From assembly GCA_015069185.1 (NCBI GenBank), contig SVJB01000001.1, positions 62,001 to 126,000 on the forward strand: 64,000 nt of DNA, in the 5' to 3' direction. Of this stretch, positions 1 to 64,000 are shown one piece after another (the first letter of the stretch is position 1; every line of letters begins with the position of its first letter). The notes below the pieces were generated by a model. The model had not been told where the DNA came from. It worked only from the letters and a program-made list of their open reading frames with translations, and made no database searches. This stretch comes from Oscillospiraceae bacterium (lineage in GTDB: Bacteria > Bacillota > Clostridia > UBA1212 > UBA1255). The position numbers and the translations under genes were made by a program.

Positions 1-30
1 ACTAATTCCACTATAAGAATGGTGATATGT

Positions 31-119
31 TTTCCCGGTGAATATTTCCCGGGAAATTTTTGACTCAAATACTTATATAATATATAATCTTAACACTTTT
101 AAATGAGTGATGTTTCCCG
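31..119. repeat. three TTTCCCG repeats around a promoter
   Basis: TTTCCCG occurs at 31-37, 45-51 and 113-119. The middle copy is part of a perfect 12-base palindrome, TTTCCCGGGAAA, at 45-56. Two copies lie just upstream of the -35 box at 60 and one lies downstream of the expected transcript start. This arrangement would suit a repressor or activator site, but no regulator is identified, so the role is inference. Confidence 0.4.
60..88 (+). promoter_or_regulatory. sigma-A-type promoter
   Basis: TTGACT at 60-65 and TATAAT at 83-88 are separated by exactly 17 bases. Transcription would start near 95 and give a leader of about 88 bases before the gene at 183. It probably also serves the SOD-like gene at 737. 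Confidence 0.7.
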
Positions 120-182
120 ATTTTCATTTCTCATGTAAGAGGCATTTTTTATTGTCAAATTACAAGGAGGTTTAATACAATT

Positions 183-680
183 ATGGATAATTATGAGAAT
201 CAGAACACAGAAGCACAGAACATGAAATTTAAATATGTGGTTAAGTTAAGGTTAGGCGAACTGTCTAAGGGGAAGAATGGTTGGTCCAAGCAAGCTAATA
301 TTATAAAGTGGAATAATGGACTATTTAAGTTGGATATCAGAGATTGGAATAATGATAAGCAGCAGATGAGAAGAGGTGTTACTCTGACAAAGAGTGAAGC
401 AGAACGACTAATATCATTGCTAAAGAACATAGATATGAGATTAATTGATGATTATGAAATAGAACGTACTGCTACAGTAACAATGCCTATCGCAAGAACT
501 GTCCCAGAGTGGCCGCAAGATGATAAATCATCCACTTTGATAAATCCAACAACCGGAAAAGAAATAACAAAAAATGCACAGGAGGAAACATCCTCAGCTA
601 TGTCAAATACTATAGATGATGCCGGTGAAAAAATTCCAATTATTGAAGGAGAACATGAGTTGTTTACAGAATCTGCATAA
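183..680 (+). CDS. PC4/YdbC-like single-stranded nucleic-acid-binding protein
   Basis: 165 residues. Residues about 15-85 fit the bacterial YdbC/PC4 family: a basic beta-rich segment (KFKYVVKLRLGELS, then WSKQANIIKWNNG), then LDIRDWNND, then a helix after GVTLTKSEAERLISLL. Family members bind single-stranded DNA or RNA and are thought to act in transcription or DNA metabolism. Residues about 95-165 are acidic, Thr/Ser-rich and probably disordered, an extension beyond the usual family length of roughly 70-80 residues. The start is ATG 183, with AAGGAGG about 14 bases upstream, a somewhat long spacing. The gene follows the promoter at 60 and precedes the SOD-like gene by 56 bases. The family call is firm; the cellular role is not shown by the sequence. 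Confidence 0.7.
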   Translation: MDNYENQNTEAQNMKFKYVVKLRLGELSKGKNGWSKQANIIKWNNGLFKLDIRDWNNDKQQMRRGVTLTKSEAERLISLLKNIDMRLIDDYEIERTATVTMPIARTVPEWPQDDKSSTLINPTTGKEITKNAQEETSSAMSNTIDDAGEKIPIIEGEHELFTESA

Positions 681-736
681 GCAAAGACGATGATAATCAT
701 CATAAAATATCATGTAATATTATTTTGGAGGCTACT

Positions 737-1141
737 ATGAAACAGGCTGTAAGCTACATTTTCGGTGCAGGTACAGCTCCGAAAGTAACAGGAATTGTAA
801 GAATACAGGATACTTTAGATGGATTTATTCGCGTAGACATAGACATAAAAGGATTAGAAAACAATGTATATGGTTTTCATATACATGAAAAAGGAGCATG
901 TGTAGATAATGTAGAAAAACCATTTGCCGCCAGTGGTGAGATATACACTAGTGGTGGCACAATGCCACCGCTAGTACCATCACGCGGAAGGGCTCGGATG
1001 ACATTTTATACAAGAGATTTAAATATAGATGATATAATAGGAAGGTCACTGATTATCCGCAAGGATAACAGTGACCATGATTCAAGAATTGCTTGTGGTA
1101 TTATTCGGAAAGTGATTTCCGGGAAGAAATCTTATTCATAA
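737..1141 (+). CDS. Cu/Zn superoxide dismutase-fold protein, probably not an active SOD
   Basis: 134 residues from ATG 737, with GGAGG at 727-731. Landmarks of the Cu/Zn SOD family are present: the GFHIHEKGAC segment carrying two copper-ligand histidines, the PFAASG loop, MPPLVPSRGRA in place of GDLPPL...G.A, IIGRSLII, and RIACGII at the C-terminus. The remaining ligands are missing. The zinc-loop histidines and aspartate are replaced (EIYTSGGT where GHYNP...HP.H.GD is expected), and the histidine that follows the IIGRSLII strand reads Arg-Lys. No signal peptide is visible. B. subtilis YojM is a known SOD-fold protein with lost ligands, so this is plausibly a structural or binding relative. 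The 3' end overlaps the convergent CotH-like gene by 10 bases. Confidence 0.7.
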   Translation: MKQAVSYIFGAGTAPKVTGIVRIQDTLDGFIRVDIDIKGLENNVYGFHIHEKGACVDNVEKPFAASGEIYTSGGTMPPLVPSRGRARMTFYTRDLNIDDIIGRSLIIRKDNSDHDSRIACGIIRKVISGKKSYS

Positions 1142-2994
1142 AAATTCAGAATATCATTAACGTAATGCAGAAAATAACCGGACTCACCGGAGCGTTTCTT
1201 TGCCCAGTAGGAAAGAGATTTATTGGTGTCTTCGGTTATTGCGATTTTCCATTGTTCGTATGTAAGATCTGCGGTCCATTGATGATCACCAAATGATTTT
1301 ACAAACATGCCAACTTTCATTTCATCTTTTATTGCTTTATAACATGTGTCAATCTGTTTTTGTAATTTTTCAGAAGGCCAATATTCTGTAGCTAACTTAA
1401 CACAGTAATCATAAAAACTTTTACGAAATCCTTCATTCTTTAAGCAGAAATGGAAAAGACCTTGGGTATATAAAGAATCCGGATATCTAGAATCTGATGT
1501 TGCTGGATATCCTACATTGGATTCAAAATCAAGATAGTTAACAAGTGTGAATCTGAAATTGGATGAATCTGCTAAATTGTATAATTCTATCGGTGTACCA
1601 TATGTCATGCCCATTGTATATCGTCCCATAGATAGGTCCTGATCCTTGAACATGAATCTCCATTTGCCATCAGTTTGTTCAATTGCAGGATCATATTCAC
1701 CTGTATATCTCCATACACGCAGATTGTTATGTGGCCAGTCAGTATTACAAATAAACAAGTTGATTGCATAATATTGCATCAAATTCTCCATGTCAATATA
1801 TTGAGCAGCTTCCTCATATGTATATAAACCTTTGTTAATATCTTCAAGTAAATTGCGGAATGCTTCAAGTTCATAAAACTTACCATTATCTTGAACATAA
1901 TAGAACCATGTACCATCATATCTACCGCCAAGAGAAGTATCCAGTTCGTTTGAAATCATAGAAATATTATCTGTATCTGTAATGCCATAAACATTTTCAA
2001 TATAATGTTCATCTTGTCTTTCTCTCATATTTAAAATACCATAGTATTCACCGTTTAAGAACACCACAACAGGGCGATATGCCATACCGTCAACTCTGTC
2101 GGCTGCTTTATCTTCGATAATAGAAGCTAACCCATCTCTTAGCAGAGTAGCACGATCTCCTTGTGATCCGGTAAAAACAGAGTCATTTCCACCATTGCGC
2201 AAAATAAATGAATCATATACAGCAAGCACTTCTCCGTTACTTGCCAGGCGTCCGGGGAATATTGTGTGATAAAATTTACCTGATCCATCAAAGATCTCTG
2301 TGCCAAAATATGATGATTTTCTGGCTGTTATTCTGAAGGATTTTTGCACCAATCCTCTGGAACTATTACCAAATAAGCGGATTCCTGCATCTTGTGCAAA
2401 TGCTAATTTGTTATTTGTTTCAATAAAACTAACATGAACAGGACGTTCCCATGCCTGTCCTTTTTTTCTGATGTTTTCGCGAAGAAGAATTCCGGTCTTT
2501 GAACCATACAAATTGTCTTCTTCAGTAACCAAAGAGATTACCGGCATATTAAATCTGTTTGAATCTTTTACTTGTATATATGTACCGGTCTGTACTTCTC
2601 CAACAATATCACCATTCTTATCAATACAGGCGGCACGTACAATTGTGACGCTGACATTCTTTGAATCGTCTTCAAAGTCTGTTTTAATACTATCATTGCA
2701 GGGAAGTTCGATTGGCCCTTCGTACTCATGTGATAACCAGTCCGGAATAGAAGGATTCAGTGTGTAACAAATTGCGTAACCCTTATCTTTGAATTCGTCG
2801 GGTAAAGTCATTTCCAGCTTCATTGTGCCTGTGAAAACTCCGCCAAGATCTGAAAATATCGGTTTTGTACCAGATGTATCAGTAGGTTTATTACCCGTAC
2901 CTGTTTTGCCCTTGAAATCACATCCGATAGTTGTTATTAAAACAATCATTAATAATGATATAAGAATTAAAAACATACAATTTCTTTTTATCAT
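1132..2994 (-). CDS. CotH-family lipoprotein (CotH kinase-like domain)
   Basis: 620 residues from the ATG whose complement is at 2992-2994, with GGAGG (complement at 3003-3007) upstream. A hydrophobic signal ends in a lipobox (LITTIGC), so it is a predicted membrane-anchored lipoprotein facing outward. After a Thr/Gly-rich linker, an N-terminal beta domain resembles those preceding CotH domains. The CotH core shows RLFGNSSRGLVQKSFRI, FILRNGGNDS, VVFLNGEYYGILNMRE, NTDWPHNNLRVWR and the acidic WRFMFKDQDLSMG motif. CotH proteins are atypical protein kinases of the spore coat, and CotH domains also occur in clostridial surface and cellulosomal proteins; here the lipobox argues for the cell surface. 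It lies 118 bases downstream of the CE2-type esterase on the same strand, possibly one transcript. Confidence 0.85.
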   Translation of the reverse strand: MIKRNCMFLILISLLMIVLITTIGCDFKGKTGTGNKPTDTSGTKPIFSDLGGVFTGTMKLEMTLPDEFKDKGYAICYTLNPSIPDWLSHEYEGPIELPCNDSIKTDFEDDSKNVSVTIVRAACIDKNGDIVGEVQTGTYIQVKDSNRFNMPVISLVTEEDNLYGSKTGILLRENIRKKGQAWERPVHVSFIETNNKLAFAQDAGIRLFGNSSRGLVQKSFRITARKSSYFGTEIFDGSGKFYHTIFPGRLASNGEVLAVYDSFILRNGGNDSVFTGSQGDRATLLRDGLASIIEDKAADRVDGMAYRPVVVFLNGEYYGILNMRERQDEHYIENVYGITDTDNISMISNELDTSLGGRYDGTWFYYVQDNGKFYELEAFRNLLEDINKGLYTYEEAAQYIDMENLMQYYAINLFICNTDWPHNNLRVWRYTGEYDPAIEQTDGKWRFMFKDQDLSMGRYTMGMTYGTPIELYNLADSSNFRFTLVNYLDFESNVGYPATSDSRYPDSLYTQGLFHFCLKNEGFRKSFYDYCVKLATEYWPSEKLQKQIDTCYKAIKDEMKVGMFVKSFGDHQWTADLTYEQWKIAITEDTNKSLSYWAKKRSGESGYFLHYVNDILNFYE

Positions 2995-3112
2995 TTTTGA
3001 ATCCTCCGAATAAAAACTCCCTTGATTATAGAACAAATATGTTACATTATCAAGGGAGTAAGTGGTCGGCTATTAAAGGGATAATTATTAAGTTTTCGTT
3101 AACAAGTGAGGA

Positions 3113-4210
3113 TCATAAAAGATTATTGAGAAAAGGTATTAATACATCTGCAGCATCCTGATTGCCTATGACACTTGGATGGGCTCCGCTGCCATCATTA
3201 TTTGCAGGTAACAAAAGAAAATAAAACCCTTTAGAATCTTCTCCTAATTGTTTAACAGCACGTTTAAATTCTATAGAACGTTCACCTTTTGCCATCATAC
3301 CCATACAAAAAACAATTTTAGAATCTTTATGTATTTCTCGGAGTTCGTTAGCTATCGCAATGATACCATCTATAAAATCGTTGCTATTAACACCTCTGTC
3401 ATTTGTTCCCAAATTCACAACTATGATATTAATTGATTTTTCCGTATCCCAACACTCAGTACCTCGTTCAAAATTAACATATTTATATATAGAAGCCAGA
3501 TGTATGCCTGTGCCTGTGCCGGGTGTAAGACTGGCGCCTCCTTGTGCTATAACAGAAAAATCTACATTTAATGCGCGACTTGTAATAAATGCATATGTTT
3601 GAGTTGCATCAGAGTTTACCGGTTCGCCTCCATCAATCCCGTTACGACCCAGGTTTCCAATTCCTGCTGTAATTGAATCTCCTAAAAATTCAATAGTAAA
3701 ATTTTTGGCAGGGGGCGCTGCCTCAAAAGTTCCTTTGAACGTTACCTTGTCAAATTCACAAAGAAAACCTTTTTGATTTTGTGTTTGCTTATATAGCTCA
3801 ATAGTATGTGAACCTCTAACTAAGTTTTCAACAATGATACAGGTTCCACTTATTCCTGTAAGCTTCAACCTATTTTCCTGCCGTACACCATCTACATATA
3901 CAGTAAAAAAGATCTCTGCTTCTGAATCCTTAGTATAATGCAGACTGACATCACCTTCGCAATTCACGTTAAATGAAAATCCTGATGCGCCCCAATCGCA
4001 GGCAAGACCTGTGTCGGTCAAGGGACATCTTCCTGAAATGTGAAAATAATTTATATTATCTTTAATAGAAAAATCTTTCATTGTGTAAATAACTCCTTCG
4101 TTTGCATTATCATTTTTTTGGTTTGTATTATCTTGATTACAAGAAAAGATCATTATACTTAACAATATAGTGGTAATTACTACAAACAGTTTTTTCCTGG
4201 CTGCGAACAT
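3113..4210 (-). CDS. CE2-like SGNH/GDSL esterase lipoprotein
   Basis: 365 residues. The N-terminus has a signal with lipobox ending IMIFSC, so it is a predicted surface lipoprotein. Residues about 45-165 form a jelly-roll-like module (FHISGRCPL, DWGASGFSFNV, FTVYVDG, LVRGSHTIELYKQ). From about 170 comes an SGNH hydrolase domain: FLGDSITAGIG (nucleophile Ser), QGGASL (block II Gly), VNLGTNDRG (block III Asn), and GAHPSV (catalytic His). This two-domain order matches carbohydrate esterase family 2, which removes acetyl groups from plant polysaccharides; the substrate here is inference. The start at 4210 has AGGAGG directly upstream. A moderate - strand promoter lies at 4247-4275. It is probably co-transcribed with the CotH lipoprotein. 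Confidence 0.85.
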   Translation of the reverse strand: MFAARKKLFVVITTILLSIMIFSCNQDNTNQKNDNANEGVIYTMKDFSIKDNINYFHISGRCPLTDTGLACDWGASGFSFNVNCEGDVSLHYTKDSEAEIFFTVYVDGVRQENRLKLTGISGTCIIVENLVRGSHTIELYKQTQNQKGFLCEFDKVTFKGTFEAAPPAKNFTIEFLGDSITAGIGNLGRNGIDGGEPVNSDATQTYAFITSRALNVDFSVIAQGGASLTPGTGTGIHLASIYKYVNFERGTECWDTEKSINIIVVNLGTNDRGVNSNDFIDGIIAIANELREIHKDSKIVFCMGMMAKGERSIEFKRAVKQLGEDSKGFYFLLLPANNDGSGAHPSVIGNQDAADVLIPFLNNLL

Positions 4211-4246
4211 TATAATATCCTCCTGATCCCGAATGTTTGTTCAGAT

Positions 4247-4275
4247 ATACTAAACTGTAATTAATCATAATGCAA
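4247..4275 (-). promoter_or_regulatory. candidate promoter for the esterase-CotH pair
   Basis: Read on the - strand: TTGCAT (complement 4270-4275), a 17-base spacer, TAGTAT (complement 4247-4252). Match to sigma-A is moderate. Confidence 0.45.
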
Positions 4276-4336
4276 TGAAAAAATGAGAACAAGGCAGAGA
4301 AAATACGATGTTGTGCCAATAACCGAATGAAATTTG

Positions 4337-4365
4337 TTGACATAATACATTTATGATGTTAAAAT
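4337..4365 (+). promoter_or_regulatory. sigma-A promoter of the rimP-nusA-infB operon
   Basis: TTGACA at 4337-4342 and TAAAAT at 4360-4365 with a 17-base spacer, close to consensus. The transcript would start near 4372, about 20 bases before the hairpin at 4394. Confidence 0.75.
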
Positions 4366-4393
4366 GTACAGGCAATTGTTTGATTGGACTTAC

Positions 4394-4420
4394 GAAAGAG
4401 TGGGAAATTCCCACTCTTTC
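4394..4420 (+). promoter_or_regulatory. perfect hairpin in the rimP leader
   Basis: A 13-base inverted repeat, GAAAGAGTGGGAA and its exact complement, surrounds one central base. In RNA it would fold into a stem of about 11 bp with a 5-base loop. It is followed by CATTG rather than a U run, so it does not look like an ordinary terminator. As I recall, comparable GAGTGGG...CCCACTC hairpins precede rimP in other Firmicutes, suggesting a conserved leader element; that needs alignment. Confidence 0.65.
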
Positions 4421-4464
4421 ATTGTTAAATAGGCAATGCAATTATTAAAGTAGGAGTGCTATAA

Positions 4465-4920
4465 ATGAGTGTTACAAAAGATGTAGCGGCATTAGCTCAA
4501 CCTGTCATAGAGGGTCTTAATATGGATCTGATTGATACAGAATATATAAAAGAGGGATCAAAATGGGTACTTCGTTTATATATTGATAAAGATGGTGGAG
4601 TAGGCCTTGATGACTGTCAGCTGGTGAGTGAAGCATTAAATGATTTACTTGATGGCGCTGACATTATTAAAACTCCTTACACCTTTGAAGTTTCTTCTCC
4701 CGGACTTGATCGTCCACTTAAAACGGATAAAGATTTTCAAAGATATAAGGGCGACATGGTGGAGGTACATTTGTATGCTCCTATAAATGGCAGTAAATTA
4801 TATACAGGTACACTGCATGATCGAAAAGATGGCATGATAACCATAGTATGTGAAGAAAAAGAAATTACATTTGCTGAAAAAGACATAGCAAAGATTAACA
4901 GGGCAATTATTTGGAATTGA
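4465..4920 (+). CDS. rimP: ribosome maturation factor RimP
   Basis: 151 residues, the usual family length. RimP is needed for maturation of the 30S subunit. The N-terminal alpha/beta domain runs to about residue 80 and holds the family signature VSSPGLDRPL around residues 77-86. The C-terminal SH3-like barrel follows (about 90-150, GDMVEVHLYAPINGSKLYTGTLHD). Start ATG 4465 follows a TAGGAG ribosome-binding site. It is the first gene of the transcription/translation operon, 20 bases before nusA, which is the classic neighbour. Confidence 0.96.
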   Translation: MSVTKDVAALAQPVIEGLNMDLIDTEYIKEGSKWVLRLYIDKDGGVGLDDCQLVSEALNDLLDGADIIKTPYTFEVSSPGLDRPLKTDKDFQRYKGDMVEVHLYAPINGSKLYTGTLHDRKDGMITIVCEEKEITFAEKDIAKINRAIIWN

Positions 4921-4940
4921 TTTTATCGGAGGTTTTAGAA

Positions 4941-6113
4941 ATGAGTGCAGAATTATTATTTGCCTTAAATGAATTGGAAAAAGAGAAAGGCATTGACAAA
5001 GAAATTATTATTCAAGCTATTGAAGAAGCTTTGAATACTTCTTACGGACATGAGGAAGATGATACAAATACACGTGTTGAATTCAACCGTGACACAGGAG
5101 ATATTAAGGTGTTTGCTCAAAAAGAAGTTGTTGAGACAGTATGGAATGATGCTACAGAGCTGTCAATTGCAGAGGCACGAGAGATCGACCCGGAATTTGA
5201 GATCGGTGATTTGGCTGAATTTGAGATCACTCCCAAGAATTATGGTCGTCTTGCAGCGCAAAAAGCAAAGCAAATTATTATTCAAAAGCTTCGTGAAGAA
5301 GAAAGATCCAAGATTTACGGACAGTTTATTGCCAAAGAGAAAGAAGTAGTTACAGGCACTGTTCAGCGTATTGAAATAAAAGAAAACCGTGACGGTACTA
5401 AAGAAAAGATTATACATGTTGATCTTGGACGTATTGAAGGAATAATGTTACCATCTGAACAGATTCCGGGTGAAACATACAAAGTGTATGATAGAATTAA
5501 GGCGTATGTACTTGAGGTAAAGGATAAGGGCTTTAAGAGTAAAGAGCCAGTTGTAATGATCTCAAGAAGTCATCCTAATCTTGTAAAGAGACTTCTTGAA
5601 ATGGAAGTACCGGAGATCGCTGATGGTACTGTTGAGATAGTAAATATTGCACGTGAGCCGGGATCAAGAACAAAAATATCAGTATACTCAAAAGATGAAA
5701 ATGTTGAGCCGGTTGGTGCGTGTGTTGGTCAGAAGGGTATGCGTATCCAGGTAGTTGTTGATGAACTCAAAGGAGAGCGCATTGATGTAATTAAATGGAG
5801 TCCATATGCTGATGATCTTATCGCCAGCAGTTTGAGTCCCGCAAAAGTAGCAAGAGTATTTATTGAAGAGTCAGATGCCAGTGCAACTGTAGTCGTAGAA
5901 GATAAGCAGTTATCACTTGCTATTGGTAAAGAAGGACAGAATGTAAGACTTGCAGCAAAGCTTACAGGCTGGAGAATTGACATTAAGAGCTTGTCACAGA
6001 TCTGTGCTAACGTAGAAGAGGAATTGTTTAATGATGCAGCACTTTCAGAAGCACAGAGTGCAGACAGTTCTCCATATGATGAAAACGGAAATTTTGATCC
6101 GGATCTTATATAA
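4941..6113 (+). CDS. nusA: transcription termination/antitermination factor NusA
   Basis: 390 residues. NusA binds RNA polymerase and nascent RNA and tunes pausing, termination and antitermination. The N-terminal RNAP-binding domain spans about 1-125, an S1 domain about 130-200 (VVTGTVQRIEIKEN... HVDLGRIEGIMLPSEQ), and two KH domains follow, with CVGQKGMRIQ and the GXXG-type IGKEGQNVRLAAKLTGW. There is only a short acidic tail, as in Firmicutes, without the C-terminal repeats of E. coli. An earlier in-frame ATG-like start at 4911 overlaps rimP, but ATG 4941 has CGGAGG at 4928-4932 and gives the family N-terminus, so 4941 is chosen. Confidence 0.96.
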   Translation: MSAELLFALNELEKEKGIDKEIIIQAIEEALNTSYGHEEDDTNTRVEFNRDTGDIKVFAQKEVVETVWNDATELSIAEAREIDPEFEIGDLAEFEITPKNYGRLAAQKAKQIIIQKLREEERSKIYGQFIAKEKEVVTGTVQRIEIKENRDGTKEKIIHVDLGRIEGIMLPSEQIPGETYKVYDRIKAYVLEVKDKGFKSKEPVVMISRSHPNLVKRLLEMEVPEIADGTVEIVNIAREPGSRTKISVYSKDENVEPVGACVGQKGMRIQVVVDELKGERIDVIKWSPYADDLIASSLSPAKVARVFIEESDASATVVVEDKQLSLAIGKEGQNVRLAAKLTGWRIDIKSLSQICANVEEELFNDAALSEAQSADSSPYDENGNFDPDLI

Positions 6114-6129
6114 TATCAGGAAGTGATTT

Positions 6130-6423
6130 TTGTTGAAAACAAAGAAAATACCTTTAAGGCGTTGTGTGGCGTGCTTTGAATCAAAGCCAAAACAAGAGCT
6201 TTTGAGAATTGTACGTAAAGCAAATGATGGTGAGATTATCCTTGATACAACAGGGAAAGCAAACGGCAGAGGTGCATATATTTGTCCGGACCCGGAGTGT
6301 TTCACCAAAATGGAAAAAGGAAACAAATTATCTAAAGAATTTGAAACAGAAATTAACCTGAGTGTATACAGTAAATTAAAAGAACAATTTGATTTACTGC
6401 AGGATGTAAGGAGAGAGAAATAA
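6130..6423 (+). CDS. rnpM: RNase P modulator RnpM (YlxR)
   Basis: 97 residues. The small basic YlxR fold is clear: [23 protein letters not shown], then [20 protein letters not shown]. subtilis RnpM (YlxR) binds RNase P RNA and modulates its activity. The start is unusual: two consecutive TTG codons (6130 and 6133) after AGGAAG at 6118-6123; the first is annotated, and no ATG is available in frame nearby. The stop overlaps the infB start by one base (TAATG), implying translational coupling. It lies in its conserved position between nusA and infB. Confidence 0.93.
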
Positions 6424-9302
6424 TGAGTGAGAAAAAAACAAACAGTAAGAAAAATGATGTTGTTATATTAAAACGAGTTGTTGTCGATTCTAAGACTCCG
6501 TCAGTATCAGATGATGCACAGCAGAAAAATAGTAAGAAGAGTCAGAAGGTAAGCAGTGTTGCTTCTTCCGGACTTAGAAGTGGATATGAAGTTAGAAAAA
6601 CAACTGACGATACTTACCAGACTACTTCTGTTGATAATACTACATCTAATAAATCTTCAGCGACAGTTGATTCTGCTTTTGCAACAGCGGCACCTGCTGC
6701 TCCTACAGTAAGACGAGTTAAGAGAATTGCCAAGGACGCTCCTGCGGCTGCTCCTACAGAAACCCCTGTAGCTGCTCCTGTTGAGGAAAAGAAGCTTTCT
6801 TACGAAGCTGATGAGCCGGAGATGCCAATCAGCATAGCGCCTAATGTTAAGAGAGTAAAGAAATTAACTGAAGAAGTAAAGAAAGTAGAAAAAGAAACAG
6901 ATACTAAAACAGTTAAAACTGAAGAAGAACTTTCAAAAACAACAACAGCAGAGGCAAATAATATTGGCTATGGTGAGATGATATACAGAGAAGAAATCGA
7001 GGTTACATTGAAGCCTGTTGCTATGCCTGTAACCGAGGAAAAACCTGTAATAAACGAAACTCCTGTAAGGGCACAAAACGCGCCGCAAGGACAAAGAAGA
7101 CCTCAGGGAACTTCTCCTCAAGGCACTCGTGATAATATGCGTCAGGCAGGAAAAGATATCAATCGTGATAATAAATTCCAACCAGGCGGAATGTCCAGGC
7201 CAAAAGGTTTTGCTTCGATTGATGCCCCGGTTGTCACATCCAACGAACCTAAACGTGACTACTCTAATAAGATTTATGAAAAAACAGCTAAAATAGATAA
7301 ATTAGCAAAGAAAGAGAATAGAGAACGTCCGACTTCTGCGCCTGCGAAAGATAAATATCGCAGTGCTAAACAACTTGTTGGTGAATCGAAATCTCTTTCA
7401 GACGTATATAGTGATGATCACCACACATCGTATGATGAGGATATGGGTTATGGACGTCGAGGCGGATCCAAAGTCCGCAAGGATTCAAAGAAGGATAAGT
7501 ATGCATCTATTCGTGATATGATGCCAACCCAGACAGCAGTACTCACAAATGTAAAGATTCAGGATAACATTACTGTAAAAGAATTTGCTGAAGCCATCAA
7601 GAAATCTGCAGCAGATGTTATAAAGAAGCTGATGTTAATGGGTGTTATGGCAACGCAGAACCAAGTAATTGACATTGATACAGCTACACTCATTGCTTCT
7701 GAATACGGAATTACTGTTGAGAAACAAGTCGTTGTAACAGACGAGGATATTCTGTTTGAAGATCCTGAAGATCAGGAAATGGACGATTCATATGTGGAGA
7801 GACCTCCTGTTGTTGTTGTAATGGGACACGTTGACCATGGTAAGACATCACTTCTTGATGCAATCCGCTCTACCAGTGTTACTTCAGGTGAAGCAGGCGG
7901 TATCACACAGCATATTGGTGCTTACATGGTACGTATTAATGATCGTAAGATAACTTTCTTAGACACACCGGGACACGAAGCTTTCACATCTATGAGAGCA
8001 AGAGGTGCACAGGTAACAGACGTTGCTATTATTGTTGTTGCTGCTGATGATGGTGTAAAGCCTCAAACAGTCGAGGCAATCAATCATGCCAAGGCAGCTA
8101 ACGTATCAATCGTAGTTGCGGTTAACAAGATTGATAAACAAGGCGTAAATATTGACAAGGTAATGACAGAAATGGCAGAGCATGAGATTGTTCCGGAAGA
8201 ATGGGGTGGAGACGTGCCTTTCGTACCTGTTTCAGCTAAAACCGGTGAAAATATAGAGCTCCTCTTAGAAACAGTATTACTCTGTGCTGATGTACTTGAG
8301 CTTAAAGCCAGTCCCACAAAACAGGCAAAGGGTACAATTATTGAAGCGAAGCTTGATAAAAATATCGGTCCTGTTGCTACTTTACTGGTACAAAGGGGTA
8401 CACTCAAGCTTGGTGATGCAATTATCTCCGGTACAGCATTTGGACATGTCAGAACAATGACAGATGATAAAGGAAATAGCATAAAGAAAGCTACTCCTTC
8501 TACACCTGTAGAGATCACAGGTTTGCAGGAAGTGCCGGTTGCCGGTGAAGTTTTCTATGCAATAAAGGATGAAAAGGTAGCAAAACACCTTGCAGAACAG
8601 CGTAAATCACAAATGCGCGAGAGCACAATAAGAGCGCAGGCTAAGGTATCTCTTGATGATCTCTTTAATCAGATTCAGGCCGGCGATGTAAAGGATCTTA
8701 ATATTATCGTTAAGGCAGATGTTGTTGGTAGTGTTGAGGCAGTAAAACAATCACTTCAGAAGCTGACAACAAACGAAGTAAAAGTAAATATTATTCACGG
8801 TGCAGTAGGTAGCGTAACAGAATCGGATATTCAGCTTGCATCTGTATCTAATGCAATTATTATCGGATTCAACGTAAGACCTGCAGCTAATATTACAGAG
8901 AGTGCTAAGGATGCCGGTGTTGATATCAGACTCTACAGTGTAATTTACGACGCAATCGAAGATGTTAAGGCTGCTATGATCGGTATGCTGGATCCGGAGT
9001 ATAAAGAAAACGTAACGGGACATATTGAAGTAAGACAGACATTCAAAGTGTCAGGTGTTGGTACAATTGCCGGCGGATATGTTACAGATGGTAAAGTGCT
9101 CAGGCATTCAGATGTACGTATTGTACGTGATGGTATTGTTGTATACCAAGGCAAGCTTGCATCACTTAAGAGATTTAAAGATGATGTTAAGGAAGTCGCA
9201 CAAGGCTTTGAGTGTGGTTTGTCATTTGAGAATTATAACGATATCAAAGAAGGCGATGTAGTAGAAGCCTACATCATGGAAGAGGTTAAACGCAATGGAT
9301 AG
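6423..9302 (+). CDS. infB: translation initiation factor IF-2
   Basis: 959 residues. IF-2 is the GTPase that places initiator tRNA on the ribosome. A long charged, Ala/Pro/Lys-rich N-terminal part (about 1-350) is followed by the IF2_N domain (about 355-435, [21 protein letters not shown]). The G domain has GHVDHGKT from residue 468, DTPGHEAF near 515 and NKID near 568; domains II-IV follow. ATG 6423 overlaps the rnpM stop and has AAGGAG upstream. Its end overlaps rbfA by 8 bases. The L7Ae-like ylxQ gene, common between rnpM and infB in Firmicutes, is not present. Confidence 0.97.
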
Positions 9303-9645
9303 AATTGCACGTATAAGTGGTGAGATGAAGAGGGTTCTTTCTGACATTATCAGAAATGACCTTAAAGACCCTCGGATTCCCGTCATTACTTCAATAACAA
9401 ATGTAAAGCTGACACGTGACCTTAAGTATGCTAAGGTATATGTCAGTCTTTATGGAACAGAAGAGGAGATAAATGCAGCTTTGGATTGTTTTGATAAATC
9501 TAAAGGCTTTATCCGTAAGATGATTGGACAGAAAATGACAATACGCTGCCTCCCTGAGCTCACTTTCATAAGAGACGACTCATTGGAGTATGGCGCATAT
9601 ATGTCAAAGAGAATAACAGAGCTTATTGGCAAAGATGTAGAATAA
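9295..9645 (+). CDS. rbfA: ribosome-binding factor A
   Basis: 116 residues, normal length. RbfA is a single KH-fold protein that binds the immature 30S subunit near 16S rRNA helix 1. Family landmarks: [26 protein letters not shown], then [24 protein letters not shown], then [22 protein letters not shown] 9295 lies inside the 3' end of infB (8-base overlap), so it is translationally coupled. The neighbouring nrnA and truB complete the standard Gram-positive cluster. Confidence 0.96.
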
Positions 9646-9667
9646 CAGTAACAAGGGGGGAAGAGTG

Positions 9668-10663
9668 ATGACTATGCAGGATTGGCAGGCAGTCAGAGAG
9701 GTCATTGATAACAATAAAAGTTTTATTATATTCACACACATTTCGGCTGACGGAGATGCTCTGTCATCAGCTTTCTCACTGGCTCTCTTTTTGAAAAATC
9801 GAGGCAAGGATGCTTTTGTTTTGTTAGAAGAAGAACCACAATCCGTAATTAAATATATAACAGAACAAGATGTTTGTTATGCAGTATATGAAGACGGAAA
9901 GAATTATGGTAGCTACGATGTATCAATCAGCGTAGATACTGCTACTGTAGACAGACTTGGTAGGAGAAGAGATATATATTTCTCTTCTCCTGTTACCGTA
10001 TATATTGACCACCATTTATCCCAAAATTCATATGCGCAGATTAATGTGTGCAATACCCAGTGGGCTTCATGTAGCGAAGGTGTCTGGGAATTTATGTGTA
10101 CTTACGGCAATATAGAGGACAAGACTATAGCTCAGACTGTTTTCACCGGTTTGATGACAGATACAGGATGCTTTGCATATTCAAATACTACTCAAAATAC
10201 TCATTTGATTGCAGCAAAGGTTATTGAATTGTGTGGCGATCAATCATGGCAATATAGGCAGATATTTGAATCTATTGATAAATCAGAGTTGGATTTAAGA
10301 CGAATTGCATATTCTAAGCTTGAATTTTATAATAACGACACAATCTGTTTGTTGGAAATTACTCAGGATGAGATGGACCAATGTGGAGCTACACGTGAAC
10401 AATTAGAGAGCTTTGCTCCATTTTTGAGAACAATCAGGGGCGTGAGAACAGGTATATTTATAAAGCCCGGGGACACACCTTGTATGCGTAGGATCAGTCT
10501 TCGTTCTGATGGCGGATGTAATGTAAGCCGGATTGCTGCAAACTTTGGCGGCGGTGGACATGCATGCGCTGCCGGCATAACTTACAGCCCAGAGAAAACT
10601 GGCATGACTTTTGATACTTTTAAGACCAGGCTTATTGAGGATATAACAACATGGACGGAATAA
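9668..10663 (+). CDS. nrnA: DHH-family phosphoesterase NrnA-like (nanoRNase / pAp phosphatase)
   Basis: 331 residues. DHH/DHHA1 enzyme that degrades very short RNAs and dephosphorylates 3'-phosphoadenosine-5'-phosphate in characterised homologues. Metal-binding motifs are visible: THISADGDALSS near residue 22, SVDTA, YIDHHLS (the DHH motif), and DTGCFAYSNTT. The C-terminal DHHA1 domain ends with the substrate-binding FGGGGHACAAGI. Start ATG 9668 has a long purine-rich ribosome-binding site, AAGGGGGG, at 9653-9660; GTG 9665 and ATG 9674 are alternatives. It lies between rbfA and truB, a conserved Firmicutes order, and overlaps truB by 13 bases. Confidence 0.92.
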   Translation: MTMQDWQAVREVIDNNKSFIIFTHISADGDALSSAFSLALFLKNRGKDAFVLLEEEPQSVIKYITEQDVCYAVYEDGKNYGSYDVSISVDTATVDRLGRRRDIYFSSPVTVYIDHHLSQNSYAQINVCNTQWASCSEGVWEFMCTYGNIEDKTIAQTVFTGLMTDTGCFAYSNTTQNTHLIAAKVIELCGDQSWQYRQIFESIDKSELDLRRIAYSKLEFYNNDTICLLEITQDEMDQCGATREQLESFAPFLRTIRGVRTGIFIKPGDTPCMRRISLRSDGGCNVSRIAANFGGGGHACAAGITYSPEKTGMTFDTFKTRLIEDITTWTE

Positions 10664-11556
10664 TAAATGTATACAAACCGGCAGGGATGTCTTCTTTTTC
10701 CTGTGTGAAAAAAGTGTCAGGCATTGTTGGCGAGAAGAAGGCAGGACACGGAGGTACTCTTGATCCTGAGGCGACAGGGATATTACCGGTATTTCTTGGG
10801 AAAGCAACAAAGCTCACTGATTTTATGCACAGCTATAACAAAAGCTATAGAGCTGGTTTCCTTCTTGGCAGGGCCACAGATTCATGCGATATATGGGGCA
10901 ACACCATAAGCGAAACTGAAATCAGTAAACTTAATAATGTAACGAAAAAACAAATTGAGACTGCGTTGATGTCCTTTATCGGTGAATGTACACAAATCCC
11001 TCCTATGTATAGTGCTATAAAAATTGGAGGAGTACCTGCGTATAAACTGGCAAGAGCAGGAAAAGATGTGGAAGTAAAGTCAAGAGTTGTTAATATTTTC
11101 ACAGTGCAATTATTGTCTTATGACGATGAAACACACATAGGCGTATTTGATATTTCCTGTTCAAAAGGAACGTACATAAGATCGGTGTGTAGTGATCTGG
11201 GAAAGAAATTAGGTATTGAGGCCTGCATGTGCAGTTTGGAGAGAACAGAATATGGACCGTTTAATATGACAAATTCTGTCAATTTGGAGCACTGCAGTAT
11301 AGAAAATATTTTACCATGTGATTATTTTCTTAAGAAATATCCCGTGGTAGAGTTGGATAATGATGAGGCAAAGAAATATGCCTCAGGTGCATATAAAGTT
11401 ATTGATTTGAAGAATAAAACAGTTTCCGGTGATATTTTACCGGGACAGGAATATTTACGAATATATAATAATGGCGTGCTTTTCGCTTTGGCAAAGGTAA
11501 AGTATGATTATGTAAAGAGTATTATGGAGCTGACTCCATATAAGTTTTTTGGATAA
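10651..11556 (+). CDS. truB: tRNA pseudouridine(55) synthase TruB
   Basis: 301 residues. Makes pseudouridine-55 in the T arm of tRNAs. Catalytic Asp38 lies in the signature GHGGTLDPEATGILPV, followed by the family segments FLGKATKLTDF, KSYRAGFLLGRATD, and SCSKGTYIRSVCSDLG. The C-terminal part is a PUA-like tail. ATG 10651 lies within the end of nrnA (13-base overlap). ribF, often next in Firmicutes, is absent; a glycosyltransferase follows 20 bases on. Confidence 0.96.
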   Translation: MDGIINVYKPAGMSSFSCVKKVSGIVGEKKAGHGGTLDPEATGILPVFLGKATKLTDFMHSYNKSYRAGFLLGRATDSCDIWGNTISETEISKLNNVTKKQIETALMSFIGECTQIPPMYSAIKIGGVPAYKLARAGKDVEVKSRVVNIFTVQLLSYDDETHIGVFDISCSKGTYIRSVCSDLGKKLGIEACMCSLERTEYGPFNMTNSVNLEHCSIENILPCDYFLKKYPVVELDNDEAKKYASGAYKVIDLKNKTVSGDILPGQEYLRIYNNGVLFALAKVKYDYVKSIMELTPYKFFG

Positions 11557-11576
11557 GATATAAGGGAGATGTCATA

Positions 11577-12629
11577 ATGAAGTATGTTGTTCTGATACCG
11601 GCATATAATCCTGATGAGAAAATGACAAGTTTTCTCGAAATTTTAAAAGAGCATAATATAGATGTTATTGTTGTTGATGACGGAAGTAAAGCAGAGTGTA
11701 AGCAGTATTTTGATGTAGCAAGAGCGTTTGGATATACTGTTCTGACTCATTCTGTGAATAAAGGAAAAGGCAGGGCTCTTAAAACAGGTTTTGAATATGT
11801 TGTTAGTAATGATATTGATGTGGATTACGTTATAACTGCCGATTGCGATGGTCAGCACGCTTTTGAATCAATACAGGATGTAGCTGCAGAGGGAGAAGCT
11901 TCCGGATGCGAAGCTCTCATATTAGGTGGTAGATTCAGAGACGACGGAGACAAGCTGCCTATCAGATCAAACATAGGAAATACTACGACTCGTTTAATAT
12001 TCAGATTAGCAACAGGTCTTAAGATTTATGACACACAAACAGGACTTCGTGCCATACCCAAGAGTTTGTTTAAGGAAATGATAAAATTAAAAGGCGATAG
12101 ATATGAATACGAAATGAATATGCTGCTCAAAATAAACGAGTGGGATATTCCTTGTCGGGAGATTTCAATTAAAACAATATATTTTAATAATAATAAAGGC
12201 TCTCACTATTCTACTTTTAAAGATTCAGTAAGAATATTATCGCGCATACTTATTTTTACATTATCTTCTTTTATATCGTTTGTAGTTGATTATGGTTTGT
12301 TTATTTTATTTACAGCCCTTCTGGCAGGCAGAGCGCCCGGACATGTAGCTATAGCGTACCTGATAGGTAGGGTTGTAAGCAGTATACTTAACTTTACGCT
12401 CAATAGTAAATTTGTGTTTAAGCAGTTTAGCTGGTCGTGTGTGATTAAGTATTTTATATTGTGTATCATTGTTATGGCCATTGGTGCGGCAGGCTCTCAT
12501 GTTCTTGAAGACTGGTTCGGTGTACCTGATGTTGTATGTAAGATTGTAATTGATTTACCGCTTTTCTTTGTTAGCTATATAGGACAGAAGAAATTTGTTT
12601 TTAATAAGAAGAAGGTGGAAAGCAAATGA
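11577..12629 (+). CDS. GT2 glycosyltransferase fused to a GtrA-like membrane domain
   Basis: 350 residues. Residues 1-215 are a family 2 glycosyltransferase of the polyprenyl-phosphate sugar synthase type: VVLIPAYNPDE, VIVVDDGSK, ADCDGQHAFES (DXD-like metal site), and DTQTGLRAIP. Residues about 222-345 are a GtrA-like domain with four predicted membrane segments, including SFISFVVDYGLFILFTALL and YLIGRVVSSILNFTLNSKFVF. GtrA proteins are thought to move lipid-linked sugars across the membrane, so one polypeptide may make and flip a lipid-linked sugar for surface glycosylation; that is inference. Good ribosome-binding site (AAGGGAG). It overlaps the next gene by 4 bases. Confidence 0.88.
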   Translation: MKYVVLIPAYNPDEKMTSFLEILKEHNIDVIVVDDGSKAECKQYFDVARAFGYTVLTHSVNKGKGRALKTGFEYVVSNDIDVDYVITADCDGQHAFESIQDVAAEGEASGCEALILGGRFRDDGDKLPIRSNIGNTTTRLIFRLATGLKIYDTQTGLRAIPKSLFKEMIKLKGDRYEYEMNMLLKINEWDIPCREISIKTIYFNNNKGSHYSTFKDSVRILSRILIFTLSSFISFVVDYGLFILFTALLAGRAPGHVAIAYLIGRVVSSILNFTLNSKFVFKQFSWSCVIKYFILCIIVMAIGAAGSHVLEDWFGVPDVVCKIVIDLPLFFVSYIGQKKFVFNKKKVESK

Positions 12630-13306
12630 CAGGCGTATATATTTTTACAGGTCATTTTGGCAGTGGTAAGACAGAGACTGCTGTTAACTTTGCTTTAAAA
12701 CTGAAACAAGCAAATGCTCACAGAAAAATTGCCTTGATCGATATGGATATTGTAAATCCGTTTTTCAGAAGTGCAGACAGTAAGGCTGCTTTGGAGGATA
12801 TGGGAATACGTGTGGAGGTTCCTCTATATGCAAATTCAAATGTTGATGTACCGGCCCTTACTCCTGCTATGTCATCATTAATTGAAAATACAGAATACGA
12901 TGTAATCATCGATGTGGGCGGTGATGATATAGGAGCCAAAGCTGTTGGTAGATATTCGGATATAATAAAAGAGCGAAATTACCATCAGTTCTTCGTTGTA
13001 AACGTACGTAGACCCTTTACCTACAATCTTGAAGCTGCACTTAAAATATTTGATGAAATTGAGCTGACATCTAATATCAAAGCTACAGCGATAATCAACA
13101 GTGCCAATATGATGGAGGGGACTTCCATTTCAGACTGTCTGGCCGGTAACCTGCTTGCAAATGAAATTGGCCAAGTGAAAAAAATCCCTGTAGCATACCA
13201 TGCTGTAACAGACAGTGTTGCAGATAGTTTGATTGAACAATATCCTGATATTTTCACAGAAGAAAATGTAATCAGAATAAACAGAATGGTCAAAAGGTTA
13301 TTTTAA
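12626..13306 (+). CDS. P-loop ATPase of the MinD/ParA/CobQ type
   Basis: 226 residues. The Walker A motif GHFGSGKT is at residues 9-16, close to the N-terminus, with IALIDMDIVNPFFRS as the switch/Walker A' region and VIIDVGGDDIGA as Walker B. This belongs to the SIMIBI class, but the exact subfamily is not recognised. There is no C-terminal amphipathic helix as strong as in MinD. ATG 12626 overlaps the stop of the GT2-GtrA gene; hflX follows after 2 bases. A partner or substrate is not apparent from the sequence. Confidence 0.8.
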   Translation: MTGVYIFTGHFGSGKTETAVNFALKLKQANAHRKIALIDMDIVNPFFRSADSKAALEDMGIRVEVPLYANSNVDVPALTPAMSSLIENTEYDVIIDVGGDDIGAKAVGRYSDIIKERNYHQFFVVNVRRPFTYNLEAALKIFDEIELTSNIKATAIINSANMMEGTSISDCLAGNLLANEIGQVKKIPVAYHAVTDSVADSLIEQYPDIFTEENVIRINRMVKRLF

Positions 13307-13308
13307 GC

Positions 13309-15123
13309 ATGGAAAAGAAAATTTACGGCAAGACAGATTCCTTAAAAAAAATAACTATTGAATATATGGAGTCATTTATCGGTGAATGTTATTCACCGGG
13401 ATCTTTTTTGCCAGTAGAAGTAATGGAAATGATGCAGAAAATCACCGGAGAAAACGGTGATGAAGTTGCCGTATGCCTTGATAGACACAATAGAGTTGTG
13501 GCAATAAGCTACGGAGATTTCCGATGCGTAAGTGTACCTGAACTGAAGATAAGACGATCTGATTCAAGACTATGTGGTATTCGTTTTCTCCATACACATC
13601 CACTTAAAAGTACGTCGGCTCATGGCATTTATCCATCTGAAGTAGATATAAATACACTGAGAAAAGAGCGCTTTGATGCTATGGCAGTTATTGGTATATA
13701 TGAGAAAGAAATTCTCGGCATTACTGTAACTATGCTCCAAAGAGATCAAAGCGGTGAATTAAATGATTATGAGACAGTAGGCCCGTGTAAACTTAACGGA
13801 GCCAGTCGCTTTGACAGTCTGTATGGTCAAATTAAATCTCTTGATAAGTATTATAGCAAAACCTCTCAAGAGGTTGCCGACAGTAACGAAAAAGCAATAC
13901 TCGTAGGTGTTATCGATGAGAAAACGGAAGGTAGCGATGCGGAAATATTATCTGAACTTAAGGAACTTGCAGAATCTGCAGGTGCTACTGTTGTAGCTTC
14001 ATATACACAAAGACGCAAAGCTCCCAATGCAGGCACATATATAGGAGCCGGATTTGCCAAAGATTTATCTTTGAAAAGGCAAGCTTTGAGTGCAAATCTT
14101 GTTATATTTGATGACGAACTCACACCTACACAAATACGTAACCTGGAGAACATAGTAGGCACCAGGGTAATAGATCGTACGGCTCTGATACTTGATATAT
14201 TTGCTGCTCGTGCAAAGTCTGTAGAGGGTAAATATCAAGTAGAGTTGGCACAACAGAAATACCGTCTGCCAAGATTAACCGGCTTAGGTACTGTATTGTC
14301 AAGGCTTGGCGGCGGTATCGGAACCCGCGGCCCCGGCGAGACTAAACTGGAAGAAGATAAACGTCACATCAGACGCAAAATATATTATCTGGAAGATAAA
14401 CTAAAAGAGATTACAACCAGACGTAGTCAGATGAGAGCAGAACGTCAGAAAAACAATGTGCCTACAGTTGCTATTGTAGGTTATACAAACGCCGGTAAAT
14501 CAACATTGATGAATTATATGTGTGATACAGATGTTATCGCAGAGGATAAGCTGTTTGCTACATTAGATACAAGTGTGCGCCGTATGGTAAACGAAGATAA
14601 GCAAGATGTATTGATGATAGATACTGTAGGATTTATAAAGAAGCTGCCTACAGACCTTATAGAGGCTTTTAAGGCTACGCTTGAAGAATCTGTTTACGCT
14701 GATCTATTGCTGCACGTAATTGATGTCAGTTCAAAAGATGCTGAATCGTGTATGCAGACCGTAGAGGATATACTTGACAAAATCGGTGCTACAGACAGCC
14801 CCCGTATGCTGGTGTTCAATAAGATTGATAAAGGTTTTTATGCAGATATAAGGCCCAATCCGAGGAATTATCCCGGATATGATAAGGTGTTTTTTGTTAG
14901 TAGCGTAACAGGAGAGGGCATTAAGGAGCTGAAGGAGGCTATAAATGACTTTTTCACAGATAACATGTATGAATTTGAATGTAATATACCATATAGCGAT
15001 ATGAAGCTCATTAATTTTCTGCACGACAACTGTGAAAAGATAGAAGAAGAATATACAGATAAAGGAGTCAGGGTAAAGGGGACTATCCCTGAAAAATATG
15101 CATATGCAATTAAAGAGTTATAA
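13309..15123 (+). CDS. hflX: GTPase HflX with a JAMM-like N-terminal extension
   Basis: 604 residues; compact HflX proteins have about 420. The conserved part starts near 195: HflX N-terminal domain (AILVGVID..., NAGTYIGAGFA), the glycine-rich LSRLGGGIGTRGPGETKLE, then a G domain with GYTNAGKS at 391-398, DTVGFI and NKID. HflX rescues or splits stalled 70S ribosomes. Residues about 1-180 are an extra domain with His95-Thr-His97-Pro and Ser110-x-x-Asp113, resembling the JAB/MPN (JAMM) metalloprotease motif but with a 12-residue rather than 7-residue gap between HxH and S. Long HflX forms of this kind seem common in Clostridia, from memory. It follows the P-loop ATPase by 2 bases. Confidence 0.92.
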   Translation: MEKKIYGKTDSLKKITIEYMESFIGECYSPGSFLPVEVMEMMQKITGENGDEVAVCLDRHNRVVAISYGDFRCVSVPELKIRRSDSRLCGIRFLHTHPLKSTSAHGIYPSEVDINTLRKERFDAMAVIGIYEKEILGITVTMLQRDQSGELNDYETVGPCKLNGASRFDSLYGQIKSLDKYYSKTSQEVADSNEKAILVGVIDEKTEGSDAEILSELKELAESAGATVVASYTQRRKAPNAGTYIGAGFAKDLSLKRQALSANLVIFDDELTPTQIRNLENIVGTRVIDRTALILDIFAARAKSVEGKYQVELAQQKYRLPRLTGLGTVLSRLGGGIGTRGPGETKLEEDKRHIRRKIYYLEDKLKEITTRRSQMRAERQKNNVPTVAIVGYTNAGKSTLMNYMCDTDVIAEDKLFATLDTSVRRMVNEDKQDVLMIDTVGFIKKLPTDLIEAFKATLEESVYADLLLHVIDVSSKDAESCMQTVEDILDKIGATDSPRMLVFNKIDKGFYADIRPNPRNYPGYDKVFFVSSVTGEGIKELKEAINDFFTDNMYEFECNIPYSDMKLINFLHDNCEKIEEEYTDKGVRVKGTIPEKYAYAIKEL

Positions 15124-15730
15124 TACATTACGAAATGAGGCTACCTGTGAATATGAGATAAAACGATCACGTTTTATCGGTTTTGCCAAGCCCGTCAGTA
15201 CTGTGCAGGAGGCTCAGGAATTTGTTGCCGGCATCAGGACTCTGCATAGAGATGCCAGACATAATGTGTATGCATATACGGTTATTGACGGAGACAACAG
15301 ATATACAAAATATAGCGACGACGGAGAGCCGCAGGGTACAGCAGGACTACCGCTGCTTAATTGTTTACAGAAAAGAGAAATAGAAAATGCTGTTTTGGTA
15401 GTTACCAGATATTTTGGAGGCATTCTGTTAGGCGCCCCAGGATTGCTAAGAGCATATACAACATCTGCAACTATGGCTCTTGATATGTGTGGTATTGATA
15501 CTAAGACTTTATGCAGAAGGATTACAGTGAGCGCAGATTATAGATTTATATCCGGACTTATGAATGTTTTCTCGGCAAGCGGTTTGTACCCTCTGAGTAG
15601 TGAATATACTGACAAGGCTGTGTTTACTTTGTTAGTAGAAGAAGAAGATATTGAGAATCTGTGTTATAATATCCGTGAACTGACAAGTAACAATGCAGAA
15701 GTTGAGATTGGTGAAAATGAATATAAATAA
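15098..15730 (+). CDS. yigZ: YigZ/IMPACT-family protein
   Basis: 210 residues. N-terminal UPF0029/IMPACT domain with EYEIKRSRFIGFAKPV, RDARHNVYAYTV, SDDGEPQGTAGLPLL and VVTRYFGGILLGAPGLLRAY, followed by a ferredoxin-like DUF1949 domain (about 135-205). Eukaryotic IMPACT regulates translation under stress; the bacterial role is not settled. It overlaps the end of hflX by 26 bases. Two in-frame starts exist, ATG 15098 and ATG 15104, neither with a strong ribosome-binding site, which suggests coupling to hflX translation. Confidence 0.9.
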   Translation: MHMQLKSYNTLRNEATCEYEIKRSRFIGFAKPVSTVQEAQEFVAGIRTLHRDARHNVYAYTVIDGDNRYTKYSDDGEPQGTAGLPLLNCLQKREIENAVLVVTRYFGGILLGAPGLLRAYTTSATMALDMCGIDTKTLCRRITVSADYRFISGLMNVFSASGLYPLSSEYTDKAVFTLLVEEEDIENLCYNIRELTSNNAEVEIGENEYK

Positions 15731-17042
15731 AGGCGCTGAAAAAATAATTAATATACTTGAAGCAAACGGCTATGAAGCATACGCAGTAGGAGGCTGTGTA
15801 CGCGATACCATTATGGGTAAGACACCAAATGATTGGGATATTACTACTAACTGTTTGCCTGAAGATATTGTGCACTGCTTTGAGGGTGTCAGGATTATTG
15901 AAACAGGCCTTAAACATGGTACTGTTACATTACTTATAGATGATGAAACATTTGAAGTAACTACATACAGAAAAGACGGTGCATATACAGATAACAGGCA
16001 TCCGGACAGTGTTACTTTTGTAACAGATCTCGAATCAGATCTGTCAAGACGTGACTTTACAGTAAATGCTATGGCATATAATCCAAGAGCTGGATTGGTA
16101 GACCTGTTTGGCGGCAGGGAAGACATAGAGAATAAATGTATACGATGTGTAGGAGAAGCCAATAAGAGATTTGAAGAGGACGCTTTGCGTATTCTGAGAG
16201 CTCTTAGATTTGCGTCTGTGCTTGATTTTACAATTGATGAGGATACTTCAAGGGCGATATATGAGCTTAAAGATAATTTAAGCAATATCTCTAAGGAACG
16301 TATCAATTGTGAGTTTACTAAGCTACTTACAGGTAAACGTAATGTGGATATTATAAGAGAATATTTTGATGTTATCTGTGTGTTTATACCTGAAATGGCA
16401 GATATGAGAGGCTTTAAGCAGCATAATAGTTGGCATGTATATGATGTGATGGAACATACATTGGTAGCTCTTAGCTATGCAAATAACGATATTATTGTTA
16501 GACTTGCTCTGCTACTTCATGATATTGCAAAGCCACGTATGTTTATAATGGATGAAAATGGTATAGGACATTTTCACGGACACCCTGCAGTATCAGCTGA
16601 TATGGCAAGAGAGATTCTCAATAGATTACGATACGATAAGAACACAATAAGTACTGTGGTAAGGCTTATAAAAGATCATGATAATCGTTTTCCTCCGAAT
16701 ATTAAGTCTGTAAAACGTATGATGACAAAATTGGGAGAGGAAAATATGCGCAGACTGATAAGTATTCAGTTGGCAGATTCAAGTGCCCAGAATCCTGAAC
16801 GCGCTATCCAGAGGCTACGGGATATACAGGATGCATCTAATCTGATTAATGTGATTGTTGAGCAACAACAGGCTTATTCAATTAATCAACTTGCTATTAA
16901 TGGTAAGGACCTGATTGAGATGGGTATAAAACCGGGGCCGCGCCTTGGTGAGATTTTAGAAGAACTATTACAGTTGGTTATAGATGATAAGCTGGAGAAT
17001 ACAAGAGATTCTCTCATAAGTCAGGTGTTGAAGTATTTATAA
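15717..17042 (+). CDS. cca: CCA tRNA nucleotidyltransferase with HD domain
   Basis: 441 residues. Class II CCA-adding enzyme. The head domain has AVGGCVRDTIMG and NDWDITTN (metal-binding DxD), then VTTYRKDG, SRRDFTVNAMAY and RFEEDALRILRALRF. A C-terminal HD phosphohydrolase-type region follows, with the LLLHDIAKP motif and HFHGHP, about 240-360. It adds or repairs the 3'-CCA end of tRNAs. ATG 15717 gives the normal family N-terminus (MNINKGAEKII); an earlier ATG at 15693 would add 8 residues and overlap more of yigZ. The overlap with yigZ is 14 bases and the ribosome-binding site is weak. Confidence 0.94.
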   Translation: MNINKGAEKIINILEANGYEAYAVGGCVRDTIMGKTPNDWDITTNCLPEDIVHCFEGVRIIETGLKHGTVTLLIDDETFEVTTYRKDGAYTDNRHPDSVTFVTDLESDLSRRDFTVNAMAYNPRAGLVDLFGGREDIENKCIRCVGEANKRFEEDALRILRALRFASVLDFTIDEDTSRAIYELKDNLSNISKERINCEFTKLLTGKRNVDIIREYFDVICVFIPEMADMRGFKQHNSWHVYDVMEHTLVALSYANNDIIVRLALLLHDIAKPRMFIMDENGIGHFHGHPAVSADMAREILNRLRYDKNTISTVVRLIKDHDNRFPPNIKSVKRMMTKLGEENMRRLISIQLADSSAQNPERAIQRLRDIQDASNLINVIVEQQQAYSINQLAINGKDLIEMGIKPGPRLGEILEELLQLVIDDKLENTRDSLISQVLKYL

Positions 17043-17074
17043 AACACGGGTATAATTAGAGATGAGGTGTTTTG

Positions 17075-17971
17075 ATGAATTCATGGTATAAGAATAAAAA
17101 ATCATTTGCAGTATTGTTTATCATAATAATTTTAGTTGTTGTTTCTTTGATGGTTGCAAATCTTGTCAAGGCTTGGATACAGGCTGAGAGAGAAAAAGCA
17201 AAGAAAATAGAAGAAGAGACACTGGATATGTATAATGCATCAAGATACTTTTTCCGCGTGTATTATCCGGATGATTGGAATGTTTTAGGAGGCACCAATG
17301 GTTTCCTGATAGACTCGGAAAGTGGCCTTGTTTTAGAGGCGTTTCCTCTTGTAGAGAATCCAATAACACCAGAACCAACTTTGGAGCCCAGTCCTACAAT
17401 AAAACCAACTCTAGCTGAAGGTCAGACTGCAAAACCTACTGCCACCCCTGATCCTCGTGAAGGACTCGTCAGGTATGAGTATGCAAGTGCTTATTTCTAC
17501 TATAGAGAATATACTGATTTTGGTATTGAAAAGAAAGATCCTGCTACAATTGCACCGTCTGCTACAGCTAATGCAACAAGTGCCCCGGCTACTGCTACTC
17601 CTAAAGCAGATGAGGGTACTACTATTGCTCCTACTGTTTTTCAAGGAGATTCTCCGGTAGACCTTGAAGATGTATTTAGCGGTGTTGTAGATTATATAGA
17701 ATCACAAAGTACAGATACGGTTATATATGAAGTAGGCAAAGCTAAGAATGTTGAGCTTGGTGGCAAGCGCTTCAGAACAGCATCATACACATATACAGGA
17801 GAAGATGGATTCTCAAGAAAAGGCGATATATATGTTGCTGTACGTAAGATGGCTTACTATGTTATAATCTTTGAAGGATATGAAAATAACGAGATAAAAG
17901 CATATACTAAATATTCCGGGGAATTTAAGGATATTCTTTCTGACGTACTATTCTCCGTGTTTGATTATTGA
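17075..17971 (+). CDS. membrane-anchored protein with Pro/Thr-rich linker, function unknown
   Basis: 298 residues. A single N-terminal membrane segment (about residues 10-32, VLFIIIILVVVSLMVANLV) without an obvious cleavage site suggests a signal anchor with the bulk outside. After a short beta-like segment (YFFRVYYPDDWNVLGG) come two Thr/Pro/Ala-rich linkers (about 88-130 and 160-185). A C-terminal domain follows (about 195-298, ending LSDVLFSVFDY), possibly related to PsbP/LpqN-like folds on the basis of the FFRVYYPDDW type of motif; that is tentative. ATG 17075 has GAGGTG upstream; the TTG at 17072 is rejected. It abuts the convergent AraC gene with no gap. Confidence 0.75.
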   Translation: MNSWYKNKKSFAVLFIIIILVVVSLMVANLVKAWIQAEREKAKKIEEETLDMYNASRYFFRVYYPDDWNVLGGTNGFLIDSESGLVLEAFPLVENPITPEPTLEPSPTIKPTLAEGQTAKPTATPDPREGLVRYEYASAYFYYREYTDFGIEKKDPATIAPSATANATSAPATATPKADEGTTIAPTVFQGDSPVDLEDVFSGVVDYIESQSTDTVIYEVGKAKNVELGGKRFRTASYTYTGEDGFSRKGDIYVAVRKMAYYVIIFEGYENNEIKAYTKYSGEFKDILSDVLFSVFDY

Positions 17972-18787
17972 TTAGTGCACTGTGCTCATTCTGTATTGTG
18001 TTGGTGTGGTCTTTTCGTGATATTTAAAATATTTAAAGAAAAGATTTACATCATCCCAACCTAGCATTTGTGATATTGTAGCAACGGGCAAGTCAGATGT
18101 TTGCAGTAGACGCTTTGATAAATTGATTTTTTCTTTATTAATAAATTCTTTTATAGAGCACCCATATTCTCTTTTGAAAACACGACAAAGATAATCTTTG
18201 TTGTATTTTAATATTTCACTTATTTCTGTAACTGTAATAGGTTGCATAACGTGGTGCAGAATATATGTACGCACCTTTTCAGCTAATTGCAACTGTTCGC
18301 TATGTCCGATTGACAGACGCTTTAATGCTCTGATAATAAGAAGCAACCAGGCATCATTATAGCAATTATTTGAATTTACAGTTTTACATTCATTATAGAG
18401 TTCGGTTAGAAGAGCCTCTAATGATTCGGCTTCGTTAAGTAATAAATAATTATCTATTTGAAAAAAGTTAAAGTAATCACATTGAAATTCTAAAGTAAAT
18501 AAAATACATTCATGCATTTCATTGTTCTGCTCGGGAGTACCTTTTATAAACTGATAGGGTGGTATCAACAAAACAGATTTTTCATTCAGGTGAAAAGTCT
18601 GTTTATTCATAGTGATGTCAAATGTACCTTTTTGTGTATACAAGAGAAAAAATCTGTCAAGAAATCTTTGGCGGAATTCAAGACCGTTTTGTAATTGATA
18701 CATGGTAATATCTTCAAAATTAAGACAAGAAGAACACCCTGCTGAATTTTCATAATGATTATAAACAGATTCTTCAACCTTTATCAT
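17972..18787 (-). CDS. AraC-family transcriptional regulator of the fructan locus
   Basis: 271 residues. N-terminal cupin-like sensing domain (about 25-150, FFLLYTQKGTFDITMNKQTFHLNEKS, VLLIPPYQFI), then a C-terminal pair of helix-turn-helix motifs (about 170-268): ITVTEISEILKYNKDYLCRVFKREYG and LPVATISQMLGWDDVNLFFKYFKY, ending in the classic TPTQYR. The start is the ATG complementary to 18785-18787, with AGGAGAG (complement 18795-18801); a longer start at 18847 lacks a good site. It is divergent from the first GH32 operon and is the only regulator in the locus, so it probably acts on the bipartite promoter element found at five local promoters (inference). The sensed ligand is unknown. Confidence 0.9.
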   Translation of the reverse strand: MIKVEESVYNHYENSAGCSSCLNFEDITMYQLQNGLEFRQRFLDRFFLLYTQKGTFDITMNKQTFHLNEKSVLLIPPYQFIKGTPEQNNEMHECILFTLEFQCDYFNFFQIDNYLLLNEAESLEALLTELYNECKTVNSNNCYNDAWLLLIIRALKRLSIGHSEQLQLAEKVRTYILHHVMQPITVTEISEILKYNKDYLCRVFKREYGCSIKEFINKEKINLSKRLLQTSDLPVATISQMLGWDDVNLFFKYFKYHEKTTPTQYRMSTVH

Positions 18788-18853
18788 GTCGTATTCTCTC
18801 CTGGGAAATTTAAGATTTTTCACTTGCGTATAGAAAACAACAAGCACTATAAT
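18786..18853 (+). promoter_or_regulatory. fructan-locus promoter 1 (bipartite AraC-type site)
   Basis: Box 1 ATGTCGTATTCTCTC starts at 18787 and box 2 TTTTTCACTTGCG starts at 18816. The TCG to TCACT distance is 28 bases, one more than at the other four sites. Box 2 overlaps a -35 (TTGCGT, 18824-18829), with TATAAT at 18848-18853. Box 1 also overlaps the ribosome-binding site and reaches the start codon of the divergent AraC gene, so autoregulation is possible. Confidence 0.65.
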
Positions 18854-18904
18854 AATATAGTATTTTCAGAAATAAGCAACAATTTTTTTTTTAGGAGGCT
18901 CTTC

Positions 18905-20524
18905 GTGCTAATACAGAAAAAATATCTTGCGTTGCCATATAATAACGGGATGGTATTAAAGCAAGTATCTTTTATTGAAAACGATATTTTGCAATTTGAC
19001 CTTAAAATCAAGCTTGACTTATTCACTCCTGAATGTTGGGCTTATGTTGATGTAGCGTCGTTAATAGGAAAGGATATAAAGCTGGTATTTACGAATGCAG
19101 AAGCTCCGGGAACTTTGCAATCTCAATTTGTAGCTGAAATTAATGAAAATGAGCAATATCCATATATGCCTGAACAGATTGATGATATTCCAATTGATTA
19201 TAATAATAAATACAGACCATATGTACATTTTACAGCACCATATGGATGGTTAAGTGATCCGAATGGTTTGGTATATGCCGATGGTGTTTATCATATGTTT
19301 TACCAATTTAATCCGGCAGGTGTAGATAAAGAAAATATGCACTGGGGTCATGCAGTAAGTCGCGATTTGTTGCACTGGGAGAATCTTGAAGTTGCACTGT
19401 TTCCCGACGACAAAGGTTTTATTTTCTCAGGCAGCGCTGTGGCAGACAAAGATAATATGATGGGAATTAAAGAACAATATACACCGATAGTGTTATTTTA
19501 TACTGCTGCCGGAGGTACTTCTGAAAGATCAAAGGGAGAACCGTTCACCGTAAGTCTTGCATATTCTGTTGATGGAGGACATACCTTTACAAGATATGAG
19601 GGAAATCCTATACTTCCAAATATAGCAGGTAAGAATCGTGATCCTAAGGTTGTATGGTGTACATCTATGAATTGTTATGTAATGGCTCTTTATTTAGAGG
19701 ATAGTCGTTACTGTCTCTTATCTTCAGAAAATTTAATAGAATGGAAAGTATTTCAGATATTTACGCTACCTGGAGATTCTGAATGTCCTGATTTATATTC
19801 GCTTACCCTTGAGGGTGATAATTCGTGTGAATACTGGGTGTTTAGTGGAGCCAGTGATTATTATTATGTGGGACAATTTCAGGATGGGCAGTTTGTATCA
19901 ACTCAGCCTGTAAAGAAACTTCACTATGGAAAGAGTAGTTATGCTGCTCAAACCTTTTCAAATCTTCCCGGAAGTAGAGTACTTCGCTTTTCCTGGCAAA
20001 GAGTAGAATTCCCACAGGTGCCTTTTAGTGGACAGCTTAGTATTCTGGGAGAACTTAAACTAAAGAATATTGAGAATGAATTATATTTATGTTTATGGCC
20101 GGTTGATGAAATAAATAATATAGCCTACAAGAATCAGGTTTTCAATAGAATTAATATTTCAAAGGATAATGAATTCATACAAGCAGTGCCAAGAGGAGCT
20201 CTTGATATATTCATAGAGGCATCTTATATACCGGGAGCGGTTGTTACTATTGATGTTTTGGGTGTTACAATTACATGTGACATGGTTAGAAATCAATTAT
20301 GCTGTGCAGAGAGTATCTCGCCTATGTCAATAAAACAGAGAAAGCTTCGGTTAAGGATAATTTTAGATAAGAATAGTATAGAGCTTTTCATCGATGACGG
20401 TGAATTCTATATGAGTAACAAGATAATTTGTGATTATAATTTGAACTATCTACGTATGAGAGCAAATAGTGATGTTCTAATTAAAACTCTCAGCATAGCT
20501 CAGTTACAATTGGAGGATATATGA
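18905..20524 (+). CDS. GH32 fructan hydrolase, cytoplasmic
   Basis: 539 residues from GTG 18905, chosen because AGGAGG at 18893-18898 is 6 bases upstream; no signal peptide. An extra N-terminal beta-rich domain (about 1-100) precedes the GH32 five-bladed propeller. The nucleophile Asp118 is in WLSDPNG (most relatives have WMNDPNG), the stabiliser is in NRDPK, and the general acid is in SECPDLY. Other signatures are MHWGHAVSRDLLHWE and FSGSAV. A C-terminal beta-sandwich follows (about 400-539, RLRIILDKNSIELFIDDGEFYM). GH32 enzymes cleave beta-fructosides (sucrose, inulin, levan); linkage preference cannot be read here. It is first in an operon with the kinase (4-base overlap) and the propeller glycosidase. 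Confidence 0.9.
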   Translation: MLIQKKYLALPYNNGMVLKQVSFIENDILQFDLKIKLDLFTPECWAYVDVASLIGKDIKLVFTNAEAPGTLQSQFVAEINENEQYPYMPEQIDDIPIDYNNKYRPYVHFTAPYGWLSDPNGLVYADGVYHMFYQFNPAGVDKENMHWGHAVSRDLLHWENLEVALFPDDKGFIFSGSAVADKDNMMGIKEQYTPIVLFYTAAGGTSERSKGEPFTVSLAYSVDGGHTFTRYEGNPILPNIAGKNRDPKVVWCTSMNCYVMALYLEDSRYCLLSSENLIEWKVFQIFTLPGDSECPDLYSLTLEGDNSCEYWVFSGASDYYYVGQFQDGQFVSTQPVKKLHYGKSSYAAQTFSNLPGSRVLRFSWQRVEFPQVPFSGQLSILGELKLKNIENELYLCLWPVDEINNIAYKNQVFNRINISKDNEFIQAVPRGALDIFIEASYIPGAVVTIDVLGVTITCDMVRNQLCCAESISPMSIKQRKLRLRIILDKNSIELFIDDGEFYMSNKIICDYNLNYLRMRANSDVLIKTLSIAQLQLEDI

Positions 20525-21888
20525 AGACAGTAATAGGTATAGATATCGGAACTACAACAATTAGTATTAGTCTTATTGAGCAGTCCGATGGCAGGGTAGT
20601 TAAAAGTGCTACATATTCAAATAATTCAGGTGTTATTAGCAAAGATTCCTTCTCTGATTTACAGGATCCTGAGATAATATATGATATTGTGTTAAGAGCT
20701 TTGACAGATATTGTCAAAGAATATGAAGTATCCTGTATTGGTATTACAGGACAAATGCATGGTATAGTTTACATAGATAAAGATGGTAATGCAGTAAGTC
20801 CTTTATATACATGGCGGGACGCATGTGGTAATGAGATGTATGAACGCGATAAGAGCTATTGTACGGTTTTATCTGAGAAAACAGGATATTCAATGGCTGC
20901 AGGATTTGGTTGTACAACATTCTACTATCATACAGTGAATCATAGAATTCCTGAAACAGCAGTTAAGTTTTGCACGATACAGGATTACATTGTCATTAAG
21001 TTAGTAAATAAGAAAGAGCCGGTTGTACACATATCTAACGCAGCAAGTTTTGGTATGTTTGATTTAAATAACAAATGTTTTGATTTAAATGCATTTAAAT
21101 CAGCAAATGTTGATACATCTTTCTTGCCGACTGTTACAAAAGATAATATCGTAGTTGGTTATTACAAAGACAGTATTCCGGTCGCGGTGGCTATTGGAGA
21201 CAATCAGGCCAGCTTCTTGGGTTCTGTACAGGACATGGAAAATAGTGTGTTAATTAATATTGGTACAGGTAGTCAGATATCATATATAACAAAAGATATT
21301 GTAAAGTCTTCTTCTTTAGAATCAAGACCTCTTGTCGGAGACTATATGATTCAAGCCGGATCATCATTATGTGGTGGCAGAGCGCTTGCTATTCTTGAAT
21401 CTTTCTTCAGAAAAATTGCTGAAGTAGTTATAAAAGAAAATGTACAGTCTGCATATCCCGGAATAGATGCGTGCATTGAGAAAATGATAGTACAAGATAA
21501 TTATAAAGAAAAAAACAGTCTTAAAATATCAACTAAATTTTCCGGAACAAGAAGTAATCCTGATGAAAGAGGATATATTAATAATATTAGTATAGATAAT
21601 TTTACTCCCGAAGATTTGATTGTTGGTTTTCTTAATGGCGCTATTAATGAGCTCTTGGAGATGTATATAATATGTAACTGCAAGCATACGGTTTTGGTTG
21701 GCTCAGGTAACGGATTACGCAAGAATGTTTTACTTAAGAAAATACTGGAAGAAAAGTTTAATATGAAGTTATGTGTTCCGCGTCATAACGAAGAAGCTGC
21801 GTATGGAGCTGCTTTGTTCTCTCTTGTGTGTAGTGGATTCTGTGAAAATATTCATGAAGCTCAAAAGCTTATAGTGTATGAAAAATAA
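20521..21888 (+). CDS. FGGY-family carbohydrate kinase
   Basis: 455 residues. Two actin-like ATPase domains: N-terminal GIDIGTTTISISLIE, GITGQMHGIVY near residue 78, and LYTWRDACG; C-terminal NIGTGSQISYIT near 248, GGRALAILESFF and VLVGSGNGLRKN near 390. GQMHG with TWRD is seen in xylulokinase- and sedoheptulokinase-like members. The operon position between GH32 and another glycosidase suggests that it phosphorylates the released sugar (fructose or a related ketose), but FGGY specificity cannot be assigned by eye. ATG 20521 overlaps the GH32 stop (ATGA), with TTGGAGG upstream. Confidence 0.85.
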   Translation: MKTVIGIDIGTTTISISLIEQSDGRVVKSATYSNNSGVISKDSFSDLQDPEIIYDIVLRALTDIVKEYEVSCIGITGQMHGIVYIDKDGNAVSPLYTWRDACGNEMYERDKSYCTVLSEKTGYSMAAGFGCTTFYYHTVNHRIPETAVKFCTIQDYIVIKLVNKKEPVVHISNAASFGMFDLNNKCFDLNAFKSANVDTSFLPTVTKDNIVVGYYKDSIPVAVAIGDNQASFLGSVQDMENSVLINIGTGSQISYITKDIVKSSSLESRPLVGDYMIQAGSSLCGGRALAILESFFRKIAEVVIKENVQSAYPGIDACIEKMIVQDNYKEKNSLKISTKFSGTRSNPDERGYINNISIDNFTPEDLIVGFLNGAINELLEMYIICNCKHTVLVGSGNGLRKNVLLKKILEEKFNMKLCVPRHNEEAAYGAALFSLVCSGFCENIHEAQKLIVYEK

Positions 21889-21900
21889 GGAGGTATTAAT

Positions 21901-23460
21901 ATGATTTATCAACCGGAACAAGGCTGTATTTGGGATCCTACAGTGCTCTATGTAAAAGATGCTTATTATATGGTGTGCATGTATAAACCATCAACTTCTC
22001 ATAAGGACAATTATATGTGGATGGCAAAGTCAGAGGATGGCGTTCATTGGTACAGTGTTGGTAGTGTCCTTGAAGATGAACGTGGTGTTTGTAAAATGTA
22101 TATGTATGAGACAGATGATGGAGTTGGACTCAATTTTGGTAGCTTTTCAGAAGGGCAAAGAGTAAACAACGATACATTAAGATATTACAAATCATATGAC
22201 ATGATTAATTGGGAATATGTTGGTGAGAATCAACCTGATGAAAGATGGTATAAAACAACAGGTAGATGGGACCATATGTATGTGCTCAAAGATGATAATG
22301 TTTATTACGGATATCCTGTGGCAACACCACTTCCTGAAATCAAAAGTGCATGGGGCTTATGTAAGAGTAATGATGGTCATCATTGGGAATGTACAGAGCC
22401 ACCAATGATTGAGTGGGGGGATATACCAATAATTGATTGCCTGGAAGGTGGCGGAGTGGAGAAAATAGGAGATAAGTACTACTATATTGGTGGCTTCGTA
22501 GGTTATGCAGGTAACTATGGATATGGGTTATACACATTTACATCGGATAAACCTGAAGGTCCGTTTACCCCGGATAAAGAAGCTTTTCGTTTATGCGGAT
22601 TCAATAGACTACCAGGTAGGGTTTTCGTACAAAATCTGGCAGCTTTTGCAAGGGGAAGAGATGGAGAACTGCTTATAAGCAATGCTGTTGATGCAGGAGG
22701 ACCATATGAGATAAGATTGCTTCCTATGAGAAAAGCAATAGTAGATAATGGTGGACATTTGCGTATGGGTTACTGGCAAGAAAATGAAAAGCTCAAGGGT
22801 ACTGAGATAAATATTACAACAGATATGCAGAAGTTAATTTATGCCAGTCATATGCCTGATGAGCAAATGCCTGATAATTGGATCTGCACAGAGTTCATAC
22901 CGGATGGAAATAGTCTTAAAGCTAATGTGGACGGTCCAAATGGTCCGGTAGTACATGATAGATTTTTATTGATGAAAATAGATGCAGATCTTGATCTTAA
23001 CAAGGGAATTATTTACGAAGGATCTTTTAATGCGTGGAGTTTGCCTGTATATGACGAAGAAAGACATATGACACACAATTGGCGTCCTGCAGAGATAGGT
23101 TTCTTTGTTGACGAGGAAACAGTAGATGGAAATATAAAAGGTATGGCTATTACGCTTGAAATAGGTCATCCGTACAAGCGTTATTCACATGTTAAAAATA
23201 TATCAGTTGAGAATAATATATTACAATACGATATTATTGATTCTATAACAGAAGGCTGTGCAGAGATCAAGGGTGTTGATGCGTGCAAGGAACATTCATT
23301 TAAACTTCTGTATAGAAAGAATGTTTTTGAACTTTATGTAGATGATATGTTCGTACAGACTTTTGTGCATTTAGGTAATCCAACAGGTCATATCGGATTA
23401 TACTTGCAGAATGCAAAGGTGACAATAAAAGAGATGAAAATATACGAAATGACACTTTGA
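21901..23460 (+). CDS. unclassified five-bladed-propeller glycosidase-like protein (GH32/GH43-type)
   Basis: 519 residues, no signal peptide, so predicted cytoplasmic. The N-terminal 330 residues look like a propeller: CIWDPTVLYVKDAYYMV (Asp12 as a possible catalytic Asp), blades with WMAKSEDGVHW and GLCKSNDGHHWEC, TGRWDHMYV (possible second Asp), and CLEGGGVEKIGDKYYYIGGFVG (possible acid Glu). The C-terminal part (about 370-519) is a beta-sandwich with FKLLYRKNVFELYVDDMFV, like the GH32 C-terminal module. It lacks WMNDPNG and ECPD, so it is not an ordinary GH32. The context of GH32 plus kinase suggests action on fructose-containing oligosaccharides or a fructose disaccharide inside the cell; substrate unknown. 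AAGGAGG lies 5 bases before the start. Confidence 0.65.
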   Translation: MIYQPEQGCIWDPTVLYVKDAYYMVCMYKPSTSHKDNYMWMAKSEDGVHWYSVGSVLEDERGVCKMYMYETDDGVGLNFGSFSEGQRVNNDTLRYYKSYDMINWEYVGENQPDERWYKTTGRWDHMYVLKDDNVYYGYPVATPLPEIKSAWGLCKSNDGHHWECTEPPMIEWGDIPIIDCLEGGGVEKIGDKYYYIGGFVGYAGNYGYGLYTFTSDKPEGPFTPDKEAFRLCGFNRLPGRVFVQNLAAFARGRDGELLISNAVDAGGPYEIRLLPMRKAIVDNGGHLRMGYWQENEKLKGTEINITTDMQKLIYASHMPDEQMPDNWICTEFIPDGNSLKANVDGPNGPVVHDRFLLMKIDADLDLNKGIIYEGSFNAWSLPVYDEERHMTHNWRPAEIGFFVDEETVDGNIKGMAITLEIGHPYKRYSHVKNISVENNILQYDIIDSITEGCAEIKGVDACKEHSFKLLYRKNVFELYVDDMFVQTFVHLGNPTGHIGLYLQNAKVTIKEMKIYEMTL

Positions 23461-23480
23461 CGATTTATTCATGGAATTTC

Positions 23481-23546
23481 AAGTCGTGTTTTTTCACTGT
23501 ATTAATCTTTTTTTCACTTGTTAAATAATTGTGAAGAATTTAAACT
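23481..23546 (+). promoter_or_regulatory. fructan-locus promoter 2 (bipartite AraC-type site)
   Basis: Box 1 AAGTCGTGTTTTTTC starts at 23482 and box 2 TTTTTCACTTGTTA starts at 23510; 27 bases separate TCG (23484-23486) from TCACT (23514). The -35 TTGTTA (23518-23523) is inside box 2 and the -10 TAAACT is at 23541-23546 (17-base spacer). It drives the surface protein at 23587. Confidence 0.7.
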
Positions 23547-23586
23547 GTTAATATTAAATAATATATTTTTAGAAAGGAAGATTTAT

Positions 23587-24906
23587 ATGTTTAAGAAAAT
23601 TTGCTGTGTTATGATTGTTCTTGCTATCGCTGTAAGCATGTTTGCTATGCCTTATGCTAGCGCTGCAGAGGGCTTTGACACAAATATGACAGGTTGGACA
23701 GTTCCAGACTCTGTTCTTGATGGTCAGACAAGTTCTGCTTGGACAGAAACAGCAGAAGGAAATGTTTTTGGCGATGGTGGCAAGGACGTTATTAAATCAG
23801 ATGTTGTTGTTGATGGATCTAAGTCATTTACTTATGAGGTTACATTCAAACTGAATGGTGGTTACGGTGCAGGCCTTACTTTTGGTACAAATAACAATGG
23901 TAATTTTAAAGGTGTTGAACTTGGCGGTGGTAACGTATATGGTATGTCAATGAACAACGGTGAATGGGGCGGATTCTGGTCTGGTCCTAATGCTGTACCT
24001 GCTGCAGAAGATGATATTTATACAATCCGTTGCGAATACGTTCATTCTATGCAATTCTTTGTTGTTTCTGTAAATGGCATTATTTATTTGTTAAATGCTG
24101 ACTTTGGTGGTGGAGTCCTTGCAGGTAACTTAGGTTTATATGCAGAGGATGCTTCAGCTATATTCATCAGCGCTAAATACACAGAAGGCGGTAATGGATT
24201 TAACAACAACATGGGCGAATGGACATTATATGAAGGTGCAGATGTTACTAATTTCCCGGCTGACTCCGGTAAGAACTGGATGGTTACAGATGATGGATTC
24301 AGCCACTTAGGTTGGGCTAGCGGTGAAGGAACTAGTGGAAAACAGTTTGCTTTCTCCGGTGTGACTGCTGATCCTACAAAGTCATTTAGTGTTGAGTATG
24401 TTCTTAGAAAACAACGCGATACACATGCCGCTGCAATGGTAATTGGATTTACTGATGTAGGCCACTACGTTGCATTCCAGTTTGGTAACGGTTCAAATGG
24501 TGAGTTACTTCTTATGAATTGTAAGACAGAGGGTAGTGAACTGCTTGGCATTAAAACTGATCTTCATAAAACAGCAACAGGCTTTGACGCTGGTACAACT
24601 GCTACACTTAAGCTTTGCTATGATCATGAAACAGGTACAGCAACATTCTACTACAATGGTGAGCTTGCATTTACAGTTGAGAATTTTGATACATCTCTCT
24701 TTAATGGTGGTTTTGGTGTTGTTACAGAAAATGGTCGTTCATACATTCTTTCTGCAACATACACAGAAGTTCAACCAGAGCAGCCTGAGAACCCAGAGCA
24801 GCCTGAGAACCCTGGTGAGAACCCTAACACAGGTGACTTCGGTCTTATCGCTCTTGCTTTTGCTGCAATTTCAAGCGTAGTTCTTAAGAAAAAGAAGGAT
24901 ATCTAA
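23587..24906 (+). CDS. wall-anchored two-module carbohydrate-binding-like surface protein (NPxTG tail)
   Basis: 439 residues from ATG 23587 (AAAGGAAG upstream). A signal peptide ends near YASAAEG. Two related beta-sandwich modules follow: GFDTNMTGWTVPDSV... (about 29-200) and GFNNNMGEWTLYEG... (about 202-395), each with a DxxKSFxxE strand and ending in an xYTE strand. A Pro/Glu linker (repeats of QPENPE) leads to NPNTGDFG, a hydrophobic segment and a Lys-rich tail, a sortase-type anchor. No catalytic domain is present. The modules resemble the one at the N-terminus of the GH32 at 34649, and the fold is reminiscent of CBM66 fructan-binding domains, so binding of fructan at the cell surface is inferred. 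Monocistronic, with a strong terminator. Confidence 0.75.
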   Translation: MFKKICCVMIVLAIAVSMFAMPYASAAEGFDTNMTGWTVPDSVLDGQTSSAWTETAEGNVFGDGGKDVIKSDVVVDGSKSFTYEVTFKLNGGYGAGLTFGTNNNGNFKGVELGGGNVYGMSMNNGEWGGFWSGPNAVPAAEDDIYTIRCEYVHSMQFFVVSVNGIIYLLNADFGGGVLAGNLGLYAEDASAIFISAKYTEGGNGFNNNMGEWTLYEGADVTNFPADSGKNWMVTDDGFSHLGWASGEGTSGKQFAFSGVTADPTKSFSVEYVLRKQRDTHAAAMVIGFTDVGHYVAFQFGNGSNGELLLMNCKTEGSELLGIKTDLHKTATGFDAGTTATLKLCYDHETGTATFYYNGELAFTVENFDTSLFNGGFGVVTENGRSYILSATYTEVQPEQPENPEQPENPGENPNTGDFGLIALAFAAISSVVLKKKKDI

Positions 24907-24951
24907 CATTCTATAGATAGTAATTTACTATTTAGCTCTTCTTAATTTAAT

Positions 24952-24997
24952 AAACACCTCGGACGATTTCCTCCATATATCATCGTTCGGGGTGTTT
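24952..24997 (+). terminator. intrinsic terminator after the NPxTG surface protein
   Basis: A 16-bp stem (AAACACCTCGGACGAT against ATCGTTCGGGGTGTTT, two G-U pairs) with a 14-base loop, followed by TATTTTG. Confidence 0.8.
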
Positions 24998-25011
24998 TAT
25001 TTTGAATATGC

Positions 25012-25076
25012 AAATCGTTTTTTCTCAATATTATCTAAAAATTATCACTTGTTATATTTGACTCTGCTGATATAAT
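25012..25076 (+). promoter_or_regulatory. fructan-locus promoter 3 (bipartite AraC-type site)
   Basis: Box 1 AAATCGTTTTTTCTC starts at 25012 and box 2 ATTATCACTTGTTA starts at 25041; 27 bases lie between TCG (25015-25017) and TCACT (25045). -35 TTGTTA is at 25049-25054 and -10 TATAAT at 25071-25076. It drives the four-gene operon 25111-32972. Confidence 0.7.
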
Positions 25077-25110
25077 TATCATTAGTTTATAATAATTTTG
25101 GAGGAGTATT

Positions 25111-26571
25111 ATGGAGTGCATTTATCGTCCTAAAATACATTTTACGCCGGAAAAGAATTGGATGAATGATCCTAACGGTCTTGTTTATGATGAAACAACA
25201 TGTATTTATCACTTATTTTTCCAATACTGTGATTCTCTTATAGAAGACCAATCAAAGAAATTCTGGGGACATGCTATATCAAAAGACTTATGTCATTGGG
25301 AAGAGATCGCCCCGGCAATCTGGCCGGACGGCCTTGGTGGAGCATGGTCAGGTTCTACTGTTATAGATGAAAAAAATACATCGGGATTTTTTGATGATTC
25401 TGTTCCTGCTGGCTCCAGAATGGTTGCTTTTTATACCAGTGCATTTGGAGATATTACATTAGGGTATCAGAAACAATCTATTGCATATTCAAAAAATAAT
25501 GGTAAGACATGGATTAAATACGAGGGTAATCCCGTAATATATGAGACACAGCAAGAGGGTGTTGTGTTTTCAAATCGTGATCCAAAGGTTTTTTGGTATC
25601 CGGATAAGAGCCGCAAGCATGGCGGTTTGTGGATTATGGTCATTGCAGGTATGTGGGCTCGTATCTTCACGTCGGAAAATCTCCGTGAATGGACATTCCA
25701 GGGAGATATAATGTTGCCTGATGGAGTGAGGCATTTAGAATCAGAATGTCCTGATCTTTTCCCCATGTATGTAGATAATAATCCTAAAAATATTAAATGG
25801 GTTTATACAGGTGGTGGACGTTCGTATGTAATAGGTGAACTGGTACGTGAGGCCGATGGTAGATATATGTTCAAACCTGAGACTGACTACATTGCTCCGT
25901 TGGTTGGATGTGATGACATGTACGCAGCACAGTCTTTCTACAATGATCCTAAGGGACGTAGAGTTGGTATATACTGGATGATAGATAAGACAGCCGATCA
26001 GCTTATAGAGGATAATAAGGTATGGGATGGATATCAATCTATCCCGTTAGAGTATAAACTTAAATCTAAAAATAATAGTTTAAAATTATACTTAACTCCG
26101 GTTGGCGAAATCGCAGATATGAGAAGTGATGCTGTGATTGATATTGTAAATAATATAGTTAATGAAAAAGATTTATTAACTGTCTATAATGATGATTCGA
26201 ATTTTCCTGTTGACATGGAAGTAGAACTTGATGTAACAGATTGTAATGAATTTTCTATCTATCTATGGCAAAACAAAGAAAAAAGAACGGTTGTGAAATA
26301 CAATAAAATAAATGAAAAAATATTTCTTGACCGGTCAAACTCCGGAAAGATTAAGTCGGGCATATATGAGATGGCGTTACAACCGACAGAGGAAGGAATA
26401 ATAAAATTACGCATACTGCTTGATGCATCAATCGTAGATGTCTTTGCAAACGACGGAGAAGTAATGTTCAATGCAATCGTCTTTCCTGAAAATAAAGGTG
26501 GCAATATTAACATAGAAGCCACTGATGGTATATTAAAGATAAACAATCTTAAAATATATAGACTTAAATAA
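25111..26571 (+). CDS. GH32 fructan hydrolase, cytoplasmic
   Basis: 486 residues, the compact GH32 size (propeller plus C-terminal beta-sandwich). There is no signal peptide; the catalytic domain begins at once. Nucleophile Asp20 is in NWMNDPNG, the stabilising Asp in SNRDPKVFW, and the acid Glu in ESECPDLFPM. Further signatures are KKFWGHAISKDLCHWEE and AWSGSTVIDEKNTSG. The sandwich has KLRILLDASIVDVFANDGEV. It is related to the two following membrane GH32 enzymes, so the operon holds intracellular and extracellular versions. GGAGGAG lies directly before ATG 25111. Preference for sucrose, inulin or levan is not readable. Confidence 0.92.
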   Translation: MECIYRPKIHFTPEKNWMNDPNGLVYDETTCIYHLFFQYCDSLIEDQSKKFWGHAISKDLCHWEEIAPAIWPDGLGGAWSGSTVIDEKNTSGFFDDSVPAGSRMVAFYTSAFGDITLGYQKQSIAYSKNNGKTWIKYEGNPVIYETQQEGVVFSNRDPKVFWYPDKSRKHGGLWIMVIAGMWARIFTSENLREWTFQGDIMLPDGVRHLESECPDLFPMYVDNNPKNIKWVYTGGGRSYVIGELVREADGRYMFKPETDYIAPLVGCDDMYAAQSFYNDPKGRRVGIYWMIDKTADQLIEDNKVWDGYQSIPLEYKLKSKNNSLKLYLTPVGEIADMRSDAVIDIVNNIVNEKDLLTVYNDDSNFPVDMEVELDVTDCNEFSIYLWQNKEKRTVVKYNKINEKIFLDRSNSGKIKSGIYEMALQPTEEGIIKLRILLDASIVDVFANDGEVMFNAIVFPENKGGNINIEATDGILKINNLKIYRLK

Positions 26572-26595
26572 TACTGGCTTTGGAGGAAATACATA

Positions 26596-28323
26596 ATGAA
26601 AAGAATAGTATGTTTATTGTTGTTATGCATACTTCTTATTGGGAGTATGATTGTGGTACAGGCGAGGGATCCTGAATATGATCAGGAATATCGCCCTCAG
26701 TTTCATTATACACCAAAGGCAAACTGGATGAATGATCCCAATGGCCTTGTTTATAATGAGGAAACAAAGGAATATCACATGTACTATCAATACTGTCAAA
26801 CACTAGAAGAAGATCAGAATAAAAAATATTGGGGACATGCAGTATCAAAAGATCTTGTACACTGGCAGGAGCTTCCTGTTGCAATAGGACCTGATGAACT
26901 TGGTAGTATTTGGTCTGGTTCAGCTGTTATAGATAAGAAGAATACATCAGGTTTATTTGATGATAAAACACCTGAAGGAGCTCGTATGGTAGCTCTCTTT
27001 ACGTATGCAGGCGGAGATAGCAAATATGGTTTTGAGAAAGTAGGACTTGCATACTCAAAAGATAATGGTTTGACTTGGACAAAGCATGAAGGTAATCCTG
27101 TTATAGCAAGTGTTGAGAATAATACTATTGTTTTTGATGGCGCATTTCGTGATCCAAAAGTAATTTGGTATGAGGATGATAGTTATGAGAATGGTGGTAT
27201 ATGGCTTATGGTCATTGCCGGAGGCGAGGCAAGAATTTTCACATCCGAAAACCTTATTGATTGGACATATAACAGTACAATGAAAAAAGCAGATGGGAAA
27301 GAAATACAATCAGAGTGTCCTGATTTCTATCCTCTTGAAGTTGAAGGTTCCGGTGGGAAAATCAAATGGGTATACAGTGCAGCCGGCAGAAGTTATTATG
27401 TAGGAGATCTGACTAAAGATTCAAATGGTTATTTCAGATTTACTGCGGATAACAACGAACAGGTTTTAATGAGATTACCAACTGATATGTATGCTGCACA
27501 AACATTTTTTAATGATCCTAAAGGTCGTAGAATTGCTGTGTATTGGATGTTGGATCTAAGCTCCAAAGAACAGAATAATTTAAATGAAAAGCTTTGGGAT
27601 GGTTGTCAATCTTTGCCTCTTGAGATGAAGCTTGTGCAAACTGATGACGGTCATGAACTTAGAGTATATCCTGTTGAAGAACTTGACTCTTTGATAAGTG
27701 ACAAGTTATTATTTGAATCATCCGGCGATGTTGTAAATGGACAGTATGATAAACTCCAGAACGTAACAGGAGAAAATCTATATATAGAGATTGAACTTCA
27801 GCCAGGAAGTGCTAAATATTTCGATATATATGTACGTGAAGGTGGGGAAGAAAAGACATTAATCAGATATAATAAGAATGCAGGTACAGTGACTATCATT
27901 CGTCGTGACTCAGGTGCTTTTGTGAAAGATAATGTGTCAGTGCAGACAGATCTTAATAGTGATGGTAATATTAAACTGAAAATATATGTAGATACATCCG
28001 TAGTAGATGTTTTCACAGACACAGGTGCATATATACAGGGTCTTATATTCCCGGCAAAGACATCTACCGGTTTACATATGGAAACAAAGAATGGAGATAT
28101 GACGGTTAAATCCATAAAGATTTATGAAATGAACTCTGCATGGGATGAGGTATCTATTAATGATGATACAGCAACTCATGAGCCTGATGATACAAATGAT
28201 GATGCTAACGATGGTTTTCCTGTTTTGTATATAATATTAATTATTGCAGGTGCTATAGTGATTGTAGCTATTATAGTTATCGTGATGTGTATAGTTGTAA
28301 AGAAGAAGAGAGGAATATTATGA
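26596..28323 (+). CDS. GH32 fructan hydrolase, secreted and membrane-anchored
   Basis: 575 residues. The signal peptide (1-23, cleavage near VVQA) is followed by GH32: Asp47 in ANWMNDPNG, FRDPKVIWYEDDS, and SECPDFYPLEV as the acid motif. The C-terminal sandwich (about 370-520) is followed by an acidic linker (THEPDDTNDDAND). A single membrane segment (about 542-567, VLYIILIIAGAIVIVAIIV) precedes a VVKKKRGIL tail. The enzyme should face outward, held at the membrane. It lies 24 bases after the cytoplasmic GH32, and its TGA overlaps the next start (ATGA). Likely an exo-acting fructanase or beta-fructosidase; mode not provable here. Confidence 0.92.
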   Translation: MKRIVCLLLLCILLIGSMIVVQARDPEYDQEYRPQFHYTPKANWMNDPNGLVYNEETKEYHMYYQYCQTLEEDQNKKYWGHAVSKDLVHWQELPVAIGPDELGSIWSGSAVIDKKNTSGLFDDKTPEGARMVALFTYAGGDSKYGFEKVGLAYSKDNGLTWTKHEGNPVIASVENNTIVFDGAFRDPKVIWYEDDSYENGGIWLMVIAGGEARIFTSENLIDWTYNSTMKKADGKEIQSECPDFYPLEVEGSGGKIKWVYSAAGRSYYVGDLTKDSNGYFRFTADNNEQVLMRLPTDMYAAQTFFNDPKGRRIAVYWMLDLSSKEQNNLNEKLWDGCQSLPLEMKLVQTDDGHELRVYPVEELDSLISDKLLFESSGDVVNGQYDKLQNVTGENLYIEIELQPGSAKYFDIYVREGGEEKTLIRYNKNAGTVTIIRRDSGAFVKDNVSVQTDLNSDGNIKLKIYVDTSVVDVFTDTGAYIQGLIFPAKTSTGLHMETKNGDMTVKSIKIYEMNSAWDEVSINDDTATHEPDDTNDDANDGFPVLYIILIIAGAIVIVAIIVIVMCIVVKKKRGIL

Positions 28324-31130
28324 AAAAAATTCAAAGGTTTGTTTTTATAGCAATTTTTATTTTGATAACAATATGTGCTTTGGTATATGCCAGTGCAGCG
28401 GAAGGAGATAATAACATGTCATATGAGTATATTACAAATATACAGCTTGTTGATGGACAGTTAAAAAAACTTGATGTTACTAAAGGTAATTATGTGATAA
28501 CAGAAGTTCCTTACTCTATGGAAAAGGCAGAATTTATTATTGATGCTGTAGATGGGACACAATTAACATTTAATAATAACGTAATTAATGCAGGAGAGAA
28601 AACAAGTCCTGTAGAGCTTAATCTTGGTAATACAGTATTTACCGTAAAAGCAACAAAAGATGGTAAAACAGAGAAGGTTATTATCACAGTTAAAAGATTG
28701 CAGGATCCTGATCTTTTATATAAAGAAACATATAGACCTCAATTCCATAATTCTCCTCAAATGTTTCTCATGAATGATCCCAATGGACTTATTTATAATG
28801 CAGCAACAAAGGAATACCACTTATATTATCAATATGCAGCAAACTTAATTCCAAATGAAGAAACAAAAGTATGGGCTCACGCAGTATCTAAGGATCTTGT
28901 ATATTGGGAGACTCTTCCCATTGCAATTTATCCGGATGAATTTGGTGAAGCGTACTCTGGTTCTGCTGTGATTGATTATAAAAATACATCAGGATTATTT
29001 GATGAAAACACACCGCCGGAAGCAAGAATGGTTTTATTCTATACATCCTACTCAGGAAAGTTTGGTAATGGCGCATATGGTGATCAATGTCAGAGCATGG
29101 CATATTCTTTAGATAATGGTGTTACATGGATTAAATATGAGAATAATCCTGTTATAAAAAATGATAGAAATAAATATAGCGGTGGATTCAGAGATCCCAA
29201 GGTTATTTGGTACGAAGATAGCAGTTATGCTAATGGCGGTATATGGCTTATGGTTGTTGCCGGTGGAGATGCAAGATTATTTACATCGGAAAACCTTATC
29301 GATTGGGAATATAATGGCGTGCTTAGATATGAAACAAATGGTCCTATCAATACGGAATGTCCTGATTTCTTCCCGATGGCAGTAAATGGTGATCCTAATA
29401 ATATTAAATGGGTATACATGGGGTCAATATATAACGGAGGCAACTGTAGAGTTATATTTGCTGTAGGAGATTTTGAAAAGAGAGCAAATGGCAAATTTGG
29501 ATTTAAAGCTGATTTTTCAAAGAAAGATATATCTGTAAATGGTAATAATCAGGTTTATTCACAACAAACATTCTTTAATGATGCCAAAGGACGTCGTATA
29601 GCCATTAACTGGATATGGGATTGGGTTTCATTTGATAATTATGAGACAGGGAATGTTAAGAACTGGCTCGGTGTACATACTTTACCGGTAGAGCTGAAGC
29701 TTGTATATGAAAATGGTGAATATGATATACAACAGGTCCCTGTAGAAGAACTTAAGAAACTTAGATTTGATGAACCGATTTATAGCACAGAGAATAAGGT
29801 TGTTGCACCTGGTGATAAAAATATTTTAGATGGTGTTACAGCAGATCTTTATGAGATTGAAGCTACTTTTAATCCGGGTAATGCAACAAAATTTGGATTT
29901 AAACTTTGTGTTGGCAGTGAGCACCAAACTCTCGTATATTATGATGCTCAGGCAAAGCAACTTGTGCTTGACAGAACCAACTCCGGTATTGCAATGAGTG
30001 ATGGCGGTCCCGTTATGAAAGTAGATATGAATCCTACAAAAGATAATAAGATACAACTCAGAGTGTTTATTGATACATCAATCATTGATATTTACGGTAA
30101 CGATGGTATGGCTGTCATTAACACCCAGATATATCCTGGCACAGATGCTAAGAATATGGTATTTTTTACAGAAGGTGATAGTGTTACAATAGAATCACTT
30201 AATATTTATAAATTAGATTCAATTTATTTTAGTCAATTAAACGAAGAAGGAGATAACATGGTAGACGATAAAACACCTGTACCAAAAGATGATATTAAGA
30301 AAAGTAATAATAAAATGATACCGATTATTATTGCGATTGTTGTGTGTGTATTAGTAATAGCAGGAATTATTATTGTAATTACATTAAAAAATAAAGGAAA
30401 TAATAATCCAACACCAACTATTTCACCATCAATTGCACCGACAGCTACTGATGATAATGGTACAGATAAGAAAACAACTATGTTTGAGTTACCTGCTAAT
30501 GCTCGTGGTAAAGCCTTCTGGGAAGACAAGAAAATGGCAATACTAGGTGATAGCATTACAGCTATGAATGGATTTCAAAGTTTACTCAGAGAACTGACAG
30601 ATTTGAAATTCATATATAATAATGACAGATACGCAATCAGCGGTACACAGCTTACGGGTACTACGATGCCATTTACAGAAAGAGCTCCGGAAATAACAAA
30701 AAGTGCAGGAGTTATTATGGTATTTGGCGGTACAAATGATTTCCATGTAGGTGCACCTCTGGGAACTATTAATGATCCTGCCGGTACAGATACATTCTAC
30801 GCTGCTTTGAGAAAAGTGTGTGAATCATTCAAACAAACTCATCCTGATGCAGTAGTATTCTTTGCGACTCCACTGCAAAGATCACATGCTCCCGGAAACG
30901 GTTCGACAGAAGGCATTAATGCTGCAGGTCTCACTCTTGAAGACTATGCGAATGCAATTATAAATATATGTACTGAGTTTGAATATCCTGTACTTGATTT
31001 ATATCATACAAGTCAAATTACTAAAGAAACAGCAGATAATTATCTGTTTGATGGATTACATCCAAATACTGAGGGCTTTGCTGTTCTTGGTAAAGAAATT
31101 GCAAAATTTATGTGTCCTGACGAGGTTTAA
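28320..31130 (+). CDS. GH32 fused through a membrane segment to an SGNH esterase
   Basis: 936 residues from ATG 28320 (AGAGAGGA upstream); a longer start at 28287 is rejected. Order: signal peptide (1-27), cadherin-like beta-sandwich (about 30-130, ending VTVKR-like), GH32 with Asp153 in FLMNDPNG, GGFRDPKVIW and TECPDFFPM, C-terminal sandwich to about 640, membrane segment about 666-690 (IPIIIAIVVCVLVIAGIII), KNKG, a Pro/Thr linker, and an SGNH domain (nucleophile Ser745 in LGDSITAMNG, GGTNDFH, LHPNTEG). With a cleaved signal peptide and a stop-transfer segment, GH32 would be outside and the esterase inside the cell, which is unexpected. An esterase could remove acyl groups from decorated fructans or sugars; substrate unknown. 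Confidence 0.88.
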   Translation: MKKIQRFVFIAIFILITICALVYASAAEGDNNMSYEYITNIQLVDGQLKKLDVTKGNYVITEVPYSMEKAEFIIDAVDGTQLTFNNNVINAGEKTSPVELNLGNTVFTVKATKDGKTEKVIITVKRLQDPDLLYKETYRPQFHNSPQMFLMNDPNGLIYNAATKEYHLYYQYAANLIPNEETKVWAHAVSKDLVYWETLPIAIYPDEFGEAYSGSAVIDYKNTSGLFDENTPPEARMVLFYTSYSGKFGNGAYGDQCQSMAYSLDNGVTWIKYENNPVIKNDRNKYSGGFRDPKVIWYEDSSYANGGIWLMVVAGGDARLFTSENLIDWEYNGVLRYETNGPINTECPDFFPMAVNGDPNNIKWVYMGSIYNGGNCRVIFAVGDFEKRANGKFGFKADFSKKDISVNGNNQVYSQQTFFNDAKGRRIAINWIWDWVSFDNYETGNVKNWLGVHTLPVELKLVYENGEYDIQQVPVEELKKLRFDEPIYSTENKVVAPGDKNILDGVTADLYEIEATFNPGNATKFGFKLCVGSEHQTLVYYDAQAKQLVLDRTNSGIAMSDGGPVMKVDMNPTKDNKIQLRVFIDTSIIDIYGNDGMAVINTQIYPGTDAKNMVFFTEGDSVTIESLNIYKLDSIYFSQLNEEGDNMVDDKTPVPKDDIKKSNNKMIPIIIAIVVCVLVIAGIIIVITLKNKGNNNPTPTISPSIAPTATDDNGTDKKTTMFELPANARGKAFWEDKKMAILGDSITAMNGFQSLLRELTDLKFIYNNDRYAISGTQLTGTTMPFTERAPEITKSAGVIMVFGGTNDFHVGAPLGTINDPAGTDTFYAALRKVCESFKQTHPDAVVFFATPLQRSHAPGNGSTEGINAAGLTLEDYANAIINICTEFEYPVLDLYHTSQITKETADNYLFDGLHPNTEGFAVLGKEIAKFMCPDEV

Positions 31131-31151
31131 TAGAAGGAAAGGAAATTTGAT

Positions 31152-32972
31152 ATGAAAAGATTAAGAAGAATGGTATTTTCAATGGCATTACTTGCATTAA
31201 GTGTTCTTTTATTGGTGTCGTGTGCAAAAGACTCCACAAGTAATCCGCCAAAAACATCTGATACTCCTACAAAGGATTTGAATGCAGAGTTTACTGACAC
31301 AATATCCGGTGTTCAGGCAGATGAAAATAAGTTTATGAATATTTCTATTGTAGATGAAGGTGTAGATATTTATGCATACGAAGAGGGCCAGACATGGGGA
31401 TATAGATATGGCCCGTCTATGATTAATTATGCGGATGGCACTATGGATGCATGGTTTGCTGCTCCGGGTGCATGTGGTCCTTGGGATTATTTTACATACA
31501 GACATTCTGATGATGGTGTTTCATGGTCAGATGAGAAGGTTGTATTACAACCTCTGCCGGAAACAATGGATTATGCATCAGTATGTGATCCTGGCCTCGT
31601 ATATTTTGGTGGATATTACTATATGGGATACACATCAACTATACATAATGGCGGCGTATGTAACAATGGTTTTGTAGCAAGATCAAAGAATCCTGACGGA
31701 CCATATGAAAAGTGGAATGGCTCAGGTTGGGGAGGAGAGCCGGCTCCTATTGTTTATTACACAGATGATGGCTCTGCCTGGGGTGCAGGTGAGATGAGCT
31801 TTGTAGAAGTTGACGGCACTCTGTATATTTACTACACATGGAAGACTCCTAATTCTAATACAACCAGAGTATCAATTGCTGACTCTACAAAAGAGAATTG
31901 GCCTGCTACAATGCAATATAAAGGTATTGCTATGGAATATAATATGGCGGATAATGAAGATTCAGCTGATGTAAAATACGTAGAGGATTACGGTAAGTTT
32001 ATCGCTATTAACACAACTAAACGTATGGGACCTGATAGCGCAATTCAGATCTGGGAATCTAATGATGGTATTACATTCTACAGAACAAATACATTAAAAA
32101 CTAATATTATTTATTATTGCCATAACGCAGGATTTATGTCTCGTCCAAACGGTCACATTAACTTAAATGATAAATTATATTTAGGCTACGCTTACGGTGG
32201 TACCAGTAACGACTGGGGTAAATGGAGTACAAGACTTCACGAATTTAAAATTACATTAGGTGATGCTATAGATACATCAGATGCTCAGAAGCCTAACAGA
32301 AAAGTAGATGTTGAGCATTGGACACGCGATCATGAATGGAATGTTGCGATTGCAACAAATAGTCTGCAACATTACGAAAAGTACTTATCACAGGGTAAGT
32401 TTGATATTGAATTATTTACTGTAGATACTACATTTAAAACAACAAAACTTACAGATTCAAAGGGCGTTGTATTTTCTGATTATGATACTTCTTTGATATC
32501 ATTTAAAGGATTTACTTGTACACCAAAGAAGACAGGTTCTACATATGTAACTGTTACATATGACGGATTATCTCATATATTTAAAGTAACAATTCTGGAC
32601 GATGAAGGAATCGTTAATTCTGCATATCCGCTTATGGTTGAGTTTAAATCTGCTCTGACATATGCATATGATGGTCCTGTGAAAATTAATGAAGATGGTT
32701 CTGTAACAATGTATGTATCAAACAGAAAAGAAAAGGTACAGCTCCGTGCTATGGCTCGATTTGATGACAGAAACTTTATGGAAATTTCTAACGGCGTAGG
32801 CGAATTTTTTGATGGCAAAAGATATATATATGATATCACATATACCTCATCTGATGAAAATATTGTGAGAGTTGCCAAGAACGGTGTTGTATCTGCAAGA
32901 AAAGTCGGTACTGCAACGGTTACAGTTAAATGTGGAGATTTTTCATACGATGTTAAGATTACTGTAGTATAA
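31152..32972 (+). CDS. GH43-like propeller lipoprotein with Ig-like C-terminal domains
   Basis: 606 residues. Signal peptide with lipobox LLLVSC, then a Ser/Thr/Pro linker. Residues about 60-370 have propeller features: YRYGPSMINYADG, FTYRHSDDGVSWSDE, SVCDPGLVYFGGYYYMGYTS (GH43-like Asp), and GAGEMSFVEVDGTLYIYYTW (possible acid Glu). The remainder holds beta domains, the last two resembling bacterial Ig-like (Big_2) folds (STYVTVTYDGL, and ITYTSSDENIVRV...GTATVTVKCGDF). It cannot be placed in a known GH family with certainty. It is last in the four-gene operon, 21 bases after the GH32-SGNH gene, and is predicted to sit on the outer face of the membrane. The substrate is probably fructan-related by context only. 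Confidence 0.7.
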   Translation: MKRLRRMVFSMALLALSVLLLVSCAKDSTSNPPKTSDTPTKDLNAEFTDTISGVQADENKFMNISIVDEGVDIYAYEEGQTWGYRYGPSMINYADGTMDAWFAAPGACGPWDYFTYRHSDDGVSWSDEKVVLQPLPETMDYASVCDPGLVYFGGYYYMGYTSTIHNGGVCNNGFVARSKNPDGPYEKWNGSGWGGEPAPIVYYTDDGSAWGAGEMSFVEVDGTLYIYYTWKTPNSNTTRVSIADSTKENWPATMQYKGIAMEYNMADNEDSADVKYVEDYGKFIAINTTKRMGPDSAIQIWESNDGITFYRTNTLKTNIIYYCHNAGFMSRPNGHINLNDKLYLGYAYGGTSNDWGKWSTRLHEFKITLGDAIDTSDAQKPNRKVDVEHWTRDHEWNVAIATNSLQHYEKYLSQGKFDIELFTVDTTFKTTKLTDSKGVVFSDYDTSLISFKGFTCTPKKTGSTYVTVTYDGLSHIFKVTILDDEGIVNSAYPLMVEFKSALTYAYDGPVKINEDGSVTMYVSNRKEKVQLRAMARFDDRNFMEISNGVGEFFDGKRYIYDITYTSSDENIVRVAKNGVVSARKVGTATVTVKCGDFSYDVKITVV

Positions 32973-32974
32973 AA

Positions 32975-33040
32975 AAGTCGGATTTTCTTACTTATAAGAT
33001 AAATTTTTCACTTATTAAAACGTTAATAAATGTGTAATAT
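32975..33040 (+). promoter_or_regulatory. fructan-locus promoter 4 (bipartite AraC-type site)
   Basis: Box 1 AAGTCGGATTTTCTT starts at 32976 and box 2 TTTTTCACTTATTA starts at 33004; 27 bases lie between TCG (32978-32980) and TCACT (33008). -35 TTATTA 33012-33017, -10 TAATAT 33035-33040, spacer 17. Box 1 starts only 3 bases after the previous stop codon, and no terminator intervenes. Confidence 0.7.
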
Positions 33041-33073
33041 ATTAACCATATAAAATAGAAAGGAAGAAGTATT

Positions 33074-34435
33074 ATGAAAAGAAAAAGTAATATGATAATA
33101 GCAATAACATTGTGTTTATGCTTAATGTCTGTTTTGTTTTCAGGGATATCTGTATCTGCTGACAGCGGTTTTGATACAAATATGACCGGATGGACAGCAG
33201 CTGATGGTACTACCTGGACCAATGACGAGACAGGATATTGGAATGGCAAATATGACGAAGATAGTTCTACATCCAACTATAAACACCTGGCAAAGAGTGA
33301 TACTGTGATCAGTCGTGATAAATCTTTCACATATGAAATACAGTATCAGTTTGATGGATATGGTGTAGGTCTTGCTTTAAATGTTGTTGACAGAAATAAT
33401 TTCTATGCAATTGAAATTAACTGCGACAAAAATGTTTATACTCCAAAAGTAGAAAATGGTACTTGGGGATTATTTGGACCAATGGAAAGTGTTGCTACAG
33501 ATGATCAAATTAGTAGCGAGACAGTTCATACGATGTTATTTGATTATGATGCATCTACCGGCGGTGCAAAGGTTTTCGTTGATGGCACAGAAACAATAAC
33601 ACTTGTATATGTTCCTGATTCAGCGTTTGGTAACTTAGGTCTGTACTATGAAGATGGTGAGGCAAGATTTATTAAGGCTACTTATACAGAAAAAGAAAGC
33701 GGAGAAGGTCCTGCTACTCCTACAACATCCTTTGAAACAAATATGGGTGAATGGTCTTCTGCAGACGGTAGCGAATGGAAAGAAACAGTTAATGGATACA
33801 GTTGTGTTGGTAGCTCAAGTGGCAGACATGTAGCTATGTCATCTATTGAAGTTGATGGTACAAAATCTTTTGAATATGAGCTTACATTTAAATATAGTGG
33901 ACATGGTGCAGGTATGGCATTTGCAGTGGTAGATGCGGCAAATGTAGCTGCGATTGAGATTAATAGAGAAAGTAGATTATATTTTCCTATACTTACTGAT
34001 GGTATTTGGGGTACATTCTATTCGGATGGTCAGAACTTATCATCTGCACAAATGGAAGCTGAATATCATACTCTTAAATTTATTTATTACGCACAGGACG
34101 AAGCTGCAGAGGTATATCTTGATGACGAACTTATGCAGGAAATTTGGTTTGACGATTCATCAGTGATTAGCGGTAAGCTTGGTGTACATCATGAAGATGC
34201 TACAGTTTACTATACAAAAGCTATTTATACTGAGATTGAGGATCCTACACCGGCTCCTACACAAGTACCTACAGCAACACCTGAAGCTACAGAAGTTCCT
34301 GCAACAGAAGTACCTGCTACAGATGCTCCGACAGAAGCACCTGCAAAGAAGGACGGCGGATGTGGATCTTCTTCAGCTATCGCACAGATAATGTTAATTT
34401 TAGGTGCAGCTCTTATTATAAAGAAAAAGAAATAA
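33074..34435 (+). CDS. two-module carbohydrate-binding-like surface protein with CGS C-terminal tail
   Basis: 453 residues. The signal peptide ends near ISVSADS. Two homologous beta-sandwich modules follow: GFDTNMTGWTAADG... (about 32-210) and SFETNMGEWSSADG... (about 218-390), sharing KSFxYE, the HTMLF/HTLKF strand, GNLGLYYED/GKLGVHHED and xYTE. They match the modules of the protein at 23587. A Thr/Pro/Ala linker with ATEVPATEVPAT repeats leads to the tail GGCGSSSAIAQIMLILG, a short hydrophobic segment and KKKK. That tail recurs in the protein at 39581. No catalytic domain; proposed fructan-binding surface protein. ATG 33074 has AAAGGAAGAAG upstream. Own fructan-type promoter and terminator. 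Confidence 0.75.
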   Translation: MKRKSNMIIAITLCLCLMSVLFSGISVSADSGFDTNMTGWTAADGTTWTNDETGYWNGKYDEDSSTSNYKHLAKSDTVISRDKSFTYEIQYQFDGYGVGLALNVVDRNNFYAIEINCDKNVYTPKVENGTWGLFGPMESVATDDQISSETVHTMLFDYDASTGGAKVFVDGTETITLVYVPDSAFGNLGLYYEDGEARFIKATYTEKESGEGPATPTTSFETNMGEWSSADGSEWKETVNGYSCVGSSSGRHVAMSSIEVDGTKSFEYELTFKYSGHGAGMAFAVVDAANVAAIEINRESRLYFPILTDGIWGTFYSDGQNLSSAQMEAEYHTLKFIYYAQDEAAEVYLDDELMQEIWFDDSSVISGKLGVHHEDATVYYTKAIYTEIEDPTPAPTQVPTATPEATEVPATEVPATDAPTEAPAKKDGGCGSSSAIAQIMLILGAALIIKKKK

Positions 34436-34463
34436 TTGATTTATTTATTGTTTTATATAATAG

Positions 34464-34493
34464 CCCATGTATTCCGATAATAGAGTACATGGG
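34464..34493 (+). terminator. terminator after the CGS-tail surface protein
   Basis: CCCATGTA and TACATGGG form an 8-bp stem with a 14-base loop, partly closed by a further TTC/GA pairing, followed by TTTTATTTATT. Confidence 0.7.
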
Positions 34494-34535
34494 TTTTATT
34501 TATTGAGGAAATGATATATAATTACTTCATGAAAT

Positions 34536-34601
34536 AAGTCGTTTTTTCTCTGAAAGGAAAATAATATTTCACTATTATAAGAATACTAATTGTAGTAATA
34601 T
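34536..34601 (+). promoter_or_regulatory. fructan-locus promoter 5 (bipartite AraC-type site)
   Basis: Box 1 AAGTCGTTTTTTCTC starts at 34537 and box 2 TATTTCACTATTAT starts at 34565; 27 bases lie between TCG (34539-34541) and TCACT (34569). -35 TATTAT 34573-34578, -10 TAATAT 34596-34601, spacer 17. Confidence 0.7.
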
Positions 34602-34648
34602 AAAATTACTACATAAAAAACGAAAGGACAAATTGTTGGTGCCATATT

Positions 34649-37225
34649 ATGTATAGAAAAATTAATTTTAGAATTGTATGGATTGGAATTATTATTATGT
34701 TGGGATTATTTTGTGGAAATGTTTTTGCTAAAAACAATATTAGTATATCCGGAGGTAATTGGAAGGAAGTAGAAAACGGATATGAAGCAAAAAACAAAAG
34801 TTTCGGAGATCAGTTTTTATTAACAGATACATATGTTGATGGAACAAAATCTTTTATATTTGAATGCAGAGTAAAGTTCACAGGAAATGCTGTGGGTGTA
34901 GTATTTGGTGCGGCAAATAAAAACAGGCCGTCTAATAGTTGGTATTGTTTGAACTTAGAAAGACCAAGTTCGGTATCAAGAGCATTTTTTGTACGAGGAG
35001 GATTGGCGTGGAATATAACAACAGGTGTTTCACAAGAATTATTGTCTCGGAATACTAATCTGCTCAGAGTAGTGTTTATTGCAAATGACTCAATTAGCTT
35101 TTACGTTGATGAAACACATATCGGAACATACCCAGCAAAGGATTTTGTTGGCGGATATTTAGGCGTCATGACTTGTTATGCAGATTGCACCTTTACTGAT
35201 ATGACATATCAGGAATTTGATGCTGACAAAGTCAATTCCATAGAATTTTTAAATGTTGAATTTGATAAAGAATACACGCCTGATTATATAGAATATTTAT
35301 CATATGTTGATTACTCTGTTGAAGATCTAAGATTCAAAATGGAATACCCGTCATCTATAGATATTACAATTATCGGAGAAGACGGAATTGAAGTACAAGC
35401 TACATCCGGAAAAGAAATTAGTATTCCACTTCAAATTGGATATAACAAAGTGACCATATCAAAAACATACAACATTAATGATGAAATAAAATCATCTTCT
35501 GTAATATACCTTAATGTACACAGAGCTCAAAAGGATTCACTCTTATATAATGAATCATATCGTCCTCAATTACATTATTCATCTAAGACGGAGTGGATTA
35601 ATGATCCGAATGGGATGATGTACAATAGCGCTACAGGAGAGTATCATCTTTTCTATCAATCTAGACCAAGAACATCTGCGTTTGATCCAAATCAATGTTG
35701 GTATCATGCTGTATCAAAAGACCTGATACATTGGGAACAAATTGAGCCGGCAATAGAACCGGACAATCTGGGCTTTTGTTGGTCAGGATCAGGTGGTATA
35801 GATGTTAATAACACTTCAGGTTTTTTTGATGAGGATTCAGATCCCGCCAGCAGAATGGTAATTATATATTCGTCTGTTTATGGTGATACATATTATGGCG
35901 TTGAGAAAATAAGTCTTGCATATTCCAAAGATAATGGCAAGACATGGATTAAATATGATGGAAATCCAATTATTAAGAACGGTTCTAACCATCAGCAAAA
36001 ATATACAGATGGCTTCAGAGATCCCAAACTCATATGGTATGAGGATAGTTCATATGAAAAAGGTGGAATATGGATTATGCTGGTAGGTGGCGGACAGGGA
36101 AGACTGTTTGTTTCTGAAAACCTTGTTGACTGGACATACCAAAGTGCATTAGTTGGCGTAGATAAGAAAGCCCTTCATGGTGAGTGTCCAGATTTCTTTA
36201 AAATATCAGTTGAAAATGAACCCGGTGTTGAGAAATGGGTATATGTAAGTGGACAGGTTGATTTAAATACAAATCCACAAATTTTCCAGACTTCAGCTGT
36301 TGTAGGACATTTAGAGAAAAATCAACGTGGAAAATTTGTTTTTGTTGCAGAACAAGATCTAAAACAAATTTTTTATGGCGGTAACACTATGTATGCAACA
36401 CAAAGTTTCCATACAACAGCAGATGGCAGGCGCATTCAGATAAGTTGGCTTCGTGAATGGATGGAAAATACAGGTATTAATCTTAATGATCAGGATGTAA
36501 AAGATTGGAACGGATTGATGTCATGGCCAATGGAATTAAAACTTTATAATGTTGATGGTAAATACATATTTAAGAGCTATCCAATTGAAGAAATGACAAA
36601 ATTAAGAAGTGATACAATCTTTTCAAAGGATAGTATTACGATAACTCCTGAAACAAAAAATATTTTTTCGAAAATACAAGGGAAATATAGTGAAATTGTT
36701 GTAAAAGCAAATATAAGTAAAGCTGGCTCTGTTACTTTTAAACTAAGAGAAGGAGAGAATGGTTCTGTAAACGTAATTATATCAGATTATGACGCGGCTT
36801 CCGGAACAGTAAAAGTTACTGCTGATGGTTCTATGTCAGGTAAACATAAGGGTAATTCAGCTAGTGTTATTACTTCAGCAAAGAACGGAGAAATTACATT
36901 ACGTATGGTTGTTGATAACAACTGTATAGATGTTTATTGCAATGAAGGAGAGAATTCTGTTTATGCACTTGCTTATCCGGATCCGGATAATACAAAACTT
37001 AGTTTGTCGGTTAACAGTGGAGAATTACAAATAGAGTCAATTAAAGTATACGAACTGGAATCTATTTGGAAAAATGAGAAATCCGTAGATGATACAACAC
37101 CTGATGATAATGATAAACAAGAATCCGGTATGAATATTATGAAGTATATTATTGTCGGAGTGATATGTACTTTCGTTTTAATCGTTGGTGGTGGTAGTAT
37201 ATATTTTATCAAAAAGAAAAAATGA
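34649..37225 (+). CDS. multidomain GH32 fructan hydrolase, membrane-anchored
   Basis: 858 residues. Signal peptide (about 1-28, ending NVFA), then a module like those of the two surface proteins (about 30-190, GGNWKEVENGYEAKN, VDGTKSFIFECRVKF, GGYLGVMTCYAD), a cadherin-like beta-sandwich (about 195-290), GH32 with Asp319 in EWINDPNG, GFRDPKLIWYEDSS and GECPDFFK, and a C-terminal sandwich. A membrane segment (about 830-852, YIIVGVICTFVLIVGGGSIYF) precedes KKKK. It should act outside the cell, with its binding module holding polymer. The ribosome-binding site is odd: AAAGGA at 34623-34628 is 20 bases from ATG 34649 and no in-frame upstream start exists. Last gene of the fructan locus, followed by a terminator. 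Confidence 0.9.
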   Translation: MYRKINFRIVWIGIIIMLGLFCGNVFAKNNISISGGNWKEVENGYEAKNKSFGDQFLLTDTYVDGTKSFIFECRVKFTGNAVGVVFGAANKNRPSNSWYCLNLERPSSVSRAFFVRGGLAWNITTGVSQELLSRNTNLLRVVFIANDSISFYVDETHIGTYPAKDFVGGYLGVMTCYADCTFTDMTYQEFDADKVNSIEFLNVEFDKEYTPDYIEYLSYVDYSVEDLRFKMEYPSSIDITIIGEDGIEVQATSGKEISIPLQIGYNKVTISKTYNINDEIKSSSVIYLNVHRAQKDSLLYNESYRPQLHYSSKTEWINDPNGMMYNSATGEYHLFYQSRPRTSAFDPNQCWYHAVSKDLIHWEQIEPAIEPDNLGFCWSGSGGIDVNNTSGFFDEDSDPASRMVIIYSSVYGDTYYGVEKISLAYSKDNGKTWIKYDGNPIIKNGSNHQQKYTDGFRDPKLIWYEDSSYEKGGIWIMLVGGGQGRLFVSENLVDWTYQSALVGVDKKALHGECPDFFKISVENEPGVEKWVYVSGQVDLNTNPQIFQTSAVVGHLEKNQRGKFVFVAEQDLKQIFYGGNTMYATQSFHTTADGRRIQISWLREWMENTGINLNDQDVKDWNGLMSWPMELKLYNVDGKYIFKSYPIEEMTKLRSDTIFSKDSITITPETKNIFSKIQGKYSEIVVKANISKAGSVTFKLREGENGSVNVIISDYDAASGTVKVTADGSMSGKHKGNSASVITSAKNGEITLRMVVDNNCIDVYCNEGENSVYALAYPDPDNTKLSLSVNSGELQIESIKVYELESIWKNEKSVDDTTPDDNDKQESGMNIMKYIIVGVICTFVLIVGGGSIYFIKKKK

Positions 37226-37233
37226 TATTTTAT

Positions 37234-37262
37234 AAAAAGCAGGAGTAAATATCCTGCTTTTT
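37234..37262 (+). terminator. intrinsic terminator closing the fructan locus
   Basis: AAAAAGCAGGA and TCCTGCTTTTT form an 11-bp stem with a 7-base loop; the U run is part of the stem. Confidence 0.85.
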
Positions 37263-37286
37263 GTATTGTAAAATTGTGAACAATAT

Positions 37287-37316
37287 TTGACACATACCTT
37301 TATTGTATGCTATACT
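37287..37316 (+). promoter_or_regulatory. extended -10 promoter of the EF-G-like gene
   Basis: TTGACA at 37287-37292 and TATACT at 37311-37316 with an 18-base spacer; TGC directly before the -10 gives an extended -10 element. Confidence 0.7.
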
Positions 37317-37334
37317 TCACCCATTAGGTTATCG

Positions 37335-37356
37335 AAGAGCAAGTTGGCTCTTTTTT
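37335..37356 (+). terminator. terminator-like hairpin in the EF-G-like leader
   Basis: AAGAGC and GCTCTT form a 6-bp stem with loop AAGTTG, followed by a T run (six T at 37351-37356, partly in the stem). It lies about 12 bases after the expected transcript start and 33 bases before the gene, so it could attenuate transcription; the stem is short. Confidence 0.5.
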
Positions 37357-37388
37357 AAAAAAATTATATTGGTACAGGAGGAATGTAT

Positions 37389-39467
37389 ATGAAAAGTTCG
37401 GATTTACGTAACATTGTTTTATTAGGGCATGGTGGCACAGGTAAGACATCAATAGCTGAAGCTATGTTGTATAATGCTAAGGCAACTGACAGATTAGGTC
37501 GTGTTGCAGACGGAAATACAGTGTGCGACTTTGACGCAGAGGAAGTAAATCGTAAGTTTTCAATTAATATGTCACTTGCTCCTTATAACTGGGAAAATTC
37601 TAAAATCAATATTCTGGACACTCCCGGATATTTTGATTTTGAAGGTGAAATGCACGAAGCTATAAGTGTTGCAGATGCTGCCGTTATTGTTGTGGCAGGA
37701 AACGTTGCAGTAGGTGCCGAGAAGGCATGGGATGAGGCTGAAAAACGCAAATTGCCTCGAGCTTTCTTCATTAATAAAATGAACGAAGATACTGCTGATT
37801 TTGATAAGATCTATGGAGAGATCAAAGAAAAATTCGGAGCAGGCTGTATTGCCCTCCATCTTCCTATCAGAGAGAATAACAAGCTGGTTGGTTTCGTAAG
37901 TACTATTTCAAAGAAAGCATATCATTATGATGTTAATGGTAATAAAGAAGTACCTATGCCGGCAGGGCTTGAGGATATAGTAGAAGAACTTCATATGAAC
38001 GTATGTGAACATGTTGCAGAGAGTGACGATGCTCTTATGGAAAAGTTCTTTGCAGGTGAAGAGTTTACAGACAGTGAAGTTAGATCAGGACTCAAGAGTG
38101 CTATTAACAAAGCAATTTGTGCACCTGTACTTATTGGTAGTGCCTATGAGAACCTTGGTATGCGTCAGTTATCTGACTTTATCGTGAAATATATGCCATC
38201 TCCTGTTGATAGAGGCTCTATCATGGTTAAGGATGTTGATGGAAATGATATGGAGCTTCCCCTTGATCAGGATTCTAATAGAGTGGCTTTCGTATTCAAG
38301 ACAATTGTTGACCCGTTTGTTGGTAGACTTACATTATTTAAAGTTTACTCAGGTACATTCAGAGCAGACGCAGGTATATACAACGTAACACAGAATCAAG
38401 AAGAGCGTATATCACAGCTTTTCATGCTTCGTGGTAAGAAACAGATTCCTGTTGAAGAGGTTATTGCAGGCGACATTGGATGTGTTGCAAAATTGGTTAT
38501 CACACGTACTAACCATACAATCGGATCTAAGACTCTTAAGGTTATTTGTCCGCAGATTCAATTCCCACCACAGCAGATTTCATTAGGTATCGCACCTAAA
38601 GCAAGAGGCGATGAGGAAAAGATTGCAACTTCACTCAGCAAACTCAGAGACGAGGATCGTACATTCAGATTTGAAACAAATGCAGAAACAGGTCAAACAT
38701 TAATTTCAGGTATGGGTGAGCAGCACATTGATATAATCGTAAGCAAACTTAAATCAAGATATTCAGTTTCTGTTGACCTTTCAGATCCTAAGATTGCATA
38801 TCGTGAAGCAATTCGTAAGAAGGTTACTACAGAAGGCTTGCATAAGAAGCAGTCAGGTGGCGCAGGTCAGTATGGTAAGGTTGTTATCGAATTCGAACCC
38901 GGTGAACAAGACGGTTTAGAATTCTGTGAGAGAGTATTTGGTGGTGCTGTTCCAAAGCAGTTCTTCCCATCAGTTGAGAAAGGTCTCCAGGAGAGTATCA
39001 AGAAAGGTATTTTAGCTGGCTATCCTATGGCAAACCTTAAGGCAACACTTATCGATGGTAAATACCATCCTGTTGATTCTAAGGAAGTTGCTTTTGTATC
39101 TGCTGCAAGAATTGCTTACAAAGCAGCTATGAAAATTGCATCTCCTACACTCTTAGAACCTGTATATCAGATGAAAGTATATGTCCCTGAAAAGTACATG
39201 GGAGATATAATCGGAGATATGAATAAGCGTAGAGGTCGAGTACTTGGTATGAATCACTATGTTACAGAGACAGGTAAGAATCTTCAGGAAATCGTTGCTG
39301 AGGTTCCATATGCAGAGATATTCAGATATGCGGTTGATCTTAGAGCCATGACAAGAGGTAGAGGTTTCTTTACATCAGAATTTGTGAGATACGAAGATGT
39401 TCCGGAAAACATAGCTCAGAAAATTATTGAGAATGCAAAGAAAGATATGGAAGACGAGGAAGATTAA
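37389..39467 (+). CDS. elongation factor G-like translational GTPase
   Basis: 692 residues with the full EF-G layout (G domain, domains II-V ending MTRGRGFFTSEFVRYEDVP). It is a paralogue rather than canonical fusA. The P loop is GHGGTGKT (residues 13-20) instead of AHIDAGKT, as in EF-G2/EF-G-like proteins, and it is not next to rpsL/rpsG or tuf. DTPGYFDF is the G3 motif. The guanine-specificity motif reads NKMN (FINKMNEDTADF) where NKxD is expected. Start ATG 37389 is chosen over ATG 37383 because AGGAGG at 37376-37381 is 7 bases from it and only 1 from the other. Its role in translation or ribosome recycling is unclear. Confidence 0.88.
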   Translation: MKSSDLRNIVLLGHGGTGKTSIAEAMLYNAKATDRLGRVADGNTVCDFDAEEVNRKFSINMSLAPYNWENSKINILDTPGYFDFEGEMHEAISVADAAVIVVAGNVAVGAEKAWDEAEKRKLPRAFFINKMNEDTADFDKIYGEIKEKFGAGCIALHLPIRENNKLVGFVSTISKKAYHYDVNGNKEVPMPAGLEDIVEELHMNVCEHVAESDDALMEKFFAGEEFTDSEVRSGLKSAINKAICAPVLIGSAYENLGMRQLSDFIVKYMPSPVDRGSIMVKDVDGNDMELPLDQDSNRVAFVFKTIVDPFVGRLTLFKVYSGTFRADAGIYNVTQNQEERISQLFMLRGKKQIPVEEVIAGDIGCVAKLVITRTNHTIGSKTLKVICPQIQFPPQQISLGIAPKARGDEEKIATSLSKLRDEDRTFRFETNAETGQTLISGMGEQHIDIIVSKLKSRYSVSVDLSDPKIAYREAIRKKVTTEGLHKKQSGGAGQYGKVVIEFEPGEQDGLEFCERVFGGAVPKQFFPSVEKGLQESIKKGILAGYPMANLKATLIDGKYHPVDSKEVAFVSAARIAYKAAMKIASPTLLEPVYQMKVYVPEKYMGDIIGDMNKRRGRVLGMNHYVTETGKNLQEIVAEVPYAEIFRYAVDLRAMTRGRGFFTSEFVRYEDVPENIAQKIIENAKKDMEDEED

Positions 39468-39480
39468 TATTGATACATGC

Positions 39481-39512
39481 AAGAGGCCCGGATTTGTCTC
39501 CGGGCCTCTTTT
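39481..39512 (+). terminator. strong terminator after the EF-G-like gene
   Basis: AAGAGGCCCGG and CCGGGCCTCTT form a perfect 11-bp stem with an 8-base loop, followed by TTG. Confidence 0.9.
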
Positions 39513-39515
39513 GTA

Positions 39516-39544
39516 TTGCAAAGCAATAGAAATGTTGATATAAT
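39516..39544 (+). promoter_or_regulatory. sigma-A promoter of the surface protein at 39581
   Basis: TTGCAA at 39516-39521 and TATAAT at 39539-39544, spacer 17. The bipartite fructan-locus element is absent here. Confidence 0.6.
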
Positions 39545-39580
39545 ATTATTAAGTTATTGTTGAATACAGGAGGGCTTTTT

Positions 39581-40924
39581 ATGAAGAAGAAAATAATTCT
39601 TTTTGTCTTTGTTGTTTCAATATTTATCATATTTATTATGTCGGCAACAATGTATGCAAATGCTACTACAGCGATACCGGAGTCCATGAAGCATGGCTCA
39701 AATGAAGCATTAGTTCCTCTTTATGCCGGAGCAGAGAGTGCAGTCCCTATGTCAACTGATGATGTGGTTTCTGCGCAATTCTCAATATCTGCTGATGTGA
39801 CTTTTGTGGGTGTTAGTTGTCCTAGTTGGAGTGACAACATTGGTGATATGACTGTTACACTATACAAGTTTGATAAAGATTATGAAACCACAATAGCGGG
39901 AGAGCCAATTTCATCAGAAATATTTGAAGGCTTTGGAGATAATAATTTATTGGGATTTAACTTTGAAGAAAATGATCCTCTCAAAGCGGGCGAGTATGTA
40001 ATCAGGCTTACAGATGCATTTGATTCAGGAGGATCCGGAGTAGGTGTTTGGAAACATGGAGCATACGCAGGACAGATTTATTATGTTAATGATATGCCTG
40101 TTGAGGATTCATCTTTACGTATAGAGGTATTGTTTGTACAAAATCCGGAGGGAGAGCCCTATGGGCCACTCACAAGAGATTCATCTACAGGAGAGATTAA
40201 CAAATTGCCTGATATTGATAATATGATTATTTTCAATGATGAAGAAATGCTTGAACTTATAACTCCTGGCGTTGGATGTCAGAATTTTGAAATTGTTGAT
40301 GGTTACCTCAGAATAAATGTTACACCTGCCAGTGACTCGCAATTTGTAATAAATATGCCTTATTGGGCAAATAAATATTTGTCTTGCGAAGAATATGGCG
40401 CGATGTTGGTGAAAATGCGTGTGTCAGAAGGAGCCCCACTTACGGGAGAAGTATTCTTCTCTACATCAACTTTCCCGGGACCAGCTGCCGGAGGTTCAGT
40501 AACCGCAACATATAAAAATACAACTGATTGGCAATATGTAATATTTAACTTTAACTCCAACGGCAAATATTCACAGCCAGGTGCTATACTTAATAAAATA
40601 AGATTTGATCCTTTTACCACTGAAAATCAAGATGCAGTGATTGATATTGAATATATTTTATTCTTTACAAATAAGGAGTCTGCTCAGGCTTGGGAAGGTG
40701 TCTTTGATTTTATTACACCGTCTCCCACGCAGGCCCCTAGCACACCGACACCACAAATAACACAAGCTCCGGCAACTGAGATCCCGGCGACGGCGGCTCC
40801 AAGTACAGATGCGCCTCCGACATCACAGAACAAGTCAAAATCGGGTGGTTGTGGATCATCAAGCGCTATAGCACAGATTATGCTGATCCTTGGCATAGCA
40901 CTTATTATTAAGAAAAAGAAATAA
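39581..40924 (+). CDS. secreted surface protein with CGS C-terminal tail, function unknown
   Basis: 447 residues from ATG 39581 (AGGAGGG upstream). Signal peptide to about residue 27 (ATMYANA). Two beta-rich domains: about 28-180 (VVSAQFSISADVTFVGVSCPSW, MTVTLYKFD, AGEYVIRLTDAF) and about 200-380 (MIIFNDEEMLELITPG, YLRINVTPASDSQFVI, WQYVIFNFNSNGKYS), the latter like a carbohydrate-binding jelly roll. A Thr/Pro/Ala linker with APATEIPATAAP leads to SGGCGSSSAIAQIMLILG, a hydrophobic stretch and KKKK, nearly identical to the tail of the protein at 33074, although the remainder is unrelated. No catalytic motif is seen. Flanked by terminators, so monocistronic. Confidence 0.7.
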   Translation: MKKKIILFVFVVSIFIIFIMSATMYANATTAIPESMKHGSNEALVPLYAGAESAVPMSTDDVVSAQFSISADVTFVGVSCPSWSDNIGDMTVTLYKFDKDYETTIAGEPISSEIFEGFGDNNLLGFNFEENDPLKAGEYVIRLTDAFDSGGSGVGVWKHGAYAGQIYYVNDMPVEDSSLRIEVLFVQNPEGEPYGPLTRDSSTGEINKLPDIDNMIIFNDEEMLELITPGVGCQNFEIVDGYLRINVTPASDSQFVINMPYWANKYLSCEEYGAMLVKMRVSEGAPLTGEVFFSTSTFPGPAAGGSVTATYKNTTDWQYVIFNFNSNGKYSQPGAILNKIRFDPFTTENQDAVIDIEYILFFTNKESAQAWEGVFDFITPSPTQAPSTPTPQITQAPATEIPATAAPSTDAPPTSQNKSKSGGCGSSSAIAQIMLILGIALIIKKKK

Positions 40925-40951
40925 TTCATAATTTTAGCAGAGAAATTACAC

Positions 40952-40978
40952 AGGCAGGTACCACAACCTGCCTCTTTT
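40952..40978 (+). terminator. terminator after the second CGS-tail protein
   Basis: AGGCAGGT and ACCTGCCT form a perfect 8-bp stem with loop ACCACA (40952-40973), followed by CTTTT. Confidence 0.85.
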
Positions 40979-40981
40979 CAT

Positions 40982-41010
40982 TTGACAAACCAAATTTTTT
41001 AGGCTACTAT
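40982..41010 (+). promoter_or_regulatory. sigma-A promoter of the leader ORF and CorC-like gene
   Basis: TTGACA at 40982-40987 and TACTAT at 41005-41010 with a 17-base spacer. Transcription would start near 41017, about 28 bases before the leader ORF. Confidence 0.75.
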
Positions 41011-41039
41011 AGCACCCATAATTAATTGGAGGTGACAGA

Positions 41040-41080
41040 CGCTGATGGATAGCGACAGTAGTGACGGGAATAAGCGTCAC
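41040..41080 (+). promoter_or_regulatory. two adjacent hairpins in the CorC-like leader
   Basis: CGCT/AGCG (41040-41043 with 41051-41054) and GTGACG/CGTCAC (41061-41066 with 41075-41080) can form two small stems. GTGAC at 41033-41037, which overlaps the ribosome-binding site, could instead pair with GTCAC at 41076-41080, so two alternative folds are possible. No known riboswitch class was recognised. Confidence 0.45.
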
Positions 41081-41089
41081 GTAATATGA
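41045..41089 (+). CDS. 14-residue acidic leader ORF coupled to the CorC-like gene
   Basis: ATG 41045 begins a 14-codon [17 protein letters not shown], with a strong ribosome-binding site GGAGGTG at 41028-41034. Its TGA (41087-41089) overlaps the ATG of the CNNM/CorC-type gene (41086-41088), which itself lacks a Shine-Dalgarno sequence at proper spacing. Translation of the large gene is therefore probably coupled to the leader. The N-terminus carries three Asp in seven residues. Acidic N-termini are known to destabilise translating ribosomes when magnesium is low, as in the MgtL leader of Salmonella, so a magnesium-sensing role is a testable inference. Too short to prove by statistics. Confidence 0.6.
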   Translation: MDSDSSDGNKRHVI

Positions 41090-42339
41090 AGGGAGAAACA
41101 ATTACTTATATAATTATTATTTGTGTACTCGTGATTATGTCAGGGTACTTTTCAGCTACCGAGACAGCTTTTTCTTCGCTGAATAAAACAAAGCTCAGAG
41201 CACTTAGCGAGAAAGGAAATAGAAGAGCTGCTTTGGCATACCGTTTATCTGAGCAATATGACAAATTAATTTCAACAATTCTTATTGGAAACAATATAGT
41301 AAATATTTCCCTGGCTTCAATTGGAACAGTAATGTTTGTCAAGTTGTATGGAGATGTGGGTGCTACTATATCTACGGCAGTGATTACTGTTGTCGTTTTA
41401 GTTTTCGGTGAAGTAACACCAAAGAGTCTGGCAAAGGACAATCCGGACGGATTTTCGTTGTTTTCAGCACCTATAATCAATGTGTTTATTATTTTGCTAA
41501 CACCGCTTAATTTTCTTTTTACAGTATGGAAGAAACTCATATCTAAAATTATTAAGGTCAAGGCTGACAATAAGATGTCTCATGATGAGCTTCTTATGCT
41601 CGTTGAAGAGGTTCAGGAAGAAGGCAGTATTGACGATAACGAGGGAGAGTTGTTACGTAATGCGATTGAGTTTAACGATACTGAAGCAAAAGAAATATTG
41701 ACACACAGAGTAGAAATTGCCAGTGTTGAGGTAAACGACACAAAAGAAAGCATTGCTAACATTTTCACAGAAACAAAATTCTCAAGAATTCTTGTTTACG
41801 ATGAGAATATTGATAATATTGTTGGTGTGATACATCTTAAAGATTTCTATGTTGGTACAGGTATTACAGACAAGGATATCAAAGATATTATGACACCACC
41901 TATATACATAAACGAAAGTGCAAAGTTAGATGATATTCTGAATAAACTTCAAAAAGATAAAGCCCACATTGCTGTGGTTGTTGATGAATATGGTGGTACA
42001 AAAGGCATTGTGACTATGGAAGATATTCTGGAGGAACTTGTTGGTGATATCTGGGATGAACACGATGAAGTAGTTGAGAATTTCATACAGACCGGTGAAA
42101 ATACATATTCCTTTGAGGGTACAGCTGAAATGTCTGAAGTTATGGAATTCTTCGATTTTACAACAGAGACAGAAGCAAATTCTGTGGGCGGCTGGGTAAC
42201 GGAGTTACTTGGCAGAATGGCTGAGACGGGCGATTGTGTAGAGTATGAGAATCTGTTTATCAAGGTAGAAGAGGCAGATTTACAAAGAATATTAAAAGTA
42301 TCTATAAAACAATGCTCACAATCAGTTGACACAAATTGA
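41086..42339 (+). CDS. CNNM/CorC-type membrane protein (hemolysin-related, DUF21-CBS-CorC)
   Basis: 417 residues. N-terminal DUF21 transmembrane domain (about 1-190) with [20 protein letters not shown] and [19 protein letters not shown] pair of CBS domains follows (about 205-325; [50 protein letters not shown]). A C-terminal CorC_HlyC domain ends the protein (about 335-415). Prokaryotic CNNM/CorB relatives transport or regulate Mg2+ (Na+ exchange has been proposed); older names call them hemolysins. Its start overlaps the stop of the 14-codon leader ORF and has no good ribosome-binding site of its own. The gltA promoter lies within its 3' end. Confidence 0.9.
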
Positions 42340-42354
42340 ATAATAAAATAAAAT
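42326..42354 (+). promoter_or_regulatory. sigma-A promoter of the gltA-leuS-argS-proS region
   Basis: TTGACA at 42326-42331, inside the last codons of the CorC-like gene, and TAAAAT at 42349-42354, spacer 17. The transcript would start near 42361, at the foot of the hairpin 42358-42386. Confidence 0.65.
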
Positions 42355-42357
42355 AAT

Positions 42358-42386
42358 ATGATTACAGCATTGATTGCTGTAGTCAT
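42358..42386 (+). terminator. hairpin between the CorC-like gene and gltA
   Basis: ATGATTACAGCA and TGCTGTAGTCAT form a 12-bp stem (one G-T pair) with loop TTGAT, followed by ATTTTAG. It can end the upstream transcript, but the U run is weak and the gltA promoter would start within it, so it may instead form a 5' end structure on the gltA mRNA. Confidence 0.55.
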
Positions 42387-42413
42387 ATTTTAGTATAGGG
42401 AGTTTTACGCAAA

Positions 42414-43802
42414 ATGCAAAACAAACAGAATATAATTGAGATTAATCAAAACTACAAAGAGTCTTTTAAGAATATGTCTGAAAAGGTTCTTTGTTCCGAT
42501 AAATTTGATCCGGAGCTTTACGGAAAATACAATGTAAAACGTGGATTAAGAAATCAGGATGGTACCGGTGTTTTAGTAGGCCTCACAAGTATTGGTGATG
42601 TGCGTGCTTACATTATGGAAGAAAACGAAAAAGTTCCGATTGATGGCAAGCTTGTATATCGTGGTATGGATGTTAGAAAGCTTGTAGAGGGTACACAGAG
42701 AAGAGATGCCTTTGGATTTGAAGAGACTGTATATCTTCTCTTAACAGGTATGTTACCTACACAAACAGAACTTGACGAGTTTAATAAAATGTTAGGAGAT
42801 TATCGCAAGCTACCCGAGGGTTTTGCAGAGGATATGATCATGAAAGCTCCCAGTCCTAATATTATGAACAAGTTAGCACGTTGTGTCTTGGCTTCATATT
42901 CATATGATGAGAATCCTGATGATTTATCATTTGATAACGTACTCAGACAGTGCATTATGTTAATCGCACAGTTACCTACGATGGCAGCGTATGCATATCA
43001 GACTAAGAGTCACTACTATGATGATAAGAGTTTATATATTCATAATCCTCAGAGCAACTTATCTACATCTGAAAATTTCCTCCAAATGATCAGACCTGAT
43101 AGTAAATATACTAAATTGGAGGCAGAGATGCTTGATCTTGCGCTGGTTCTTCACGCAGAGCATGGTGGTGGTAATAACTCTACATTTGCTGTACACGTTG
43201 TTTCTTCCAGTGGTACTGATACATATTCAGCCATGGCAACTGCTATCGGAGCACTCAAAGGTCACAAGCACGGTGGTGCCAACCTCAAGGTTATGGATAT
43301 GATCGATGACATGAAGAAGTATGTAACAGATAAGAAGAGCGAGAAACAGATTGAAGATTATTTGCTTAGAGTACTTAACAAAGAGGTAAATGACGGCTCC
43401 GGTCTTATTTATGGTATAGGACACGCTGTGTATACAATATCAGACCCCAGAGCAATATTACTCAAGAATAAAGCAGAAGAATTGGCAGATAGTCTTGGTG
43501 GTGAATGGAAAGAAGAGTTTGAGTTTTATAAGCGAATAGAAAAAGTAGCACCATCAGTATTTGATAAATTCAAACACTCATCAAAGTCAATGTGTGCCAA
43601 TGTGGATTTCTATTCAGGCCTCGTATACACAATGCTTAACATACCAAAGGAGTTATATACACCTATATTTGCAATATCACGTATTGCCGGATGGAGTGCA
43701 CACCGTTTAGAAGAATTGGCAGTTAATAATAGAATAATGAGACCTGCGTATAAGAATGTTGGTAAGAAACAGCCTTATACTGAATTAGATCAGAGAGTAT
43801 AA
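42414..43802 (+). CDS. gltA: citrate synthase
   Basis: 462 residues. Condenses acetyl-CoA and oxaloacetate. Family signatures: [45 protein letters not shown] carrying an active-site His, [28 protein letters not shown] with the second His, and [10 protein letters not shown] with the Asp region. It is slightly longer than the common 430-residue enzymes because of an N-terminal extension of about 50 residues, as in Clostridia relatives. In anaerobes it usually feeds the oxidative branch to 2-oxoglutarate and glutamate. AGGGAG lies 11 bases before ATG 42414. leuS follows after 16 bases. Confidence 0.95.
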
Positions 43803-43818
43803 AGAAGGAGTAATTGAT

Positions 43819-46242
43819 ATGGTAGAGTATAATCCGAAACATATTGAAGCAAAATGGCAGAAGATTTGGGATGATAACAAGGTATTTGCAGCAAAATTAG
43901 ATACACCTGCAGACAAAGCAAAGAAGAAATTCTATGCCCTTATTGAGTTTCCTTATCCGTCAGGACAAGGCCTTCACGTAGGACACCCAAGATCAAACAC
44001 AGCAATGGATATTATCTCAAGAAAGAGACGTCTTGAGGGATATAATGTTTTATTCCCGATTGGCTGGGACGCTTTTGGCTTGCCTACAGAGAATTATGCT
44101 ATAAAAAATAAAGTACATCCTGCAAAAGTAACAGCGCAGAATATAGCTCACTTCAAAGAACAACTTAAGAAATTAGGTTTCTCCTTTGACTGGGACCGAG
44201 AAATTGATACTACAGACCCGGAGTATTATAAGTGGACACAGTGGATATTCTTAAAACTCTTTGAAAAAGGACTAGCATATAAGTCAAAGATGCCAATTAA
44301 CTGGTGTACAGAATGTAAGGTTGGCCTGGCAAACGAAGAGGTTGTAAATGGCGTTTGTGAACGATGTGGAGCACAGGTTATACGTGTAGAGCGCTCGCAG
44401 TGGATGCTCAAGATTACTGACTATGCACAAAAGCTCATTGACGGACTGGACAATGTCGATTTCATAGAAAAAGTTAAGATTCAGCAGCGTAATTGGATCG
44501 GCCGCAGTGAAGGTGCGGAGGTTGATTTCTACGTACCTGCTATTGATGAGAAGCTGACTGTTTATACCACAAGACCGGATACTTTGTTTGGTGCCACATA
44601 TATGGTTGTTTCACCGGAGGATCCGGTAATAGAGAAAGTTAAGGATATTATATCTAATTATGATGAAGTCAAAGCTTACAAGGAAGAAGCAGCTAAGAAA
44701 TCTGACTTTGAGAGAACAGAACTTGTTAAGGATAAGACAGGTGTACAGCTCAAAGGTATTTACGCTATCAATCCTGTTAACGGAAAGCAGATTCCTGTAT
44801 GGACATCTGATTATGTACTTGTTTCATATGGAACAGGTAAGATTATGGCTGTGCCGGCACACGATGACCGTGACTGGGCTTTTGCAAAGAAGTTTGGTCT
44901 TGATATTATTGAAGTTGTTGCAGGCGGAGACGTTCAGAAAGAAGCCTTCACTGATATTGAGACAGGAACAATGGTTAACTCCGGTTTCTTGGATGGCCTT
45001 ACCGTTAAGGAAGCAAAGGTTAAGATTATTGACTGGCTCGTAGAGCAGGGAGTTGGTATTCGTAAAGTAAATTATAAACTCCGTGACTGGGTGTTTAGTC
45101 GTCAGAGGTATTGGGGTGAGCCTATTCCGATTATTCACTGCGATTGCTGTGGATATGTACCTGTTCCTGAAGATCAGCTTCCTGTAAAGCTTCCTGATAT
45201 TGAGTCATATGTACAGACAGATACAGGTGAGTCTCCGTTAGTTAATGTACCTGAGTGGGTAAATACAACTTGTCCTAAGTGTGGCAGACCTGCAAAGCGT
45301 GAGACAGACACAATGCCACAATGGGCCGGCTCTTCATGGTATTTCATCAGATACTGTGATCCGCATAATAATAACGAGTATATCTCAAAAGATGCAATGG
45401 ATTACTGGATGCCTGTTGATTGGTATAATGGTGGTATGGAGCATACAACACTTCACTTGCTTTACTCCAGATTCTGGCATAAATTCCTGTATGATCAGGG
45501 ACTTATATCATGTCCAGAACCATATCAGAAAAGAACTTCACACGGCATGATTCTTGGTGAAAATGGTGAGAAGATGTCTAAGTCTCGCGGTAACGTAATT
45601 AATCCGGACGACATTGTTGATGAGATTGGTGCAGATGCATTCAGACTCTATGAAATGTTTATGGGTGCATTTGATCAGGCTATTCCGTGGTCAACACAAG
45701 GTGCTAAGGGTTGTTACAGATTCTTAGAGAGAGTATGGAAGATGCAGGATTTCCTTACAGATGAAGAAACAATTTCCGATGCACTCAAAGCAGATGTACA
45801 CTTTGCCATCAAGAAAGTAACTGAAGACTATGAGAAGATGAAGTTCAATACTGCTATCGCGGCCTTGATGACATTAGTTAACAGTATATACGCTAACGGT
45901 AAGCTCTCTAAAGGCGATTTTAAGGCGTTCTTACTACTGCTGAATCCTGTAGCACCTCACATTACAGAAGAACTGTGGGAGCTCTGTAAGATTGATGAGA
46001 AGCCATTATATCAGGCTTCATGGCCGGAATACGATGAGAAGGCTATGGTTAAGGATAGCGTAGAGATTGCTGTACAGGTGTGTGGCAAACTTAAAGCTAA
46101 GATAGTAATTCCTTACGGCCTTGACAAAGCTCAGACAGAAGCTGCTGCTATGGCAGATAGCAAGGTTAAAGAAATTATAAGAGACAGTGCAGTTAAGAAA
46201 GTTATTGTTGTTCCCGGTAGACTTGTAAACATTGTTATCTGA
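43819..46242 (+). CDS. leuS: leucyl-tRNA synthetase
   Basis: 807 residues, normal bacterial size. Class I synthetase: the HIGH motif appears in [16 protein letters not shown] (near residue 50) and the KMSKS motif in [10 protein letters not shown] (near 585). The CP1 editing domain lies between ([33 protein letters not shown]). Two CxxC-type zinc-binding patches are visible ([12 protein letters not shown]...CERCG and CDCCGYVP...CPKCG). The anticodon-binding domain and a C-terminal ubiquitin-like domain complete it. No T-box leader precedes it; it is expressed from the gltA promoter or read-through. argS follows in the same direction. Confidence 0.97.
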
Positions 46243-46255
46243 TATTGGAGGAAAC

Positions 46256-47974
46256 ATGGATTATAAAAGTATAATATTAAATCAATTAAACATTGCATGT
46301 GAGTCCTTAGGCACACAGGCAGGTGTTATAGAAGTACCGCCGAATCCTGAAATGGGTGACGTTGCTTTTCCTTGTTTTGGTTTAGCCAAGGCACTTCGCA
46401 AAGCTCCGCCACTCATTGCCAAAGACGTGGCTACAGCAATAGAACAAAATCCTACTGTAGAGTTTTCGAACACTGTTCAAAAGGTTGTTGTTATTGGTGG
46501 ATATGTAAACTTCTTCATAAAGAAAGATGCTCTTGTGTCAGGCGTTATTAATGAAATCGAGACGAAGGGCGATGACTACGGCAAGTCAGATATTGGTAAC
46601 AATAAGACTGTTCTTGTAGAGTTTTCTTCGCCTAATATTGCAAAGCCTTTTCACGTAGGTCACCTTGTATCTACTGCATTAGGCAGTTCAATAGAACGTA
46701 TTTACAGTCATCTTGGTTATGACACCGTTAAGATCAATCATATAGGTGATTGGGGTACTCAGTTTGGTAAACTCATCAGTGCTTATAAGCGTTGGGGAGA
46801 TAGAAGTGTTATTGAGCAGGATCCTATCAATGAACTGCTTAAAATATATGTTCAGTTCCATAAAGAGGCTGAGCTTCATCCTGAACTTGAGGACGAGGCG
46901 AGACATTATTTTAAGCTTCTTGAAGAAGGAGACAGTGAGATTACTCAGCTGTGGCAATTTTTTGTGAAGGCAAGCCTAACAGAATTTAACAGAATGTATG
47001 ACCTACTTGGTATTTCATTTGATTCATATGCAGGTGAGAGCTTCTATACAGATAAAATGCCGGAGATAGTTGATATTTTGCGTGAAAAGAATCTATTAGA
47101 AGAAAGTGAAGGGGCACAGGTAGTACGTTTTGAAGATGATAACATGCCACCCTGCATTATTCTTAAATCAGACGGCACAACAATATATGCTACACGTGAT
47201 ATTGCGGCAGCAGTATATAGAAAGCGTCATTATGATTTTTACAAAAACATATATGTTGTGGGTACACCTCAGACACTTCATTTTAAGCAGGTTTTCTCTG
47301 TAATTGATAAAATGGGATTTGATTGGGCTGACAATTGTATTCATGTTGATTTTGGATATGTTCGTTTCCCGGACAAATCTATGTCAACAAGACATGGTGA
47401 TGTTATTCTTCTTGAAGATTTACTTAAAATGTCAATTGCTAAGACAAAGGAAATTATTTTAGAGAGCAGTACCAGCAAAGAACTGGATGATATTGACAGT
47501 GTCGCTGAGAAAATCGGTGTGGGTGCTATTATTTTTGCATTCCTTAAGAACAGTAGAGAGCGCGATATTATTTTCACATGGGATGATATTCTGGACTTCG
47601 AGGGCGAGTCAGGACCTTATGTTCAGTATGCATATGCAAGAGGTAAGAGTATCTTAAGACGTGCAGAGGATAATAATGACTGTGACGAAACGTCTGATGT
47701 TTATATGCCGATGACTGAAGAATTTGAATTAGCAAAGCTGCTTAATGATTACGAAAGCGTTGTACTTGAGGCGGCAAACAAGAATCAGCCTTGCATTATA
47801 ACAAGATATACATTACAGGTGGCTGCAAGCTTTAATAAATTCTATAACACATGCAATATTATGAAATCAGTAGGTCAGACCCGTAAAATGAGATTAAAGC
47901 TGACACAGGCTATGTGTACAGTAATTAAGAGTGCTCTTAATCTTATCGGTGTTGATGTTGTTGAGAAAATGTAA
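46256..47974 (+). CDS. argS: arginyl-tRNA synthetase
   Basis: 572 residues. Class I synthetase. The HIGH equivalent is in FSSPNIAKPFHVGHLVST and the KMSKS equivalent is SMSTRHGDVI, near the middle. The N-terminal additional domain (about 1-110) recognises the tRNA D-loop, and the C-terminal DALR anticodon-binding domain starts near 455 (EFELAKLLNDYESVVLEA). ATG 46256 is chosen because TGGAGGA lies just upstream; an earlier in-frame start at 46232 would overlap leuS. It lies 13 bases after leuS and 24 bases before proS. Confidence 0.96.
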   Translation: MDYKSIILNQLNIACESLGTQAGVIEVPPNPEMGDVAFPCFGLAKALRKAPPLIAKDVATAIEQNPTVEFSNTVQKVVVIGGYVNFFIKKDALVSGVINEIETKGDDYGKSDIGNNKTVLVEFSSPNIAKPFHVGHLVSTALGSSIERIYSHLGYDTVKINHIGDWGTQFGKLISAYKRWGDRSVIEQDPINELLKIYVQFHKEAELHPELEDEARHYFKLLEEGDSEITQLWQFFVKASLTEFNRMYDLLGISFDSYAGESFYTDKMPEIVDILREKNLLEESEGAQVVRFEDDNMPPCIILKSDGTTIYATRDIAAAVYRKRHYDFYKNIYVVGTPQTLHFKQVFSVIDKMGFDWADNCIHVDFGYVRFPDKSMSTRHGDVILLEDLLKMSIAKTKEIILESSTSKELDDIDSVAEKIGVGAIIFAFLKNSRERDIIFTWDDILDFEGESGPYVQYAYARGKSILRRAEDNNDCDETSDVYMPMTEEFELAKLLNDYESVVLEAANKNQPCIITRYTLQVAASFNKFYNTCNIMKSVGQTRKMRLKLTQAMCTVIKSALNLIGVDVVEKM

Positions 47975-47998
47975 CTTTGGTTTTGGAGGAATACATAT

Positions 47999-49714
47999 AT
48001 GAAATTAGCAAATCTTATAGGTGAGAGATTTAAAGAAAAGCCGGCTGACTGCATAGTAGACAGCCATGCGCTTATGCTCAGAGGCGGATATATGAAATAT
48101 GTTGCTAGCGGTATTTATTCACAACATGTACCGCTTCGCAGAATATCACGTAAAATAGAACAGATTATTCGTGAAGAAATGGACAAAATCGGCGGACAGG
48201 AAGTATTGTTTCCAGTAGTATTACCTGCATCCTTGTGGGAAGAGTCAGGTAGATTCCAGAGTGTAGGTTCAGAACTTATACGTTTCAAGGACAGAAATGA
48301 CAGTCCGATGGTGCTTGGTATGACACATGAGGAGGCTGCAGTAGCGTTAGTCAGAGAATATGCAAACAGCTATGCTAAGTATCCTTTTATGATATATCAG
48401 ATTCAGACAAAGTTCCGTGATGAGGCAAGACCTCGTGCAGGCCTTATCCGTGTTCGTGAGTTTACAATGAAGGATGCGTATTCATTCCATACATCGCAAG
48501 AAGATCTTGAGCGTTACTATCAGATTTGTTATGACGCGTATAACAGAATATTTGCGCGCTGTGGCATCCCGGAGGTTGTTACAGTTAAGTCTGACTCAGG
48601 TATGATGGGTGGTAATGTATCTCATGAATATATGCTTCTGACTCCTATTGGTGAAGATTCGATTGCTATTTGCTCTGAATGTGATTACAGAGCGAATATG
48701 GAAGCAGCAGAGAATATTATAGATAACAGTGATTATTCTTCAGAGGAGATGAAGCCTCTTGAGATGGTTGCTACACCTGAACAAAAGACAATCGAAGATG
48801 TTGCGGCTTTTCTTAACTCTGATGCACAACATTCTTGCAAAGCGGTTGTTTATCGCAAGAATATGACAGATGAGCTTGTTATTGTGTTCTTGAGAGGCGA
48901 TGTTGAGGTGAATGAAACAAAGCTTACAAACTATATCGGCGAGGATATTCATCCGGCTGTTCTGACAGAGGATGATAATGTATGTGCCGGTTATATCGGA
49001 CCTATGAATCTTGCTTGCAAAGCAACAGTTGTATTTGATTCATCTCTCAAAGGTACACGTAATATTTGCACAGGAGCTAACAAAGAGGGATATCACTATG
49101 TTGGCTTCAATATAGAACGTGATTGCGGTAGCGTACAGTATGTTGATGTTGGTAAGATACTTGAAGGTGGTATTTGTCCTAAGTGCGGCAAGAAATCGAT
49201 TACTGTACAGCGTGGTATTGAAGTTGGTAATATTTTCCAGCTGGGTACTAAGTATACAAAATCAATGAATATGCAATATACAGACAAAGACGGCAATCTC
49301 CAATATCCTATAATGGGTTGCTATGGTATCGGTGTAGGCAGAATGGCCGCGTCTATCTGTGAGAAGTATCATGATGATTATGGCCCGATCTGGCCTATGG
49401 CTGTTGCTCCCTGGCAGGTACATCTTTGCTGTATCAGAGCAGATGATGCCAACTGTAAGAGTATTGCTGATAACTTGTATACTACATTCCAAGAAAAAGG
49501 TGTTGAGATTATCTATGATGATCGTGATGTACGTCCTGGTGTAATGTTCTCTGACAGTGACCTTCTTGGTGTACCGATAAGAGTTGTAGTAAGTCCTCGT
49601 AACTTAGCTGAGGGTATTGTTGAGATATCTACAAGAGATAAATCAGTATCCGTTAAGGTTAAGGTAGACGATGTACTTGAGACTGTACAGAGCTTAATAA
49701 AAGAAATGTTATAA
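47999..49714 (+). CDS. proS: prolyl-tRNA synthetase, bacterial type
   Basis: 571 residues. Class II synthetase of the bacterial (ProRS-B) type: motif 1 region RRISRKIEQIIREEMDKIGGQEVLFP, motif 2 FRDEARPRAGLIRVREFTMKDAYSFH, and motif 3 GCYGIGVGRMAASICEKY. The INS editing domain (about 225-400) lies between motifs 2 and 3, and a C-terminal anticodon domain follows from about 470 (QVHLCCIRADDANC). TTGGAGGA precedes ATG 47999. Three synthetase genes in a row without T-box leaders suggests housekeeping expression as one transcript. Confidence 0.97.
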   Translation: MKLANLIGERFKEKPADCIVDSHALMLRGGYMKYVASGIYSQHVPLRRISRKIEQIIREEMDKIGGQEVLFPVVLPASLWEESGRFQSVGSELIRFKDRNDSPMVLGMTHEEAAVALVREYANSYAKYPFMIYQIQTKFRDEARPRAGLIRVREFTMKDAYSFHTSQEDLERYYQICYDAYNRIFARCGIPEVVTVKSDSGMMGGNVSHEYMLLTPIGEDSIAICSECDYRANMEAAENIIDNSDYSSEEMKPLEMVATPEQKTIEDVAAFLNSDAQHSCKAVVYRKNMTDELVIVFLRGDVEVNETKLTNYIGEDIHPAVLTEDDNVCAGYIGPMNLACKATVVFDSSLKGTRNICTGANKEGYHYVGFNIERDCGSVQYVDVGKILEGGICPKCGKKSITVQRGIEVGNIFQLGTKYTKSMNMQYTDKDGNLQYPIMGCYGIGVGRMAASICEKYHDDYGPIWPMAVAPWQVHLCCIRADDANCKSIADNLYTTFQEKGVEIIYDDRDVRPGVMFSDSDLLGVPIRVVVSPRNLAEGIVEISTRDKSVSVKVKVDDVLETVQSLIKEML

Positions 49715-49743
49715 TTTTCACCCTGAATAGAGGAGATTTGAAT

Positions 49744-52353
49744 ATGAGAAGAACAGTATACATTAGAAGATTATATGTATTTGCCGTGGTTATGGCATTT
49801 GTGTCTTGTGTTATGCTTGTTCTTCCTTTTTTTGCCGTAAATGCCCAGAACAACATTGGCAGTATGACAAAGATTTTCAATAGAAATTTTGAGGCATACA
49901 CGGTAAACAATGAATTTTCATCTGAAATTGGCAAAGATTTTGCTGATTATGTGTCTGGGGATTCTCTTTTGAAAATTGTTGAAGCTGATATGTCTCTTGA
50001 TGGAACAAAATCACTTGCTGTTAACAAAGGAGATTTTAGATGGGAACAGCTTGACATTAATAAAGACAGTATCGCATTCAGAATATCAATAAAGATAGAT
50101 GAACATTTTAATAATACTTTGATGTTAGCTGTTGAGACTCAAGATACAGCTACTAATATTACAGGTTCTGGTGGCACTGTTATATCTATAACAAATTATA
50201 TAGATGATAATGGAGACAGGGAAGTCATACTGAAGAATCATGAAGGAAAACATCTGATGAAATTATCTAACGACATACGGTATAAAATTACCGTATACTT
50301 TACAAAAGGGTCAGATAAATATGAGATCGTTGTAGAGGGAAATGACGGAGAAGAAAATTTTGTAAGACAAGACAATAAATTCAAATCTCCTTTATATCTG
50401 GTTAATTCAATGAAGCTTTTAGTAACAGAAAATATTTCTTCTGATCAGGAGGTATATACAGAAGAAATAGATGCTCTGCCTTATGTCAGATTGGATAATC
50501 TTGAGATATATGTAAAGGGACGTAAATATGCTCAACAGTATTCATCTCAGGTAGTTGGAGATAATGTGGATATAAATCTGCCTGTCAGTGACAATACAGA
50601 CAATATAAAAGTCTTTGTTAATAGTACAGAATTATATTTGCAATATCCTCCAAAGATCAGAAACAACAAAGTTTATATTGATGCGGTTACTTTATATAAG
50701 TGTATGGGTTTTGATGTAGCATATGACAAGCTTAATGCTGTATATGAGATGGAAAATGATTCTGTGAAAATATCAGGAACACTTTCTGATGTAGAGATTT
50801 TGATCGAGAACAAGCTAACTAATCAGAAACAAACTCTATATGTTGATCGCTCTCCTTATGCATATGATGACACATTCTTTGTTTCTGCAAATTTTATAAA
50901 TGAAACTGTTAATGCAAAGATTTGGTTTGACAAGACAAACAAAATGTTTGTTATAACTACCGGTGCAAACAAGAAAAGTAATATGCTTACGTCAATTAAC
51001 GGAATGCTGTACATGAATGGTGAGCCATATTATGAGATCAGTTTTAACAAATATGATCTTTTCACACAGATTATGGCAGATTATGTTGAGAATCCTGATT
51101 ATCCGCAAGAGTCTCAGAGATATGAAGCCGCGGAGGCTGCTTTGGCACAGTTGAGCCGGGATGGTTTTAAAACAATCAGAGTATTTTGTTCTTCTGATGC
51201 ATTACCGGGCATTATGTACAATAATGATGAGATGAACACTTATTTAAATGCTATGGATGTTATGTTCCAACTATGCGATAAATATAACATCAAAGTTGTA
51301 GTATGCCTTAACCTGATATCTGATATCTTTACACCTAAGCAATATATTTCTCAGGTTGGCTGGATTAGTATGGATGAAACAATAATAGAGCTTGTAAATG
51401 ATGAAAATAGCATATCCCGACAGAATATGTATAAGTATATTGATAAAATAATAAACAGGTATAAAGACAGAGATACTATTTTAATGTGGGAAATACACAA
51501 CGAAGCTAATTTGGAGGCCGATATAGGAAGTGAAGTTAACGAAGTAAGATATTCTTTATTGCAATTAAATAAATTTTATGAAGATTCATGCGCAAAGATA
51601 AGAGAATATGACAAAAGCAGAGTAATTACAAGTGGGGACTCCATGATGAGATCTGCTCAGTGGCATTTATTACAGGGCGTTCTTAAAGGCTTTTCTCAAT
51701 GTGATTGGAATACAGATAATTTTGAAGAAAGACTTAAGGCTCTTTGGTTAGTAAATGAACATATTGATGTAATAAGTACCCACACATATTCAGTAGGAAT
51801 ATCCGGATTGTCAAATGATTCTGTTTACATTGATCAAGATAATTCGTTAACACAATTTGGATTTAACTTACTTATGAAAGAAGCACATATATTATCCAAA
51901 CCATTATATAATGGTGCATCTGTTGGTACATTAGATACATCCCTGGTTAATTATACAGAAGTAAATCTTAACTATTTAGAAGAAATTGTAGAAAATGGTG
52001 TACAGCTCACTCATTGGTGGACATTTAGATCAGATCGTACAGGATACGATGATCCTGCCAGCTGGAGATGTGATTCAGGTGCAGTATATGAGGGAATCAT
52101 AGATGCAAGTCGACGCCTTAAAGAGCTACATGGAATTAATGATGCTCAGGTTGATAATACTAATAACTTCTGGAATGATCCTTATTTTGAAGTAGTAAAA
52201 GAGTCGGATATTGTAAATGGTCAGGATTTTCTTAAAAGTTTGAGCTTTAAGAATAAAATGATTAATTTTGGTATAATAGCAGTAACTCTTGTGGCTGCTG
52301 CAATAGTAGTATTAATTATAACTACAAAGATTACTGTGAAAAGAAACGGATAA
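49744..52353 (+). CDS. membrane-bound GH5-like protein without the expected nucleophile
   Basis: 869 residues. N-terminal signal or membrane segment (about 10-35), then a beta-sandwich (about 40-265) and a segment like the copper-amine-oxidase N-terminal/stalk fold (about 295-415; PPKIRNNKVYIDAVTLYKCMGF, DTFFVSANFINETVNAKIWF). Residues about 420-800 form a GH5-type TIM barrel: GFKTIRVFCSSD, DKYNIKVVVCLNL, and the acid/base in MWEIHNEANLE. The strand that normally ends in GE carries KPLYNGASVG, so the nucleophile Glu appears replaced by Ala. A C-terminal membrane segment (about 838-862) follows. It is oddly placed between proS and mrnC. ATG 49744 has AGGAGA at 49731-49736. Possibly a binding pseudoenzyme of the cell surface. 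Confidence 0.75.
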   Translation: MRRTVYIRRLYVFAVVMAFVSCVMLVLPFFAVNAQNNIGSMTKIFNRNFEAYTVNNEFSSEIGKDFADYVSGDSLLKIVEADMSLDGTKSLAVNKGDFRWEQLDINKDSIAFRISIKIDEHFNNTLMLAVETQDTATNITGSGGTVISITNYIDDNGDREVILKNHEGKHLMKLSNDIRYKITVYFTKGSDKYEIVVEGNDGEENFVRQDNKFKSPLYLVNSMKLLVTENISSDQEVYTEEIDALPYVRLDNLEIYVKGRKYAQQYSSQVVGDNVDINLPVSDNTDNIKVFVNSTELYLQYPPKIRNNKVYIDAVTLYKCMGFDVAYDKLNAVYEMENDSVKISGTLSDVEILIENKLTNQKQTLYVDRSPYAYDDTFFVSANFINETVNAKIWFDKTNKMFVITTGANKKSNMLTSINGMLYMNGEPYYEISFNKYDLFTQIMADYVENPDYPQESQRYEAAEAALAQLSRDGFKTIRVFCSSDALPGIMYNNDEMNTYLNAMDVMFQLCDKYNIKVVVCLNLISDIFTPKQYISQVGWISMDETIIELVNDENSISRQNMYKYIDKIINRYKDRDTILMWEIHNEANLEADIGSEVNEVRYSLLQLNKFYEDSCAKIREYDKSRVITSGDSMMRSAQWHLLQGVLKGFSQCDWNTDNFEERLKALWLVNEHIDVISTHTYSVGISGLSNDSVYIDQDNSLTQFGFNLLMKEAHILSKPLYNGASVGTLDTSLVNYTEVNLNYLEEIVENGVQLTHWWTFRSDRTGYDDPASWRCDSGAVYEGIIDASRRLKELHGINDAQVDNTNNFWNDPYFEVVKESDIVNGQDFLKSLSFKNKMINFGIIAVTLVAAAIVVLIITTKITVKRNG

Positions 52354-52357
52354 ATAA

Positions 52358-52774
52358 ATGACAGATAAAATATATTCAAAAATTGAATTAGCTCAGACAA
52401 AACCCCTGGTACTGGCGTATGTAGGTGATAGTGTTTATGAGGTTTATGTGAGGAATTATCTTGTAACCCTTGGAGGGTACAGAGATGTAAATGACCTACA
52501 TAAGAAAAGCGTAAAGTTTGTTTGTTGCGCAGCTCAGGCAAATATATTGAAGGGCCTAGAACCGGACCTTACAGAGCCTGAGTTGGATGTTGTTAGACGA
52601 GGTAGAAATGCACACTCACATACAGTGCCTAAGAATGCAAGCATACAGGATTACAGATGCGCTACCGGGTTTGAAGCATTGCTGGGATATACATATCTGA
52701 GCAAAGATAATGAAAGATTAGAATTCTTACTTCAAAGAAGTATAGAGATCGGACAGGGAGAGAACAATGAGTAA
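52358..52774 (+). CDS. mrnC: Mini-ribonuclease III
   Basis: 138 residues. A lone RNase III catalytic domain without the dsRNA-binding domain, as in B. subtilis MrnC, which matures 23S rRNA ends. Landmarks: PLVLAYVGDSVYEVYVRNYL (Asp of the active site), VRRGRNAHSHTVPKNAS, and YRCATGFEALLGYTYL (Glu). It starts 4 bases after the previous stop and has only a weak ribosome-binding site. In Firmicutes it usually lies between cysS and rlmB; here rlmB follows but cysS is replaced by the GH5-like gene and proS. It overlaps rlmB by 8 bases. Confidence 0.95.
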   Translation: MTDKIYSKIELAQTKPLVLAYVGDSVYEVYVRNYLVTLGGYRDVNDLHKKSVKFVCCAAQANILKGLEPDLTEPELDVVRRGRNAHSHTVPKNASIQDYRCATGFEALLGYTYLSKDNERLEFLLQRSIEIGQGENNE

Positions 52775-53531
52775 TTACAACAATAATACAGATAATACGG
52801 AAATATTATACGGACGTAATCCTGTTATAGAAGCATTAAAATCAGGTGTTTCAGTTAATAAGCTATTAATTGCCCAAGGAGATAATAGTGGATCCATGAA
52901 AGTGATTCTGTCGCTTGCCAGGGAGCGTCAGCTTGTGTATCAGTCAGTTGATAAGAAAAAGCTTGATGATATTTGCGGACACAAGAATCACCAGGGTGTT
53001 GTTATGTACATATCTGCCGGGGAATATGCGGATGTAAGCGATATATTAGATAGAGCTCGTGAAAAGAACGAACCACCATTTATTCTTATTCTTGATGAGA
53101 TACAGGATCCTCACAACCTAGGCGCAATGATAAGAACTGCCGAAGCTTGCGGTGTACATGGAATTATTATTCCCAAAAGACGTAGCGTACAGCTTACAGG
53201 CGCTGTGGCTAAGGCGTCTGCAGGAGCGCTGGCTCATATGCTTATTGCCAGAGTACCCAATCTGCCTAATGTAATAGATGAACTTAAGAAAGATGGCGTA
53301 TGGATTGCAGGAACAGATGCAAGTGGAGATACAGAGTTTTTTAAGGCGGATTTCAAAGGACCTATAGGTATTGTTATAGGCAGTGAGGGATATGGTATAG
53401 GTGAACTTGTAAGGAAGAAGTGCGATTATATAATTACAATTCCTATGGTAGGTAAAGTTTCCTCACTAAATGCATCAGTTGCAGCGGGCCTTGTGATGTA
53501 TGAGATATTCAAAGAAAGGTATAGTAAATAA
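52767..53531 (+). CDS. rlmB: 23S rRNA 2'-O-methyltransferase RlmB (TrmH/SpoU family)
   Basis: 254 residues. The N-terminal substrate-binding domain (about 1-90; LYGRNPVIEALKSG) is followed by a SPOUT methyltransferase domain with LDEIQDPHNLGAMIRTAEACGV (motif 1), GIVIGSEGYGIGELVRKKCD (motif 2) and IPMVGKVSSLNASVAAGLVMYEI (motif 3, knot). It methylates a G in the 23S peptidyl-transferase region in characterised members. The start overlaps mrnC by 8 bases, the usual Firmicutes pairing. Confidence 0.94.
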   Translation: MSNYNNNTDNTEILYGRNPVIEALKSGVSVNKLLIAQGDNSGSMKVILSLARERQLVYQSVDKKKLDDICGHKNHQGVVMYISAGEYADVSDILDRAREKNEPPFILILDEIQDPHNLGAMIRTAEACGVHGIIIPKRRSVQLTGAVAKASAGALAHMLIARVPNLPNVIDELKKDGVWIAGTDASGDTEFFKADFKGPIGIVIGSEGYGIGELVRKKCDYIITIPMVGKVSSLNASVAAGLVMYEIFKERYSK

Positions 53532-53532
53532 A

Positions 53533-55857
53533 GTGATTTTACAAAACGAATTAAACCCTCAACAGTATTTGGCTGCAACACATCAGGAGGGACCACTTCT
53601 GATACTGGCCGGAGCAGGCAGTGGCAAGACCCGGGTACTTACATATAGAATTGCATATCTTGTAGGTGAATGCAGTGTGCTACCATACCAGATTCTGGCA
53701 ATTACATTTACAAACAAAGCAGCAAGAGAGATGCATGACAGAACAGAACACTTACTGAATGGTCATATAGATGGCATGTGGCTGTGTACTTTTCACTCAG
53801 CTGCAGGTAGAATTCTCAGATCGAATGCTCAACTTTTGGGCTATAACAGTAATTTTACGATATACGATGAGAATGAGGCATTACAGGTAATAAAAGATTG
53901 CCAGAGAAAGTTGAATATAGACGAGAAACGTCTCCCGGCAAAATCAATAAAGGCAGTAATTTCCAAAGCAAAAGATGAAATGCTGTCGCCTGAAGTGTTT
54001 GCCGGCAGTACCAAAGGAAGCTATGACGCAGAAATGTATGGTAAAGTATATGCGATGTATCAACAGACCTTAAAGGCAAATAATGCCATGGACTTTGACG
54101 ACATGATATTGAACGTCATTGAATTGTTCAAAAACAATCCTGAAGTATTGGAACATTACCAAGATCGTTTCAGATATATTATGGTAGATGAGTATCAGGA
54201 TACAAATAAAGCGCAGTACTATTTCGTTTCAATGCTGGCCAGAAAATATAAGAATATTTGTGTAGTCGGAGATGATGACCAGAGTATTTATAGTTTCCGT
54301 GGTGCGGATATTAGGAATATTCTTGATTTTGAGAAAGAATATAGTAATTGTAAAGTTATCAAACTGGAACAAAATTACAGATCTACCCAAAATATTCTTG
54401 ATGCTGCAAATGGTGTTATTAGACATAACTCATCTCGTAAAGGTAAGCATCTATGGACAGCACAGGAATCCGGAGATAAGGTTATAAAGTACTGTGCTGA
54501 AAATCAGATTACAGAAGCAAACTATATTGCGTCTGAGATACAAAAGAGTGTATCAAGAGGTGAGTATAAGTACAGCGATTTTGCTATTCTATACAGAATG
54601 AACGCTTTGTCAAATACTCCGGAAAGTGCTCTGGTGAGAATGGGAATTCCTTACAGAATCTTTGGCGGCTTCAGGTACTATGAGAGAAAGGAAATCAAAG
54701 ACCTGTTGGCCTACCTGAGAGTATGCAACAACCCTAATGACGATGTAGCAATCAAGAGGATTATAAATGTTCCCAAGAGAGGAATAGGTGCTACTACAGT
54801 TAACAAAGTTGAAGAAATTGCTGATAGAACAGGAATGTCTTTTTTTAACGTACTTGTATGTAGCAGCGAATATCCTGAACTTGGTAAAGTAAGCGAGAAG
54901 TTAATGAGCTTCGCACAGAGCCTTATGGAGATCATGCTTAGTCAAGACACAATGGGAATCAAAGATTTCGTTGAAAATGTACTGTCGATGTCCGGCTTAG
55001 TTAATGAATACAGAGCGGAAGAAACACCTGAGGCAGAGTCAAAGATAGAGAACTTGATGGAATTCTTATCAGTTGCTCAGGAATTTGAACAGGAGCAGAT
55101 AAGTTATGGTATTGCAAAACCAAGCTTTGCAGAGTTTCTTGAGTTTGTTGCCTTGAATTCTGAAACAGACAAAGACATAGCTCCGGAAGACAGAAATACT
55201 GTAACTTTAATGACTGTACACAGTGCCAAAGGTCTTGAGTTTCCGGTTGTGTTTATAATGGGGATGGAGGATTCTATTTTTCCTTCGCTCAGATCGTTTG
55301 AATCCGGAGATGGTATTGACGAAGAGCGTAGATTGTGCTATGTTGCCATAACCCGTGCTATGAAGAAGCTTTATATTACATATACGGCTTCACGAATGCT
55401 GTACGGCCGTACTCAGTCAAATAAACCGTCTTGCTTCCTTGATGAAATACCTGATGAAAATGTAACATACATTGGATTCGACGGCGGCAAAGAGAAGAAA
55501 AGGAGAAGTTATGACTTCGGTGATAATGAGTATTCATATAGCGATTACTCCACCTTTTCACCTAAGAGGACATCATATCAAACAAACTCGTACAGCAGCG
55601 CATCCAAGACGCCTGTGTCTATTGGTCGCAATGCTGATGTAGGAGCTATCAGACAGGCACTGCAGACGCAAGTACAGACTAAGACTGAGGGGCTTACTGA
55701 TGTTGATGTTGGTATGAGAGTAGTACATAAGAAGTTCGGTAAGGGTACAGTATCCAAAGTACTCGGTGACGGACCGAATAAAACTGCAGAGATAATGTTT
55801 GATAACACAGGCATGAAGCGACTTGTTATCGCATATGCAAAGCTAGAAAAAGAATAA
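53533..55857 (+). CDS. pcrA: ATP-dependent DNA helicase PcrA/UvrD
   Basis: 774 residues from GTG 53533. Superfamily 1A helicase: [12 protein letters not shown] (Walker A, near residue 30), [10 protein letters not shown] (Ia), VDEYQDTN (Walker B), QNYRST (IV), [14 protein letters not shown] (V), and [13 protein letters not shown] (VI). The C-terminal 60 residues ([19 protein letters not shown]) form the Tudor-like domain by which PcrA binds RNA polymerase. Functions in replication and repair, including transcription-coupled steps. GTG 53533 gives the family N-terminus ([11 protein letters not shown]), one base after the rlmB stop; ATG 53500 inside rlmB is an alternative that adds 11 residues. 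Confidence 0.95.
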
Positions 55858-55877
55858 ATCAGAAAGGGTTTTATTTC

Positions 55878-57506
55878 ATGGAAAATGATAAAAAATATAA
55901 ACTTCATACACCGGATGGAGTACACGATTTTCTTTTAGATGAATGTTTTCTTAAGAAAAACATTGAATGGAATTTAAGAACACGCTTCAGAAACGCGATG
56001 TATCAGGAAATAGAGACACCGTCTATTGAATATCTTGATGTTTTTACATCAGGAGATAGCGCATTGCCTCAGGAAATGATGTATAAATTTTCAGATGATC
56101 ACGGTCGTATGCTTTGCCTCAGACCTGATCTTACTGTACCGACTGCAAGATTCTATGCAACGAAATTAAGAGATGCAAAGCTACCTGTCAAGCTTTTCTA
56201 TATTGGAAACGTTTTTCGCAGTAACGAAGCAGGCGGTGGTAGGACCAAAGAGTTCACACAGGCCGGTATTGAGTATATAGGTACTACCGAGCCTAGCGCA
56301 GATGCAGAGGTTATTTCCCAGGCAATAATGTCTGTAAAGGAATCAGGTATTGATGAATTTCAAATTGATTTAGGCCATGTGGATTTCTTCCGAGGCGTTA
56401 TTGAAGAGGCAGGAATTGATGAAAATTCTGCAGAACAAATTAGACTCCTTGTAGACGAGAAGAACTTTGCCGAGCTAGAGCTTTTGATTGCTGAGAAAGA
56501 TATTCCTGACAATCTTAAAGAATTATTGACAAAGATTCCTACTTTGTTTGGTGAAGATGATATTCTTGACAGTGCCGGACGCCTTTGTAATAACAAGCGA
56601 TCTCTTGACGCTCTTGCTAATATTCGTGAAGTAATGGACATATTAGAACAACGTGGCCTTAAAGAATACATAACGATTGATCTTGGCCTCACAAGCAGCC
56701 TTAAGTATTATACGGGTACGATATTCAAAGGCTTTATCAAAGGCCTTGGATTTCCGATATTAAGCGGTGGCAGATATGATAGATTACTGTGTACATTTGG
56801 TACTCAGGAGCCAGCTGTTGGTTTCTGTCTTGGTGTGAATATGCTAATGCAAGCAGTTCTCAGAAAAGAAAATTCCGGTGAAAAGGTGCATGACGAATAT
56901 CTTAACGTGGCTCTGTCCAAAGGCAGACTGGCAGAATGTGCTATTGTGTTGTTTGAAAAAGCCGGCATTCATGCGGAGGAATTAAAGACAGACACAAGAA
57001 AATTAATTATTACTGATGAGGAAAATAAGATTCGGTTCTTCTTGGTAAAGCCATCTGATGTACCTACATATGTTGAATATGGCGCAGCAGATATAGGTAT
57101 CGTAGGTAGAGATACAATTCTTGAAGAAAACCGTAATCTGTACCAGATCAGGACTCTTGATTTCGGAAAATGCAGAATGTGTGTATGCGGCAGACCCGAG
57201 CTTGCAGGAAAGCTAGATTCTATGCCAAATAAACGAGTTGCAACAAAGTATCCTTCAATTACAAAGGATTATTATGAGAAAGTAAAGAAAGAATCAGTTG
57301 AGATTATCAAACTCAATGGTTCTGTTGAGTTGGCACCACTTGTCGGACTTAGCGATGTTATTGTTGATATTGTTGAGAGTGGCAGGACTCTTCGTGAGAA
57401 CGGTCTTGATGTTCTTGAGACTGTTGCAGATCTAAGTGCCAGAATAATTGTTAACAAGGTCAGTATGAAAACACAGCGCGAAAGGATTAAAAGCATTTTA
57501 TTATGA
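55878..57506 (+). CDS. hisZG: HisZ-HisG fusion: ATP phosphoribosyltransferase, regulatory plus catalytic
   Basis: 542 residues, one uninterrupted frame. Residues 1-325 are HisZ, a class II synthetase-like regulatory subunit without tRNA ligation: [60 protein letters not shown], and [10 protein letters not shown]. Residues about 340-542 are a complete short-form His[45 protein letters not shown], and [30 protein letters not shown] (PRPP site). In other bacteria with short HisG, HisZ and HisG are separate and assemble as a hetero-octamer; here the stoichiometry is fixed at 1:1. It catalyses the first step of histidine synthesis. First gene of the his operon, 20 bases after pcrA; no leader or T-box. 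Confidence 0.95.
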
Positions 57507-58792
57507 AAATATTTAATTTAGCAGCAGAAAGTGATTATTCCGGTATTATTGAGCGATTAGAGAGCCGTAATAATACAACAAACACACAAATAACACAGAC
57601 TGTATCTGAGATTATAGATAATGTAATCGCAAAGGGCGATAAAGCGCTCTTTGAATATACAAGAAAATTTGATCATGTTGAGAATAACAGATTCAGACTC
57701 AAGGTTTCTCCTGGAGAGATCAAAGATGCTTTCTCTCGGGTTTCTGAAAAGTATATTGAGACAGTTAAGGCAGCTCAGGCAAATATTAAGGCTTTTCACA
57801 AGAAAGAAAAGGAACGCTCATGGTACAGAACTACTGAGTCAGGCTCAAAGTTTGGTATCAGGGTAACGCCTATTGAACGTGTAGGTGTGTATGTGCCAGC
57901 AGGCAGGAAGCCCTTGCCATCGTCTGTTCTGATGAATGTTATCCCAGCAAAGGTTGCAGGAGTAAAGGAAATTATTATGTGTACTCCGCCTGATAGGAAT
58001 GGCAAAGTGAGTGATTATATCCTTGTAGCAGCCAAACTCGCCGGTGTTAGCAAGATATACAAGGTAGGTGGTGCTCAGGCTATTGCAGCTATGGCTTATG
58101 GTACAAAAACTATAGGTAAGGTTGACAAAATTACAGGTCCCGGTAACGCGTATGTAGCTAAGGCAAAGTCTATGGTATTTGGTAAATGCGGTATTGATAT
58201 GATTGCAGGCCCCAGTGAGATTCTTATAATTGCAGATAGCAGTGCTGACGCTGATTTTGTTGCTGCTGATATGTTATCACAGGCAGAGCATGATCCTAAT
58301 GCTGCCAGTGTGCTTATTACAGACGATGTTACTTTAGTCAGGAAAGTCGAGAGTTCTCTTGCCAGACAGTTAGACGCACTAAGAGAGCCTGATGCCGCAC
58401 GAGCATCTATTGAAAATAATGGTATGATGATAATTACACGTGATCTAATGCAGGCTGCTGAAATTGCTAATTTTATTGCACCTGAGCATTTAGAACTTAG
58501 TATCAATGATCCTGACAGTTTGATTCCGTATATTAAGAATGCAGGCGCTATTTTCTGTGGCAAGTGGTCACCGGAGCCTATGGGTGATTATTATTGTGGC
58601 TCAAACCATGTATTGCCGACTTTGAGTACTGCGCGTTTCTCATCGCCTCTGGGAGTATGGGATTTTGTTAAAAGAACCAGCATTATATCTTATAGCAAAG
58701 AGGATTTTCTTAAGGATGCAGATGCGGTAATAGAATTTGCTTCTTGCGAAGGTCTTGAGGCACATGCCAAATCAGTTGAGGTGAGATTATGA
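57503..58792 (+). CDS. hisD: histidinol dehydrogenase
   Basis: 429 residues, normal length. Zn-dependent NAD enzyme that performs the last two oxidation steps to histidine. Signatures: [68 protein letters not shown], and PEHLEL. The start overlaps the hisZG stop (ATGA), and its end overlaps hisC in the same way, so the operon is translationally coupled. Confidence 0.97.
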
Positions 58793-59874
58793 ATAGATTA
58801 TGGTCATCTGTGACTAATTCTCTCACTCCATATGTACCGGGGGAGCAACCAAAGAATATTGATAATCTTGTGAAAATTAACACAAACGAGAATCCATATC
58901 CACCGGCACCGGGTGTATTAGAAGCTATAAAGAAAGCCTGTAATAAAGATTTACGTTTATATCCTGAGTGCAATGCCCAGATAATGGTAGACTCACTTGT
59001 TGAGTTTTATAAATTAAAACATCCTGATGCAAAGCTAGAGTCTGAAAACTTCTTCATTGGAAATGGTTCTGATGAGGTATTAGCTTTTGCTTTAAGAGCT
59101 TTTTATTGCAATCAGAAGCCGCTGAATATGAATGATATAACATATAGCTTCTATACTGTATATTGTGATTTATTTGGTATACCGTATACAATACACCCTC
59201 TCAATAGAGATTTTACTGTAAATGTGGAGAGCTTTGTCAAGGCTAAGGGTGGCGTTATTATCACAAATCCTAATGCGCCTACTGGTATATATCTTGATGT
59301 TAGTCAAATTAAATATATTTTAGACAATCACAAAGATGATGTAATTATTATTGATGAAGCATATATTGACTTTGGCGGTACATCATGCGCTGAGCTTATA
59401 GCAGAATATGATAACCTGTTAATTGTCACAACATTATCTAAATCGCGTTCGTTAGCAGGACTTAGAATAGGATATGCATATGGTCATAAAGATCTGATTA
59501 CAGGCTTGAATGTTATTAAAAATTCATTTAATTCATATACTATGGATAGAATTGCCCAGGTTGCAGGGGCTGCGGCTATTGATAATTGGAAATATTACGA
59601 TATAATAACCGATAAGATAATAAGGACCAGGCAGTGGGTAACAGCCGAGCTTGACAAAAGAGGATTCAAGACACTTAAATCTTCATCAAATTTTGTTTTC
59701 ACTACTCATCCTGATTATCATGCAATAGATCTGGCTCGGGGGCTTAGAAATCAAGGTGTTGTTGTCAGATATTTTAATAAGCCGAGAATAAACGAATATC
59801 TTAGAATTACCATCGGAAGTGATGATGAGATGCAAAGATTCTTTGATGCTTTGAATAAGGAGTTTGGAATATGA
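58789..59874 (+). CDS. hisC: histidinol-phosphate aminotransferase
   Basis: 361 residues. Fold-type I PLP enzyme: INTNENPYPPAPGV (N-terminal arm), GNGSDEVLAFALRAF (cofactor phosphate binding), NPNAPTGI, IIDEAYIDFGG, and the Schiff-base Lys in TLSKSRSLAGLRIGYA. Transfers the amino group to imidazole-acetol phosphate. Four-base overlaps with both hisD and hisB. Confidence 0.96.
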   Translation: MNRLWSSVTNSLTPYVPGEQPKNIDNLVKINTNENPYPPAPGVLEAIKKACNKDLRLYPECNAQIMVDSLVEFYKLKHPDAKLESENFFIGNGSDEVLAFALRAFYCNQKPLNMNDITYSFYTVYCDLFGIPYTIHPLNRDFTVNVESFVKAKGGVIITNPNAPTGIYLDVSQIKYILDNHKDDVIIIDEAYIDFGGTSCAELIAEYDNLLIVTTLSKSRSLAGLRIGYAYGHKDLITGLNVIKNSFNSYTMDRIAQVAGAAAIDNWKYYDIITDKIIRTRQWVTAELDKRGFKTLKSSSNFVFTTHPDYHAIDLARGLRNQGVVVRYFNKPRINEYLRITIGSDDEMQRFFDALNKEFGI

Positions 59875-60470
59875 GAATTAGTGAGATTACAAGAAACACA
59901 AATGAAACAAAGATTACAGGCAAACTTGATCTGGATGGATATATGACAGACAAAAAGCTTCCCGGTAATATTGATACAGGTGTTGGCTTTCTGAATCATA
60001 TGCTTGTTTTATTTGAAAAACACGGCGGACTCAATCTTGACATAAAATGTCATGGAGACTTAGATGTGGATTGCCATCATACAGTAGAGGATATTGGTAT
60101 TGTAATTGGTAAAATGATCAATGAAGCACTAGGTGATAAAAGTGGCATCAAGCGATATGCAAATGCTACAATTCCTATGGACGAGGTGCTAGTAACTGTC
60201 ACAATAGATCTGAGTGGCAGACCGTATCTTGTTTTCAACGCAGATATTCCATGTGAACAGATCGGAGAATATGATACAGAAATTACCGAGGATTTCTTTA
60301 GAGCAGTAGCTTTTCAGTGTGGCATGACACTTCATATCAATGTTCACTACGGGAAGAATGCTCACCATATAATAGAATGTATTTTTAAAGCTTTTGCAAG
60401 ATGTCTTAAGGAAGCAGCAAGTATTGACCCAACAATAAAGGGTGTTATGTCAACTAAAGGTTGCCTGTGA
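59871..60470 (+). CDS. hisB: imidazoleglycerol-phosphate dehydratase
   Basis: 199 residues, the monofunctional dehydratase without the histidinol-phosphatase domain of E. coli HisB. Mn-binding histidine motifs are seen twice, as expected for its duplicated fold: GFLNHMLVLFEKHGG with DCHHTVEDIGI, and GMTLHINVHYGKNAHHIIECIFKAFARCL. RNTNETKI at the N-terminus is typical. Start overlaps hisC by 4 bases; hisIE follows after 14 bases. Confidence 0.97.
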   Translation: MRISEITRNTNETKITGKLDLDGYMTDKKLPGNIDTGVGFLNHMLVLFEKHGGLNLDIKCHGDLDVDCHHTVEDIGIVIGKMINEALGDKSGIKRYANATIPMDEVLVTVTIDLSGRPYLVFNADIPCEQIGEYDTEITEDFFRAVAFQCGMTLHINVHYGKNAHHIIECIFKAFARCLKEAASIDPTIKGVMSTKGCL

Positions 60471-60484
60471 AAAGGTGGTAGATT

Positions 60485-61195
60485 ATGAATTTTACTGATG
60501 AAATTAAATTTGATGATAAAGGATTAGTTCCATGTATTGTACAGGATAAGGACACATTACAAGTTCTTATGATGGCATATATGAATAAAGAGTCATTAAA
60601 CATGACATTAGAGTGTGGTTACTGTGTTTTCTACAGCAGAAGCAGACAGCAGCTATGGAAAAAAGGCGAGACAAGTGGTAATCTTATGAAAGTTATTTCA
60701 ATAAAATATGACTGTGATGCAGATACATTGCTGGCACTTGTGGAGCCTCAAGGGCCGGCGTGCCATACAGGCGAGACAACATGCTTTTACAGAACCGGCG
60801 CTGAATTTTCACAGGCAGAGAAAAATGAAGCTACTGTTAATGTAATAGATGCTGACCACAAAGAAGTTATTTTGAAGCATGATTACGATGTGCTTGTTGA
60901 TAGAAAAATTAATCCTAAGCCCGATTCATATACAAATTATCTGTATGAAAAAGGCGTTGATAAGATTTGCAAGAAGGTTGGCGAAGAATCTGCAGAGATT
61001 ATTATTGCAGCCAAAAACAATAACGGTCACGAGCTTGCTTGTGAGATTTCTGACTTCCTATATCATCTCATGGTTTTGATGGTTAATCAAGGCGTTGAGT
61101 GGGATGATGTTTTCGACGAACTGATAAGTAGACAAGGTATGAAATCTCAAAAATTGAGTAAATTTAGGGAAAGAGAAGCAAAAGAGAGAAAATGA
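60485..61195 (+). CDS. hisIE: bifunctional phosphoribosyl-AMP cyclohydrolase / phosphoribosyl-ATP pyrophosphatase
   Basis: 236 residues. Residues 1-115 are His[39 protein letters not shown], and metal-binding [27 protein letters not shown]. Residues about 130-236 are HisE, a MazG-like pyrophosphohydrolase: [30 protein letters not shown] and [13 protein letters not shown]. It catalyses steps 2 and 3 of the pathway. AAAGGTGG precedes ATG 60485. Last his gene in the run; hisH, hisA and hisF do not follow and must be elsewhere if the pathway is complete. Confidence 0.96.
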
Positions 61196-61239
61196 AAGCT
61201 TTTCTTTGAAAATTTGCCGAATTTGGTTGGTAAAGGTTA

Positions 61240-61267
61240 TTGTTAAATAAAACAAAAGTGTTAAGAT
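61240..61267 (+). promoter_or_regulatory. candidate promoter of groESL
   Basis: TTGTTA at 61240-61245 and TAAGAT at 61262-61267, spacer 16. The expected transcript start falls just before or inside the CIRCE element, as usual for HrcA-controlled genes. Confidence 0.5.
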
Positions 61268-61275
61268 ATGCACTG

Positions 61276-61302
61276 TTAGCACTCGGTGAGAATGAGTGCT
61301 AA
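61276..61302 (+). promoter_or_regulatory. CIRCE operator (HrcA binding site)
   Basis: Exact consensus inverted repeat TTAGCACTC (61276-61284), 9-base spacer, GAGTGCTAA (61294-61302). HrcA represses groESL here and releases it on heat or folding stress. hrcA itself is not in the window. Confidence 0.97.
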
Positions 61303-61320
61303 CAAGTAGATAGCTAATAG

Positions 61321-61635
<315 letters not shown>

Positions 61636-61662
61636 GTAAATTTATAAATAAGGAGATTTTAG

Positions 61663-63285
<1,623 letters not shown>

Positions 63286-63303
63286 TAATAATTGATTATA
63301 AAA

Positions 63304-63338
63304 TAAAAAAATCGGACTTAATAAGTCCGATTTTTTTT
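63304..63338 (+). terminator. intrinsic terminator after groEL
   Basis: ATCGGACTT and AAGTCCGAT form a perfect 9-bp stem with loop AAT, extended by A-run/T-run pairing, ending in eight T. Confidence 0.95.
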
Positions 63339-63386
63339 ATTTTGTGAAATAATACTTTTAAAATAAAATATGGAAGGTGAAGGCTT

Positions 63387-64000
63387 GTGAAAAAAAATAC
63401 AATTAGCGACAAAGATATTATGTTGTACAAAGAATATCTGATTGAAAATGAACGAAGTAAGGCAACCATTGAGAAGTATATTAGAGATGTTATTTTTTTT
63501 AGAAAATATCTATCAAACAAACCGTTTGATAAAAAAATCATTTTGGAATATAAATCTTTCTTAAAAAAACAATATGCATTATCTAGCGCAAACTCAATGC
63601 TTGCTGCAATGAATTCATTTTTTAAATTTAAAGGTATGTTAGAATTTTGTGTAAAATTATTTGTTTTACAAAACAGGATTTATTGTTCTGATAATATGGA
63701 ATTATCAAAAGATGAATATATTTCTTTGATTAAAACGGCAGAAAAAAACAACAATATCAGATTGTCATTGATAATTCAAACAATATGTGTCACCGGAATT
63801 AGAATAAGTGAATTAAAATTTATCACAATAGAGTCAATCTATAAAGGTGAAGCAGAAGTATCGTGCAAAGGAAAGACACGAATAGTGTTTTTAATAAATG
63901 AACTGAGAAAAAGATTATTAAATTATGCAAGAGATAATAATATTATATCCGGACCTATATTTATTACTAAGAAGGGTAATTTTATTGATCGAAGTAATGT
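63387..64000 (+). CDS. tyrosine recombinase (integrase), cut by the window end
   Basis: At least 204 codons are visible, from GTG 63387 (GGAAGGTG upstream), and the frame is open at the edge. The N-terminal core-binding SAM-like domain (about 8-85; YKEYLIENERSKATIEKYIRDV, SANSMLAAMNSFFKF) is followed by the start of the catalytic domain with the first active-site Arg in CVTGIRISELKF (about 138-149) and the usual KGKTRIVFL beta-hairpin. The remaining Arg-His-Tyr residues lie beyond the window. The gene is very A+T-rich with Lys/Asn/Ile codons compared with groEL next to it, consistent with a mobile or recently acquired gene. Its partner site is not visible. Confidence 0.85.
   Translation, partial: MKKNTISDKDIMLYKEYLIENERSKATIEKYIRDVIFFRKYLSNKPFDKKIILEYKSFLKKQYALSSANSMLAAMNSFFKFKGMLEFCVKLFVLQNRIYCSDNMELSKDEYISLIKTAEKNNNIRLSLIIQTICVTGIRISELKFITIESIYKGEAEVSCKGKTRIVFLINELRKRLLNYARDNNIISGPIFITKKGNFIDRSN

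Follow-up and report, generated by a model that had tools for sequence, protein, structure and literature searches.

A two-box sequence at five promoters of a fructan locus is the probable operator of the adjacent AraC-family regulator

Our analysis of a 64,000-nucleotide stretch of DNA from an Oscillospiraceae bacterium (contig SVJB01000001.1, positions 62,001 to 126,000; hereafter, the window) reveals a bipartite sequence of nearly invariant spacing that is placed against the −35 element of five promoters, is nearly confined in the genome to one fructan locus, and is conserved beside orthologues of the local AraC-type regulator. The sequence is very probably the operator of the AraC-family protein encoded at 17972-18787, which would activate the five promoters.

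RESULTS

Five promoters of the locus share a bipartite site of fixed spacing

The bipartite site consists of GTCG-N2-TTTTCTC (box 1) followed by TTTTCACTTGTTA (box 2). Reading of the promoter regions located it ahead of the genes at 18905, 23587, 25111, 33074, and 34649, precisely the five genes for which an initial annotation of this DNA had described it. The TCG of box 1 lies at 18789, 23484, 25015, 32978, and 34539; TCG and TCACT are separated by 28 bp in the first of these sites and by 27 bp in the remaining four, exactly the spacing first described. The sites and their promoters are as follows (E-values refer to the bacterium's own genome):

18786..18829, + strand: operator site 1, gap 28, ATGTCGTATTCTCTC-N15-TTTTTCACTTGCGT, E 1.5e-6; −35 TTGCGT (18824-18829), −10 TATAAT (18848-18853), between the divergent araC gene and the GH32 gene at 18905
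23481..23523, + strand: operator site 2, gap 27, ahead of the gene at 23587, E 1.9e-6; −35 TTGTTA (23518-23523), weak −10 TAAACT (23541-23546)
25012..25054, + strand: operator site 3, gap 27, ahead of the gene at 25111, E 1.2e-6; −35 TTGTTA (25049-25054), −10 TATAAT (25071-25076)
32975..33017, + strand: operator site 4, gap 27, ahead of the gene at 33074, E 7.6e-7; −35 TTATTA (33012-33017), −10 TAATAT (33035-33040)
34536..34578, + strand: operator site 5, gap 27, ahead of the gene at 34649, E 7.6e-7; −35 TATTAT (34573-34578), −10 TAATAT (34596-34601)

In all five window sites, the second box lies at the −35 element and a −10-like hexamer follows 16–18 bp downstream of it, as had been claimed, with the −10 of site 2 being weak. 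Counting the sites of relatives described below, box 2 abuts or overlaps the −35 element in 14 of 14 cases. The −35 hexamers of these promoters are poor, and the −10 hexamers are mostly good. For AraC-type activators, a site against the −35 element is termed class II.

The column similarity between box 1 and box 2 is highest at an offset of 22 bp (permutation p 0.03) and next highest at 20 bp; no inverted repeat between the boxes was detected (permutation p 0.31). The direct repeat about two helical turns apart that had been proposed is thus present with modest significance and with a best period of 22 bp rather than the canonical 21, a loose fit to the direct repeat of about 21 bp, or two helical turns, of AraC-type operators.

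For leave-one-out analysis, a two-box matrix was trained on any four window sites and scored on the fifth. Each held-out site was the top non-training place in the window (5/5), scoring 24.5–30.5 bits versus 19–21 bits for the best other place. Exact-pattern scans for the boxes were too strict and were set aside. A sequence-only model of the five sites was then applied to the genome (2.1 Mb in 54 contigs, judged 85% complete, the window lying within a 205-kb contig) and returned the five window sites at E-values of 7.6e-7 to 1.9e-6, with the next match at 0.097; the motif is accordingly far from a random density across the genome.

The site-led units encode fructan-degrading enzymes

The genes of the locus, as assigned mainly by Pfam, are as follows:

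17972..18787, − strand: AraC-family regulator, 271 aa (AraC_binding, PF02311, 5.7e-6; HTH_18 4.6e-16; HTH_AraC 3.1e-14)
18905..20524, + strand: GH32 beta-fructosidase, first gene behind site 1 (Glyco_hydro_32N 1.9e-59)
20521..21888, + strand: FGGY-family carbohydrate kinase, overlapping the GH32 gene at 18905 (FGGY_N 2.5e-24)
21901..23460, + strand: weak candidate for a GH43/GH32-like hydrolase, last in the first unit (Pfam matches below cut-off)
23587..24906, + strand: probably secreted protein behind site 2 (signal-peptide-like start; 30% identical to the 33074 product)
25111..26571, + strand: GH32 enzyme, first gene behind site 3 (Pfam)
26596-28323, 28287-31130, and 31152-32972: continuation of the site 3 unit, namely a GH32 enzyme, a GH32 enzyme with a GDSL esterase domain, and an Ig-like-domain protein (Pfam)
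33074..34435, + strand: probably secreted protein with a CBM66-like (levan-binding) domain, behind site 4
34649..37225, + strand: large GH32 enzyme, 858 aa, behind site 5 (Glyco_hydro_32N 2.8e-60)

The local regulator is of AraC type, as had been stated: it combines an AraC_binding N-terminal domain (PF02311 above its cut-off) with a two-HTH C-terminal domain, and its PDB matches are XylR, MarA, AraC, and response-regulator HTH domains. Together, the five site-led units encode five GH32 enzymes (one with the GDSL esterase domain), the FGGY kinase, the Ig-like-domain protein, and two related, probably secreted proteins. Residues 217-383 of the 33074-34435 product match levanase chains in the PDB (4azz/4b1m/4b1l, E 8e-4). 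The locus is flanked on both sides by housekeeping-type genes (tRNA nucleotidyltransferase, EF-G family, citrate synthase).

The GH32 and FGGY kinase genes, which overlap as separate genes in the window, are fused in relatives (L049:4101-7154, L050:8862-11978, and L055:3623-6763). The fusion and overlap with GH32 suggest that the FGGY-type kinase acts on fructose, a step for which ROK or PfkB kinases are the usual enzymes. By a definition quoted in PMC7833758, a Gram-positive polysaccharide utilization locus combines a degrading enzyme and a regulator with a carbohydrate transport system; the present locus has enzymes and a regulator, and falls outside that definition in that no gene within 17972-37225 matches a transporter family.

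The site is conserved beside orthologues of the regulator

Orthologues of the AraC protein are present in 5 of 30 other genomes of the order (G009, G011 (twice), G012, G014, and G017; 34–39% identity). Those in G009, G011, G012, and G014 are 34–36% identical and carry the same site, with a gap of 27 bp and a −10 whose register is fixed. GH32 genes adjoin the orthologue on G011:C151, G011:C18, G012:C74, G014:C121, and G017:C180; on the 3.2-kb contig of G009, the neighbour of the orthologue has no Pfam match. Conservation of the motif at orthologous loci, on which the original proposal depended, thus holds for site and spacing in four genomes, with two copies in G011 and with GH32 genes alongside in most. 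The G017 orthologue (39% identical) is the exception: no site was found on its contig, which is only 5 kb long and on which araC lies inside an operon.

With the five-site window model, the best matches outside the own genome were G011:C151:11709 (E 1.1e-4), G014:C92:3538 (9.7e-4), and G011:C151:4061 (0.0076). Both contigs encode GH32 enzymes, and G011:C151 also encodes an AraC orthologue. A matrix scan of the orthologue-bearing contigs and G014:C92 yielded nine strong sites, all nine with a gap of 27 and all nine with TATAAT or TAAAAT exactly 17 bp past the hexamer that follows TCAC. In the alignment of 14 sites from five genomes, the TC of box 1 and the TCACT of box 2 are invariant, and the gap is 27 in 13 of 14. 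A further site, G009:C160:4331, which was outside the training set, scored 32.1 bits with the 14-site model; it precedes a CE2-like gene behind a GH32 gene, the same layout as on G011:C18.

Overall, the site is present in 5 of 6 AraC-positive genomes and in none of the 25 that are AraC-negative (Fisher p 3.5e-5; 1.8e-4 when the own genome is excluded; values that are optimistic because the genomes are related). No match below E 0.004 came from the orthologue-lacking genomes of the order, not even from G010 and G013, in which GH32 genes are present. No site of at least 13 bits was found in control GH32 loci from orthologue-lacking G001, G004, G010, G013, and G020, or in GH32 loci that have no orthologous regulator nearby (L109-L113, L115-L117, L121, and L122). 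One of these, the GH32 cluster at G009:C145:15001-34000 (L113), is a cluster without the operator in an AraC-positive genome. Among 391 genomes sampled from the class, clustered matches occur only in the own genome and G012; matches outside the order (G258, G300, and G343) are single, adjoin unrelated genes, and were judged to be chance.

Between relatives, the regulator is 50–53% identical in its HTH domain and 22–31% identical in its N-terminal part. A constant operator combined with a drifting sensor would be expected to produce such a roughly twofold difference.

The site overlaps the predicted start and Shine-Dalgarno region of araC

In all five relative loci, an araC promoter-like pair (TTGACA/TTGACT-N17-TATAAT-like) ends 42 bp before the ATG, and in four of the five, the complement of box 2 lies 36 bp before that codon, where araC transcription would be expected to begin; the operator of G011:C151 is shifted to the GH32 side. 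The window has a candidate araC promoter that is weaker and further out than its counterpart in relatives:

18854..18882, − strand: candidate araC promoter, TTGTTG-N17-TATATT, 8/12 matches; transcription from it would run through site 1

Since the site covers the predicted araC start in four relatives, and since araC of the window would be read through site 1, the bound regulator is predicted to repress its own gene.

At araC-adjacent sites in the window and in four relative loci, box 1 holds the araC Shine-Dalgarno sequence on the opposite strand (AGGAGA; window 18785-18805, L050:1821, L051:8977, L052:6347, and L053:1978). This overlap is a confound, in that it would by itself conserve part of box 1 at araC-adjacent sites. 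Free of the confound are the nine sites located away from araC (four in the window and five in relatives) and the G011:C151 site.

Weaker candidate sites precede esterase genes

The initial annotation had considered the motif absent from the other promoters of the window; that claim needs correcting, for the scan revealed a weaker, candidate sixth site:

4269..4311, − strand: candidate site 6, TCG at 4308, gap 27, TCGTATTTTCTC-N14-TTTTTTCATTG, with TCATT replacing TCACT

Site 6 scores 20.3 bits, versus less than 14 for any other separate place in the window, and has an own-genome E of 0.11. It lies just upstream of a CE2/GDSL esterase gene (4210-3113), which is followed by a CotH-domain gene (3036-1132). 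Another candidate, at position 294 of contig 23 (E 0.021), likewise has TCATT in place of TCACT, has a TATAAT in register, and precedes a SASA-type carbohydrate esterase. In relatives, strong sites precede CE2-like genes (L051:15267 and L114:4331). The distribution of sites points to esterases as partners in fructan breakdown.

Other candidates were rejected. Own-genome matches on C22, C27, C29, C35, and C45 had no convincing two-box match or had unrelated neighbour genes, and a candidate at a ROK-kinase gene (L058 6079, − strand) lies in a TTTCTC-rich stretch, has no good in-register −10, and falls to 15.3 bits with the 14-site matrix. The genome-wide search had been expected to return fructan genes and a transporter; the first part was borne out by near-confinement of the matches to the fructan locus, and the second was not, there being no transporter among the operator matches. 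Near-confinement to the pathway and conservation beside orthologues are what would be expected of the regulon of a local regulator, G017 being the exception.

The GH32 loci of the lineage repeatedly contain, or lie close to, carbohydrate esterase or GDSL domains (28287-31130 and 3113-4210 in the window; L050:6443-8896, L113:7651-8463, L114:4393-5730, and L059:357-2069 in relatives).

The few esterase genes hint at acylated fructan as a substrate, and a literature search gave nothing for or against this idea. A broader proposal is that the regulon includes the unlinked CE2 and SASA esterases, that the real substrate is acylated fructan, and that one AraC switch also silences its own gene through the segment containing the araC start and ribosome-binding site. 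We regard this combination as conceivable but rather doubtful; the argument for the substrate is that the regulon would extend to esterases and that, in relatives, the operator directly precedes CE2-like genes and GH32 is fused to GDSL esterase domains.

DISCUSSION

The regulator and its mode of action

The proposal that the local AraC-type protein uses the bipartite sequence as its operator, and that this sequence defines its fructan regulon, gains support from the density of sites, co-conservation with orthologues, the repeat geometry, and the −35 position. Conservation beside orthologues, direct repetition at about two turns, and placement relative to the −35 element together argue for an AraC-family operator, most likely for activation. 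For binding, activation, inducer, and autorepression, we infer the following. Each half-site of the direct repeat would be occupied by one copy of the AraC DNA-binding domain, with a distance of about two helical turns between the two. Upon sensing a fructan-derived sugar, AraC bound against the −35 element (class II position) would activate the five promoters and thereby control five fructan-breakdown units, comprising GH32 enzymes, the FGGY kinase, and CBM66-like secreted proteins; two unlinked carbohydrate esterase genes may also belong to the regulon. At the araC-GH32 divergent promoter, where the site covers the beginning of araC, the same bound protein would probably repress its own gene.

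That T-rich upstream regions merely yield look-alike boxes deserves almost no credence. The boxes are indeed T-rich, and low-scoring look-alikes exist (L058 6079 and the isolated class-level matches), but the leave-one-out ranks and whole-genome E-values, along with the fixed spacing and the cross-genome conservation at orthologous loci, refute chance and composition for the five sites; chance may explain the L058 candidate and, in part, site 6 and the contig-23 site. It is improbable, though less so, that the local AraC protein binds these sites mainly as a repressor that occludes the −35 element and is released by sugar. Box 2 lies at or over the −35 region in every site, as this would have it; however, the poor −35 and mostly good −10 hexamers fit activation, as does the rigid distance from operator to −10, because an occluding repressor needs no fixed phasing. 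In addition, AraC-family carbohydrate regulators with upstream tandem sites have been read as activators (PMC8579813).

The genome encodes 27 AraC-type HTH proteins, at least one other of which is at a GH32 cluster, and assignment of the regulator therefore rests on neighbourhood and co-conservation. It is nevertheless quite unlikely, more so than repression by the local protein, that a regulator from elsewhere (any of the 26 further AraC-type proteins, or a member of another family) binds the sites and that the local AraC protein is a bystander or co-target: the sites track orthologues of this regulator across genomes, and they lie directly at the araC gene in the window and in four relative loci. 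The rival at the second GH32 cluster, on contig 11, is a different AraC paralogue, divergent from a GH32 gene, whose HTH region has 21% identity to that of the local AraC protein over 107 aa, and no operator site was found at that cluster. The regulon of the local AraC protein is thus not equivalent to all fructan genes, and the genome has at least two fructan-type switches, of which this operator belongs to one.

The contig 11 paralogue (L115; 75-1418, − strand) is divergent from two CE2-like genes and a GH32 gene and has at its C terminus an additional domain, about 170 aa long, that resembles the domain repeated in the CBM66-like proteins (E 3e-11 against the window product of 33074-34435). 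It seems to carry its own carbohydrate-binding module.

Comparison with known systems

The system is ordinary in kind, a new fructan regulon with a probable AraC-family operator that appears solid by sequence. It shares with AraC/XylS activators (AraC at araI, RhaS) the combination of AraC_binding and double-HTH domains and a direct repeat of about two turns at the −35 element, upstream of catabolic genes, and it differs in having a clade-specific motif and regulon, a best period of 22 bp, and fructan targets. AraC-family rhamnose regulators have unique motifs that are direct repeats with a 21-bp period (PMC3870299). In Caldicellulosiruptor bescii, ab initio analysis of AraC-family regulators found tandem-repeat motifs with large spacers upstream of the promoters of polysaccharide genes, and these were read as activator sites (PMC8579813); the tandem layout is the same, but none of those regulons is for fructan (the words fructan and levan are absent from the text). 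Our literature searches found no AraC fructan operator. The conserved site permits prediction of regulons in unannotated genomes and defines, in an uncharacterised bacterial lineage, a fructan regulon that can be tested. A functional comparison is with the fructan utilization loci (gpPULs) of Roseburia and Eubacterium rectale (PMC5320581), with which the present locus has in common GH32 enzymes, a CBM66 domain, and an adjacent regulator. The table of that paper gives LacI regulators and ABC transporters for the E. rectale fructan loci, whereas the locus described here has an AraC-type regulator and no transporter; an AraC-type switch with a conserved operator provides a useful alternative model to the LacI regulators of those loci.

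Follow-up and report, generated by a model that had tools for sequence, protein, structure and literature searches.

The locus studied here raises the question of on which side of the membrane an SGNH esterase lies when it shares one open reading frame, and one hydrophobic segment, with a GH32 enzyme that carries a signal peptide. By standard topology rules, a hydrophobic segment that follows an exported domain stops transfer and leaves the downstream part in the cytoplasm. The domains themselves are known; their arrangement is unusual and, judged by sequence comparison, has arisen by gene fusion, and no published report of a GH32–TM–SGNH arrangement was found in the searches made of an open-licence library.

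Composition of the fusion protein

The fusion gene and its parts in the window (the whole stretch of 64,000 nucleotides that was analysed) are listed in Table 1. The order given in the initial annotation, namely signal peptide, GH32, hydrophobic segment, KNKG, Pro/Thr linker and SGNH, was borne out by the open frame, Pfam, hydropathy and AlphaFold, and the signal peptide ends at an ASA↓AEG-type cleavage site as read by eye. A cadherin-like domain had also been named; a segment of this kind was found, but its Pfam match (PF12733, 20.0 bits) fell below the curated cut-off of 24.2. The two GH32 domains matched PF00251 at E 2e-62 (212 bits against a cut-off of 22.1) and PF08244 at E 4.7e-30 (105.1 bits against 21.9) respectively. 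The translation contains MNDPNG, FRDPKV and TECPDF, corresponding to the GH32 motifs NDPNG, RDPK and ECPD, whose roles we take to be catalytic. Promoters predicted inside the gene numbered 14 against 17.7 expected, thus no excess, and no terminators were found within it.

Table 1 Features of the fusion gene and of two neighbouring GH32 genes in the window
Feature	Position	Strand	Basis
Upstream GH32, C-terminal anchor; groups with the G005 fused GH32	26596..28323	+	trees
GH32–TM–SGNH fusion gene, 936 aa	28320..31130	+	open frame, translation
Signal peptide, residues 1–27	28320..28400	+	hydropathy; AlphaFold helix 2–26; signal class by eye
Cadherin-like β segment, residues 57–124	28488..28691	+	PF12733, sub-threshold
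GH32 N (143–467) and C (477–631) domains	28746..30212	+	PF00251, PF08244
AAGGAG, Shine–Dalgarno-like, 5 bases 5′ of ATG 30258	30247..30252	+	sequence
Candidate internal in-frame start, Met647, 290-aa anchored esterase	30258..30260	+	SD, duplex energy, openness against 1277 internal ATGs
Hydrophobic helix, residues 667–689	30318..30386	+	hydropathy, biological scale, AlphaFold helix 666–690
KNKG and Pro/Thr linker	30387..30497	+	sequence; alignment with lipoprotein relatives
SGNH/GDSL esterase domain, residues 742–921	30543..31082	+	PF13472, alignment, AlphaFold, PDB match
Sister cadherin-like GH32, C-terminal anchor	34649..37225	+	Pfam, hydropathy, tree

Hydropathy revealed two hydrophobic stretches in the protein, the signal peptide and residues ~667–689. 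AlphaFold, with a 20-row alignment as input, modelled the full chain at pLDDT 83.5, with a single helix at residues 666–690 flanked by disordered residues 640–666 and 690–718. Neither hydropathy nor the full-length model revealed the second membrane crossing that the initial annotation thought it might have overlooked.

The esterase domain matched Lipase_GDSL_2 (PF13472) at E 1.6e-16, and Ser745 (in GDSIT), Asn806, Asp911 and His914 were invariant in all 20 rows of the SGNH alignment; Gly775 was invariant in the six rows of a smaller alignment, but varied in the 20-row one. Modelled alone, the domain reached an AlphaFold pLDDT of 89.3. The closest solved SGNH structures, both approximately 30% identical with the fusion esterase, were PDB 3dc7 (L. 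plantarum Q88SR8; Z 26.6, rmsd 2.2 over 199 aligned residues) and 7bxd (Ca_00815; Z 25.9, rmsd 2.0 over 198). No lipobox was present in the translated fusion protein.

Fused and unfused relatives

The nearest separate homologues of the esterase (L092–L095 and L097) are lipoproteins with a signal peptide and a lipobox, all lipoproteins here and below being assigned by eye. G013 and G015, which come from the family to which the window genome belongs, each have a C-anchored GH32 gene followed 31–33 bases downstream by an SGNH lipoprotein gene (lipoboxes VAGC and LMSC respectively). The GH32, anchor and SGNH types and the gene order are those of the window fusion, but the pair makes two proteins, the esterase having its own signal peptide and lipobox, whereas the window has one frame. 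Two SGNH relatives from Diplocloster are also lipoproteins, and the remoter relatives (approximately 35% identical) are mostly without any signal. A second SGNH copy in G015, again a lipoprotein (lipobox LAGC), is encoded behind a large lipoprotein-like gene and not behind GH32 (L062 1219–3909 and 3953–4684).

The initial annotation had proposed a search of related genomes for the same domain order, and this yielded a second fusion in G005 (JAFZSK010000051.1, water-buffalo rumen MAG RGIG8055), where one 817-residue frame encodes signal peptide, GH32, helix, linker and SGNH. Its domain order is that of the window fusion, but it uses another GH32 paralogue, with no cadherin-like segment seen and no embedded start of the kind described below. 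Because G005 holds this second fusion with an identical order, chance or a frameshift artefact is an unlikely origin of the window frame. The region from the GH32 stop codon through the lipobox is absent in G005 and the linker is retained, and the outcome is the same in the window, where the lipoprotein signal peptide is absent and the linker retained. The unfused genes of G013 and G015 and the fused gene of G005 support the earlier suggestion that an esterase gene was appended behind an existing GH32 anchor. The Pro/Thr linker is as had been described; its extracellular look is most simply explained as that of the inherited post-Cys linker of a lipoprotein, probably a relic, because the unfused esterases are lipoproteins.

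At a minimum of 50% identity, five esterase places were found in 16 genomes of the family, two fused and three as separate lipoprotein genes. In a sample of 391 genomes of the class, whose matching members did not include G013 or G015, the close type of esterase occurred only in the two fused genomes, the next match being at E 5e-41, and among 398 genomes drawn from the phylum only the window's own genome matched at E 1e-40. The search of genome contigs gave 366 relatives, of which the best 80 were retained; from L101 on, those listed were the ones that carry both exact motifs. The only GH32 fusion among the matches listed was L091, which is that of G005; L143 and L158, also among the matches listed, have long upstream parts. 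The viral contigs searched gave distant SGNHs only.

Phylogenetic trees put the fused GH32 of G005 in one group with the C-anchored GH32s of G013, G014 and G015 and with the window GH32 at 26596, and placed the fused GH32 of the window elsewhere. A clade of the two fused GH32s was rejected (p-AU 3.8e-55), as was a clade of the two fused SGNHs (0.026). Constraining the fused GH32 of the window to the G005-type clade was also rejected (p-AU 0.0095); when 26596 was counted in that clade, the value was a borderline 0.047. The final GH32 tree omitted five rows that had long branches in the first. Since the two fusions involve distinct GH32 paralogues, two separate origins are probable, and a signal peptide and anchor were kept in both. 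There may, instead of two fusions, have been a swap of the GH32 part under an old fusion. A single ancestral fusion with later splitting is disfavoured by the GH32 tree (p-AU 0.047 for its weakest form).

Comparison of the fused esterase of G005 with the separate one of G013 gave a dN of 0.097 and a dS of 2.48, the latter near saturation. The lineage-specific amino-acid changes were 8 (fused) against 7 (separate) with G015 as the outgroup, and 5 against 12 with the window as the outgroup. The G005 lineage shows no acceleration; thus, as far as these substitutions tell, constraint on its esterase is not visibly relaxed by fusion and is the same as on the separate lipoprotein.

Orientation of the helix and a candidate internal start

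We propose that a C-anchored extracellular GH32, a fructan or β-fructoside hydrolase, would have been joined in frame to a neighbouring SGNH lipoprotein gene, a join that would have removed the GH32 stop codon together with the signal peptide and lipobox of the lipoprotein and kept the linker and catalytic domain of the esterase. The full-length chain would then undergo ordinary single-pass insertion, its signal peptide being cleaved and helix 667–689 stopping transfer, and the esterase, cytoplasmic and membrane-adjacent, would deacylate imported sugar esters. That the full-length chain is two-sided in this way, with GH32 outside and the esterase inside, is in our view the most likely reading, although the chance of its being right is only about even. 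The same placement had been made in the initial annotation from the standard rules, and it holds as a prediction, there being one helix only. We infer the topology, activity and substrate of the fusion protein throughout.

Several observations are in favour of the two-sided chain: the unfused pairs of G013 and G015, the G005 fusion, the single AlphaFold helix, probably two fusions each with signal peptide and anchor kept, and the dN/dS and lineage-specific changes of the G005 esterase. The segment had been likened to the C-terminal anchors of the sister GH32 enzymes at 26596 and 34649; both of these anchors are real, and the window helix is equally hydrophobic. The anchors of both fusions are intact and match those of unfused sisters in hydrophobicity: on a biological scale with home-made weighting, the window helix scored −6.98 against −7.57, −1.88 and −3.20 for sister C-terminal anchors, and the G005 helix −3.97 against −4.08, −2.29 and −2.01. 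Lysines directly follow the helix in both fusions. A cleavable signal and one stop-transfer-like helix are both present in the window chain, but the charge pattern is weak, with four lysines in the 15 residues before the helix and two after it, unlike the C-anchored proteins, all ten of which had three to six Lys/Arg after the helix in the stretches examined. Also against a two-sided chain, the esterase is most closely related to exported lipoproteins, and the unaltered constraint in G005 is not what a move to another compartment would lead one to expect. A second cytoplasmic SGNH looks redundant, and the extracellular one would have been lost, because both fused genomes retain a separate SGNH without a signal peptide (G000 C52 and G005 19025–19801). 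Helix-plus-linker stretches of other genomes, weak matches picked for their resemblance to that of the window, had a cytoplasmic-type part before the helix and a Pro/Thr linker after it in four of five frames. A composition classifier for cytosolic against exported proteins (91 and 31 proteins respectively; leave-one-out AUC 0.96) gave the window SGNH −1.06, above the fitted cytosolic maximum of −1.8, a score that reflects ancestry and base composition and so points to neither side; the cytosolic GH32 at 25111 scored −1.95, and lipoprotein SGNHs from elsewhere ranged from −3.2 to −5.3.

ATG 30258 lies 20 codons before the helix in an open stretch. Its predicted product would consist of 19 residues with four lysines, the helix, the linker and SGNH, and because the GH32 signal peptide is absent from it, the helix would act as an N-in signal anchor. 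The background was the 1277 internal in-frame ATGs of 170 genes called in the window and in ten further stretches of the genome; the thresholds were the site's own values, set post hoc, and the called starts are partly selected for a Shine–Dalgarno (SD) sequence. An SD run of at least six preceded nine of the 1277 internal ATGs. A duplex as strong as that at 30258 was found for 12 of them, compared with 55 of 169 called starts (and for 3 of 492 in a GC-matched set), and a site at least as open for 1.3% and 8.3% respectively. Strength and openness coincided at one internal ATG, 30258 itself, and at three of the 169 called starts. The SD sequence at the fusion gene's own start, 28320, is weaker than that at 30258, and none of nine candidate starts ahead of the helix in five further C-anchored proteins had an SD run of at least four.

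These figures, together with the lysines that precede the window helix, speak for the leading rival, a tentative reading in which the one frame makes two proteins, ribosomes also starting at ATG 30258 to give an N-in anchored esterase outside. The location of the lipoprotein may, just as tentatively, thereby be restored, with the full-length chain as a second product. There is a precedent in Ms6 lysA, where an inner gene (lysA241) starts in the same frame as the longer gene from its own ribosome-binding site (PMC3111421); that case was proven experimentally and does not concern topology, whereas the window start is a sequence signal alone. The site was noticed post hoc, and G005 has no equivalent, its pre-helix ATG 8000 being without an SD sequence and its TTG 8087 having GGAGG at one base. 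Chance hits do occur: of the nine ATGs with such an SD run, one falls within the GH32 domain encoded at 26596 and is surely no start. Three other C-anchored proteins have three Lys/Arg before the helix and also real lysine tails, and the closest relatives are too distant for a comparison of conservation. That the candidate start rescues a trapped esterase, one helix serving as stop-transfer in the GH32 product and as signal anchor in the esterase, seems to us rather unlikely.

Exported ancestry, the inherited linker and the unchanged constraint in G005 would suit an arrangement with both domains outside, the segment passing the translocon, sitting in a secreted complex or being joined by a second crossing. 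We regard this as very improbable, since the segment equals true anchors in hydrophobicity and neither hydropathy nor AlphaFold gave a second hydrophobic stretch. AT3–SGNH acyltransferases (OatA and OafB) also link SGNH to a membrane part, but there an extra 11th helix carries SGNH outside (PMC9833829), whereas the window fusion has a single helix after an exported domain, with no AT3 domain among its Pfam hits. An accidental, tolerated fusion that strands the esterase inside with little use is improbable too: the locus seems fusion-prone, GH32 and FGGY kinase being fused in G005 and G015 and separate in the window, and neighbouring genes overlap, but the catalytic residues are intact, dN/dS is low, the G005 lineage is not accelerated and there were probably two fusion events. 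If the esterase of the full-length chain is inside, unrelated active sites of one enzyme would face opposite sides of the same membrane; such an enzyme, probably formed two times from a pair of external proteins, would mean that gene fusion had moved an esterase to another compartment. Should the embedded start be used, a single helix would occur in two opposite orientations. Under either reading the question can be tested on the matched relatives, fused and unfused, and if neither is true the window would hold a fusion that is tolerated in a locus prone to such events.

Genes around the fusion

Pfam identified GH32 genes at 18755, 25111, 26596 and 34649 near the fusion, an FGGY kinase at 20521, a weak GH43-like match at 21901, and Ig-like domains with a sub-threshold GH130 match in the protein at 31152. 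The locus looks like one serving a fructose-containing glycan; this substrate is one we infer, because none of the nine locus proteins scanned reached a curated NCBIfam cut-off, the BfrA and ScrB matches included.

GH32 and FGGY kinase form one frame in G005 and G015 (L059 8862–11978; L061 4101–7154, − strand) and two overlapping genes in the window (18755–20524 and 20521–21888), and G013 has an FGGY-like frame without GH32 (L060 9472–10968). The GH32 at 25111–26571 has no signal peptide, yet its composition score (−1.95) is close to that of exported proteins, which would suit a fairly recent loss of export. Three exported surface proteins (23518–24906, 33074–34435 and 39557–40924) end in one of two ways, with a PNTGD sortase-like C-terminus or with a GCGSSSAIAQIMLILG type that has KKKK at its end, and the first of the three proteins has a sub-threshold laminin-G match.
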